Positions 1 through 64,000 of a stretch of DNA of 64,000 nucleotides are shown here, piece after piece (position 1 is the stretch's first letter; every line of letters starts with the position of its first letter). This DNA comes from Bryum argenteum. Its lineage: Eukaryota > Streptophyta > Bryopsida > Bryales > Bryaceae. The notes under the pieces were generated by a model, which was not told where the DNA came from, searched no databases, and saw only the letters and a program-made list of their open reading frames with translations. The stretch covers positions 1,389,263 to 1,453,262 of the forward strand of contig CM073330.1 in NCBI GenBank assembly GCA_037043015.1, in the 5' to 3' direction. The translations under genes were made by a program, and so were the position numbers.

Positions 1-103
1 ATAGTCACTGAGGTCCGCAGTAAGAAAGGTCACCTTAGTCACTCAGAGAGAGTCAGAGAGGATACTCATGAATATGCAGATAACCCTCCGACTCAGATAA
101 TTC

Positions 104-447
104 TCCGAACACTTGTTCTCCTTTTCGCCAGTGTCCTGTGGTAGCCAGTGCCTTGCGCTATGTGTAGCATCGATATGTAAGCAGGGTGATTCGTCTGCAT
201 GGTGGTGGCAAAGGTGTGTTAGGCGATCCGCAATTAGTTTTTTTTTTTTTTTAATCAAATGATAGAGGGTCGAATCAAAGAGGTTCTAGTGTAACTTATT
301 TAACGCTCTTATCCGAACACTTGTTTCCCTCTTCGCCTGTGTCCTGTGGTAGCCAGTGCCTTGCGCTATGTGTAGCATCGATATGTAAGCAGGGTGATTC
401 GTCTGCATGGTGGTGGCAAAGGTGTGCAAGGCGATCCCTCCGCAATC
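104..447. repeat. Direct duplication of about 130 bp upstream of the first gene
   Basis: The stretch at about 104-233 recurs at about 314-447 with few changes. Both copies contain the run gtcctgtggtagccagtgcc and the shared segment leading to ggtggtggcaaaggtgtg. A T-run (about 240-252) and some unique sequence lie between them. The copies sit more than 1 kb upstream of the start codon of the 475-aa gene, so they may belong to its promoter or an upstream leader. No coding function is evident. Confidence 0.85.
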
Positions 448-550
448 ATGTGCTTTTGTCATGTCTTCTGTTTGTTCAGATATGTGGGTACTGGACTTTG
501 CTGTGAAGTGTGCTCTGTTTTGTGGTCGTCCGATTTACTGCGATAACCTT

Positions 551-685
551 TCTTATTGCGGTCTTTCTTATTGCGGTCTTTCTCATTGCGGTCTTTCTTA
601 TTGCGGTCTTTCTTATTGCGGTCTTTCTTATTGCGGTCTTTCTTATTGCGGTCTTTCTTATTGCGGTCTTTCTTATTGCGGTCTT
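551..685. repeat. Nine tandem copies of a 15-bp unit
   Basis: The unit TCTTATTGCGGTCTT is repeated nine times without interruption. Only the third unit differs, with TCTC in place of TCTT. Because 15 is a multiple of three, each frame reads as a five-residue repeat (SYCGL or FLIAV), which creates open frames without implying a protein. The near identity suggests recent expansion. Confidence 0.95.
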
Positions 686-1274
686 GTTGGATTTAGGCTT
701 CTTGTTAAAGTGTTGCGAAGTTCATGCACGTTAGATCTGTTCAATTGCGCTCTCTTTCCGAGGATGAGATACTCGATTGGAATCACAGACAAGTCATACG
801 TTGAGTGCTGAGTTGAATCTGTGGATGCGGTAGTTAAGAGAGTGCAGCCATGAACATGGGGCGATCTAGCGCACATGAGCCGCTTCCTCTAGAGCTTGCC
901 ATAGTGAAAGGACCGGTTGCGCATGAAACCCTAAAGATCTGTCTATGAGATAGCTTACAGTCGTGCAATCCGAAATCTGATAGGAGGTGCCTCTCAAGCA
1001 GTTTGATAAGACCTGCTCGTTTACTAACATGCACCAGGAGGAGGCGGGTTAATTTGTGTCTCCAGACCTCCTTGTCGCTTCGAGGCTATCAGGTTACATG
1101 ACCTTCACCACCTACTGTATCACTGTATGTGCTGCGATCATCCAGGCTTGAAGCTCTCTGTAACTAGTTTACACGCTAGTGTTATCTGCTATCTGGTCTA
1201 TTTCTGGTTAGCTCCATTGCCGACTTGTGGTTACGGTTACTTAACCCTTAGTCCCTTACAGATTACAGAATTGG

Positions 1275-1301
1275 TTTTTTTTTTTTTTTTTTTTTTTTTT
1301 T
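1275..1301 (+). repeat. Poly(T) tract of 27 T followed by TTCC repeats
   Basis: An uninterrupted T run is followed by TCTTCCTTCCTTCC. It lies about 400 bp upstream of the start codon at 1697, probably in the promoter or in a 5' leader intron. It could also be the tail of a degraded retroposed sequence on the minus strand, but no SINE or LINE body is recognisable beside it. Confidence 0.7.
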
Positions 1302-1696
1302 CTTCCTTCCTTCCTTGTTCTTGTTCTTGAGATGAAAAATGATAATAGAAGAATCTTAATCCAAATGTGTAATTCATGCTAGATTTCATGCAGTTTCCGT
1401 ATGTTGAGGGGTAATTTACGTGACTGTACATAACGTCCCCCACTGAACTGAGCTTTCTGCAAGTCGTTGTTCCGAAGTTGACCATTCGGACATCATTTTG
1501 AGGATCATCTGGACACTGCACTCGTGGGGAGGGTGTGTGCAAGCGTGAAAGCGAGTTTCGCTCTGATTCTAATTCTTTCTCTTGTGATTATTGCCTGCAG
1601 GTGTTTGATCGAGCCTTGAGGGAGGATCGGAGTGGACTCTTAGATCAGTGGGGGGAGTCGCCTAACACAAACCTTAATAGTCGCGGCTTCACAGTA

Positions 1697-4226
1697 ATGG
1701 CAACCTCAAAAGAATCTCCTCTTCCGAGCCCATCGGCAAAGGGTGTATATGACAGGTTCACTGATTTTATGAAGAATGCCATGGTACAGCTTCTTTACCC
1801 GTTTTTGAGTAGCTGCACCTTTATGCTGCTACAAATGTGTGTGGAACATGTGAATTGGCGTGGTTTTAAGGGTCGGACAGTCGAGGAGAGGGAGAATCGC
1901 ATCCTGCAGAGTGAGAGACATAAAAAAGTGGAAGAAAAGTTGGATGAGATACTTCAAGCTTTTCAAGCACTCAAGGATGTGGTGCAATCCAATGAAGTTG
2001 CGACAGAGATGAGACATACTCAGGATAATAAGGCGTCCCAAGGAGATTCTGAGAAGCTTCTTCAAACTCTTCAAGTTACAACTGAAGATTCAACTGGAGA
2101 CATCGTTTTACAAATCATCCAGGGAGGACTTGAGACTAAAGTTGATACCATCAAGAAAGGATCCCGCATTTTACAATTTAGGGTATCACTGGATGCTAAC
2201 TTTTTGACCAAGTTATACCATGTAATAAATGATTGCACAGATGTTGACAGAAGTATCACAATGCAATTGGGACGGCGAGTTTTTATCCGTAATGCAAGTA
2301 AGTAGTACATTTGTATATTCTTTGATATTAAGTTGCAATGCATCTTCATGCCCATTAAAATTATACATGTTGGCTGTGCAGATGACCTTGTGGAGATGAA
2401 GACGCTTGGAAGTGAAGAGGTGCCTGTTATCTTGCGATCGATTTATGTTGCAGGTACATTTCACACCCCCTTATGATTAATCCGGTTTTACACGAAGTCT
2501 TAAACAATCAAATAACCTGAGTGAAGCTCTCTTTGTTTTAACCTTGAACCAAACGTCGAAGTTCCTGCCTGCAAGCGCACTTCACTCGATGATATGCTTT
2601 TCAGTAGTAAACCGAGGTTCATAGCTTTTCAATAGTAAACCGAGGTTCATAAGGTGTTGGCGTTGAGGGTGGAGAAACAGGTCTCAGCAAACCGTCCAAA
2701 ACTGCCTGGGAAGGTAATCTGTAGCCCTCGAAGGGTCGAAGCTCAGTTCTTACTTTGATCGCAGCAAATGCTGATGTATTTGTTGCAGACAAGGTTCAGT
2801 CATAAACTTCTTGAAACAGCGCTTTTCGAAACGCAGTCCCGATCCTAAATGTTTCCTACATCGTTACCTTTTTCACGAAATGTTGTAAAAAATCCTTTTT
2901 GTCTCTAAATTTTCTTTTTCATTTCACTTGTTGAAGGGATTAGACTGTGCTCAATGACAAGGCAGTCACTAGACCCATTTGATAAATGAGATGGGAATTG
3001 TACTCACAATGTATGATTTGTTTATGCTAGGAAAACTAACAATTGAAGGGCTGCACTTGGAGAATGCCACTATGAGGGCAGCGACCTCTCATGAACGCAT
3101 TACTTTGAAGAATATCAAGCATCCTGAGGTTAAGTAATATTACCTACTTGACATTGTGATATACTAGATACATCAAATAGTTTGGCTTCTTCAAAAGGTT
3201 AATATTCATAAACTATATTTTGTATTTGTTACTGATGAAGTTGCGTTCAAGCCAATCGAATAAGGAATAGTCGAACGTTTGGGTTTATTTAATTTTGTGT
3301 GATATTGATTATAGGTGTTCGACGGAGTGCAAGTATGTACTTGGAATGTGCAACTGCCATCGAGAAATTTTGAAGAAGTGGCTGTTTATGCTCTGAAAAC
3401 TTGTCAAATAGACAACCAAGATGTTTCAGTTTATAGCTCCATTGTTGAAATTGAAGACAAGACTCTAAGAGCAGGTTTGCTATCTCTTTGGTTATTTCAA
3501 ATGTTCTTCATTTTCTAATTTGTTAGGGAAGTTTATGGAGATAATGAACTTGGGGGTTTGTTTTAGAGATTCTCTAACTCCCCTTAAATATGACACCCTT
3601 ACTGTTTTTTGTGCTTTGTCATGTGCCAGCTTTAAGAATCGGAATACCAAAATTCATTTTGTTTACCTACATTGCGAGGCAACTTTACTTTGTATTCCAA
3701 TCCGTGGAATGGTCATATCTTGACCTGTGGATGTTGGCTTGCTTTGGTGCTATCTTGAGTCAATGCGCGCCTTCTTGGTAAGTATTTTCTTCTTGTGTGT
3801 GCCCATAGGTCTTTCCTAGCTCATGTCTAAGTATCTAGTATTCAATATTTATAACATTATTGTGCTTGTTTGTCCAGGATTGATAATGTTTTGAGAGGAT
3901 GGCTTGAACATGTTCGTCTGGTCATTTGGGCGGTCTACTTTTCAATGCGGAGCTTTCTTTTCAAGCAATCTTCGAGCAATCCGAGACTAGAGCGTGGAGA
4001 GAATTCAATGAATGGTGATTCCCTAGTATCAAATGACAACTCTGAAGCTGGACATGCAGAAGATTTGGGTCAAGGATTTGAAGTTCTCGGACGAGGACAA
4101 GGTTTGTGCGGGATTTGCGAACTGTGCGAAATGGGATATCAACGGTTAAGACAGCACAGAGCAAGACAGCACAGAGCAATGATTCTGGCGGAGGCAGATA
4201 AGCACCCCTTCGCGAAACTGACATAG
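1697..4226 (+). CDS. Unknown six-exon gene, predicted membrane protein of 475 aa
   Basis: Exons are 1697-2297, 2382-2453, 3031-3128, 3315-3474, 3630-3777 and 3878-4226. All junctions are GT-AG and phases join into one frame of 475 codons plus a stop. I do not recognise the family. The start is the ATG of MATSKESPLPSP; a likely 3' splice site at about 1600 (TTGCCTGCAG) implies a 5' leader intron. The protein has a hydrophobic segment near residues 28-45, a charged helical stretch that could be a coiled coil at about 70-100 (KKVEEKLDEILQAFQALKDV), then a soluble middle part. Two hydrophobic segments are encoded in exon 5 (around FILFTYIARQLYFVF and LWMLACFGAILSQC). The last exon gives an Asn/Ser-rich tail ending CGICELCEMGYQRL and a basic RQHRARQHR repeat. 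Membrane location is inferred from hydrophobicity only. The frame is intact, so expression is plausible. Confidence 0.75.
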
Positions 4227-5155
4227 AGGCATCATGTCGATAGAGTTCGTTCGCTCGTTCGATAGAGGTACTCAAAGCATTTGAAAAGAAGTAGTCTCTT
4301 GGTCCAACCTAGATATAGAACATATGGTGAGTATGCTAATAACTGGACACCTCGCTAGAACCTTTGATCCTGATCGTTGGATATTGGTGCTACGATCTCG
4401 ATTGTGTCCAATTTCTTTTTTGGTGGGATATTTCGGACTATCAAATGTGTTGCTTGTCGCTTCACTGATCGCAAGCTTCCATTGCGTCGTAGTCAATCAA
4501 CATTTTCGACTGAGAGTCAGCGGGAACTTCTTGCAGATGTTTGTGTAAATTGGATTTAAACCAAATCCCACTGTACGTGCTTTTAACTAATTGTGAAGAA
4601 ACTCTTTTCCTGAAGCCGATCTCCTATTGCAATATCCTTGTTTGCTTTTCGATCAGATTCAAAGAACGCTGAAGGCCGGTTCATCCCCGCATCCCCGTAT
4701 CTTAATACCAGTCTGCAACATTAAGAGTTGTTCAGGACAAATAGCTCTGTACTATGAAAGCTCGCTAATGCATGTGCCCTTGATCATCGCTTGCTTCTAA
4801 TTATCACGCGAGTGGATGCTCTTCGTCCTCCTTACTGATCCATTTTCATGCTGTTGAACTGAAGGTATTTCAGCTAAGGAAGTTGCAGCACTTAAATAAC
4901 AGTGGCTAGACCTTAGATTGTTCTTAGGTGATCTCTATTTAAAATAACGAAGGGAGAAAAGAAGCTATTCTGGTTGGAGATTAGGAATCTCATTTCGGAG
5001 ACTGCCGAGTCGGTTGAACCATGGCTCAACTATCCATCGCTCTGTTGGTCTATGGTAGTTGATTAGATTGACAAGAGTTGATTGTATAAGCGCCGTAATT
5101 GTGTTCGAGACGCCGGATTAGCGCTAATTGTGTATTGCTTTCAATCACTCAATCA
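4227..5155. other. Intergenic, no gene seen
   Basis: Follows the stop of the 475-aa gene and should hold its 3' UTR. The open frames here overlap on both strands, lack splice context and resemble nothing known. No RNA gene was recognised. Confidence 0.5.
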
Positions 5156-5575
5156 ACTGTGGAGTGTAAGTAGGTCTTTCGAAAAGACTGAAGACGGAGG
5201 AGGAGCGGATCTGCACTCTCGTCATTGCGGAGAATTAGGTTAGTTGCGGCGATCAATTGTTACTTCTCATGAGCGGAATGGTGTGCAGTTGCTTGATCAC
5301 CGTGCAGTAAATGGTTGATTTGCCAGTGGTGCTTTAATATTGTATTTTTTGTAAATTGAAGGAGAGCAAGCAATGGCATTATTTCCATTCGAACAGGGAA
5401 ATAGTACCGTAATTGCTGATTGCCTGTTGTGATTTGTGCTTTCAGTTCACTGTGGAGTGTAGGTCTTTTAGGAGACGGAGGTAAAGGAGCAGGTGTGCAT
5501 TTTCGTCATTGCGTTAAATTAGGTTTGTTGCGGCGATCTATCTGCTCGGCTGTTACATCTCATGAGCCGATTTTT
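5156..5575 (+). repeat. Duplicated leader-like segment upstream of the SMARCAL1-like locus
   Basis: About 120-135 bp at 5156-5290 recurs in diverged form at 5448-5575. Shared landmarks in order are ACTGTGGAGTGTA, GGTCTTT, GACGGAGG, TCGTCATTGCG, AATTAGGTT, GTTGCGGCGATC and TCTCATGAGC. The pair lies 300-730 bp before the start codon at 5890, consistent with an old tandem duplication of a promoter or 5' UTR segment. Confidence 0.75.
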
Positions 5576-5889
5576 GTACGATTGCGTTTAGAATGATAGG
5601 ATTGATTCGTGAGAGTTTAAGCTCGATGCTTCAACAGCTTTGTTGTTTACTGTGAATGGGAGCATGCATCGGCGGAGAAATCAAGACGGGGATTGTGACT
5701 GTCGAAGTGTCAGAATAGTGTCTTTCCATTTTTGATTGATCGAAGATGTGGTACTTTCTGAGTTTTGGACTCTCGCGGCCCTGCGTTTTGTAGATGAAGT
5801 AGTGGCAATGTTTTCCGTGGAGGGAATCGGCATGGTCAATTGAGGAGGGCAGTTTAAATTATTAATAGAGGGCGGGTGAAGGGTAAGCG

Positions 5890-8800
5890 ATGGATGATGA
5901 ATGGGGGTTGAGTATGGAGGAGTTGGATTCTTTGGAGACCAATGCGAAAAAGCAGCTCGCTGACAGGCAAAGATCGTCTTCCGCGGCCTATGTGCCGCCA
6001 CCCGGGCCTTCACATGCTGGCCAATATTCTTACCAGCGGCTTCCTGCTTTCTCTTCTCCAATGAAGCAGAACACTCACTCCCCCGCCAAGAGCTTAGGTC
6101 GAATCAATAAAATATTGGATACAAACATGAGGATTATGCAGTCTTTGACTTTGTTAGTTGCCGGGGATGTAAGTTGTTATCCAGTGCATTGAGGATTGTT
6201 CACATGAAATTGTAGGGTCTGGGTTGTACCAAGGAGCAAGGTGGAGGAGCTTGTGCGAGCTTTGTACAGAATCCCTGTCACGGTTAGTCTTTCCTGGAAT
6301 ATTGAGCACTACCATACAGATTAATATCATACTTTCTTTGTTTTTCTATCATTCTCTCTTTTCTGATCCTGATGAAGAGAGTACTGCAGTATAATGTTCA
6401 GTCGGTTGGTGCCCTTTTCCGATTCCTTCAATTATGAATTGAACACAATCATCGTGTGCTGGCCTGCAGGTTGAAGCAGTGCCCCCTTTGTGCCTTCCTC
6501 CAACTTTTTCAGAAGGAGTTGGTTAGTTTTGCTCCTTGATGCTGCTTTGTCTTGCTTTTACGGAGAAGCTTTATAGATCTTTTTACGGGATAACTCGTGG
6601 TTTTGTTGAGATTATTGCGTGGGACGAAGTGAGGTCCAATTTGGTGCCCTTGTCTTTTGTTAATTGGCTCTGCTCCCCGTTATACAGAAGAGTTGAAGGC
6701 CTGTCAACCTGATAGAGACGCTTTACCAAGTTCTTGCAACCAAAGGCTGACTTATCAAATTTACCCAAAATTGTGGTCAAATTCTTCCTCCATCAAAGTG
6801 GAGACGTGGCGGCCAAGTTCGATTATAATGCGGTATGCTGAAGTATCTTTGGTTTTCTTTACATATTCGCATGCACGTATGTGTTCTGTGAATCAGATTT
6901 CCTGGTTATGGATTTGGGTACTTCCCCTATCCAAATATTCTATGTCGTATTTGCAAATTGTGAGGTTTGTTGTTCTTACAGAAAATTATTGCTTCTATGC
7001 GAAATATTCCATGAGCAGAGTGGAATCCCAAAGGGAGGTATTGTATTTTCTTCGTCATCTGTTCGGCAGTTCAATGAGTCTACTAATCTTCTGCTTAATC
7101 GTGTAGGTTTTCAAGGACTCGAGGAGCTTGTCTGAGGTATGTTAATTTTGTTGACTTGTATGGCAGGCTATGGGTATTCCCCTTTTCATCCTTATCAGAA
7201 GCTGAGAATGTTTTGAACAAAATCACCGACTTGGATGTGCATGTAGGTTCTTGCTATATTCTTGATGTGAGTTCGTCGTCAGTTAGAGGAGAGTCTATCC
7301 GAACACAAGCAGATTCGACTAAGCTAGTGTGCATCAGGTTGAAGGGCTGGAACCTCTCGTCCGGCGTGCTGTTGAGGCGGCTGCTGCTCCTCCCAACTTG
7401 CAAGGTATTATCTCTTGCTTTAATGGCTGAGTGTCATGTTTTCTGTAGATCCTAATTCCGTTACTGAGGATGTGCAATGCTTGTCTTTGTATGACAGAAG
7501 TTCTGAAGGCTTCTCTCCGGTGCTCATTGTAGATGCAGGCCTATTTTAGTCAATGTTTCTTAATTCCCCTGAAAGATGGAATTAATGCTGGTTTAAAGTA
7601 CAAATCGTGAATTCTACATCCTTGAAGACACGTTCATCGGATTCTACCGTTAACGGGTTCTGGCTGCGCAGAAAAAGACAATGATATCCCGGCGCAGCTA
7701 GAGTCAAAAGTATTGCCCTTTCAACGGGATGGAGTGAGGTATATTTCGTGAAGACAAAGCTTCGATGTGTGCTGACTTACTGATCTGTTGTCTCACCAGT
7801 TCGTCTATGCTTAGGTGGTGTTTGGGCTTGATATACCGTACAATTCTGGAGAAATAGGAATTAGCTGCTAAATAAATCCCTCGTTGCGAGACATGCTTTA
7901 GTACGTTCTACCTGCTCTTATGAATTTCAGAAGTTAATTTCGTGTCACTATGCGATCCAGGTTTGCATTGCAGCGTGTCTGCCTGCCGTGTCTTGATAGC
8001 AGATGAAATGGGTCTTGGGAAGACTCTACAGGTTATTGCTGCCTTGAAGATCGTTTTCTGCATACACTAGGGTAGTTGAGATCATATTGTCCGCTCATTG
8101 GTAGATTTATCTCTAGATGATGGTTTGAGGTAGTATCAGCACTTGCCGCCAATTTAAGTTATAGGGTCAACTGAGATGGAGTTCATTGGTTACTCTTATC
8201 TGTGACGGCGTTTCATTGTTAAGTGTCCAGTCACACTCACTGTCACTTCATTAGCTAGCATCTGATTGACATGTTCTGCATAGAGTTGGCGATCATTAAT
8301 TTGAGTACCCTCTATAAATATTTGTATATATGTCTGTGGTTGGTACTATTTGTTTTCCATCTCCTTGTGTGTTGCAAAGCAGAAGTAGCTGCGGTATCAT
8401 CCGGAGTACTAAGCCATGTATTTGCAGGCAATTGCAGTGGCGTCATGCTTAGAAGAAGAATGGCCAGTTCTGATTGTAGTCCCTTCATCGTTGCGGTTAC
8501 AATGGGCACTGGTAAGGATATTGCTACCCCAGTCATCTTTTCGTAAGGTGCTAGCGCGGTACTTCTGAACTTTGGCTGGTTGTCTATAGAAGTCGCGATA
8601 CGGTTGCTGCATGAACTGACAAGTTCTCGGCGGTGTTATCAGGCTCTTCATCAATGGCTGGATATTCGTCCCGCTGACATTACGGTGCGAGTCAAAATGC
8701 TATGTCATGCTAATTCTTTGTGGTTTCATAGCCGTCCGGATTGTACCAATCAAGTCTGGTTCTGTTCCTTATGTCATCCAATGCTTATGCACTTGTTTGG

Positions 8801-11800
8801 CACTCGTTTTACGTTGTGCAGGTTGTCATGTGACATTGTTCGATCTCAAACAGAGAGGGTTTCAATATTGTGCATTCAGCTGGCAAGGGTTCTGTAAGAC
8901 TGGATGGCTTATTCAACATCGTGTCCTATGATCTCGTAACAAAATATCATGATGCTATCTGTGAAGCTAAATTTAGGGTCAGTTAGCCGATTCCGAATCC
9001 CAATAGTTATCCTTGATTGTTAGGACTTTAGTTACGTTTTCAGTCCCGTGTTCACAACGGTCTGCGCATACTCCTAAAAGATTTGACTTAAACGCCTGAG
9101 GGCTTTCGTTGTGCGAAACGAGCTGCATTTCGACCTATCGTTACTTGTGCTTGCGGGCTCAACAGCCATGTCATTTTTAGCTAATATGCAAGATAGTCAT
9201 GTTTAGGAAATGGACTAGTGTGGGCGCCTCAATTATTCAGCGCTGACTTAGTTACTTGCAGGTTATTATTGCAGATGAGGCGCATTATCTAAAGAATGCA
9301 CAAGCGAAAAGAACAAATGCCTGTGTACCCATACTTCAGGTACGATCCTCTCACTCTAGGATATGAAATGCAGGTACTCAATGAGCATCTGATAGGTTTT
9401 TGATTATATTGGAATCTGCTGTAATGACGTTCGTAATTCGATTGTGCAGAAAGCTAAGTATGCTGTGCTTCTTACTGGAACTCCAGCACTTTCTCGTCCC
9501 ATAGAACTCTACAAGCAGGTCAACCATAAACTTGCACAACTCATTTCAGCTTCTTTTTCTTCGCTGCGCACCACGTGCAACGAAAAGTGCAATAGTTCCG
9601 TCATTATTTTGAGCAGATTTTTATGTTGTTTTGCGATTCAGTTTTGTTGAACATTGTCTTCAGCTGGAAGCATCGCAACCAACAGCATACAAGAATATAC
9701 ATGAATATGGCAATCGTTATTGCCTCGGGGTGAGTACCTTTTGATTGCTACGTACAGTGCTACGAATTTCAATATGTTTCATCTGTGTGTAAAGTTCCAC
9801 TCTGAACATTTGATTCATGCAGGGACACTTCGGAATGTATCAAGGGTCAAGTAACCTTCAGGAACTCCATGGTCTCGTAAAGTCAACAGTGATGATTCGA
9901 AGAGTGAAGAAGGATGTCTTATCTGAAGTACCTCAGAAACGACGTCAACAGGTGTTCAGCATGACTACCATTTTATTTTCTGTTATGAATTATGCCATAA
10001 TTTTGATGGCAAAACTGCATTTCGCGTGGATGTTTAAGTCAGGAACTTATCCTGCTGTAAGTTTTATTGGGAGTCTTAGAGCTGCGTCGTTTTGTGATGA
10101 CATTTCTTGTCATGCTTCTATGCAATTGGCTTTCATGCTCTCATAGTTGAATGTAGTAACCAAGGTCGTTGAAATTGCAGGTCATTGTTTCATTAGAAGG
10201 TCTACAAAGGCATCAGACTCATGCGAGCTCTTTTCAAGCAGGCATGAATCTTAGATCTATTTCTGGTCTTTAGCTAGCAACGTTTCAATTAAGGCAGAAT
10301 CTTGAACCTTTCCCTGTCTAATGTATCTTGTGAAAAGTATATCAAACAAGATTCGCGAGATTACTGTTGTTAGCGGTTGAACTCAAGGTAGTTTAAATGA
10401 TGGATCAGCTGGAGGGAATCAAGAATTCTCTTAAGAATTGCATGGAGGACAACTTTGAAAAGACTGACTATGCTGAGAAGCAACTCCTCACGAAGGTAGG
10501 TTTGTATCCGGATCTGCTTTGTTCTTCAGATTTGAGATCTCCTTAATATCTTGTACAGTCACCGCATAGTCATCTCCGAAGTGCATGATGGTCCTTGCGC
10601 TGTGATGAACCTGATGATTTCAGTTTATGCTCGTTGTGAGTTTTTTCGATTCTTGATTCTTTATTTGCGGGCATGCTTGGCAGATTTATACAGATTCAGC
10701 TGTCGTGAAACTCCCAGCTGTGGAGGAGTATCTAACAACAATGATAGATGTGCGTGAACCATCAAATCCCTTCTTCAAAAGTGGCAATTTCGGCCGTCCA
10801 CATTCCCGTTGAAAGTTGCCGCTTCTTTCAATTATGTCCTCGATAGTAGATTGAGGGACGATATACGAAGATTACTGAGTCGTTACATAATTCGTATGAA
10901 GTAAACTCCTTACTCGGGATCTGATGCTGATGCAGGTAGAGTCTAAATTTTTGGTGTTTGCGCATCATCAAAGTATGTTGGATGGCATGGAGCAACTCCT
11001 CATGGTATGACTAACTCTGGATAGTTGCAACATTTTCCATAGCACTTGTTTGCGAGGAGTGATAAGGAATTCTCTTTGGAATCAGATTGCAATTGAACTC
11101 ACGTATACCAGCTTGGGGCATATTTCACGAGGGACAAGTATGGGACTTCTAAGCATACCCACTTTGGTTAGATCTTCAAAATGGGGCAGCTGAACAGTCC
11201 TGTTATTGAGACTGCAGAAGAAAAGAGTCGGTCACATACGGATAGATGGGGGAACGCCGCAGTCAGCCCGGCAAGCACTAGTTCCTCGATTTCAGGATGG
11301 ATAACGTCTGTGCAGCAGTGAATCTGGACATGTCCCCTTCCCGCATGCAGCCTTTCCTCGATGCGCCTCACCATGTTATGAATGTGATTGTTGCAGCTTG
11401 GAATACGTGCAGCAGGTGTTGGATTGACGCTCACTGCAGCTAGTACCGTCATCTTTGCGGAAATGTCGTGAACACCCGGTGACCTTGTTCAAGCTGAAGA
11501 TAGGGCTCATCGCATTGGCCAGGTCTGTAACTTTCTTGGCGCCCATGTCAGTGCAAACTAAATCTGATAGCATATCTGCGTTAGTTGGTCATTTGATGCG
11601 GACTGCCATATTCAAACATGGAGTAGGGGTGAAGCTTTCATACTAGATATTGGGGCCTTGTCGGGGAAGCTCGAGCGAATGTTAAATTTGTACACTATAA
11701 AATTCACACGAAGTTCAGAGTTTCACTCAAGTTCTGCACACTAAACCTTCATGTTCGATGCAAACAGGCATCTTCTGTCAATGTCTACTACCTCCATTCA

Positions 11801-12385
11801 CATGACACCATCGATGACATTATCTGGTATGCGTCTCCAAAACCATGTCTTAAAACTCCTCCCGTTGAACATGCACCAAATCAGACCGAGTTTAGTTTCT
11901 CATATCATACAATAGTATCGTTCTGTAAGCGTCGTTCTTTGGGTGGTGTCTGCAGGGATACTGTCCAAAACAAATTGGAGAATCTTGGTCAGGTGGGAAA
12001 CCTCTTACTCCTATGGAGATGCCGACTTCGACAATCTCCAGTCGACTGCATTTCGTATTGTTGCTTCCGTCTTCAGGCTTTCCAATCCAGATTCAACTTA
12101 GAAGGATTTGGTGATGTTTGTTGACAGGTGCTAGACGGGCAGGAAAGTAGTTTGCAAGTGGAGGCGCCCCCAAAGACATATTCTCATGTTCCGCGGAATC
12201 AAGCGACTGTAGACTCTTTCTTAAAGTCAGCTCCTGAGCCTTCGTCTGCTATAGCTTCTGAGCCTCTGTTGGTTCCCGCCCTTGATGGTCAGGCGTATTA
12301 TCAACCCCCCCCCCTGCCGACAGCCATTTCGACCAGGCACATAATGGAAGTGACAGCAAGCGGAAGTGGCTTTTCTGAGAACTAG
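5890..12385 (+). pseudogene. SMARCAL1-like: SMARCAL1/CHR18-like annealing helicase, probably a pseudogene
   Basis: This host locus matches a SNF2-family SMARCAL1-type ATPase; the family rewinds RPA-coated DNA at stalled forks in the nucleus. It begins MDDEWGLSMEELDSLE, as plant CHR18 proteins do. In order are seen the HARP domain (KIVVKFFLHQSGDVAAKF, about 6768-6832; WNPKGR joined across an intron at about 7038-7166 to LWVFPFSSLSEAENVL), the start of the SNF2 core (LPFQRDGVR), Walker A (ADEMGLGKT, 7999-8025), the Ia region (PVLIVVPSSLRLQWA, about 8470-8511), Walker B as DEAH (9274-9285), motif III (LLTGTPALSRPIELYKQ), MIRRVKKDVLSEVP, FAHHQSM, IDGGTPQSARQ, AAGVGLTLTAAS and DRAHRIGQ. Introns keep normal borders. 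Lesions: TGA in the HARP exon (7012-7014), a frameshift just before Walker A (about 7975-7990), TGA at 8831-8833, a probable frameshift near 10220-10235, and TGA at the expected Trp codon (11469-11471). Several independent breaks argue for a decayed gene; sequencing error in a poor assembly is the alternative. Confidence 0.85.
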
Positions 12386-13347
12386 GTGAATCTATTCCAG
12401 AAGTAAGCAGGAGCTTGGAACCTATCTTTACGTGGAGAAGCTCCCAATATACTTGTTATTGAAGGGGCAGCTCTTGTTGGTCTAGCTTTTTAAGACCTCA
12501 AGTCACCTTATGTATACATCCAGTAGCTTGTGTACGAGCACTGTAAAATGTTCAATATTCGTTTCAGTCAGGAAGTGCATTACGTACATGATAGCAAAGT
12601 CATGCTTCAGAACCATAATGGTCTTCACGTCAAAATAATTGAACTTATGTGCAGATTTCCCCGTCGCAAACACCACTTTGTTATTAAGACAGTAAAAACA
12701 ACTTCCACCCCTACAATGAATGCTCCGATCTTACAGATGCACTCTCATGCAATTTGGCATGCTACTCCTAACAATAGTTACATAGAACATAGTACACTTG
12801 AAAGTACAAAAAAGGAACACTATATAATTGCTACCTCAATTTGTTCAAGGGTGTACGGGATAAACATAACAGAAGACCATTTGCCAAAAAGCCTCAAAAC
12901 GGCATGCAAAATATATAAAATGAAGCTTCGGGTCACTAATTGCTGCGGCCTCTCGGTCGGTACCAGCGACTTTCTGTGCCACAACAGTCATGCACTGTAG
13001 TCGGCATCTTCCTACCTCGTTCTCAGGAAACACTGTAGTCGGCAACCCCAAGTGCAAGTAACCCTGCGGCTATGGCGGATCATTGTGGTGTGTAACAAAC
13101 TAGTGCTGCAAGGTTGGTGCAATCCTCACGAGCTTGCCGATGGTTCTGGTGAGGAAAAGGGCGATCGCTTGTGGAGTTGGAGAGGCACTTCTCGCACAGA
13201 CTGGGATGAACGCTCGTGGAAGCTGAACGACTAGATACTTTCTTCTCACCACTTCTTGCTTCGGCGCGTGAGGTGCATTTGCGTAAGCGTGTGGGTTCAT
13301 TTCGGCACCAGCAGGCGTTTCATATCGGGGTGGTTACAGAGCCAGCA
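12386..13347. other. Intergenic between the SMARCAL1-like and TNL loci
   Basis: Contains the likely 3' UTR of the helicase locus and the TNL promoter. The longest open frame, about 12530-13000, has no recognisable similarity. An in-frame ATG at 13216 could extend the TNL by 44 residues; the added sequence is not TIR-like and may be 5' UTR. Confidence 0.5.
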
Positions 13348-15320
13348 ATGAAAGACGGGGAAGCCGGTACGAGCAGAGGTGCGGTGGTGACAGAGGATTA
13401 CGACGTGTTCCTTAACCACCGCGGGCCTGACGTGAAGGCCAACTTTGTGGCGCATTTGGAGGAGGCCCTCCGATGTGCAGGCCATCGTCCATTTCTGGAC
13501 GCTCGCTCCCTGATGAAGGGCAACCCTGCCCTGGAGTCCATCGACCACGCTCTGGCCATGGCCAACGTTCACGTGGCCGTGGTGTCGACGGGGTATGCGG
13601 AGTCCAAGTACTGCCTCAACGAGCTGGTGGCCATGCTGAGGAGCGGCAAGCCGGTGGTGTCCGTGTTCTACGGAGTGGAACCTGGGGACATGCGGTGGGT
13701 GGAGAATGGTCCTTTTGGAGCTGCATTTGAGAGACACCGGTCCCAGGGGAGGAGCCCGGAGAAAGTGCAGGAGTGGAGAGATGCTCTTGCAGCACTGGCT
13801 GAAATTAGTGGGTTCCGCCTGGCTGATTACAGAAGGTGAGTTTGAGGACTAGTCATAATTCTGCATCTTATGGAAGTGAGTATGTTTTTGAGCGTGTATG
13901 GTTGTTTTGATGGGTCTTTGTGGGTGTGGGGCACATTTATTCGGCATAAATAGTTCCACCACACATGAGTTTATATATCTACATCCACAATGTTGCTGAA
14001 AAGGAGAGAGTACTTTGTGAATATCAAAGGATAACCCTCATTGTCATGTTTGGGTGATGGATTTGTGTGTAGGGATGAATCAAAGCTAAAGCAAGAAGTG
14101 GTGAAGCAAGTAGCTCACCTCACTCCTTTCAACATGTGTGTTGAAGTGAATTCTTGCAGTGTTGGGCTTGAGGGCCCAACACGTAAGTGCATCCAAGTTA
14201 TGAAGGAGATGGGTGGTGGGATAGGCATATTGGGAATAGTGGGAATGGGAGGGATTGGGAAGAGCACTCTTGCAAGAGAAATCTACAACCACTATGCAAA
14301 GGAGAGCAAGTTCAAGCGCATGAGTTTTTTGGAGATTCATCAAAAGAGTATAACATCCTCTTGCAACGTTCTCGGGTGGCTAGCGTGGTCATTGCGATTG
14401 AGAAAGCAGTTGATGTGGGATCTTTTGCGCATAGACTTCAATTGCTCTACAGATTACAAGAATTGGTTCGAAAGAATTAAGAGTGTAGGGCCGGTCATGA
14501 TTGTGGTGGACAATGTTTATGATCCCAAACAGCTTGATGGATTGATACCATTTCTAGTTGGTCTTCATCGGGGTAGCCGCATGATGGTGACATCTCGTGA
14601 TCGAAGTATCTTGAACAACATGGGAGGAAGGGAGGTCAAGTACTATATATATGGTATTCCCCTATTGAAGTCATGTTATACTAGTGAGTTGTTTAATTGG
14701 CATGCCTTTCACTCTATGAAGGCTGAAAAAGATTTAGAAGGGTTTGCGGAGGATATTGTGGAAGCATGTGGTGGATTGCTATTGGCTTAAAAGGTGAGTG
14801 GACCGAGTTTGTTCAAAAAAAGGATGGGAGAAGATAGAGAGGCAATATGGATGGAGGCTACAGATGCAATTGTGCGGAGTCGAGATGTCATGGATGTATT
14901 GAGGCGAAGCTATAATATCCTTCTTGATGAAGACAAACATATATTTGTGGATATTGCATGTCTTTTCAACAATGAGACTCGTGAGGTAGCTCTAGCGTAT
15001 TGGAGAAGTTGTAAGGATTGTGTATCTTGTGATGGGATGGGCACACCTTATACTTCATTACAAAATCTCATTGACGGGAATTTGATTTCATGCCATAGTA
15101 ACGGGCAGTTAAGGGTGCATGACTTGTTAGTGGAGTTGGGAGAGGAGATTGGAAAGACAACCAAAACACACTTTACAAAGGGAAATAGTGGAGAAGTGGC
15201 ACTTAGAAGAAAGGAGGTAAGTCACAACTATTTTTGAGAATACAAACATTCCATGTTTTAGTATTGTTGTTTGTGATGGGGTTGACTTTGTCATTAGAGT
15301 GTGTAAAAATAGGTTGGAGA

Positions 15321-15367
<47 letters not shown>

Positions 15368-17126
15368 CCACAGAGATGAAGTAAATTTGAAGCTTGTATG
15401 TACATAAAAAGAAGTTGACAATTTAAAGTGTGGTGTAATTGCAGGGATTGACAAAAACAGTGGCACTGAATTTGAGAGGAAGCAAGAGGAAGAGGTTTGG
15501 AGTCGAGGAATTTGCAAATATGCCAAATTTGCATTTTCTTGAGTTACCAAAAAAAGCAAAGATGAATGGAGATTGGAGTTACATGCCAAGAGAATTGCGA
15601 TGGTTGCGATGGTGTAATACACCTTTGAAACAAGTGCCGCCACAATTTGAAATGTCTAAGTTAACAGTGCTTGACTTTTCATGCAGTTCTAAATTGGTGA
15701 TTTGTGGAGCAATTCAAAGTGAAGCTTGAAGGTATGTCAAGCTTGAATGAAGCATCGCTCAAGAACTTTTTGGTGTCATGTTTGAGTATAATTTGATAGC
15801 ACTTATAGCAAAAGATGATGAATGTTATATCAACTAATACGAGTCTTTCTTTATCAAGGTTGCCCCAACCTTATACGGCTCAATTTGAGCCAATGTTCAT
15901 CTATCGAAGAATTACCAAATTCCATAGGACAATGTTTGGAATTACAATATTTAGATCTTTGGAATTGCGAAAATTTGAGAAGACTTCCGGATACAGTTGG
16001 ACAACTCAAACAATTACGGTCGCTTATACTTTTCGGGTGCCGGAGGTTGAAGTCTTTGCCAGAATCTATTGGCCATGCATCACATCTAGAAGAGTTGCGA
16101 TTAAATTTTTGTGTAAGGTTGAAAAGGCTCCCTGAATCTATCGGATTGCTCGAAGAACTCAAGCATCTCACCTTGAATTATTGTAAAAGACTGATAACCT
16201 TGCCAAGGTCGATAGGTGAACTCTCAAAATTGGTAAATTTGAGTGCACGTGGTTGTTGCATATCTTTCGGATCCGTTCTACCTTCTCTCCTACTTTGCTC
16301 AAGCCTTATAAGGTTAGCCTTGCAAATGGATCCTTGTTCAGATCTCCAAACATGTTTTGTCAACTCTATCAAGGAGGCTTGGACGAAGTTAGAGTATTTG
16401 GATTTGGAACATTTGCAGGGTCTACTATGCTACCTCCCTTATGGAGCATTCAAATCCCTTAGAATCCTACACGTGATCGATAAGACTCTCACTCAGTTCC
16501 CGGAATCCATTAGACTTTTGGTGGCACTTAAATCCTTTACGGTTGAATGTGAGGTGCTGGAATGCCTTCCAAACTCATTTGGTGATCTCAAAGCACTCAA
16601 CCAACTTTCATTGAGTACATGTACTAACTTGAAAAGGTTGCCAAAAACTCTTGGTACACTTACAAATTTGAAAGATTTGAACATTTATGATTGTAGCCTC
16701 CTTAGAAAGCTCCCAAGTTCAGTAGGCATGTTATCAGGACTTAGGTTTTTTCGTCTCCAAGAGTGCCCAAAGGTGAAATACCTTCCAACCTCATTTCAAC
16801 AACTCAACAGTCTCACATTATTTTCTTTGGTTGATTGTGAGAACATTGAAGCAGTGGAGGTCCTTACAACTTTGCAAGGCATGCCTATATGGAGAAGCAC
16901 ATTCATCACCAAGCTTCCACCTTCTTTAGGGGTTTTGTTGAATCTTCACATTCAGTGGTTTCAGAGCAAAGTTCATATGACATTCCATATATTGAATGGA
17001 ACATACGAAGTGGTGGAAGAAAGTGAGACTAGTATCTTGAAAGCTTACCATGACGAATCAACTGGATTGTTGGGTTTAGAAGTATTTTTTTGTATAGGCA
17101 TGTGTGACGGGACTACTTTAGATTGA
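13348..17126 (+). pseudogene. TIR-NBS-LRR disease-resistance-like gene, broken
   Basis: Four coding blocks: TIR 13348-13835, NB-ARC 14073-15216, a linker exon about 15445-15732 and LRRs 15859-17126, with GT-AG borders. The TIR opens YDVFLNHRGPDVK and keeps the glutamate of CLNEL that is the NADase residue in plant TIRs. The NB-ARC shows the P-loop GMGGIGKST, kinase-2 MIVVDNVYD, RNBS-B MMVTSRDRSIL and an MHD-like VHDLLVELG. The pre-LRR linker (ANMPNLHFLELPK, MPRELRWLRW) and about a dozen LRRs of LPxSIGxLxxL type follow; splicing gives KLEGCPNLIRLNL. Two lesions: the GLPLAL motif reads GLLLA then TAA (14788-14790), and the frame shifts by one at about 15690-15720. As it stands it could give only a TIR-NB fragment. 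The class acts as an intracellular immune receptor. The TIR exon is far more GC-rich than the rest. Confidence 0.85.
15323..15363. repeat. (TA)n microsatellite in a TNL intron
   Basis: About 20 uninterrupted TA dinucleotides lie inside the intron 15217-15444, between the NB-ARC and pre-LRR exons. They do not touch the splice sites. Confidence 0.95.
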
Positions 17127-17880
17127 TGAGACCTTGTTGTTTTTTGGAGCATCATTACCTCCACTGACCATCAAAAAGAACACATTTTTCATAACAACAT
17201 CTTTGAGACTTCTATTGTAAGCTTTTTTAAAAAAAAATAACGTTTCTCTATATTTTGGAGGATAATAAATGTATCTTTGGAATTGAATATTACCACGTAT
17301 CTTCCCATCAAATTTGTTTTGTGCAGGGTATTGCACTTCGATAAAAGCTGAAGAGTTTCGCTCTTTTAGTGTAAATTGTGTATGAAGGAAGTAAGCGTAT
17401 TATGCATTCCATGAATATAACTAGTTAGCATCCGCATATATAAAGACGATTCATATTCCTCTGCACTGAGTTGGATCTTTTAGGATTCTAGTGGTCATTC
17501 CTATCTCCAAATAATGCAGAACATTGCCCTCATATAGTTTTATCATGCAGATGGATGGTCATGGGTGTGACAAAGGACTAATCGTTATGTATGATATTAT
17601 CTTGAACGCATGGAAAGAGCTTTGGGTTACACATGGTCCAAACCACAATGGTGTACCTAAAAATCAATTAGTCATGAATGTACACCATGAGTACATTGAA
17701 ATATGAAAGTATGCCCTCGATATTTTATCTCTTGTGGTTTTTGAGTATATTACCTTACAACACAGTGTGGGAGGCATCTTTTGAAATATTTCATGATGGA
17801 AGTGTTTGGGTCCAATTTATTTGTACATCTTCCACTGAGTTAGAGTTTTGTTGCATCCGAATAGGTTAGGCCTATTGAAA
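17127..17880 (+). other. TNL downstream region with a possible extra exon
   Basis: A 3' splice-like site TTATCATGCAG precedes an open stretch at about 17551-17706 that reads DGHGCDKGLIVMYDIILNAW and ends at a stop. It might be a C-terminal exon of the TNL or of another gene. Nothing ties it to the LRR exon, which already ends in a stop, and I do not recognise it. Confidence 0.25.
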
Positions 17881-18084
17881 AAGGGGACATAGGGGTTTGG
17901 TTTTGGAGTTTAGTTTACTGGTTAAACATTTTGGGATGTAGTAATTTGGGGTCTCTACTCTCTAGTCTCATTGAAAAGTTAGGAAAAAAAAGGAAAATTA
18001 TTATCCCTCCTAAATGAACACTTTGTTCTCACTTTTTGTTTCTATATAAATGCAATGGGACCTCTACCCAACTCACATTGAGCC

Positions 18085-18990
18085 TAAGGTCTTCTTAGAT
18101 CCAAGTAAAAAGGGAGGGTTTAGTAGGTAGTAAAAGAGGGTCGTATCACATCCAGGTAGAAAGAAAGTAAGGGGCTTGTCACATTCAAGTAAAAAGAAAT
18201 GGGCTTGTCAATCACATCTAGGTAGAAAAGAAGGGGCTTGATGTATCTTGGTAGAAAGGAAGGAGCTTGTCACATCTACTTAGAAAGGAGGGGCTTGACG
18301 TATCTTGGTAAAAAGGAAGGAGCTCGTCACATCTACGTAGAAAGGAGGGGCCTCGTTACATTCACGTAGAAAGGAAGGCCTCATTGCATCCAGGTAGAAA
18401 AAAAGTGACAATTATGTATGCTTTTTTGGCAGGGCAAACTATTTTTTATTTTAATTAATGAAATATAGAATTGGTATCAGAGACTTTAGTATTTGCAAAC
18501 CAAAGACATATAGGTAGAAAGAAAGGGTCTTGCCGCATCCAGATAAAAAAGGAAAGAGCTTGTAACATGCATCTAGGTAGAAAGAAAGGGGCTCGTCACA
18601 TCCAAGTAAAAAAAGAAGGGGCTCATCACATCCAGGTAGAAAGGAAGGAGCTCGTCACATCCAAGTAAAAAGGAGGGGCTTTGTCACATTCCAGTAAAAA
18701 GGAGGGGCTTTGTCACATCCAAGTAGAAAGAAGGGGCTTCATCGCATTCAGGTAAAAAAAAAGGAGCTCGTCACATCCAAGTAGAATGGAGGGGCCTTCT
18801 CACATCCAAGTAGAAAGAAGGAGCTTCATCACATCCAGGTAGAAAAGAAGTGACAATGAGATGTGCTTCTTTGGGAGAGCAATTTATTTTTGATTTCAAA
18901 TATTGACTTTTAGAATTGGCATCAGAGACTCTAGGTACTTGCAAACGCAAACCTAGAACCTAATTTCAAAAATAAAGCCTACGGCCCCAA
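18085..18990. repeat. Degenerate 28-32 bp minisatellite in two blocks, possibly a retroelement leader fossil
   Basis: Units of about 28-32 bp built on GTCACATCCAGGTAGAAAGGA plus GGGGCTT repeat about eight times (about 18131-18410) and about eleven times (about 18505-18855). Each block is followed by a similar tail of about 110 bp that ends with a tRNA-iMet primer-binding-site-like motif: TTGGTATCAGAG at about 18473-18484 and TTGGCATCAGAG at about 18916-18927. TGGTATCAGAG is the usual primer site just inside the 5' LTR of plant LTR retrotransposons. The pair of blocks therefore looks like a duplicated LTR/leader remnant. No gag or pol similarity is visible nearby, so the element would be a heavily reduced, old fossil. 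Confidence 0.6.
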
Positions 18991-19081
18991 TTGGACAAAA
19001 CGAGCATGCCCTCCTCAACACCATTCCCTATAATGCATTCCCAAGCAATTTCACACCTAATCTCTTTGCACTCAAGATTCT

Positions 19082-19731
19082 ATTTTCAAAAAAATAATTA
19101 AACAATAGCCTTGCAATGGTGAAATTTGCTAAATAGTTTACAAACAGAAAATAGTCTAAAACTAGACCCTTTGCAATAAAATCTACACCTTATGTAAAGA
19201 AGATCTTCGATTTTGTCAAAACTTCTACTACGAAGATGAACTCTAATTGAAATCCATCTTAAAAAAGAAAGTTGAAATCTAACGGTGGATAAAGGGAAAT
19301 AGCTCCTCACAAATTATACATTTTTTCAATTTTTTCATTGCGGAAATATCATTGCAAATCTAATACCTAAAGTATTGGGATAAGAATCTTCCAACTAGAA
19401 AGCTGTCCGATTTCATCTTACGAGTATGATCATGTAAGAAAGCTTCAAAAAACTATTTTTAGTTTAATATAATTGCCTTGCAATGGTAAAATATGCCTCA
19501 TGCTTGAAAACCAAAATCAAAAATTGCCTTCGCTAAGATGCATGCCATTAATTCATACTTCATTGTTTGGGTTTGCAATCTTTACTACACAAAGAAGATT
19601 TGATTTGGGACCCAAACCAAGTGATTTCGTCTAAAACAGATTTTGAATGAAGAAATTATGTCTCTTCAAAATTTATGCCCTCCATCCACACTATAGAAAA
19701 ACGACAATGAGGACAATTGGGGTTAACCCAA
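19082..19731 (+). mobile_element. Fragment of TTAA-element family A (copy A3)
   Basis: Aligns by eye with the right two thirds of the full element at 48569-49534. Landmarks are the repeated phrases around CTTGCAATGGT, ATCATTGCAAATC, CTTCCAACTA and AAGTGATTTCGTC. It ends near GGGGTTAACCC, a degraded terminal repeat. The left end is missing. Confidence 0.6.
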
Positions 19732-20198
19732 CTTGTACTTAACCCAGCATTGTAACGAAGCCTGCGGTTACTATGAAATTTTCACTATTTGGAAGCGGGG
19801 TTCACTAACTTTATTCACAAAGTGCCGGTATCGCTAAAGCACAAAGAGCTAGACAATGGGAGGCACCAACACTAGATAGTCTCTGAAAGGAACCAACAAC
19901 GAGAACCAACAACGAGAAACTGAAAGAAAAAAAGGAAAAATCACATTGTGTTGTTGACAAAAGGGTAAATTATTCTAAAGATCTAAGAAGGAAAAGTCTT
20001 TACCTAGAAGAATTGTCAATGTTTTGAGACAAGTCCATTTTGCTATGTCTTGACAATTGCTCGAATATTGCAAATGTGGATGTTATGGATGGTAAATTTT
20101 CAAGTCAAACCCAAGGCCACAACAAATATTATTACTCCCAGTTATAACCTCAACCATTACAGTGTCACTATAAATTTTAAGTACAGGCTTGAGCAGAA

Positions 20199-20335
20199 AT
20201 GCATGATTCGGAATTGCACGTAAGAGTTACAAATACATGGCTGGTACATAAACCTCTTACACATAGTCCATATGTCATGACATTCACAAAATTAACGCAT
20301 GTACGTATTACATATTTGGCACCCTGGAGTGCAAA
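20199..20335. repeat. Interspersed repeat D (about 130 bp)
   Basis: The segment with GCATGATT, CTTACACATAGTCCATATGTCA, ACGCATGTACGTATTACATATTTG and a final CCC recurs at about 23568-23690. In more diverged form it is present once per array unit near 30000, 36080 and 42475. It has no evident coding content. Its presence outside the array shows that the array unit was assembled from sequence dispersed in this region. Confidence 0.65.
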
Positions 20336-20827
20336 TTTTGTCAATAATGAACATTACACACTTTTACACTCAATTTTATGATGTAATCTTTGAGAATGAG
20401 AATGGTAGCAAATTCTTTCAATTAGCTTCCCATGTATGACTATTTATGCTATCCACTGTAGTTCACAAGAGTGGCTGGCAAGGACTTCTCCTCCGACCTT
20501 CACAACAGAGTTTGAAGAAAAATGTTACAAGCAAATAGTTCGCATGAGTGGCTGGCATTTTGGCAAGGATGAAAGATGATGAGCTCGCTCTGAGGATACC
20601 AACGGACATACGACAGTACGGCCACAGAGAGTTCGCCCTCAATTCACGAAGGAATCTATTTCAAAGCCGTGCCACTGTTATAAAAAACGAGAAACCGAAA
20701 TGTTTTTAAGTCCTATTTGGCCAATTATGCTGTTCTGTCCAATTTCAGCCATGATCGTCTCGTATTACCGATTTCTCTTGGCCATGGGGATCAGAACTTG
20801 CAGCAATACGGACAACAAACTCCGCTT

Positions 20828-21760
20828 TCAGCACTGGGTGATGAAGGCACATCCAGGATGGCACGTGTATACATCGATACAAAAAGCATCATCCGGTGAA
20901 GACTCGATCTGGCTTTTGTCGAGATTGACCGTTCTGCCTCGAGCTAATAGTGGACAGTGTAGCTTTCTCACAAATCGCTCGAAGTCCTGTGGATCTGCAG
21001 CACGGAGCCTGGAGTACCGCTCAAGACTGTAGCCGTCAGCATTTGTGAGGTTCAAATCAAGTGCGTTGAAAGCATTTACGAAGTCGCTAGCATTGAGTCC
21101 AGATTCTTTGCTGGGTTCTTGAAGTATTTTGAAGAAGTCTGGCAATCGTCCCAAGTCTCCCGTACCCGCTGGCTTATGTTGGTTATCATAGTACATTTGA
21201 ACCGCTTGCAGAAGCCTGAAATCGCTTTCAAATAGAAGGAAAAGGTCGCAGTCCAACTGGGCATTTGCATCAAGGTATCTTGACGAATGTAATATTTGCG
21301 TCAGCCTGTCTTCGCTAATTGCATGTGACATTCCCAATTTTCTCAAAGGAAGGAGCAGAGAACTAGGAGGAATGGCAGTGGCAGTAGGAGGGAGCAGAAC
21401 ACTAGGAGGAATTTCAGGGGCAGTAGATGAAAACATCGCTTTTCCTTTACAACGGTCGAGAATAATGGATAAGAATTCTACAGGAGTACACGCTGGTACT
21501 TCAACGATTTCATTGTTCATTGCAGTTTGCTTTGAAGCATGTTCCCCGTGTGGTTGTAAGGAGAAGAGCTCTTTTTTCTTATCAACGCTGGCTGCCAATA
21601 ATTCATCCTCAACCAGATGCATGTCCTTATCGTCTTTCGATGTTGCGTTCAAAGCTTCGGTTGATGTTGAAGGTTGCATGACGTCCCGTTGTTTGACTCC
21701 GTCTTTTATTGATTGAGTGGACCCATCGCTTACAGCATAACTCGTATCCATTGCCTTCAA
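20828..21760 (-). CDS. Unknown single-exon protein, 310 aa
   Basis: A 310-codon open frame starts MKAMDTSYAVSDGS and ends GCAFITQC; a second ATG lies at codon 4. I do not recognise the family. The N-terminal third is rich in Ser, Asp, Glu and Lys and looks disordered. The middle has two similar Pro/Leu strings (IPPSVLLPPT and IPPSSLLLPL). The C-terminal half looks globular and helical (QLDCDLFLLFESDFRLLQAVQMY, in part; DFFKILQEP; LNASDFVNAFNALDL; DPQDFERFVRKLHCPLL). No signal peptide or membrane span is seen. Length without a stop in AT-rich surroundings, higher GC than its flanks and normal amino-acid composition support a real gene. Confidence 0.65.
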   Translation of the reverse strand: MKAMDTSYAVSDGSTQSIKDGVKQRDVMQPSTSTEALNATSKDDKDMHLVEDELLAASVDKKKELFSLQPHGEHASKQTAMNNEIVEVPACTPVEFLSIILDRCKGKAMFSSTAPEIPPSVLLPPTATAIPPSSLLLPLRKLGMSHAISEDRLTQILHSSRYLDANAQLDCDLFLLFESDFRLLQAVQMYYDNQHKPAGTGDLGRLPDFFKILQEPSKESGLNASDFVNAFNALDLNLTNADGYSLERYSRLRAADPQDFERFVRKLHCPLLARGRTVNLDKSQIESSPDDAFCIDVYTCHPGCAFITQC

Positions 21761-22234
21761 ATCTTACTTCACGCACTGCTAGATTGATTCCACCTCATTA
21801 ATAAGTTCACAAGAATTCATGACACATGCTGCCAAGACACACTATGTTATAAATAATACCTCACACTCTCGCATCACCATCATGTTAAATAAAATTCACA
21901 CAACTTTCATGCGTTTGAAGGTAAGTCACACTGATCAACAAATTTCACCGACTCTCGTCAGCCGACCATTGACTGTCATTGGCCTCTGTTCCTTCAGGTG
22001 ATTGTCAAAAACTCTTGAAACTGAACATATGACTGTTATCCTATCTAAATTCCAGGGACATTTCGTAGTAGCAGTAATTACCGAGATGGAGTTAAAAATT
22101 CACTCGCACATTGCATTTCTGATACAGAAACTACATACAGTTGCGGTTAAGTAGCTCATTCTCAGGCAGTTCTTAATCGAGGAAAACAGTTGAAATAAAT
22201 TCACTAATGTGATTTACACCTCGTCTTGAATCTA

Positions 22235-22379
22235 GATCAGTCGTGTTGAAAATCTGAGAGGTAATACATTACTAATTTACTAATGTAATTTACCGACTCG
22301 TCCGCTCGTGCATCTCATAAGTAATATCGGACTATGAAGAGTCGAAGTATTACCTCTAAGATTTTCAACACTACTGATC
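22235..22379. repeat. Imperfect inverted repeat, 33-bp arms
   Basis: The arms at 22235-22267 and 22347-22379 are reverse complements at about 30 of 33 positions, built on GTTGAAAATC and GAGGTAATAC. A loop of about 79 bp separates them. They lie in the 5' flank of the 310-aa gene. This could be a small foldback element, or a structured leader if the flank is transcribed. Confidence 0.75.
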
Positions 22380-22810
22380 CAGATTCTGTAACGATCGCCA
22401 ATCACTCTCTCTTGATTATCCTTTCTCTTCACAGCTTGATAAATTCTGTTCGGCAGCAAACCAGCGTGTCGGATTTGATCAAGAAACGGCAACACTTCAA
22501 CTATAAACGCCAGATTTACGCATCATTAACCTCAAATCTTAAGCATGAATAGAATTACCGTGACCGATTCTCTACGTTCACAAAGACACGACGGATTTGC
22601 AACAAATATTACTCTTCTTGATGAGACAAGGAACATCAAATCTACTCACCTCGCCGAGCACATCAACGCTGATGGTGATGGAAGCGATGGTAGTCTGGGA
22701 AGTATGAGAGCTTCGATTCGGCTATGGCGGATAGGCCATGGCCGGGAAACATAATTGGCGGGAGTCATGTACTGTTCAAATTAGACTACTGTAGTGATTA
22801 CTCTTGTGGT

Positions 22811-22819
22811 TTATATATA
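22811..22819 (-). promoter_or_regulatory. Candidate TATA box for the 310-aa gene
   Basis: On the minus strand the sequence reads CTATATATAAAC, a good plant TATA box. It is about 1.05 kb upstream of the ATG at 21760, so using it would need a long leader, probably with an intron. No closer TATA element was obvious. Confidence 0.3.
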
Positions 22820-23359
22820 GTATAGGAGAAGTATAGTGTAGGAGTTTGTTCTTGAATTGTCCTTGACCTCATTTCTCTTAGGAATATCATTAAAATCTTT
22901 TCATGTATATGAACACAATCTTTTTGTACCGTTCATATTTTGAGATAAAGAAATGATTTATTGAGAGAATAACATAGAAATTGTGTTGCAATGTTCACAT
23001 ATTGAGAAATGTACAAATGATACATTTAGAGGTGACCATGAAATTAATGTTGCTTCCAATTTCCTTAGATGAGACTTGTTTCAATTTGTGTTTGATTCCT
23101 AGAGTTTTTGGGATATGATTTGGTGTTGGGACATGATTTGGTGTCAATTTTGATAACTTGGAGTTGTTTTTTTAAAGGAGTATCGGATTAAACTACATTA
23201 GGAAAGAGTTTTGGAAACTTTGTGATAAGAGATTTTTGGGGGTTAAATCTTAATCGATTCAATAAACACTTCGTGTTTACATGTTTAAGAGGCAAATCTA
23301 CCATGAAGATTATTCTCTTGCCCAAATATACAAATTGGTAGATATGATTGTAAACCATA

Positions 23360-23560
23360 AGCCTTCAAAAGCATGATTCGAAAGTGAGGCATATTTTCTT
23401 CGTGCAAGTCAATTATGTTAAACCAAAAATAATTTTTATGAAGCTTTTCTACATGAACCTAATCTTAAGATGAAATCTAACAACTTTCTAGTTCGAAGAT
23501 CTTGATGACAATACTTTAGGTGTTAGATTTGCAATAATATTTCCACAATGATGAGGAGCA
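23360..23560 (-). mobile_element. Inverted fragment of TTAA-element family A (copy A4)
   Basis: The reverse complement matches about 19320-19510 of copy A3, including the phrases for ATCATTGCAAATCTAA and CTTCCAACTAGAAAG. Both ends are missing. It abuts a copy of repeat D (about 23568-23690), the reverse of the spacing around A3. Confidence 0.6.
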
Positions 23561-25722
23561 AGGATGATTCATAATTGCATGTAATAGTTACAAATGCGTG
23601 GCTCATACATAAACCCCTTACACATAGTCCATATGTCAAGACATACACAAATTCAACGCATGTACATATTACATATTTGACAGAAAAACATTGAATTTCT
23701 TTAAAAACCAACTTCATTACTTTTTAATATAAAGGGTGTTACCCTGAGTAAACAAGGAATTTTAGTAATTTGGTTGGTGGGCTCATAGATTTCAGGTTAC
23801 ATACTTGACTAATTATTTGTTACTTTTATGTTTTGAGAAAAAAAGGAATCGTATATTATTTACATATATTATACTCGTTGTTCATGTGATTGATAACTTT
23901 TAAACGTTTGACAAAAATCTTGAAATATCAATTGGTGATCTGTTTTACATATTACCTACATTATTAAAAACTTCTCTTACTAGTCATAAGAAACGTTCCA
24001 AACTCTTTAACATGAATTTCAACTTCAATTTTTATTTCAACTTTCAATTTCAAAATGTTTGTGTATTCAAAGTTTGACATCTTGGATGAAGGGTCAAAAC
24101 TTAAAAAACCATGGATGTTTCATTCCATGTTCATTTTTGACAAAATGTGCACTTTGGGTTTGAAATAATTATATGTTACGTACAAACAATACTTTTGAGA
24201 TCAGCACAAAATATAATGAATGAGATCAAATAGTTCCATACAAAATAGTAGAAATGTTAAGAAACCAAACCTTTCACAGAACACAAAGAATGTTTCTGAG
24301 ATTGGAATGATATAACTCATATCTTGAAAACTATATTTTCTCGCTTGAGAGTGAACAAAATTTACTGAATTCATTCAATTAATTCAAACGTTCAGAAATC
24401 AAAATCAAAATTCTTGGTCAAAAGAGAACAAATTTCTGGAGACTGGAATGAACCTAATCAATCAATCAATCAATAACATAGTACATATTACTTCAAATAA
24501 GGACAAAATTACTCAACCATTTTAAAACCATATTCTTTGTACACGCAAAAGAATGAGACTCTTGAGTGCGGTGAGCAACATTTGAAATCCATGTTCTTTG
24601 ATAATAGAAATACAAAATGTTCCAAACCCAAGTTCTTCGTTTGATAGAATTAAACTATTATGAAACCCAAAACTTAATATATTAGGATGACCCAATACTA
24701 ACGATTAAGCCCAAGCTTTCCTAAAAACACAAAATGGGTTTTAGAGGTTTTAGCAAGAGAAGGGTTCAATCAACTTTGGCCATTTCACCCTCACAGATAA
24801 AGAAGGAATCATGTGTTCAAATTTGATAAGTGAGTAGAAGATCAAGTGAACTTTGGGATCCTACCATTGGATCTTCTAAATAATGCTTAGATCGAGTTTT
24901 ATTAGTTCTAAAGTAGAAGAAGGTCAAACTATGATATAATTTAAGCTAGTTTTGCATCGAGAAAATTTTGGGGTTGAGATAACATCAATCTTGATTCAAG
25001 GTGTTCAAAAAGTTGCAAATACCATAGGTTTTAGAACATTTTCAAACATTTACAGTCAAAGAACAAATGAACAAGTACTTAATGAATGTTTGTCATTCAA
25101 GTATTCTTTAAAGGTCAAAAACCATCAAAAAGTGTGGTATTGGGAATGACAAGTGATATTGAAGTTAATAGTAAAAAAAACTGAACATACTCAATCACAA
25201 TATCATTGAGAATCATGACTAGGTATGCCTACAAATGAGACATAATTAGGTATGCCTACAAAATAGCACACCGGAAATCCGGAATGGAACATTTCGTAGG
25301 CGAAAATGGTATATCAACTAACGCTATTGCAACGAAATTGAGCTTAAATGCACATACTCAATAAAGATATCGTTCAGACCAAGCTACACACAAAATGATA
25401 TTTGCAAATTCAAACAACATAAAAATTGTGCTTGTGGTGTTTGTGCTCAATTCATAGTCTTTCAATGAAAATAGTGTTTGACACATGTTAGAGTGTCACA
25501 AATTAAATTCCTTTGAGGAAAGTAATTGATAATACAAACCATGAGATGATTCTATATCTCATCATGGTCGGTCCCTTGAACGGGAATAGACTAACTAGAT
25601 AGTCATAATCATATGGTTCTACTGATATTACATGTCTAGGTAGTCTATGCATTCAAAGTTTTTACTTCGGATGTCCCCTTTGGCCAGGAGCTCCTTCGGC
25701 CCATGACTCATCTCATGGCTCT

Positions 25723-25995
25723 TCAGAATCGGGACTTGAATGGAGCAAGTTTTCCAAGAAGAAATCGGCGCTTGGAAAACCGGTTTTCCATGACTTTGTA
25801 ATCATTCAGGCACACTGGCCAATTCGGAAAAACCGACGCATTTGCTGATTGAGTGGTAATGTAGTTGTCGTACACAACAACATGCGTGTTACAAATTGTA
25901 ACATACGAGGCCATGTCCACTTGGCAGTACTCATCTTCGTTTGAGTCTGCATCTTCAGCCATGCGGTCCAAAACCACGAATCCCTCCACCTCCAT
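25723..25995 (-). CDS. Array gene copy 1, unknown 90-aa protein
   Basis: Reads MEVEGFVVLDRM, an acidic segment (AEDADSNEDEY), the invariant core MASYVTICNTHVVVYDNYI then TTQSANASVFPNWPVC, and a basic tail ending KSRF. The start is the conserved MEVEG. The open frame continues to 26178, but upstream frames are not conserved between copies because of a one-base length difference, so the longer form is unlikely; MAEMEVEG (26004) is possible. Three of the four family cysteines are present and the last is replaced (NRFSK). No signal peptide or known domain is seen. In front of the gene the TATA-like motif is CATAAGAG (about 26166-26173), weaker than in copies 3 and 4. Family unknown; no function assigned. 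Confidence 0.75.
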   Translation of the reverse strand: MEVEGFVVLDRMAEDADSNEDEYCQVDMASYVTICNTHVVVYDNYITTQSANASVFPNWPVCLNDYKVMENRFSKRRFLLGKLAPFKSRF

Positions 25996-26189
25996 TTCAG
26001 CCATTGCCACTGTTGTAGAAGCAATCGTGGTACTACAAGGAGCTCGAAGAAATTTGGTGGAGGCACAAAGTATGAGAATGAAAAGGCTACGGGCGCTCTC
26101 CAAGGAACAAGGAACAGCAGGAGAGAGCGAAATGAAAATGATGAAAGGCGAATGGCTGCGATCCCCTCTTATGCCCATGTAATGGCCCG

Positions 26190-27010
26190 CGTAATAAATT
26201 TGTGTTTCCGAACCATGTCTCGTTGGGATGGAGAGTGTATGCAGGAGAGCTGTGCAGGTAGACGATCGAAACCGTCAGTACTCAGGAGCGCTGTGCAGAT
26301 AGACTGTGTAGATAGTGAGACTTAAAGCGCTGAAGAGGTGGCCGAGAGATGCTGTGATCGAAACCTCTTAATGACGTTGCCGTGTTTCATGGTCAGGGTA
26401 CCGCTGAGATCGATTGAAGGTGATTTTCGTTTACAAGATTCGGTTGTCCATGATTGTTTTCTCGAACAATCTACTACTTGGATACATGCCCAGAGGTACT
26501 ATCAGTTGGGCGGTTTAATCTGCGATGGACATTGTGTACCTTGCAATTGTTACATTGACGTAGCTTTCGAGCTTGAATCATGGCCACGCTTCGATCGTGA
26601 GAGATGATGGATCAGCATACAAGGACAGCATCGATAGAACCATATGAATCATCCAGATACAGACTATACATATTGGACTGGACTATTAATCAACAGCTTA
26701 TATGTCATGCCTTTCAAGTTGCAGGTGAGGTTTCAATGTGATATGACTGATATCTGGTGGTTCCATCTATCTAATATTCTTACAGCATATAGAATATTCA
26801 TATGTTTTATAGTTCAAAACGCAAATCTTCCTAGGGAAGCCAAAAGCCGTTTGAATTGACTGCATATGTATCTGCGAGAAAATTTTGTATCTCCCTTCAC
26901 TTGTCAGTCGCTCGAACGTGTAACATCTCTTGAATTTCTAGGTGGAATGAAAGCAATGCATGGGGCAAACCGGTAACTGCTAAATACAAGGTTGCAGAGA
27001 AAATTTGAGA
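26190..27010 (+). repeat. Unit 1 module M1
   Basis: First of three related modules in the unit. It starts in the flank shared with the minus gene and contains GAGATCGATTGAAGGTGA, ACTATCAGTTGGGCGG, CATTGTGTACC, GAATCATGGCCACC and CTCGAACGTGTAA. An open stretch at 26338-26607 (MAERCCDRNLLMTLPCFMV onward, 89 aa) is also open in unit 4 (44853-45176). In units 2 and 3 it is stopped by CGTTTATAAG in place of CGTTTACAAG. It is therefore probably not a constrained protein. It could be part of a transcript of unknown type. Confidence 0.6.
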
Positions 27011-27960
27011 GAAATTGAGGTAAATGGCATACAGTCCTATTACTTGTGTTGATATGCACCAGCTGCATGTGTAGTTTGGAGACCCAGAATGACGTTGTGG
27101 GTTGATTCCCAGGATGAAGGTGAGTCTCCTTTATCCGATTCGCTTGAACACGATTTGTTTCTGGATGTGTTCAGTAGTGAAACAATTTCATTATTAGTTG
27201 GATCGATGGTGAGAGGTTGTATCAGTTGGTCGGATTGCTTATTTGTGATGGGCAAAGTGTACCTGCTAATGACTGAGTCTTCATTTACGTAGCTTTTGCA
27301 CCTGAATCATGGCCACCTTACAACTGAAGGACTGCGAGGATAATTATAATTGTATGAATCAAACACATAAAAACAATACATGATCGACTTGGAGTATTTA
27401 TCAACAGCTTGATCATAACAGCTTGATCATATGTGCCTTTCAACCTGCAGGTGAGATTTCAATTTGATACATACATTCAACTGATCGATATGTGGTGGTG
27501 ACATATTACTAATTTTTCAGCAGATCGAACCCCGAAATATTCATAAATGATTTACAGGAATAAAATCTTTATCGTGAAGCAAAAGAGTTAGAGTTGAAAC
27601 CCGACAAAGTTGTATTTGATTCTCTTGTGTCACTGTCAGTCTCTCGAACGTGTAAGATCTCCTTATCTTTGGAAGAAAATGTTATCCTTAGACTCTGACT
27701 TCTCTCTTGTATGTTTTGTCTTATTCCCAGCGGGCCCGGCCGTCGACAGAAGAAAAAACACATGAATGTAATAGAACTAATAGTGGCATCGTCCACTGGA
27801 CGGCCCCGACAGATCCTCCGCTGTATGTAATTGAAGTACTGTAGTTTTCCTTCCCAAGGTCACTGAATTCCACTAGAGTCATGTTTCTTTCATTTCATTT
27901 TACGGGTAGTACTTTCGATTCGCCGATCTAGCAAAACTAGGATTGAGGTTCACGAAAAGA
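27011..27960 (+). repeat. Unit 1 module M2
   Basis: Diverged relative of M1, with matching landmarks in order: GATGAAGGTGAGTCT, TATCAGTTGG, GGGCAAAGTGTACCTGC, GAATCATGGCCACC, CAACCTGCAGGTGAG and CTCTCGAACGTGTAAGATCTCC. A 67-codon open frame (27089-27292, MTLWVDSQDEGESPL) is kept in units 1-3. Between units 1 and 3 three of four differences in it change an amino acid, and it is broken in unit 4, so coding constraint is not supported. It ends in a GC-rich patch around GGGCCCGGCCGTCGAC. Confidence 0.55.
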
Positions 27961-28179
27961 GCGTATATTATTAGCTAACGTCAGTCTGGTAGAGTGTGAG
28001 CTTCTCAAACAAGGCTATTATACAGTCAGTTGAGTAATAATTATTCACGAATAGCATGCACGATGATCGCTCTCTCCCGCTGGAATCAATGTACAGGAGG
28101 TTCGATTGGGCGATGCATCCATCAATAACTTTTCAATCAATATCAATGTCCAAATGGCACATGCAGGAAAGCTAATTTC

Positions 28180-28830
28180 AAGCAAAAAAGGTAACTAAAT
28201 GGCAGACAGCATCTCTAGTTTGGGGACAGATTATGACGATGCGGTGTTTCAGGTCCAGGGATACCGTTGAGAGTGAAGGTAACTGTCGATTATAATATTC
28301 GTTTGTACATGATATCTTTCTCGATGTGATGAGTAGCGAATTAATTTACTACTTGGATGGAAAGCTCGATTTACTATCAGGTGGGCTGTCTTCGAATAGG
28401 CAATGGGCAGAATGTACCTGCTACACAAGTGGCAGGGTCTTCATCACGTAGCTTTCGGACATGAATCATGACCACCTTCGATGGGGAATTCGGGAAGGAT
28501 GATGGATCACTATAGACACATATGCCGAATCGTAATGGTGCAGTTCAATGAGATGAGACACATGCACATCTCACATATCTAATCTTCCACTATCTGGAAT
28601 ACTCACAAATGTTCTACCACAGAATTTAGAACCTACTTCAAGAAAGCCTAGAGTTAGAAATTCCATTCTACTGAATTTGAACCAGAAAATAGTTAATTTC
28701 TCTCGACTGTTAGTCTCTCGAATTAGTAAGATCTCCTACATCCCAAGGCTGTATCAATGCATGATTGGGGCTAACGGGTAATTGATCATTATTTATACTG
28801 TTAGAGAAATACAAAGCATATGATGTTTTT
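28180..28830 (+). repeat. Unit 1 module M3
   Basis: Third and most diverged module: GGTCCAGGGATACCG, GAGTGAAGGTAACT, TGGGCAGAATGTACCTGC, GAATCATGACCACCTTCGAT, GTTAGTCTCTCGAA and AATGCATGATTGGGGCTAACGG correspond in order to segments of M1 and M2. Stops are frequent in all frames. Counterparts lie at about 34035-34640 and 40420-41060. Confidence 0.55.
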
Positions 28831-29105
28831 ATGCTAGGAATCGGCTTTTCCATGTTCTGAACATTTTTTTGTACATTGAACGTTTTGTCAAACTTGAATG
28901 CAAGTGTTACATGGGTATAATCAAATAACGTCTTCATAAGTGCTTCGGTTTACTAATTTGGTAAAAGCAATTCAACCATTAAATAAGAACAAAGTATGAT
29001 CTTATATGTTCTAGTTTCGTAATTGTTGTATTGCAGATGGCAAACCTTTCATGAGATATCATTTGTAAAGCTACTATGTGTAAAAGACACTAGACAGTGC
29101 TTTAA

Positions 29106-29590
29106 CCTTAAGAGATCCTTAAAACCCAAAAGGGGATTTGAGGTTCTCGGGAGAAGAAACTTCATTCAACCTTTAACCGTTATAATCTTTTAAGTGAAAA
29201 AGAATTTGCAGTTCAAATTTGACATGCAAGTAGATTATTAAGTTGACTATAAGATCTTATGGTTGGAACTTTCATAAATTGCTCAAATTGAGCTTTTCTC
29301 ATCCTGAAATACAAGAAGATCAATTTTAGTGGTAATTTCGGCAATTTTGCCTCAGGGATCTCAAAGGAGTAGAGTAAAAGTTTTGTTGATTAAGGAGGTA
29401 TAAGGTCAAAACTTTGGGATAAATAGCAAGGGCCATATTGATTCCTACCCACTCTTTCAAATTTCATAACTTTTATGGTATTTCAACAAGCTAAGTTGCA
29501 ATTTTGTTTGTCAAAAGAAAAAGACATGGCTCTTCAAAGTCCCAACCTTTTATTGACGATGTCGAATTTTTCATTACATACATGTAGGGG
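29106..29590. mobile_element. TTAA-flanked element family C, copy in unit 1 (485 bp)
   Basis: Bounded by TTAA at 29102-29105 and 29591-29594, with ends CCTTAAGAGATCC and GTAGGGG. It occupies the same place in the unit as the copies at 35167-35655 and 41568-42052, so it was present before the units multiplied. Its right end resembles that of family A (ATGGCTCTTCAAA then GGGGTTAA). No open frame of note. Confidence 0.6.
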
Positions 29591-31410
29591 TTAAGTGTTA
29601 AGGATTATGTTCACAAAACATTTGAAATGCTTTTTATGATAGGTAAGTTGTATTTAAATATATGAGTTACAAGAGATCACCGATAATGGTTCAAGGTCTT
29701 GATTCCAATCTATCAAACAAGGAAAAACGACAACTCTTGTATATGTAGAAAATTACAATAAAAATAATAATTATAATCAACAAAGTACAAAATCCTACTT
29801 CGTTTTGACATTAGTTCGATAGTGCAAAGGGTTGTTTTTATGGTTTATAGTGAATTCAAGTGTCTAATTTACCTTCCAAGAGAATATCCACCACGTCATT
29901 TTGAAAAATTGGAGGCTTGAGCACTCGTGTGCTACTGCCAACGACTAGATGCTTAAATGTGGGTCCAACCTCAACCAATTGTGTGAGGGCATTGAAATGC
30001 ATGATTAAGGATTGTGTGTTAAAGTCAACAACAAATGGGTGACACATAGACCCTTACATATAGTCCACATGTCATCACCCAAATATGGTCTAAGCATGTT
30101 CGTAATATATATTTGACACCCCATGTATGTAATACAAAATTGAACAAAAAAAATTCATGGCTCTTCAAGGTTTCAACCCTTTATCCTGAATGTGAGGACT
30201 CCAAAAGAAGGAATTAAGCATTAAAATTCATGTTCAAAAGTTTGAAACATTCCTAAGGATAATGAAGATGGAAGAGTCCTCAGGTTAAGAAAATAATATG
30301 AAAGATCAACAATAAATATTTTTGAATTTTGACATTTCAAGACTATCAATCACACAGTAAATAACAAATATCATATATGTAGATAGTTACAAGTGAACGT
30401 TTTTCTCAATAACTATATCAAAAGAGATAGGTACAAAACATAGTGTCTAATAACCGAATTATAGTTCGTATGACGATGATGAGATTCATCAATTCGGCAA
30501 TATAATATTTAACATTTCAGGAATTTATACCTTTGTTTAAGTTGTTACTTTCACATAGAACTAGATTCTAAAATTTTGGTTCGATGAATCTCAAACGTTC
30601 ACAAACCAAAATCTATGCCGGGAAGGGAACAACATTCTGAAGTTGGATACAAAAATAGTAAAAATGTTCCGAAACCATGCCTTTCACAGAACAAGGAAGA
30701 ATGTTTCTGAGCTTGGAATGATAAAATTCATATCTATAGCTGAGAGTGAACAAAATGTTTGAATTTATAAATGATATAGTTCAAACGTCCGGATGTCAAA
30801 ATCAAAATTCTTGATTAAAAGAGAACGAATTTCTCGAGACTGGCATGAATCTAATCAAACATTCAGAAACATATCCTTTGAACACGCACAGGAATGAAAA
30901 TCTTGAGTGCAGGTGAGCATCATTCAAGACATTTAGAAACTATGTTCTTTGATAAAAGAAATACAAGACGTTCCTAACCCAAATTCTTTGCTCAACAGAA
31001 ATAAAATAGTCCTAAATTCAAAACTTAATATACCAGGATGGGCTAAAATCAACGATTAATCGCTAATTTATCTTAGCGCTTTAAATCCGTTTGGAGGTTC
31101 ATGTGAGAAAAAGTGGACCTTTTATAATCTCACAAATTTATAAGAATCAAGTCTTCAAGTTTACAGTGTCACAAAATAATTCTTTTGTGAAATGCAATCT
31201 CATGGTACAAACCATGAACTGATTCTATATATGTTCCCTTGAACGGGAATGGGCTAACTAGGTAGCCATAATTATATGGTTCTAGTAATATCACATGTGT
31301 AGCTGGTTTAGCTAGTCTAGCTACATCCATCAGAAGTTTTTACTTCGAATGTGCCCCCTTTGGAAATGCACATGATTGAGCTCCTTCGGTCCATTATTGA
31401 TCATGGCTCT

Positions 31411-31692
31411 TCAGAATGGGGACTTGAATGAAGGAAGATTTCCAAGGTGAAATCGGCCCTTGGAACACCGCTTTGTCAGGTCTTCGGAATCATTCAAGCA
31501 CACTGGCCAATTCGGAAAAACCGACGCGTTTGCTATTTGAGTGGTAATGTAGTTGTCGTACACAACAACATGGGTGTTACATATCGTAACATATGAGGCC
31601 ATGTCCACTGTGCAGTACACATCTTCATTTGAGTTTGCATCTTCATTTGAGTTTGTCATGCGGTCCACAACCACGAATCCTTCCACCTCCAT
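31411..31692 (-). CDS. Array gene copy 2, unknown 93-aa protein
   Basis: MEVEGFVVVDRM is followed by the longest acidic segment of the four copies (a doubled SNEDANSNED), then YCTVDMASYVTICNTHVVVY and the rest of the core with QIANASVF in place of QSANASVF. All four family cysteines are present (YC, IC, VC, RC). In the core, most nucleotide differences from copy 1 are silent: Thr-His ACG to ACC, Thr ACA to ACG, Ile ATT to ATA, Ser TCG to TCA. The upstream motif is CATAAGAG at about 31859-31866. Family and function unknown. Confidence 0.8.
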   Translation of the reverse strand: MEVEGFVVVDRMTNSNEDANSNEDVYCTVDMASYVTICNTHVVVYDNYITTQIANASVFPNWPVCLNDSEDLTKRCSKGRFHLGNLPSFKSPF

Positions 31693-31879
31693 TTCAGGCA
31701 GTGCCAGTGTAGAAGGAATCGTGGTACTACAAGGAGCTCGAAGAAATTTGGTGGACGCACAAAGTAGAGAATGAAAAGGCTACGGGCGCTCTCCAAAGAA
31801 CAAGGAACAGCAGGAGAGAGCGAAATGAAAATAATGAAAGGCGAATGGCTGCGAATCCCCTCTTATGCCCATGTACTGG

Positions 31880-34640
31880 CCTGCGTAATAAATTTGTGTT
31901 TCCGGACCATGGCTCGTTGGGATGGAGAGTGTCCGCAGAAGCGCTGTGCAGGTAGACGAGAGGTGTGAGGATCGAATGGGAGCTATTCCGCTCTTATGCC
32001 CCGTTTCCCGCGTCGAAGGTTCGGGAAGGCGTGTTCGGTGGTGTAGATAGTGCGACTTAAAGCCGCTGAAGAGGCGGCCCAGAGATGCTGTGTTCGAAAC
32101 CGCTTAATGACGTTGCCGTGTTTCATGTCCAGGGTACCCCTGAGATCGATTGAAGGTGAGTTTCGTTTATAAGATTCGGTTGTTCATGATTGTTTTCTCG
32201 AACAATTTACTAGTACTTGGATTCATGGCCAAAGGTACTATCAGTTGGGCGGTTTATTCTGCGATGGACATTGTGTACCGTGCAATTGTTACATTGACGT
32301 AGCTTTCGAGCTTGAATCATGACCACCCTTCGATCGTGAGAGATGATGGATCAGCATACAAGGACTGCGTCGATAGAATCATACGAATCATCCAGATACA
32401 GACTTCACATGATCGACTGGAGTATTTATCAACAGGCCTAAAACTGATATATGGTTGTGTCATCTATCTTATATTCTTCCTGCATATAGAATATCCATAT
32501 GTTTTATAGTTCAGAACGCAAATCTTTGTAGGGAAGCCAAAAGTTAGACGTTTGAAATGACTGGATTTGTATCTGCGAGAAAAATCTGTTAAAAATTTGG
32601 GTATCTCTTCACTTGACAGTCGCGCGAACGCGGAAGATCTTCTGAATTTCAAGGTGGAATGAATCCAATGCATGGGGCTAACCGGTAACTGATATATACT
32701 AGGTTGCAGTGAAAATTGCAGAGAAATGAGGTAAATGGCATACAGTCCACATACATGTGTTGATATGCACCAGCTGCATGTGTAGTTTGGGGACGGAGAA
32801 TGACGTTGCACTCCAGGTTGATTCCCAGGATGAAGGTGAGTCTCGTTTATACGATTCGCTTGAACACGATTTGTTTCTGGATGTGTTCAGTAGTGAAACA
32901 ATTTCATTACTAGTCGGATCGATGGTGAGAGGTAGTATCAGTTGGCCGGATTGCTTATTTGTGATGGGCAAAGTGTACCTGCTAATGACTGAGTCTTCAT
33001 TTCCGTAGCTTTTGCACCTGAATCATGGCCACCTTCGATCGTGAGTAATGCTGGATCACCTCACAAGGACTGCGAGGGTATAATCATATGAATCAAACAT
33101 ATACAAACTACACAAGATCGACTGGAGTATCTATCAATAGCTTAATTATATGTGGCTTTCAACCTGCAGGTGAGATTTCAATCTCATACATACATTCAAC
33201 TGATAATTATGTGGTTGTGTCATATTACTAGTTTTTCAGCAGATCGAACCCCGAAATATTCATAAATGATTTACAGGAATCAAAGCTTCATCGTGAAGCA
33301 AAAGTTGGAGTTTAAACCCGAAGAAGTTGTATTTCACTGCCAGTCTCTCGAACGTGTAAGATCTCCTTATCTTTGGAAGACAATGTTACTCGTCTCTGAC
33401 TTCTCTCTTGGATGATTCTGTGCTTGCAATCAGAGAGGAATGTATTCTGATCTCAATGTTTTTTTAACCCCTCAATTTTCTTGTTGTTTTGGGGGAAAGA
33501 AGTCTCAAAACTGGCTTTTCTTTTTTTTCTTTTTTATCCTTTTTATTATTATTATTATTTTACAGTCCTGTGCACTCCCAGCTGGTCCGGCCGTCAACAC
33601 AAGAAACAACACATGTAATAGAACTAATAGTGGCATCGTCCACTGGACGGCCCCGACAGATTCTCCGCTGTATGTTTTTGAAGTAATGTAGTTTTCCTTC
33701 CCAAGGTCACTGAATTCCACTACAGTCATGTTTCTTTCATTTTACGGGTAGACTAAGTACCTTCGAATAGCCGATCTAGCAAAACTAGGATTGAGGTTAA
33801 TGAAAAGAGCGTAATTATATTAATAGCTAACGTCAGTCTGGTAGAGTGTGAGCTTCTGAAACAAGGCTATAATACAGTCGTTTGCACAATTCACTAATAG
33901 CATGCACGATGATCGTTCTCTCCGCTGGAATCAATAATGTACTGGAGGTTCGATTGGGCGATGCACCCATCAATAACTTTTCAATCAATATCAATGTCCA
34001 AATGGCACATGCTGGAAGCTGATTTCAAGAAAACAAGGTAACTAAATGGCAGACAGCATCTGTAGTTGCGGTGTTTCAGGTCCAGGGATACCGCTGAGAG
34101 TGAAGGTGACTTTCGATTATAAGATTTGTTTGTACATGATATCTTCTTTGACGTGATGAGTAGCGGATCAATTTACTTCATGGATCGATGACTCGATTTT
34201 CTAGCAGTTGGGCTGTCTTCTAATATGCGATAGGCAGAATGTACCTGCTACAGTACTAGTGGCAGGGTCTTCATCACTTAGCCTTCGGACATGAATCATG
34301 ACCACCTTCGATCGGGAATTCGGGAAGGATGATGGATCACACTAGAATCGTACAGGTGCAGTCCAATGAGATTAGGCACATGCACATCTCACATATCTAA
34401 TCTTCCACAATTTGGAATACTCACATATGTTCTACCACAAAATTTCTTCAAGAAAGCCTACGGTTCTTAATTCCATTCTACTGAATTTGAACCAGCAAAT
34501 AGTTGATTTTTCTCGATTGTTAGTCTCTGGAATGTGTAAGATCTCCCACATCTCAAGGTTGTATCAATGCATGATTGGGGCTAACGGGTAATTGATCATT
34601 ATTTATACTGTTAGAGAAATGCAGAGCATATTATTTATGT
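31880..34640 (+). repeat. Unit 2 modules M1, M2 and M3
   Basis: M1 is about 31880-32710, M2 about 32711-33900 and M3 about 34035-34640, in the same order as unit 1. M2 carries about 165 bp that unit 1 lacks (about 33412-33575), ending in a long pyrimidine tract and ATTATTATTATTTTACAG, which looks like a 3' splice site. The flank 31970-32080 has CCCCGTTTCCCGCGTCGAAGG, shared with unit 4 rather than unit 1. Confidence 0.55.
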
Positions 34641-35166
34641 TTTTATGCTACTGTAGGAAGATTTCGGCTTTTCCATGTTGTGAACATTTTTTTTGTACAT
34701 TGAACTTTTTGTCAAACTTAAGTGCAAGTGTTACATAAGTATGATCAAATAACGTCCTCATAGGTGCTTTGGTTTATTAGTGTGGTAAAAGAAATTCAAC
34801 CATTAAGTACAAAGTATAATCTTATATGTTTTAGTTTTGTGATTGTTGTACCTCAGATGACAAACCTTTCGTGAGATTACATTTTTAAAGTGTGGACAAT
34901 GGCCATTCACATTTTTTCACTCTTATCGTAATTCTTGGTATATACTTCAAATGTGAAATTATGAAATATGACATGAAGGATTGAAGGGGGGGAGGGTTTC
35001 AGTGTACTTACACCATTAATATTTCAATGACAAATTGGGGAATATCCAAGTGCTAGATGTTTTGCTCAATTTAACTATACAATGATTGTCACTTATGATT
35101 TGATAATAAATCTCTTATACAAGAGTGCCTCAAAACCACTATGCATAGTAGACACTAGTGCTTTAA

Positions 35167-35655
35167 TCCCTAGAGAATTTTACAACCTGAAAGGAGATTT
35201 GAGGGTTTTCGAAAGGAATTATTTTCAGTTAATTTTTGACCATAATAACCTTACAAATGGAAAAGAATCAATGGTTCAAAGTTGACATGCAAAAAAATTA
35301 TCAAATTAACTACAAAATCCTACGGTTGTATCTTTCAAAATTTCTCAAATCGAGCTTTATTGGTCCCCAAATACAAAGAGGTCAAAGCTAGTGGTAAATT
35401 AGGCAATTTTGCATCAAGGATTAGAATGAAAACTTTGCAGCTCAAGGGGGTATAAGGTTAAAACTTTGGCCTAAATAGCAAGGGCTACATTGATTCTTGT
35501 GGACGAGCCCACTCCCTCAAATTACATAACTTTTATAAACTTCCAACAAGCCAAGTTGCAGCTTTGTTTGTCAAAAGATATTAAAGACATGGCTCTTCAA
35601 AGTCCCAACCCTTGGTTCAAGATATCAAATTCTTGACATCACATACCTATAGGGG
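35167..35655. mobile_element. TTAA-flanked element family C, copy in unit 2 (489 bp)
   Basis: Flanked by TTAA at 35163-35166 and 35656-35659; ends TCCCTAGAG and CCTATAGGGG. Positional counterpart of the unit 1 and unit 3 copies, with more internal divergence. Confidence 0.6.
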
Positions 35656-36368
35656 TTAAGTGTTGAAGATCATGTTTACAAAAAATTGAAACATTCTTTA
35701 TGATAGTTTAGTTGTATTTATATATTAATTACAAGTATTCATCAAATAATGTTTCAAGATCTTATCATAGGATAATTCCAAACTCTCAAACAAGAAAAAG
35801 TGACATTTCTTGTATATGTAGATAAATACAATCAAACAAATTGTGTGATCAACAAAATACAAAATTCTACTTTATTTTAAATTAGTTCAATAGTGCAAAG
35901 AGTTATATTTATCGTTGATAGTTAATTCAAGTGTCTAATTTACCTTCCAAGAAAATATCAACCACATTCATTTATAGAATAGGAGGATTGAGCTCTCTCC
36001 TATGCCACTGCCAACAAATAGATGCTTAAGCACTCAAAATGTGGGTGCAACCTCAACCAATTGTTTGAGGGCATTGAAATGCATGATTAAGGATTGCATG
36101 TAAAAGTCAACAACAAATGGGTGACACATAGCCCCTTACGTACAGTCCACATGTCATCAGACAAATATGGTCTAAGCATGTTCGTAATATATATTTGACA
36201 ACCCATGTGTGTAATACAAAATTTCTCAAAATTAAACAAAAAAAAGTCATGGTTCTTGAAGGTTCCAACCCTTTATCCTAAATGTGAGGACTCAAAGAAA
36301 ATAGGATAAGTGTTAAAATCCATGGTTCTTCAATGTTTCAACCCTTTATCCTATATGTGAGGATTTGA

Positions 36369-36447
36369 CCATCTTCAAACAAAGTATTTTCAACAGTTGC
36401 ACCATGAATAGCAGATAAAAGAACAGCTCCCAAAACTCGATCAACAC
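36369..36447 (-). other. psbD: Nuclear fragment of chloroplast psbD (unit 2)
   Basis: On the minus strand about 80 bp translate as [20 protein letters not shown] plus FEDG. This matches the photosystem II D2 protein around [20 protein letters not shown]. The flanking sequence is ordinary array repeat, so this is a plastid DNA scrap in the nucleus and not a gene. It is more diverged from D2 than the unit 3 copy. Confidence 0.8.
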
Positions 36448-37805
36448 CCGAAAATGGGATTAGTGTTAAAATTCATGGTTCTTCAAGGTTTCAACCCTTT
36501 TTTCTAAATGTGAGGACTCCAAGAGAAGGGTGAAGTGTTAAAATTCATGTCCAAAACTTAAAAACACCCCTAAGGATAAGGAAGATGGTTCTAATAATAT
36601 GTAAAATGATCATCAATTGATATTTTCAGATTTTGGCAAACGTTTCGAAACTATCAATCACATAAATAACAAATATCATATATGTAGGTAGATACAATAG
36701 AATTTTTTTCTCAATCAACTGATATTGAAAGCAAACCGAACCGGTCCGGCACAGAATAATTATGTAAAACGTTCCACAAAATGAGTTTCTTCAGACAAGA
36801 TTTTTAAGATGGGTACAAGACATAATGTCTAATAACCAAATTATAGTTCATATGACGATGATAAGATTCTTCAATTTGGCAATACTTTATTTCACATTTC
36901 AGGAATGTATACCTCTGCTTAAGTTCTTACTTGAATCACAAAGAACTAGATTCTAAAACTTTGGTTCCATAAATCTTCAAAGTTCAGAAATCAAAATCTA
37001 TGCCGGGAAGAGAACAAACATTCTAAAGTTTGATACAAAATAGTAGAAATGTTCTGAAACCAAGCCTTTCGCAGAACAAGGAAGAATGTTTCTGAGCTTG
37101 GAATGATAAACCTCATATCTTCAGCTGAGAGTGAACAGTATGTTTGAATTATTTTATAATTGATATAGTTCAAACGTCCAGATGTCAAAATAAAAATTCT
37201 TGATAAAAAGAGAACGAATTTCTCTGAGACTGGCATGAATTTAATCAAACATTCAGAAACATATCCTTTGAACACGCACAGGAACGAAAATCTTGAGTGC
37301 GGTGAGCATCATTCAAGACATTTTGAAACCATGTTCTTTGATAAAAGAAATACAAGACGTTCCCAACCCAAATTCGTTGCTGAACAGAAATCAAATATTC
37401 TTAAATTCAAAACTTATACCAAGATGGCCTAAAATCAAAGTTTAATTGCTAATTCATCTTAGCGCTTCAAATGGGTTTGAAGTTCCCTTGTGAGAAAAAG
37501 TGGACCTTTTATAATCTCACAAATTTAGAAGAATCAAGTCTTCAAGTTTACAGTGTCACAAAATATTTCTTTTGTGAAAAGCAATCTGATGATAGTCATG
37601 ATACAAACCATGAATTGACTCTATATCTGTTCCCTTGACAGGGAATGGGCTAACTAGATAGCCATAATTAAATGGTTTTAATACTATCACATGTGTAGCT
37701 GGTCTAGCTAGTCTAGCTACGTACATCCATCCATCAAAAGTTTTCACTTCGAATGTGCCCCATTTGGAAATGCACATGAATGAGCTCCTTCAATCCCTGA
37801 CTGCT

Positions 37806-38087
37806 TCAGAATCGGGACTTGAATGCCGCAGGAAATTTTCCAAGGTGGAATCGGCGCTTCAAACACCGGTCTTTCACGCCTTCGTAATCATTCAGGCACG
37901 CTGGCCAATTCGGAAAAACGGACGCGTTTGCTGATTGAGTGGTAATGTAGTTGTCGTACACAACAACATGCGTGTTACAAATTGTAACATACGAGGCCAT
38001 GTCCACTGTGCAGTACTCATCATCATTTGATTCTGCATCTTCATTTGAGTCCATGCGGTCCACAACCACAAATCCTTCCACCTCCAT
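37806..38087 (-). CDS. Array gene copy 3, unknown 93-aa protein
   Basis: MEVEGFVVVDRM, acidic SNEDAESNDDEY, then CTVDMASYVTICNTHVVVYD, the invariant core to FPNWPAC, and a tail RRFHLGKFPAAFKSRF. Four cysteines are present (YC, IC, AC, RC). The acidic segment differs from the other copies by whole codons only. A clean TATA box, TATAAGAG on the minus strand, lies at 38255-38262, about 170 bp before the ATG. The frame upstream of MEVEG is not conserved with copy 1, which supports this start. Family and function unknown. Confidence 0.8.
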   Translation of the reverse strand: MEVEGFVVVDRMDSNEDAESNDDEYCTVDMASYVTICNTHVVVYDNYITTQSANASVFPNWPACLNDYEGVKDRCLKRRFHLGKFPAAFKSRF

Positions 38088-38254
38088 GTCAGCCAGTGCC
38101 AGTGTAGAGGCAATCGTGGTACTACAAGGAGCCGGAAGAATTATGGTGGAGGCACACAGTAGAGAATGAAAAGGCAAGGGGCGCCCTCCAAGGAACAAGG
38201 AACAGCAGGAGAGAGCGAAATGAACATAATGAAAGGCGAATGGCTAACAATCCG

Positions 38255-38262
38255 CTCTTATA
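38255..38262 (-). promoter_or_regulatory. TATA box of array gene copy 3
   Basis: Minus-strand TATAAGAG within GGCTATAAGAGCGG, about 170 bp upstream of the start codon. Copy 4 has the same motif at 44654-44661. Copies 1 and 2 have CATAAGAG at the same place. Confidence 0.5.
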
Positions 38263-38299
38263 GCCATTGATGTAATGTCCCCCGTAATAATTTTGTGTA

Positions 38300-41060
38300 T
38301 CCGAACCATGGCTGGTTGGGATGGAGAGTGTAAGCAGAAGCGCTGTTCAGGTAGACGAGAGGTGTGGAGATCGAAGGTTCGGGAAGGCGTGGCCGCGTCG
38401 AAGGTTCGGGAAGGCGTGGTTCAGTGGTGTAGATAATGCGACTAAAAGCGCTGAAGAGGCTACCGAGAGATGCTGTGTTCGAAACCTCTTAATGACGTTG
38501 CTGTGTTTCAGATCCAGGGTACCGCTGAGATCGATTGAAGGTGAATTTCGTTTATAAGATTCGGTTGTCCATGACTTTTTTCTCGAACAATTTACTTCTT
38601 GGATACATGGCCTAAGGTACTATCAGTTGGGCGGTTTAATCTGCTATGGCCATTGTGTACCTTGCAATTGTTACATTGACGTAGCTTTCGAGCTTGAATC
38701 ATGGCCACCCTTCGATTGTGAGAGATGGATCAGCATACAAGGACTGCGTCGATAGAATCATATGAATCATCCAGATACAGACTATACATGATCGACTGGA
38801 GTATTAATCAACAGCTTATATGTCATGCCTTTCAAGTTGCAGGTGAGGTTTCAATGTGATATGACTGATATCTGGTGGTTCCATCTATCTAATATTCGTA
38901 CAGCATATAGAATATTCATATGTTTTATAGTTCAAAACGCAAATCTTCTTAGGGAAGCCAAAAGCCGTTTGAATTGACTGCATTTGTATCTGCGAGAAAA
39001 TTCTGTATCTCTCTTCACTTGTCAGTCGCTCGAACGTGTAACATCTCTCGAATTTCTAGGTGGAATGAAATCAATGCATGGGGCAAACCGGTAACTGCTA
39101 AATACAAGGTTGCAGAGAAAATTTGAGAGAAATTGAGGTAAATGGCATACAGTCCTATTACTTGTGTTGATATGCACCAGCTGCATGTGTAGTTTGGAGA
39201 CCCAGAATGACGTTGTGGGTTGATTTCCAGGATGAAGGTGAGTCTCCTTTATACGATTCGCTTGAACACGATTTGTTTCTGGATGTGTTCAGTAGTGAAA
39301 CAATTTCATTACTAGTTGGATCGATGGTGAGAGGTTGTATCAGTTGGCCGGATTGCTTATTTGTGATGGGCAAAGTGTACCTGCTAATGACTGAGTCTTC
39401 ATTTACGTAGCTTTTGCACCTGAATCATGGCCACCTTCGATCGTGAGTGATGCTGGATCTTCTCACAAGGACTGCGAGGGTATAATCATATGAATCAAAC
39501 ATATACAAACTACACAAGATCGACTGGAGTATCTATCAATAGCTTAATTATATGTGGCTTTCAACCTGCAGGTGAGATTTCAATCTCATACATACATTCA
39601 ACTGATAATTATGTGGTTGTGTCATTTAACTACTTTTTCAGCACATCGAACCCCGAAATATTCATAAATGATTTACAGGAATCAAAGCTTCATCGTGGAG
39701 CAAAAGTTGGAGTTTAAACCCGAAGAACTTGTATTTCACTGCCAGTCTCTCGAGCGTTTAAGATCTCCTTATCTTTGGAAGACAATGTTACTCGTCTCTG
39801 ACTTCTCTCTTGGATGATTCTGTGCTTGCAATCAGAGAGGAATGTATTCTGATCTCAATGTTTTTTTAACCCCTCAATTTTCTTGTTGTTTTGGGAGAAA
39901 GAAGTCTCAAAACTGGCTTTTCTTTTTTCTTTTTTATCCTTTTTATTATTATTATTATTTTACAGTCCTGTGCACTCCCAGCTGGTCCGGCCGTCAACAC
40001 AAGAAACAACACATGTAATAGAACTAATAGTGGCATCGTCCACTGGACGGCCCCGACAGATTCTCCGCTGTATGTTTTAGAAGTACCGTAGTCTTCCTTC
40101 CCAAGGTCACTGAATTCCACTAGAGTCATGTTTCTTTCATTTTACGGGTAGACTAAGTACTTTCAAATCAGCGATCTAGCAAAATCTAGGTTCATGAAAA
40201 GAGCGTATATTAATAGCTAACGTCAGTCTGGTAGAGTGTGAGCTTCTGAAACAAGGCTATTATGCAGTCCTTTGAATATTTCACGAATAGCATGCACGAT
40301 GATCGTTCTCTCCGCTGGAATCAATGTACTGGAGGTTCGATTGGGCGATGCATCCTTCAATAACTTTTCAATCAATATCAATGTCCAAATGGCACATACA
40401 ATGAGCTGATTTCAAGAAAACAAGGTAACTAAATGGCAGACAGCATCTCAGTGTAGTTGCGGTGTTTCAGGTCCAGGGATACCGCTGAGAGTGAAGGTGA
40501 CTTTCGATCATAAGATTCTTTTGTACCTGATATCTTCTTTGACGTGATGAGTAGCGGATCAATTTACTTCATGGATCGATGACTCGATTTTCTAGCAGTT
40601 GGGCTGTCTTCAAATATGCGATGGGCAGAATGTACCTGCTACAGTACTAGTGGCACTCCAGGGTCTTCATCACGTAGCCTTCGGACATGAATCATGACCA
40701 CCTTCGATCGGCAATTCGGGAAGGATGATGGATCACTATAGCAAGACTGCGAGATATAACTATGTGAATCGTACATGTGCAATCCAATGAGATTAGGCAC
40801 ATGCACATCTCACATATCTAATCTTTCAGAAAATTGGAGTACTCACAAATGTTTTACCACAGAATTTAGAACCTACTTCAAGAAAGCCAACAGTTTGTAA
40901 TTCCATTCTACTGAATTTGAACTAAAAAATAGTTCATTTTTCACAACTGTTAGTCTCTGGAATGTGTAAGATCTCCCACATCTCAAGGATGTATCAATGC
41001 ATGATTGGGGCTAACGGGTAATTGATCATTATTTATACTGTTAGAGAAATACAAAGCATA
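38300..41060 (+). repeat. Unit 3 modules M1, M2 and M3
   Basis: M1 about 38300-39130, M2 about 39131-40200, M3 about 40420-41060. M1 and the first part of M2 are nearly identical to unit 1. From about 39440 onward the sequence is nearly identical to unit 2, including the 165-bp extra segment and pyrimidine tract (about 39815-39980). The upstream flank has a doubled GTCGAAGGTTCGGGAAGGCG at about 38370-38420. Confidence 0.6.
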
Positions 41061-41567
41061 TTGTGTTTTATGCTGGGAACCGTCCTTTCCATGTCTGAAC
41101 ATTGTTTTTTGGTACAGTGAACTTTTTGTCAAACTTCAGTGCAAGTGTTACATACTTACGTAAGTATAATCAAATAACGTCCTCATAGGTGCTTCGGTTT
41201 ATTAGTGTGGTAAAAGCAATTCAACCATTGAGTACAAAGTATAATCTTATATGTTTTAGTTCTGTGATTGTTGTACCTCTTGATGGCAAACCTTTCATGA
41301 GATTACATTTTTAAAGTGTGGACAATGGCTGATCACATTTTGTCACTCTTATCGTGATTCTTGGAATATACTTCAAATGTGAAATTATGAAATTTGATAT
41401 GAAGGGGGTTTGATTAAACTTACATATTCGATAAATTGGGGAATACCCTAGTACTGAAGGTTTTTCTCAATATAGCTATACAATGATTGCCACCAATGAA
41501 CTGATAATAAATCTCTAATCCAAGAGTGTCTCAAAGCTACTATGTGTAAAAGACACTAGTGCTTTAA

Positions 41568-42052
41568 CCCCAAGAGATCCTTAAAACCCAAAAGGGGATT
41601 TGAGGGTTCTCACAAGAAGAAACTTCACTCAACCTTTTAACCGTTATAATCTTTTAAGTGAAAAAGACTTTGCAGTTCAAATTTGACATGCAAGTAAATT
41701 AGTTGACTATAAGATCCTATAGTTGGATCTTTCAAAAATTGTTCAAATTGAGCTTTTTTGGTCGTGAAATACAAGGAGATCAAATTTAGTGGTAATTTAG
41801 GCAATTTTGCCTCAAGGATCTCTAAGGATTAGAATAAAAGTTTTGCTCCTCAAGGAGGTTTAAGTTTAAAGCTCTCGCCTAAATAGCAAGGGCCATATTG
41901 ATTCCTACCCACTCTTTCAAAATATATAACTTTTATAGACTTTCAACAAGCCAAGTTGCAATTTTGTTTGTCAAGAAAAAAAGGACATGGCTCTTCAAAG
42001 TCTTAACCCTTGATTGACGATGTCAAATTTTGTCATCACATACCTATACGGG
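41568..42052. mobile_element. TTAA-flanked element family C, copy in unit 3 (485 bp)
   Basis: TTAA at 41564-41567 and 42053-42056; ends CCCCAAGAGATCC and CCTATACGGG. The left end resembles that of the element at 51139 (CCCCTAAAGATCC) and the right end resembles family A, placing it in the same group. Confidence 0.65.
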
Positions 42053-42767
42053 TTAAGTGATAAAGATTATGTTCACAAAACATTTGAAACACTTTTTATG
42101 AAAGGTAAGTTGTATTTATATATTTATTACAAGAGATCACCAATAATGGTTCAAGGTCTTACCATAGGATAATTCCAAACTATCAAACAAGAAAAAACGA
42201 CATCTCTTGTATATGTAGATGATTACAATAAAATAAAATAAAAATCAACAAAGTACAAAAACCTACTTCGTTTCGGCATTAGTTTGATATTAGAAAGGTT
42301 GTTTTTATGGTTTATAGTGCATATACGTGTCTAATTTTCTTTCCAAGAGAATATCTACCACGTTATTTTGAGGAATTGGAGGCTTGAGCACTCTCCTATG
42401 CCACTACCAACAACTAGATGCTTAAGCACTCAAAATGTGGGTGCAACCTCAACCAATTGTTTTAGGGCAATCAGATGCATGATTAAGGATTGTGTAAAAG
42501 TCAACAACAAATGGGTGACACATATCCCCTTACATATAGTCCACATGTCATCACACAAATATGGTCTAAGCATGTTCGTAATATGTATATTTGACACACC
42601 ATGTATGTAATACAAAATTTCTCAAAATTAAAGAAAACAAAGTCATGCCGGTTCTTCAAGGTTCCAACCCTTTATCCTAAATGTGAGGACTTGAAGAAAA
42701 TGGGATAAGTGTTAAAATTTATGGTTCTTCAATGTATCAAACCTTTATCCTGAATGTGAGGACTCGA

Positions 42768-42846
42768 CCATCTTCGAACAAAGTGTTTTCAACAGTTGCA
42801 CCATGAATCGCACAAATAAGAGCAGCTCCCAAAACTCGAGCATCAC
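42768..42846 (-). other. psbD: Nuclear fragment of chloroplast psbD (unit 3)
   Basis: Minus-strand translation reads [20 protein letters not shown] then EDG, almost the D2 protein sequence. It sits at the same place in the unit as the copy at 36369-36447. Unit 1 lacks it. Confidence 0.85.
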
Positions 42847-44210
42847 CCGAAAATGGGATAAGTGTTAGAATTCATGGTTCTTCAAGGTTTCAACCCTTTA
42901 TCCTAATGTGAGGACTCCAAGAGAAGGGGTGAAGTGTTAAAATTCATGTTCAAAAGTTTGAAACACTCCTTGGAATAAGGAAGATGGTTCTAATAATATA
43001 TAAAAAGATCAACAATTAAAATTTTAAGATTTTGACAAACATTTTGAAACTATCAATCACATAGTTACATAACAAAAATCATATATGTAGATAGTTACAA
43101 CTGAACGTTATTATCAATCAATTGATATTGAAAAAATACCGAGTCGGCGGTCCGGCACAGAATATGTAAAACGTTCAACAGAATCAGTTCTTTCAGACAA
43201 GATTCCTGAGATTGGTACAAAACATAATGTCTAATAACAGAATTACAGTTCATATGACGATGATGAGATTCTTCACTTCGGCAGTATATTATTTGACATT
43301 TCAGGAATGTATACCTCTGTTTGAGTTGATACTTTCACATAGAACTAGATTCTAAAATTTTGGTTCGATGAATCTCAAACGTTCACAAACCAAAATCTAT
43401 GACAGGAAGAGAACAAACGTTCTAAAGTTTGATACAAAATATTAGAAATGTTCCGAAACCATGCCTTTCACAGAACAAGGAAGAATGTTTCTGAGATTGG
43501 AATGATATAACTCATATCATCAGCTGAGAATGAACAAAATGTTTGAATTTATAGATGATAGATTTCAAACGTCCAGATGTCAAGATCAAAATTCGTGATT
43601 AAAAGAGAACGAATTTCTCGGGACTGGCATGAATCTAATCAAACATTCAGAAACATAGTATTGTACATATTACTTGATTTTAGGACGAAATTAATTTAGC
43701 ATTAGAAACCATATCTTTTGTACACAGAGATAAAAATCTTGAGTACGGTGAGCATCATTCATAACATTTTGAAACCATGTTCTTTGATAAAAGAAATACA
43801 AGACGTTCCCAATCCAAATTCTTTGTTCAACAGAAATAAAATACTCCTAAATTCAAAACTTATACCAGGATGGCCTAAAATCAACAATTAATCGCTAATA
43901 TATCTAAGCGCTTGAAATGGGTTTGGGGGCCCCCTGTGAGAAAAATTGGATCTTTTATAATCTCACAAATTTAGAAGAATCAAGTCTTCAAGTTTGCAGT
44001 GTCACAAAAGAATTCTTTTGTGAAAAGCAATCTGATGATAGTCTATATTTGTTCCCTTTACGGGGAATGGGCTACCTAGATAACCATAATAAAATGGTTT
44101 TAATACTATCACATGTGTAGCTGGTCTAGCTACATCCATCAGAAGTTTCTACTTAGAATGTGCCCCATTTGAAAATGCACATGATTGAGCTCCTTCAGTC
44201 TCTGACTGCT

Positions 44211-44486
44211 TCAGAATCGGGACTTGAATGCCACAGGAAATTTTCCAATGTGAGATCGGCGCTTGGAACACTTGTTTTTCAAGCCTTCGTAATCATTCTG
44301 GCACACTGGCCAATTCGGAAACACCGACGCGTTTGCTGATTGAGTTGTTATGTAGTTGTCGTACACAACAACATGCGTGTTACAAATTGTAGCATATGAG
44401 GCCATGTTCACTGTGCAGTACTCATCTTCATTTGAGTTGAATTCTGCCGCCATGCGGTCCACAACCACGAATCCCTCCACCTCCAT
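44211..44486 (-). CDS. Array gene copy 4, unknown 91-aa protein
   Basis: MEVEGFVVVDRM, acidic AAEFNSNEDEY, CTVNMASYATICNTHVVVYD, core to FPNWPVCQNDYEG, tail ending VAFKSRF. An in-frame ATG five codons upstream (MALAD) exists only in this copy. Four cysteines are retained. Silent changes again appear in the core (Ile-Thr ATTACC to ATAACA); replacements are Asp to Asn and Val to Ala. TATAAGAG lies at 44654-44661. The unit behind it is truncated, yet the gene is whole. Confidence 0.8.
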   Translation of the reverse strand: MEVEGFVVVDRMAAEFNSNEDEYCTVNMASYATICNTHVVVYDNYITTQSANASVFPNWPVCQNDYEGLKNKCSKRRSHIGKFPVAFKSRF

Positions 44487-44699
44487 GTCAGCCAGTGCCA
44501 TTGTAGAAGCAATCGTGGTACTACAAAGAGCTGGAAGAATTATGGTGGAGGCACACAGTAGAGAATGAAAAGACTACGGGCGCTCTCCAAGGAACAAGGA
44601 ACAGCACGAGAGAGCGAAATGAACATAATGAAAGGCGGATGGCTAGCAATCCGCTCTTATAGCCATTGATGTAATGTCCCGCCGGCGTAATAATTTTGT

Positions 44700-45779
44700 G
44701 TATTCGAACCATGGCTCATTGGGATGGAGAGTGTATGCAGAAGCCCTGTGCAGGTAGACGAGAGGTGTGAAGATCGAATGGGAGCTATTCCGCTCTTATG
44801 CCCCGTTTCCCCGCGTCGAAGGTTCGGGAAGGCGTGTTCGGTGGTGTAGATAGTGCGACTTAAAGCCGCTGAAGAGGCGGCCGAGAGATGCTGTGTTCGA
44901 AACCTCTTAATGACGTTGCTGTGTTTCATGTCCAGGGTACCGCTGAGATCGATTGAAGGTGAGTTTCGTTTACAAGATTCGGTTGTCCATGATTGTTATC
45001 TCGAACAATCTACTTCTTGGATACATGCCCAGAGGTACTATCAGTTGGGCGGTTTAATCTGCGATGGCCATTGTGTACCGTGCAATTGTTACATTGACGT
45101 AGCTTTCGAGCTTGAATCATGGCCACCCTTCGATCGTGAGAGACGATGGATCAGCATACAAGGACTGCGTCGATAGAATCATATGAATCATCCAGATACA
45201 TACAGACTATACATGATTGGCTGGAGTATTTATCAACAGCTTGTATGTCATGCCTCTCAAGTCGTAGGTGAGGTTTCAATGTGATATCACTGATATATGG
45301 TTGTGTCATCTATCTAATATTCTTCCACCATATAGAATATTCATATGTTCTATAGTTCAGATAGCAAATCTTCGCAGGGAAACCCAAAGTTAGACGTTTG
45401 AAATGACTGGATTTGTTTCTGCGAGAAAAATTTGTATCTCTCGTCACTTGTCAGTCGCTCGAACGTGTAAGATCTCCTGAATTTCTAGGTGGAATGAAAC
45501 CAATGTATGGGGCTAACCGGTAACTGATAAATACAAGGTTGCAGAGAAAATTGCAGAGAAATTGAGGTAAATGGCATACAGTCCTAGTACTTGTGTTAAG
45601 TGTGCACCAGCATGTATACTTTGGAGACAGAGAGAGATGTTGGGGGTTGATTCTCAGGATGAAGGTGAGTTTCGTTTATAGGATTTGCTTGAACACGGTT
45701 TCCATCAGGATGTGTTCAGTAGTGAAACAATTTCATTACTAGTTGGATAGATGGCGAGAGGTAGTATCAGTTGGCGGGT
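44700..45779 (+). repeat. Unit 4, module M1 and truncated M2
   Basis: M1 about 44700-45560 keeps the open stretch seen in unit 1. M2 is cut at about 45779 within TATCAGTTGGCGGGTTGC, after which sequence of family A begins. The counterpart of the M2 open frame is not open here. Confidence 0.6.
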
Positions 45780-45782
45780 TGC

Positions 45783-47834
45783 AAAAAATAACACAATCGC
45801 AAAAAAGGTGTCATAAATAGAAACAAATAAAAAAGGTGTCATAAATAGAAACGAATGTAAGTTATTCTGTTCTCAGTGGTACAATCTTGTAGTTTACATC
45901 ATGTGGGTCAAATTTTGAGTCATGGGGCTTCATAGATTGCAAGATCATAACATTTTAGTACTTAATAAACATCACAAAACCTCAACGTTTTCACTTTGAA
46001 GTGGAAATTTTACCAATATACTTATTGCAATCAAAAAGTCACCAACTACAATGATGTAACTTTCATTTCAGTAACACCCTTGAACAAAAAAAATCCATGA
46101 CAAAAATTTCCTTGCCCAAATAATGGTACAAACAACCGAAAATTTACAAAGGAAAATTAGTCCAAAACTCAACCCTTTCTAGTTGAATCTATGCCTTATC
46201 TACAATATATCGTCAGATTTTTCAAGCTTTTTACCACTAAAAATTGGAATCCATCCCTAAAAATAAAGTCAAAATTCAACGGTAGATGAAGGAGATATAG
46301 CTCCTCAAAGATCACCCATTTATTCACTTTCTTTCGAGATAGAAACATCGTTGCAAATCCAATTCCAAAAATATACGGATCAAAAATCTACTAACTAAAA
46401 TGTTGTTAGCTTTAACCCCTAAACGTCCAAGGTGTTTTGGGAGCTCCAAAACCAAAAACTGCGATTTTTGACCATCTTGTAGAAGTTTATGTATGTTTGA
46501 AAGTTTTTTACATTTTTTGTGTATTCAAGCGTAAGATCTTCAACATAACTACCCGCGCTAACACCATGTCAAATTTCAACCGTTGGATCTTCACCATTTG
46601 TGAGATTATAACGTTCAAAGTTGACTGAAAAGTTTTTTTGGCGTCTGCCGGAACGGCATAGTCAAAATGGTGCAAAGGGGGAGTTGATGATTTTTACCCC
46701 AAACATTTTGCTCATATTTTTTTCCATGTAGGTGACTGTGTTGGGCACCTGCGCAAAAAAATTTAGACCTTGATTCAACTTTTACAACCTTCATGCAAAT
46801 ATCTTTGTAGGAGGTGGTCTAGAAGCTTCTTCTTTGTCAAAATGAGGGTGGTGTTGAAGATGTACCATAAAAAAACTCTTTTTACAAATCGCAACGGTGG
46901 AAATATAGGTTTACATGATTGAAATTTTTGGGTGAAATTTTTTTTCAAAAAATCTAAAATCTTGAATCGTGAAATTTTTTGAAAGACAACACACATATAT
47001 GTATTATGAAAATATGGAGGGCAACAAGCAATACTGGAAAATCTTTTCCACCCGGCCGGGTGCAGTGTAAAGAAGCTGTCAAAATCGGAAATATTCTGCT
47101 CCATGGCAACATTCGCTTCATGGCAGCATGGCTCCATGGCATCTTGGGCATAGCAGCATCCACTTCATAACAGCATTTACTTCACGGCAGCATGGCTCCA
47201 TGGCATCATTCACTTCATTCCAATACTGGGTTTTGCTGAGTCCATTCTAAATCCATTGCCCATGTCAAAATCTACTACTATGCCCAAAATGCCGCCCCTT
47301 CTGACACCCTCTTCATTCATTGGCAAAGCAATGAGCCCGTCCTGCCCTAAGTTGGATGTAAAACTACAATGTGGTGTAAAAAATTCTCAATTGTGAATTT
47401 GACTTTGCAATTTTTGCCACTGTCTCAAAGATTGTATGTATGTCCACATCTCCTCCAAATTACAGCCCAAAATATTGAGATATGAACCTTCATATAAGCT
47501 ACCCAAAACAACAAAAAGCAGTTTTCGCTTTCCTGGACCTTTCGGGGTTAAGATCATGACTGTATAGATTATTTCATGAAAACATCTTCTTGATTTCCTA
47601 GAATTGCCTCACAATGGTAAAACATGTCCCATATTTGAAAACTCAAAATCAAGAGCTACCTTCACTAAAATGCATGCCATTGATTCATACTTCATTTCAT
47701 GGGTCCGCAGTTGTTTGGGAAGCAACTCAAGTGATTTCATCCAAAATGATCTCTATATAAAGAAGATATGGCTCCCCAAAGTTGCTGCAGTCATATAGAA
47801 TGTCGATTTTTGACATACGACCCAGTTGAGGGTC
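45783..47834 (+). mobile_element. TTAA-element family A, copy A2, interrupted by B1
   Basis: The outer parts (45783-46411 and 47552-47834) align with 48569-49534, for example CACTTTGAAGTG, GCAATCAAAAA, CACCAACTA and CACAATGGTAAAACATGTC. The terminal repeats are degraded. A 28-bp AAAAAAGGTGTCATAAATAG duplication stands at its left end (45803-45853). Element B1 is inserted at 46412. Confidence 0.7.
46416..47547 (-). mobile_element. TTAA-element family B, copy B1 (1132 bp), nested in A2
   Basis: Ends CCCCTAAACGTCC and GGACCTTTCGGGG, flanked by TTAA at 46412-46415 and 47548-47551. The left part matches the reverse complement of B2 (51139-52065), including the phrases around AACCGTTGGATCTTC and GAGCTCCAAA. 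It is about 200 bp longer than B2. The extra sequence includes an internal repeat of GGCAGCATGGCTCCATGGCAT (about 47100-47200). No transposase frame. Confidence 0.7.
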
Positions 47835-48564
47835 AAATAAGAAAAAACAACAAATCAGAAAATTAAATATACATGAAAAGACCCATTTAGAGCTGTTTTT
47901 TTTTAAAAAAAACAAAAATCCTTTAACTTTCATTGAAGGCAAGGTAATTATTCTTTTGCAATAAATTGACACTTCCATTGTCGGTACCCTTGAATCAAGA
48001 TACCTAATTCTTGCTTTCAAAATCAACGTAAGGATAATATTCTATATCTATTTTCTCCATAATTTCAAAAGTTCAAAAACTAGATCCTTCGAACGAAACC
48101 ATGAGTTTATCATAATATGAGTTAAACATTTGGAAACCAAAGTGTTTCACAATGAAATTCTTGAATTTTTCAATAAGTATCGTGAACTCCCATAAATTAA
48201 ATCCCTCCATTGACAAAGAAAAAATTCTCAAATTTTTTACAAGAGTTGTTCAAAAGTCTATAAACACATTTCGTTCAATTGACAAGAGCAAAAGTATTGA
48301 GGGTTGACAACAGTCTAGAAACAAAATCCTTTGAAGCTAAGAGAAAGCAAATGTTCAAAAACCAAATTCTTCCATTTTTTAGATTCTGCTCCGAAGCCCT
48401 TTGCCCTTAACGTCGAAGGTCTGTGCATGGTGGGCCCCCAAGTGGAGAACTTATACATAGTTGATTTGGTTTTAGGCTGAAGACAATAATCACTTAGAAT
48501 CTATTAAAAGTGGTGCAATTGGTCTCATGATGAAAAGACAAGAGACATTGAGTGCAACTACGAA
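47835..48564. other. AT-rich stretch without recognised genes
   Basis: Short phrases such as CAAAAACTAGATCCTTCGAACG and CATTTGGAAACCAAA echo the AT-rich part of the array units. This suggests old fragments of the same repeats. No open frame of interest. Confidence 0.4.
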
Positions 48565-48568
48565 TTAA

Positions 48569-49534
48569 CCCCTAAACGTCCTTGGGGTATTTTTAGCCAA
48601 AAAATCAATTTCAAAAAAAGTGATATAGATGAAAATAAAGATAAGCTATTCAGATCTCAACCGTACAAACTTGTAATAGACTTGTAGTAGATCATGTGGA
48701 CCAAAACTTGACTCATGGGACCTCAAAAATTGCGAGATCATGACATATTAGTGCGCAAAACAGGCTACAAAATACCATCATTTCCACTTTGAAGTGAAAA
48801 TACTACCAATATGAAATTTGCAATCAAAAAATCACCAACTAGAAAGTTGTTCATTTTCATCTCAAAGACACTCTTGTACCAAAAAAATTCATCAAAAAAA
48901 AATCTTGGCGCCTTGTAGTCGTGAAAACTGCCAAAAATTTTACAAAGGAAAAATAGTCCAAAACTAGACCCCTCGCACTCAAATCCATGCCTATTCTTCA
49001 ATATATCCTCGATTGGGTCAAGGTTTCTACCACTAAAAATAGACTATAATTAGAATTCATCCAAAAAAAATAAAGTCAAAATCTAACGGTGGATGAAGGA
49101 GATCTAGCTCTTCAAAAATCATTCATTTTTTCATTTTTTTCATCGTAGAAACATCATTGCAAATCCAATACCAAAGTTATCTAGATCAAAAAAAACTTCC
49201 AACTACAAAGTTGTTGGGATGCATCTAAATATCAAACCTATGAAAAAAAAATTCATGAAAAACTATTTTAGATTTCACATAATTGGCTTGCAATGGTAAA
49301 ACATGTCAAATGTTTGAAAACCCAAAAACAAAAGCTGCCTTCACTAAAATCCATGCCATTTATTCATACTTTATTTTATGATTCTGCAATCTTTACCACA
49401 TAAACTAGACTTGATTTGTGACCTAACCCAAGTGATTTCGTCAAAAACGGAGTTTGGATGAAGAAGTTATGGCTCTTCAAACTTTCTGACCTTCATCCAA
49501 AATGTCGTTTTTCGACACTAGGGACGTTTAGGGG
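48569..49534 (+). mobile_element. Full-length TTAA-element family A (A1, 966 bp)
   Basis: Perfect 13-bp terminal inverted repeats CCCCTAAACGTCC/GGACGTTTAGGGG, flanked on both sides by TTAA (48565-48568 and 49535-49538). AT-rich, with no open frame that could encode a transposase, so non-autonomous. Partial copies lie at 19082-19731, 23360-23560 and 45783-47834. TTAA target sites and ends beginning with C and T are features of piggyBac-superfamily elements; that assignment is an inference. Confidence 0.8.
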
Positions 49535-49538
49535 TTAA

Positions 49539-49889
49539 CAACTCTTGTGTAGAATCCATTCGTATTGAACAGCATTGTTATCCATCAAGATATCTTTAGT
49601 CTTTCTGATTATATTCTCATATACTAGATTTGAAATATCATTAATCCCTAAAAGCGAAGCACTTTAGTGACAGCAAGCCTCATGTGAAATTTGTACACTA
49701 AGTTTTTTTCCTATAATTTTGGAAAATCCAACCAAAGGATCTTTGTTTATCGCTATTTAATTAGTCTATCCACCAAATTTTATTAAATTTGACGCTACAT
49801 CACAATGTGTTCAAATTCAACTTTAAGGTTTTAATACTCTGGTTCAACCTTGTATGCATTTGGATTTGGATTAGGTATTTTTGGAGTTA
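49539..49889. other. AT-rich stretch without recognised genes
   Basis: Lies between element A1 and the left end of the large palindrome. Only short open frames are present. Confidence 0.4.
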
Positions 49890-50823
49890 CATTCCTATGC
49901 ACACATTATGCGTATCGCGATTCGTTGCACTACAACGACCAATGGACAAACATTATTATATAGATACCCTTAGAATCCTTAGATGGGGATGGAATGTTCA
50001 TTGTCTTTTGGGCATAGGAGATAAATACTGAATACTTTCACCTTCAAACAATCCTTTGTGGAGTCATTGTGTCCAATTTGGTTTTTGAGAAACCCTTGAA
50101 CAAGTAGGTTATTGTTCAAATCCATCCAAATCAATCTACCCACCAACAAGTTTTGATCAAATTTCACCATACGGATCTTGAGATTAACTTACTTGATATG
50201 CCCCTTTTTTTTTGGGGGGGGGGGTACAACCAACATTATTCTTCAACGCAAATAAACCTAAATTGGACTTCACTCGCCTTCACGAGAGGGGGTAGGTAGT
50301 CTCGAACTTGCCTTTCCAAGACAAGGTTGTCGTGTATGACACACTTTTTTTTTAATGTTTGTTTAAATTGTCGTGTTCGACATGTTAAAACAGACATCGC
50401 GAGAATGTCGACCATACTAGAAAATGTATACTAAAAATTAGGAACATCTCACTCGTCTCATTTCGTCTACCTCTTCCGAGGGTGAATGTTTGTTTGACGT
50501 TTGCAAGTGTATCGCATAAGGCAACCCTGTAGGTTAGGTAGTCTCGAACTCGCCTTTACGGAAGAGGGATAAATAATAATCTCTAGAGAGGAGAGGGGTT
50601 AGTGGTATCGTCATTTAGCATGTTGAGACGTAGACGCATACACGTCATGAATAGGTCGAACACATTCATTACCGACCCCGATATCTGGTATAGCTTAGAG
50701 CTGATATTCTCCTTTCCAATACACTCTGAAGAAATTGAATAAAATATGGAGCCTTTTCGGCAGTGTGGGTTCCATCAAGCAGGATCCGACATTTCAGAGC
50801 CTCGGACGGGCACTCGGCGGCCT

Positions 50824-50897
50824 GTCTGGTTGGTGTAGTCGGTTATCACGCTAGTCTCACACACTAGAGGTCCCCAGTTCGAACCTGGGATCAGACA
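50824..50897 (+). tRNA. trnV-CAC: tRNA-Val (CAC), left-arm copy
   Basis: A 74-nt cloverleaf without intron. Acceptor arm GTCTGGT/ATCAGAC, D arm with GGTGTAGTCGGTTATCAC, anticodon stem CTAGT/ACTAG around loop CTCACAC (anticodon CAC), and T arm CCCAG-TTCGAAC-CTGGG. A discriminator A follows. A T5 pol III terminator (CTTTTT) begins a few bases downstream. Nuclear-type valine tRNA with intact box A and box B regions, so probably functional. Confidence 0.93.
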
Positions 50898-50957
50898 ATC
50901 TTTTTCGAATAACCGGATCCCGGGACCGGTCCTTGGATCGGACTCTTTTGGAAGCGT

Positions 50958-51085
50958 GAGGTCCCACTTCGAACCTGGGATCAGAAGTTTTCAGAAATAT
51001 GAGGTCCCGAGCTCGGCCTTACAGTAGAAATCTGAGGCCCTTTTCGAAAATATGAGGTCCTCAGCTCGAACCTGGAATTAGACAT
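50958..51085 (+). repeat. Degenerate copies of the tRNA-Val 3' half
   Basis: After the tRNA gene, GAGGTCCCACTTCGAACCTGGGATCAGA (in part, 50958-50985) and GAGGTCCTCAGCTCGAACCTGGAATTAGACA (in part, 51054-51085) repeat its variable and T-arm region, with a weaker copy between them at about 51001. They look like tandem duplications of the tRNA 3' half. They lack the 5' half and are not tRNA genes. The same set is mirrored in the right arm. Confidence 0.7.
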
Positions 51086-51138
51086 TTTTGGAAATACGAT
51101 CAATTGGAATTTGAAGGATTAAAGATTCTTGGTTTTAA

Positions 51139-52065
51139 CCCCTAAAGATCCTTGAGGACCAAATCGGGTTTTTGCTATTTCGGGCAGCCTAGATGAAGGG
51201 GTTAGAATCAATATTTTTGCCTAAGATTTTTATTGGATGTTCCCTATACTACAAGGTGTATGTGGGAAAAATTGCAAAGTCAAATTTCACTTTTGGAGTT
51301 TTTAAACGCAAATTTTTGTTTTCAGCTTTGGGGCGGGCAGAAAAAAACTTTTTATGTTTAACTTTTTTTTAAGAATTTTAAAAAATAATCTTTTCTTGAC
51401 TGATTTCATACTTAGTTTTCCAAGTGACCCAAGTCAAAACTTTTACCAATTCTACAAGGGCACCCTTCAAAAAATTACAAGAACTAGTTCCAAAATTTCT
51501 GTAATATTACAATTTTTTCTTTCGAAATTTGCTAAAATTTGGGATTTAGGAATTTTTTGAATTTCTTTTTTCTCAAAATTCACAAACTCATGAAGGCACC
51601 TACTCACCATTCATTTTTCCCCTAAACCAAATACAACAAATGTGGTGCATGGTTTACTAAATCCTTGATTTATACCTTCTTCTAATAAATAAATTGCATG
51701 AAGGTTCAAAAAGCCAAATGGGTGTCTAAAATTTTGCATGGTAATGCTCAACTTAGTTATCTACATGGAAAAAAATTTAAGCAAGATGTTTGAGATATTA
51801 AGCATCATGTTATCCTTTGCACAAAGTAGACTATGTCTGCTGAAAAAAAGTTTGCATTGACTTTGAATGTTATGATCTTACAAATGGCAAAGATCCAACG
51901 GTTGAAATTTTGAACACTACCTTTGATGATAGTTATCTTTAAGATCCTACGGTTAAAATTTTCAAAAAATTGTGGAAATAATTTTCATACTCCAAAGTTT
52001 ACAAGGTGGTATGAAATCGCAGTTTTAGAGTTTGGAGCTCTCAAAACACCATGGTCGTTTAGGGG
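51139..52065 (+). mobile_element. TTAA-element family B, copy B2 (927 bp), with empty site in the other arm
   Basis: Ends CCCCTAAAGATCC and GGTCGTTTAGGGG, flanked by TTAA (51135-51138 and 52066-52069). The right arm of the palindrome reads, in reverse complement, GATTATTGGTTTTAAAACAC at the matching point: one TTAA and no element. The insertion therefore took place after the palindrome formed and duplicated TTAA. No transposase frame. Confidence 0.88.
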
Positions 52066-52728
52066 TTAAAACACTTCGAATTTGAACAATCAAAACATCT
52101 GGTTCAATTTATTTTTTTTGAAGTTTTAAAGAATATAGTTTCGGAACACTTGGAATTTGAAAGACTGAAGAATATGCTCTTGAGCATTTGATTTTTTTTT
52201 TTCTTTCTTTCTTTAAAAAAAAAAAAAGAAAAAAAAAAAATTAAATATTTACCGGGCTATCGAAAAGGCAGTGTTTCTTGCTCTCTAAAAGCAAGAGAAA
52301 TAAATACTAATTAAAATTACCCAAACACTACATATCTTCACCACTATGTACAAGGTTGTTTTGAAGTTTTTTTTGCATTCATTTTAAATAAACAAACAAA
52401 AAGCATAAAAAATAACCAAAATCAATACTAGTAGAATATAGCATTTATTGATATTGATCCCACAAAAGCCACTTTCAATCTTAATTGATAGTGGTAATGC
52501 AGACAATCGCGAGCCCTGAAGAAACAAAGACCTGTCAATGACTGTCACTGGTACACTCGGCTGACAAGAGTCACTCGGTGAAATTTGTATGTTGATCGCT
52601 TGGTGGAGGCCCAAGTGGAGGAGGAGGACTTCTTCATAGTGGTGGAGGTATGTAGTGTTTGGGTAGTGTTGATCAATGATTATTTTTCTTGCTCTTAAAG
52701 AGCAAGAGACACGTCTTTTTTCAAAGCA

Positions 52729-52800
52729 TTGCCTTTACAATGATAATGGCTCAAATGGAGCTTAGGTTAGCCATTTGAGCCATTATCATTGTAGAGGCAA
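52729..52800. repeat. Near-perfect hairpin, 30-bp arms, 12-nt loop
   Basis: Arms 52729-52758 and 52771-52800 pair at 29 of 30 positions, built on ACAATGATAATGGCTCAAAT. The loop is AGCTTAGGTTAG. It lies at the centre of the large palindrome, in the spacer. A transcript would fold into a stable stem of small-RNA-precursor size. It may equally be a tiny foldback repeat. Confidence 0.85.
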
Positions 52801-52880
52801 CCGTACAAGGCTAGGGAGCTTTTGGTTTTGTTGTTTTGGTTTTGTGTTTTTTTTTTTTTTTTTTTGGTAGTTTTTACAAG

Positions 52881-53015
52881 GCTTTGAAAAAAGCCGTTTC
52901 TCTTGCTCTTTAAGAGCAAGAGAAATAATCACTAATCAAAACTACCCAAACCCCACATACCTCCACCACCATGGAGAAGTCCTCCTCTCCCTCCACTTGG
53001 ACCTCCACCAAGCAA
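52881..53015 (+). repeat. Third copy of the palindrome's inner sequence
   Basis: The stretch from GGCTTTGAAAAAAGCC through TCTTGCTCTTTAAGAGCAAGA to CTCCACTTGGACCTCCACC is a diverged direct copy of the inner end of the right arm (53525-53655). Each copy carries the 21-bp near-palindrome on TCTTGCTCTT/AAGAGCAAGA. So the core of the locus was duplicated more than once. Confidence 0.75.
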
Positions 53016-53637
53016 AAGCCCTCAACCTCCTCCATGATGAGAGAAGGAAGAGATGAGAGAAGGAAGAGAAATAAATTTTGAGAGGAGGCAATAGGCTTAT
53101 ATACGCAATAGGCTCATGCTTAGTGATGCTTACTTGTGGTTAGAAGTGAAGTAAGTAAGTAAGTACGCATGTGTGGTCCCCGCGGTGTAGCTTCTAGAAG
53201 CTTCTAGAACCGTAACCGGAAGCGGAGTGAAGCAAGCGTGGAGCGTGGTTGGATGGTGCGGACCGTAGTATCACCGAGAGCTGGCCGAGAGGTGTTGAGT
53301 TCGAGACTTGAGCATCACCGGTCGGCGAAGTTTATTTCTCGCAAATAATGGATTGTGGCCGGTGCGGACGATATGTTCATTCGAGTCTACAACTACAACA
53401 CGATGGACAAAGTGAAACATTTTGAAGCTCACTCTGACTACATTCGTTCATCCTACTCTGCTATATGATCTGTCCGCATGTGATAATATGCTCATCAAGC
53501 TATGGGACTATGACACGGGATGACAGCTTGAAAAAAGACGTGTCTCTTGCTCTTTAAGAGCAAGAGAAATAATCATTGATCAACACTACCCAAACACTAC
53601 ATACCTCAACCACTATGGAGAAGTCCTCCTCCTCCAC

Positions 53638-53868
53638 TTGGGCCTCCACCAAGCGATCAACATACAAATTTCACCGAGTGACTCTTGTCAGCCGAGTGTA
53701 CCAGTGACAGTCATTGACAGGTCTCTGTTTCTTCAGGGCTCGCGATTGTCTGCATTACCACTATCAATTAAGATTGAAAGTGGCTTTTGTGGGATCAATA
53801 TCAATAAATGCTATATTCTACTAGTATTGATTTTGGTTATTTTTTATGATTTTTGTTTGTTTATTTAA
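53638..53868 (+). other. 76-codon open frame duplicated in both palindrome arms
   Basis: Reads MGLHQAINIQISPSDSCQPS onward and ends in a hydrophobic stretch LLVLILVIFYDFCLFI. The other arm (52384-52614, minus) differs by one residue. Conservation follows from the overall identity of the arms, so it does not show selection. Part of it (TCAGCCGA to TGTTTCTTCAGG) resembles 21945-22000 near the 310-aa gene. I would not call a gene on this evidence. Confidence 0.3.
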
Positions 53869-54427
53869 AATGAATGCAAAAAAAACTTCAAAACAACCTT
53901 GTACATAGTGGTGAAGATATGTAGTGTTTGGGTAATTTTAATTAGTGTTTATTTCTCTTGCTTTTAGAGAGCAAGAAACACTGCCTTTTCGATAGCCCGG
54001 TAAATATTTAAATTCTTTTTTTTTCTTTTTTTCTTTTTGTAAAGAAAGAAAGAAAAAAAACAAAATCAAATGCTCAAGAGCATATTCTTCAGTCTTTCAA
54101 ATTCCAAGTGTTCCGAAACTATATTCTTTAAAACTTCAAAAAAAAAAATTGAACCAGATGTTTTGATTGTTCAAATTCGAAGTGTTTTAAAACCAATAAT
54201 CTTTAATCCTTCAAATTCCAATTGATCGTATTTCCAAAAATGTCTAATTCCAGGTTCGAGCTGAGGACCTCATATTTTCGAAAAGGGCCTCAGATTTCTA
54301 CTGTAAGGCCGAGCTCGGGACCTCATATTTCTGAAAACTTCTGATCCCAGGTTCGAAGTGGGACCTCACGCTTCCAAAAGAGTCCGATCCAAGGACCGGT
54401 CCCGGGATCCGGTTATTCGAAAAAGAT

Positions 54428-54501
54428 TGTCTGATCCCAGGTTCGAACTGGGGACCTCTAGTGTGTGAGACTAGCGTGATAACCGACTACACCAACCAGA
54501 C
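54428..54501 (-). tRNA. trnV-CAC: tRNA-Val (CAC), right-arm copy
   Basis: Reverse-complement copy of the gene at 50824-50897, with acceptor, D, anticodon and T arms all intact and anticodon CAC. Downstream on the minus strand is the same CTTTTT terminator. The two genes face each other across the palindrome. Confidence 0.93.
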
Positions 54502-55431
54502 AGGCCGCCGAGTGCCCGTCCGAGGCTCTGAAATGTCGGATCCTGCTTGATGGAACCCACACTGCCGAAAAGGCTCCATATTTTATTCAATTTCTTCAGA
54601 GTGTATTGGAAAGGAGAATATCAGCTCTAAGCTATACCAGATATCGGGGTCGGTAATGAATGTGTTCGACCTATTCATGACGTGTATGCGTCTACGTCTC
54701 AACATGCTAATGATCAATCGGACCATTATTATTTATCCCTTTTTTTCCGTAAAGGCAAGTACGAGTTTAGGACTACCTAACCTCATCTTGTACTAGGGTT
54801 GTCTTATGCGACACACTGGCAAACGTCAAAGAAACATTCACCCTCGGAAGAAGAGGTAGACGAAATGGAACAAGTGAAATGTTCTACTTTTAGTATAAAT
54901 TTTCCAGTATGGTCGACATTCTCCCAATGTCTCTTTAACATGTCGAACACGACAATTTAAACAATTATTAAAAACAAATAGTGCCATATAGGACAACATT
55001 GTCTTGAAAAGGCAAGTTCGAGACTACCTACCCCCTCTCGTGAAGGCGAGTGAATTCCAATTTAGGTTTATTTGCGTACCAGAAGAATAATGTTGTTTGT
55101 ACTCCCAAAAATAAAGGGGCATATCAAGTAGATAAATCTCAAGATCCGTATGGTCAAATTTGATATAAACTTTTTGGTGGGTAGAGTGATTTGGATGGTT
55201 TTGAACCATATCCTACTTGTTGGGTTTCTCAAAAATCAAATCGGACAATGATTTCACAAAGGATTGTTTGAAGGTGAACATATACAATTTGCCCTTAGGA
55301 TTTATCTCTTAATATGCTCAAGAGACATTGAACATGACATCCTCATCTAAGGGTTCTAAGGGTATCTATATGATAATGTTTGTCAATAGCTTGCTGTACT
55401 AAAATGAATCGTGATAAGCATCATGGGAATG

Positions 55432-56334
55432 TTAACCCAAAACTACCTCATCAAAGGCCCGGAGCAGAAAAGGGCCAATTACATGTATTTTAATTTGTGG
55501 ATGGTAAATGTGCAATTTCCTTCTTTTTTTCCTACTCGGTAACAAACTTAAAAGATGAAATTGGAGTTGAATCTCATTCAATATTATTTAACCTACCCAT
55601 ACCCATCGCAGATTCTCCCTGGTCCTGTCAACCATCATGCATTTGCGCATGTACCATTGTTTCTTCAAAATTCGTTATTAAATTGTTGGCTCAACGTATG
55701 GGATTCACCTGGTAAGAACCAATTCGGCTTCATCCAAGACCACCATCAGAATTTACAAACAAAGATCTCCATTCACACGATACATGGCATATCTCACCTA
55801 ACCAATGATGCATCAACCCAGTGTTCACAAGACTACTAGGGAAACTATTACCATGGAATTAGTAAAGACGTTATTCATGCTGCTTAATAATCTTCACACC
55901 AAGTTGCCTGAAACAGGAAAGACATAGTAGAGTAGATGAAGATGTTACAGGCATTTAAATAAACGACATAGTATACTCATTCCAATGAAATGCACCCAGG
56001 AAAAGATAATAATGACCATGCAATCGGAACAGCTTTTCTCATCAATATTTCTGTGCATTAGGCCTGCAAAACTCAAGTATGGTGTTCGAACATCATAACA
56101 AAATTCCCGCTGATGCCTACAGACAATCCATTTTTGCAATGGTCTCTGATAAGCGCAAGAGGCAGAGCAGACCATGTATTCGAACACAGCCAAAATAATT
56201 GAACACGATCGTTGTTCACCGTGGTGTTGACATAAGACCAAGACCACGAAATAACTATACAAAAGGTGCGGGGCAGCAGTCTTCTCTTCCTCACGGTGGA
56301 GAAAAATCACCTCCGTCCGACTCACACCATGGTT
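55432..56334. other. Region between the palindrome and the MORC gene
   Basis: Should contain the MORC 3' UTR and polyadenylation region on the minus strand. The open frames here (for example 55945-56325, minus) have no known similarity. Confidence 0.4.
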
Positions 56335-59300
56335 TCAACAACGAGAGAAACGCAAGCGGTGGTTCTCAGATTCCAGCTCTCGCACACGTAAAAAAGCCAC
56401 CTGTTGCAGGAAAACATTCTTTGATAAGCCAAGTTGTATGAAACCTCTTGACCCTCGCTTAGGCACTAAAGAGAGATGAAGCAGCAAGAGAAAACTCATA
56501 AGCTGTTTTTGCTTCAAATGTAAAGACTGATTGACACCGTGACTGACCTTGAGTTTCTTTCTCATCTCTTCATCATCACTTTCCCGAAGAAGCCGCTCTT
56601 CCTCCAATGCATGGTGCAGGCTGTCCCGTTCTCGGATACATTTTTCTAAATTCCGCCTAAAAACTGCCTGTTGTTGTTCTAAATCCAGAAGCTGCTCTAC
56701 CCACAGGAACGGTGTAAGTTCGTCTTGAATTTATGACAGGAATAGTAGTACTTGTAATGTAGTGAAATGCTAGTAATGGTAAAACTAGTGGAAGATCACT
56801 GTGATGCCATATTCATGAAGTTATGAGTGGTCTGTGCAAGAGAATGTACCTGAGACTCCAACTTACGATTTCGGTCTATTTCAAACATCAGACTCTGTTC
56901 ACTCTGTTCCTCCAACCTCCGGCATCTGAGGACAGCAAAAGAGACAAATGTTGTCACACTGAGCTCCAAAAACAGATCAATGGGACGTCTGTACAAGCAT
57001 AAGAACCTAAAAAGCGAGGATGAAGCACCGATCGAGCTACGAAATTAGATGTTTACCTTTCTCGTATTTGATCATTTTCGTCTTTAAGTTGCTTTAAAAT
57101 CTCCAATTCCACCGGCGCTTTATGCCCATTGGAAGATGCTGGACGCTGTTGCACTTGTGGAGGATGAGGAACCTCCGCTGCAGCAGCTCTTTTCACGAAC
57201 TGAACCAGCGAGAGCAAGTAAGATTAGCATCTCCAGAACAGCGGGTATACACAAACCACACGAAGTGATACCTTAGAGCTCCAAGAAGTGACTAAAGTGA
57301 AGGATAGATAACACTAGCAGAGAAGATAACCATGTCAAGAGAAATACCATTCTCCCAAGATCTTCCAACGATTTCCGACTAGGAGCACCCTCCTTGGGAC
57401 CAGGTTCAATACCCTGTAGCAGCATATACTGTTAAGATTGAAAGACAGCACCCATCCAACATGATCTAGCACTCAATATCATAACTATTCTTATTTGTTC
57501 TTGGCAGCGGCAACTAGTACAATCTGAAATGAGTCCTGAGAGCACCTTAGGAATGGAGGTGCCGTTAGTCAATGACCCACTTCTAGATATGGCAGGAGCA
57601 GGTTCAATTTCAAGTCGTAGTCGTCCTGATGTGCCCTCTCCATACGTTCGCAAAACCCCTCCACCCTTTCGTCCTTCACTCATCGAGTTGGAAGGCAAAG
57701 AGAGGCGGAGATCTGCGTGAGGGTCTGAGATTGGAGATGACATTGTTGAGCCATGAGCCCTACTCATAACGCCCTCTGAGTATGAAAAACACCCATGATA
57801 TGAAAACTGGAGTCAAACAAGACAAAACTGAAACGTTGCATATAAGACCACAAGTCAAAGAGTTCAACAGCCATCGACAGATTCCATTTTCAAAGGAATA
57901 TTTGTAAAAGCAAGGCCTAACCGCTAAGAGGGTTCAAGCATGCTCCTATACAGGATTTGTGCTAATCAAATCTGGTACGTGACGATCTCATGCAATTCTG
58001 ATAGTAATTCCTGGTGGAGAAAGATAGACACACCTCCAGATACAGGGGCAGGTGGGATAATCTTCTTCTTACTCTTTTTGCTCACATAACCAACTTTGTG
58101 ACAATTATTGGCCCTGCAAGCAAGCAAGTCATCAAGAATTAGAGCTCATGCAGAAAGAAAAACTCCAAAGAAGAGAGTCAATGTTCTTTGTTTCTTAATT
58201 TTGGGTTGAGCTCAAGAGCGAAGTTAAGTACCAGTAGTTCTTCTGCATCTGCAACAAGCGCGACTCTAATCGCGACAGCACTGTAGTGCGCTCAAATCCT
58301 TGCTTATCATGAGCGGGTTCCACAAAGTTCGCCTCCAACACACCTACAAAGAAAAACAAGTCCACGGGTCACATTTAAAAAATTTCCAGAGCTTGTAGAT
58401 GGCACAATCAACGAACATAGCTTACTACGTTCCGATAGACAGATGTTACGTTCAAGAGGCTCGTAGCAAGATATCGCTTAGTCACACGAGCAGGAAATTG
58501 CTTACCTATGATACCCCTTCCATCGCTGCCAGTGCAGTTCCATATTTTCCAAAATGGCTTCAGACAAACAAAATTGTACACATTAGAATCCAAATACACT
58601 GTAGCCATATTGATTAATGTAAGGATTATACTCTCGAGCGACAGAAGCTTACCATATTCTAACTTGCTCAAACAGGAGGATGTAAGGAACCAAAAGAAGA
58701 ATCAATGACAACATACATCCTGTACATTCATAAAACTGGGTGGCAGCACGACAATCACCTTAATTAGTCGGTTTTTGTGGTAGACGTTGAAGCCTTGTAT
58801 ATTTACATGATCCTTAGCATCTTTCACAAACCCAATGGTCACAACCGCAACCATCTGCAACATCACAGTCTGCATGTTATAGCAGATTGCTCCGGTCGCT
58901 GCAAATGCATGTTCTAAGGACAAGCCACGAACATTGAATGCATAGAGATGAAACAGATATTCGGAATAGGAGGTCATCGAGAGTCACTTACATCAGTTTC
59001 TTTTGTCACATGATCAGCTCCACTTTGAGGCCTATATGTGAGCTCCTGTGTGAACATCAAATCCTCTACAAGGTTGTGATGGGGAACTTCTTGTCCCCGG
59101 AGGACAATTCTAAATCCAGGTGGCATCCTCAAATACAGTATCGAGACATAACTCTGTCACACCACCATGCCAATCTCATTAGTAAGCCCCTACATACTAT
59201 TCATTACTGGCTACAGAAAGCTCGACTTATCTCTCCATCATTATCAGCATAGATATCATACTTCGTTTTATCGAAATAGCATGACAAGGAGCCTAGGTAA

Positions 59301-62300
59301 GGTGCACAATAGAATGAGAGATACCCGCAAAGAGTGACGATACGTGAGGAAATGGCTCGAGTGTGGATATCGCTGAGCCATCGATATCTTCTTCTCATCG
59401 CGGTTTGCTCCTCTAATTTGAATATCCTACAATCGCAAAAATGATTAGATACTCACTCATGCCATTATGATAGAAAACATGACAAAAGACCACACTATAG
59501 TAGGATACATCAATAATGGTCAGGTCTTGAATTAGCTCGTGATATATTACAAAACCGATTAAGATCCGTTGATGATTCAAGAGGAGCAAAGGAATGATAC
59601 TCACATGGGGATCTGTTTCAAAGTCTAGCTCGAGTTGGCCTTGGTCGTCCTCCCAGAGATTGTACAGAACAATCTTTGTACCATGGTCCTTCATTCCTAC
59701 GAACTGCAGAGGCAGCAAAAACTTGCATAAATGTCTGAACAAGATATGCCATCCTCCATAGCTTACTCTCACATGACTGACATTCACGTCGAAGATACTA
59801 GTGTAGCAACAACAGACCCTGGTTCAAGAGCAACGGTCTCAAAATTACGCAGTTATGCTATTCCTGGTCGCACATCGATGCACATGCTATTACGCTTAGC
59901 GATGAACTGAACATAAATTATTGAGTGTGTTGAGCTGAGCTCCCCAGACGATAGACATCGCCTTGCATCTCGAACTCAGCCATACTCAAGGCTAGTAACA
60001 AAACTAACCTGATCAAACAGCTCGTCCTCGCTACCATAAGGAGACCAAGTCTGAATCGTCTCCAGGTTGTGAGTCCAATCGTTCGCAGTTGTCCTCGTCA
60101 ACTTCCACACCTTTCCATCTCCAATTTCATAATCGATCTGCACAGATGAAGGACCTCTATTGAGAATGCTCACCACGTGGAACGTTCATTATAAGTGAAG
60201 AACACCTGCTATATATGATAATTACGCTTAATTATATCTTGCTGAAGATTTACACCACTATTTTGAAGACAACTTGGCCCTCAATCCTTCACCGAGGAAA
60301 TGAAAGAACCCTGATCTTTCGTTTTGTAAGGACTAATCTTATGCTGCTGATATACTCTCAACTTTTACCACCTGTCATAAAGGATCCAAGTAAGTAAATT
60401 TGAAGTATTCTCACCATTGGTACTACAATATCATCATGCCCAGTTTGTCGTAAAAAAGTGAATGAGAGCATGCCTATGCTCTGAGTAGCTCTGTCAACCA
60501 ACCAGACATAGGACCGAACGTGTTAACAGATACCATGATTCTCAACCTTACGACGTCTTAAATGGAACGGTCCAGACTGATTTGCAATCAAACAGCTAGT
60601 CAAAGCTTCTGTAATTGAAATGCGCGAAGACATACTTAAGTGTGCTCATGAATAACCAAAGAGAACGACTTCAAGTAAAAGACAGTGGTAATGGCATTGA
60701 ACTAACCTGTGACCATTGGAAGCACAAGAGCGAGAAAATACAATCACATCAGCTCCAAGACGCATGGTACTTGTCTTGAAACCATTTCCATCTGCGAGTC
60801 GGGCATCATCACAAAACCTTACTTTTGTGCAGCCCACCATGCAGAAGCTACTCAAAATGCAAAGCTGATACAGGTTATGTCAGATGATCCAGATATAAAG
60901 TCATCTGTATGCTCCACTTGCACTTTCAAATACGAGCTCAGACGAAGCCGAGACGAAATGTTTGTCGGTAAATCCAGTCCACCTACGTGCTATAAATCCA
61001 TTGACGCTATACATTTGTATGGTGATGTAAAGATGGAAATGGGCTCTGAATCCATTGCCAGACGGAAAGAAAAGACGACCTCTAAGCACTTTAAGTTCTG
61101 GGAAAGGAATACGAACATTGACCGATAGTGTTGGCGCTTTTGCTCTTTGCAGAGTATCCAAGGGACATGCATTGACGCATTCGATCGGGATTCATCCCAC
61201 CACCGTCGTCTGAAAATTAAGAAAATCAGTATGTGGTTGATCCATACCTGACACTATTGAAACAAGATCACACGTAACGCATGATTACAAATGTACAAGT
61301 AGATGACACCCAAGACTACTGATACCAACACAGGCAATCCACATAAAACCCGACGGTTGTGTAAAGAAGACCCTGATGCAATCATGTAAGTACATTACAG
61401 CGGTTCTTTGATTTAAGAACCAGCCAGAACTGCTTACCCTCAATAACAAGCATTGGAGAACGATTTCTAGGGTGCAAGGCGACATCCAAATTCACAAATG
61501 TTGCACCATTCACGACCTGGACCCAAACAAAGACCATTGTCAGTGAGTTGAATCAGTATCTAACAAACTCCACATCACGAGATACAAGAGAGTACTGTAT
61601 ACATTTAGAGTGGTAGAACTCAAAGCTTCAAAGTTACCGTCTGTTTAAGCACAAATTAGCGGAAAGTACTAGGTCTTCTAGAGTGACGAGGAACCAAAAG
61701 CGTCTTGGATTTGGATTCATGATGAGAAGCTAACAATCCTGTTTAGGCGAATGACAAACCATACCTCGTCCACTGCATTGTCCACTAGTTCGGCAACAGC
61801 TGGAAAAACACCGATTTCCATTAGAGCTTCACTCCAACAATTCAGCAAAACCTCCAAGTAGTAAAATTCAATCAAGTCAATGCCTCTTACAACTTAAATA
61901 AGTAATCTAGAGTAGAAACACGTATCACGTAGAGGTAATTGCAGCAGTTCCGTTGTCTGACAAATCCATCTACTCAAATCTTAACATCTGCATCTTTTCA
62001 AAAGCACGAAGTCGATGAGATGTAAGTGGAGTATACCTCCAAGTGCCCATCTGTGACTAGTTGCATTGGCGTGAAGAAACTTAGGGTGAACCCTAACGTG
62101 GTCAATGCCTCCTGAATGCATGAAACACAAAGGTGATTAAATAATGTCGCTTCTCATGCCGGTGATCATGTTTTGACAGTATATACATTGCTTCCTGTGG
62201 ACATGAATGCCGCCCCTGGGGCATAAACCTCCAATACATACTCTTCAATGAACATACACGGGGTCATTTGAGCAGCACTCTCTCCATCGCTATCCCTACT

Positions 62301-62786
62301 CATGTTTTCAGCAGAGCAACGCTCACTGGAGAATACCCGCTAATAAACGAGAAATACTCGTGCAAAGGAAAAAGAATGTCCACCTCCTTGTTGCATTGCA
62401 ACGGCAGGCTGGCCTTCATAGTCTCCAGCTTTCCAGAACTGCTTGCAACTGGTGCGAGTGCGCACAGAATCCTCCTCTACAGAAGGTTGGGGGAAAAAGG
62501 GCAATGCAATCGGTGAAGCACTTTTAACTTCATGTTCTAAATCTTTTTGCGCCTGATTTTTCAAGTTTTCGTACCCCCATGCTGCGTTCAGTCGCAAATC
62601 ATGCACAGGCTCTAGCTTCTGCTTCTTCTGCAAAAACCCTGCGCCCCATGGGCTTTCCGATGGACTCTCTCTTTTACCATGTTGCTCCTCCCCCTCTCGG
62701 GGCTCATCACTGTTGGTACTGCTAGAACTCAGCTCATACACATCGTCTGTCTCTTCTTCCCTCTTCACAGCCCCCGGTGCAGACAT
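56335..62786 (-). CDS. MORC: MORC-family GHKL ATPase, about 21 exons
   Basis: Plant MORC proteins are nuclear GHKL ATPases that compact chromatin and support transposon silencing and, in angiosperms, immunity. Coding exons in order: 62786-62384 (acidic/Ser N-terminus MSAPGAVKREEETDD), 62111-62037 (HVRVHPKFLHANATSHRWAL), 61799-61765 (AVAELVDNAVDE, the ATP/Mg Asn), 61516-61438 (VVNGATFVNLDV), 61209-61117 (DDGGGMNPDRMRQCMSLGYS), 60791-60707 (YGNGFKTSTMRLGADVIVFS), 60490-60415, 60137-60009, 59703-59605, 59426-59325, 59151-58992, 58854-58759, 58557-58506 (PFWKIWNCTGSDGRGIIG), 58343-58232, 58113-58034, about 57775-57490, about 57415-57350, about 57200-57058, about 56933-56852, about 56703-56552 and about 56405-56335. 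The first 15 are GT-AG and in phase. Bergerat motifs are complete. The C-terminus is a coiled coil (LEEQSEQ, LEQQQAVFRRNLEKCIRER, VRELESENHRLR). Last exon boundaries are less certain. No lesion seen. Confidence 0.92.
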
Positions 62787-64000
62787 TGCTGCACCTTATA
62801 TCTTTCTGTCAGTAGTGTGTGCAGCAGGAGACGGACCTGAACATTGTTTGCTACAGAGCACTATTTCGTATGCTCCCGACCGTTACATCCCTCAAAGTAT
62901 TAATATTTAAAAAAGAAACTGCGTCGTTCTTCTTAAGTCCGCTACTTAATGTAATCAGCGTACTGCAATGCCCTCCCATCAACTTCTTCTCGATTCCACA
63001 GCTTAACGTACTCAAACATCCGTCCGCTTTAACTCCTACCAAACCTGGAAACTAAAATTCCACCGATCGCCACTCGCACCAAATTGGTCCTATACAACAG
63101 TATCCAGTTCCCCGAAACCAGAAAACTAAAACCCGAATCAAGTCCCGGTCGCAACTTCAAAAAATCTGGAGTATCACAAAGTACGAGCGTTCCAGCATTG
63201 CTAGTCAAAGAAGTCACTTAAAAACGCCAGCCATTCAACAGTCTTGATCAGTACACCGTCGGCACGATAAAGTAAAACGCCCCGGCAGTCAGCACAGCCA
63301 ATTCACCACCTTCAGCTCGTCATCAACCTGCTAACTACGACTGGAATCTACACGACACCTTTCACACCCCGAACGCTTCGAAACAAACGAACCGTACAGT
63401 TACTCTCTTTTTCTTCTGAATCGAATCACATGCAGCAGGTGCGACATTTGGAGCATCTCTACACCAGCGTTCCACAGCCTCTAATGAACCTGGACCGGAA
63501 AATGAACGGTACGTAAGGGCTCGGGTCCAAGAAAACAAAGTTCCTGAGCGTGAACTGAAGCAGCGAAATCGTGCGAAGGAGCAATAACTAAGCCTCATGC
63601 GGGAGTATTGTGTGCAAACTTGTTCGAAACCCTGGTCGTGGCGTAACTGCTACGATACGGCACCATATCGGCCACGGAAAAGCTCGGAAGATGCACCGGA
63701 ACGAGCTCTTTCCGGTCGTGACGGTCTATCAATCCGCAACTACGAGGAAAACGGCCTAAATTTCCACCCCGTTCGTGATCGGACTACTGTGTTGTCAAGA
63801 GTTTTTGTCTGTTTTGTTCAGGTGGTCCTTCTCGAGGTTTAGTGAAGGGGGAAGACAGTGTTCCCGTGCATGTTCCCCACCTGCCCCGTACTAGTTCCCA
63901 ACTGCCGCTGCTAAAATGCATGGAGAGTGTTGAGGTTTCGAATGGCTTTCATGTGACACATTCATGTGCTAAGAAAGAGCGTGGGCAATTTAATGATATC
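62787..64000 (-). promoter_or_regulatory. 5' flank of the MORC gene
   Basis: Contains the presumed 5' UTR and promoter. An 81-codon plus-strand open frame at 63597-63842 is more GC-rich than its surroundings but matches nothing I know. No clear TATA box was chosen. Confidence 0.35.

Follow-up and report, generated by a model that had tools for sequence, protein, structure and literature searches.

Four minus-strand open reading frames (ORFs) in a 64,000-nucleotide stretch of the Bryum argenteum genome (C10:1389263-1453262, referred to below as the window) quite likely represent a small protein-coding gene, consisting of one exon and restricted to its lineage, whose four tandem copies arose when a segment of about 6 kb was duplicated repeatedly. 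An earlier note, made from the letters alone, had proposed an unrecognised tandem protein family at this site. This is well supported: all four frames lie where the note had placed them, each running from ATG to TGA, and searches of Pfam, NCBIfam, PHROGs, and the PDB returned nothing significant. Evidence for purifying selection is strong for the central 33 codons, while the C-terminal third is without constraint or evolving faster. A family without known relatives can in this way be identified as genuine within a single genome, since the tandem copies record selection.

Four open reading frames at a single locus

The proteins encoded by the four ORFs are 73-81% identical to one another. Each has an acidic head, followed by a core that hardly varies (MASYVTICNTHVVVYDNYITTQSANASVFPNWP) and a basic tail that changes fast. 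By inspection, there are four cysteines per protein in most copies, and no signal peptide is evident in the encoded proteins. Genome-wide searches with both DNA and protein (258.8 Mb, 25 contigs) returned only the four copies in the window, and the core used alone as a query against the whole 258.8-Mb genome gave no match beyond these four. The ORF, its 5' flank, and a family of plus-strand repeats beside it are all confined to this locus, except that a single diverged copy of the plus-strand repeat, in inverted orientation and with no ORF match, lies 28 kb beyond the window. Coordinates are collected in Table 1.

Table 1. Positions of the duplicated units, ORFs, and associated repeats, numbered from the first letter of the window unless stated otherwise
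Feature	Position	Strand	Remarks
Duplicated unit 1	24232..30423	.	self-comparison and alignment; without some pieces of units 2 and 3
Duplicated unit 2	30424..36806	.	self-comparison and alignment
Duplicated unit 3	36807..43207	.	self-comparison and alignment
Duplicated unit 4, partial	43208..45782	.	self-comparison and alignment
ORF copy 1	25723..25995	-	90 codons + stop; core MASY..NWP 25816-25914
ORF copy 2	31411..31692	-	93 codons + stop; core 31504-31602
ORF copy 3	37806..38087	-	93 codons + stop; core 37902-38000
ORF copy 4	44211..44486	-	91 codons + stop; core 44307-44405
5' flank of ORF copy 2	31693..31900	-	divergence 0.097 over matching columns
Plus-strand repeat, unit 1	26415-26743, 27115-27319, 28274-28478	+	
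Plus-strand repeat, unit 2	32140-32435, 32831-33140, 34101-34317	+	
Plus-strand repeat, unit 3	38525-38861, 39233-39590, 40492-40782	+	
Plus-strand repeat, unit 4	44943-45309	+	
Diverged inverted plus-strand repeat copy	L028 7870-8544; C10:1481 kb		28 kb beyond the window

A tandem segmental duplication carries the ORFs

Self-comparison of the window placed all four ORFs within a single tandem segmental duplication with a unit of about 6 kb, a feature that had been overlooked in the earlier note. The first two copies are spaced 5.7 kb apart and the others about 6.4 kb, the first spacing being shorter because unit 1 lacks some pieces. In the alignment, the closest pair of units shifts along the array (24232-45782), with copies 1 and 3 being 96-99% alike over about 32420-33030 and copies 1 and 2 about 95% alike directly upstream of the ORF. 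This shifting of the closest pair suggests exchange between units, either by gene conversion or by unequal crossing-over. Dispersed repeats are present within the unit at about 33448-33521 (at least 35 of at least 42 among the matches listed) and at about 35160-35432 (at least 38 of at least 44 among the matches listed). An 82-bp stretch of unit 2 (36368-36449) has 95% identity to C12:80199-80280, well above the other dispersed matches found alongside it.

The plus-strand repeats are roughly 200-350 bp long, occur up to three times per unit, and are about 70% alike. Nothing else in the unit is as well conserved as the first of these copies (pairwise divergence 0.060), and a box, GAATCATGRCCAC, is common to the 10 copies in the window and the diverged inverted copy. 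A structured RNA or hairpin precursor was rejected as an identity for these repeats, with fold z scores of -1.76, -0.95, and +0.61 on the plus strand and -1.74 on the minus strand, and a consensus fold with an energy of -9.61 to which covariation contributed a term of only -0.4. No RNA family matched the repeat. A second protein gene is not supported either, the frames being broken in most copies and the windows reaching p of about 0.016-0.027, uncorrected.

Several other features are found in the window. An immune-receptor locus with TIR, NB-ARC, WHD_ROQ1, and LRR domains occupies 13216-17126, some 8 kb away from duplicated unit 1, its set of domains pointing to a land plant, and an array of repeats of about 29 bp lies at 18099-18951. 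An inverted repeat (49866-51138 and 54187-55455, arms 87% alike) carries a tRNA-Val (CAC) in each arm, at 50823-50898 on the plus strand and 54427-54502 on the minus strand. A 15-bp minisatellite of 9.2 copies (548-685) lies within an open frame at 407-811.

Frame retention and codon use

The frame retention and core pattern of the four ORFs are more than chance. We simulated the neutral decay of an ORF like copy 3 at rates derived from the flanks (divergence 0.116; 0.0091 indels per site). All four copies remained intact in 0, 6, 0, and 13 of 3000 runs (0-0.43%) under four parameter sets, and an ORF of at least 88 codons was kept in four copies in none of 3000 simulated 1.9-kb segments, with the qualification that the star tree used in these simulations ignores shared branches and gene conversion and is thus somewhat too strict. 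Indels within the ORF are all multiples of three in the six pairwise comparisons (9; 3, 6; 3; 3, 3; 3, 9; and 6). Outside the ORF, where runs of at most 30 bases were counted, 49 of the 199 pairwise indels are multiples of three, over pairs that are not independent.

Codon scores were trained on 3425 codons from nine P450 exons in this genome. With the full score the ORFs beat 588 of 588 local noncoding windows, and with a score restricted to synonymous codon choice copies 1, 3, and 4 again exceeded all 588 and copy 2 exceeded 586, a lead that is due in part to the G+C content of the ORFs, which is higher than that of their surroundings and inflates the comparison. The ORFs scored below all nine training exons. 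Their codon use resembles that of coding sequence more than that of the noncoding DNA around them.

Selection along the protein

Maximum likelihood codon models gave very different results for different parts of the protein. Over the whole ORF omega was 0.64 (likelihood ratio test, p=0.13), over the first 63 codons it was 0.26 (p=4e-4), over the 33-codon core 0.088 (p=9e-5), and over the final 31 codons it rose to 3.1 (p=0.04 before correction). Since the core had been picked post hoc, we applied two controls, a scan of windows across the unit and a conditioned neutral simulation. In the six-frame scan of open windows the core came out first by approximate p in both sets, with 1.6e-4 among 481 four-copy windows (runner-up 0.016) and 0.002 among 944 three-copy windows (runner-up 0.016). 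The simulation required an open frame and scored whichever window of the ORF was best; the observed best window was reached in 0 of 20,000 runs, and the ratio for the whole ORF was reached in 14.7% of them (p=0.147). Purifying selection, which the earlier note had tentatively attributed to the family as a whole, is therefore found in the core and is not significant for the complete ORF, and a dN/dS well below 1 is seen over the first two thirds only.

The silent character of the differences in the core is also apparent from direct counts. Within the MASY..NWP block of 33 codons, non-silent nucleotide changes number 0-3 per pair of copies and silent ones 2-6, which bears out the original description of a block almost unchanged with mostly silent differences. 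Between copies 1 and 2 the single Ser to Ile replacement (two nucleotide changes) was described correctly, as was the silent ATTACC to ATAACA in copy 4, but copies 1 and 2 differ by five silent changes rather than four. At codon positions 1, 2, and 3, the numbers of variable columns are 1, 2, and 9 in the core, 6, 5, and 8 in the head, and 11, 12, and 5 in the tail. Of the six frames across the core, only that of the ORF is both stop-free and conserved. The case for a protein is thus strong for the core and moderate for the head.

Conservation of the core as DNA or RNA, in the form of a regulatory element or a structured RNA, would have a counterpart in the neighbouring plus-strand stretch, whose conservation without a common open frame shows that noncoding constraint does occur in the unit. 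However, third positions make up 9 of the 12 variable columns of the core, the folding of the ORF strand does not surpass that of shuffled sequences (z -0.10), and Rfam has no match at gathering score in the unit; we regard a noncoding role for the core as barely credible.

The nearest rival to a single-exon gene is a larger spliced gene to which the core contributes one exon, the tail being intron or untranslated sequence and for that reason unconstrained. The drop from strong constraint in the core (omega 0.09) to an omega of 3.1 in the tail would fit such a gene, as would the distribution of variable columns in the tail, which is the reverse of a coding pattern, and the tail frame stays open by chance in 4-7% of simulations. 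Against this, the border between core and tail is without a consensus donor as judged by eye, and its sequence varies among the copies (CCAGTGTGC; CCAGCGTGC in copy 3). The tail is moreover open in the same frame in the four copies, with a common stop and in-frame indels, and no other windows of the unit have a comparable codon signal. We consider a spliced gene of this sort unlikely.

Divergence of the ORFs and their flanks

The claim that the flanks of the ORFs had drifted proved mostly wrong. On average, pairs of copies diverge by 0.116 in the ORF and by the same 0.116 in the shared flank, and the 5' flank is closer still (0.097), with a plus-strand stretch around 32080-32400 at 0.060. The 3' flank is more diverged (0.208), chiefly owing to copy 1; among copies 2-4 only, the differences amount to 21 of 197, 23 of 171, and 15 of 171 positions. 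As the DNA of the ORF is conserved no better than its surroundings, the argument for selection lies in the pattern of changes and not in their number. The 5' flank of copy 2 is likely to include a putative leader and promoter. A scan for bacterial-type promoters found no match, using bacterial models that are unsuited to plant DNA.

This equality of ORF and flank counts against a gene, together with the non-significant omega of the whole ORF, the omega above 1 in the tail, the codon scores lower than those of the training exons, and the failure of the searches to find a homologue elsewhere in the genome or a known family. An ORF without function, open by chance and carried along by a recent segmental duplication, would leave much the same picture of an entire unit duplicated, flanks as similar as the ORF, and an overall omega not significantly below 1. 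Such an ORF would seldom survive in the retention simulations and would not be expected to produce the core result (0 of 20,000), so that this explanation is already disfavoured and in our estimate very improbable.

A proposed small gene family

The four-ORF family is probably a real gene of its lineage, judging from the features of its sequence described above. Under this interpretation, repeated duplication of the segment of about 6 kb would have amplified the gene to four tandem copies, and the ORFs would be transcribed and translated. Function would reside in the core, most likely as a small binding element with cysteines within an intracellular protein, and the tail may be under relaxed constraint or may adapt each copy to a different partner. 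A more elaborate version, which we offer as speculation with rather little probability, is that of a lineage-born family with a new small core domain under purifying selection and an adaptively diverging tail, situated near a TIR-NB-ARC-LRR locus and possibly shaped by conflict. If the family is expressed, the pairing of a fixed core with a tail whose omega exceeds 1 would provide a small test case for the gain of function in young proteins.

Relatives and comparison with known systems

Searches for relatives returned matches at chance level at best. Pfam gave no match at E up to 1, and at E up to 10 only DUF7660 (E 0.13, in 1 of 4 members), which is at chance level; NCBIfam gave none. The best PHROGs match was phrog_16096 (E 0.072, next 0.34), and in the PDB there was no match by sequence and a best profile match of 4tmd (E 0.73), both again at chance level. 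Scans of prokaryotic and viral contigs produced 35 and 25 pattern matches, with none confirmed, in what is a narrow test since the patterns were taken mostly from the head. Strings of the core peptide were not found mentioned in the literature. A structure model built from the four sequences with AlphaFold2 was uninformative (pLDDT 48.6, pTM 0.30). In lacking relatives in the family libraries and among solved structures, the family shows one of the marks of an orphan gene. Orphan small gene families are common, and this is an ordinary kind of finding that leaves the general picture unchanged.

Among known families, Self-incomp_S1 (S-protein homologue, PF05938) is similar in comprising small, tandemly expanded plant proteins, with expansions in some mosses. 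The four-ORF family differs in that it does not match the Self-incomp_S1 profile, DUF7660 in one member being its sole Pfam match at E up to 10, and in having no evident signal peptide. For the moss Niphotrichum japonicum, one paper describes an expansion of Self-incomp_S1 small proteins and counts 10,019 of 26,898 genes as exclusive among 11 mosses (PMC10619864). If expressed, the ORFs described here would join the many genes that are exclusive to individual plant lineages, as one more small family. They resemble plant orphan small-protein genes in being short, in having a single open frame and local tandem copies, and in lacking relatives in the libraries searched; a difference is that the four paralogues permit a test of selection from one genome.
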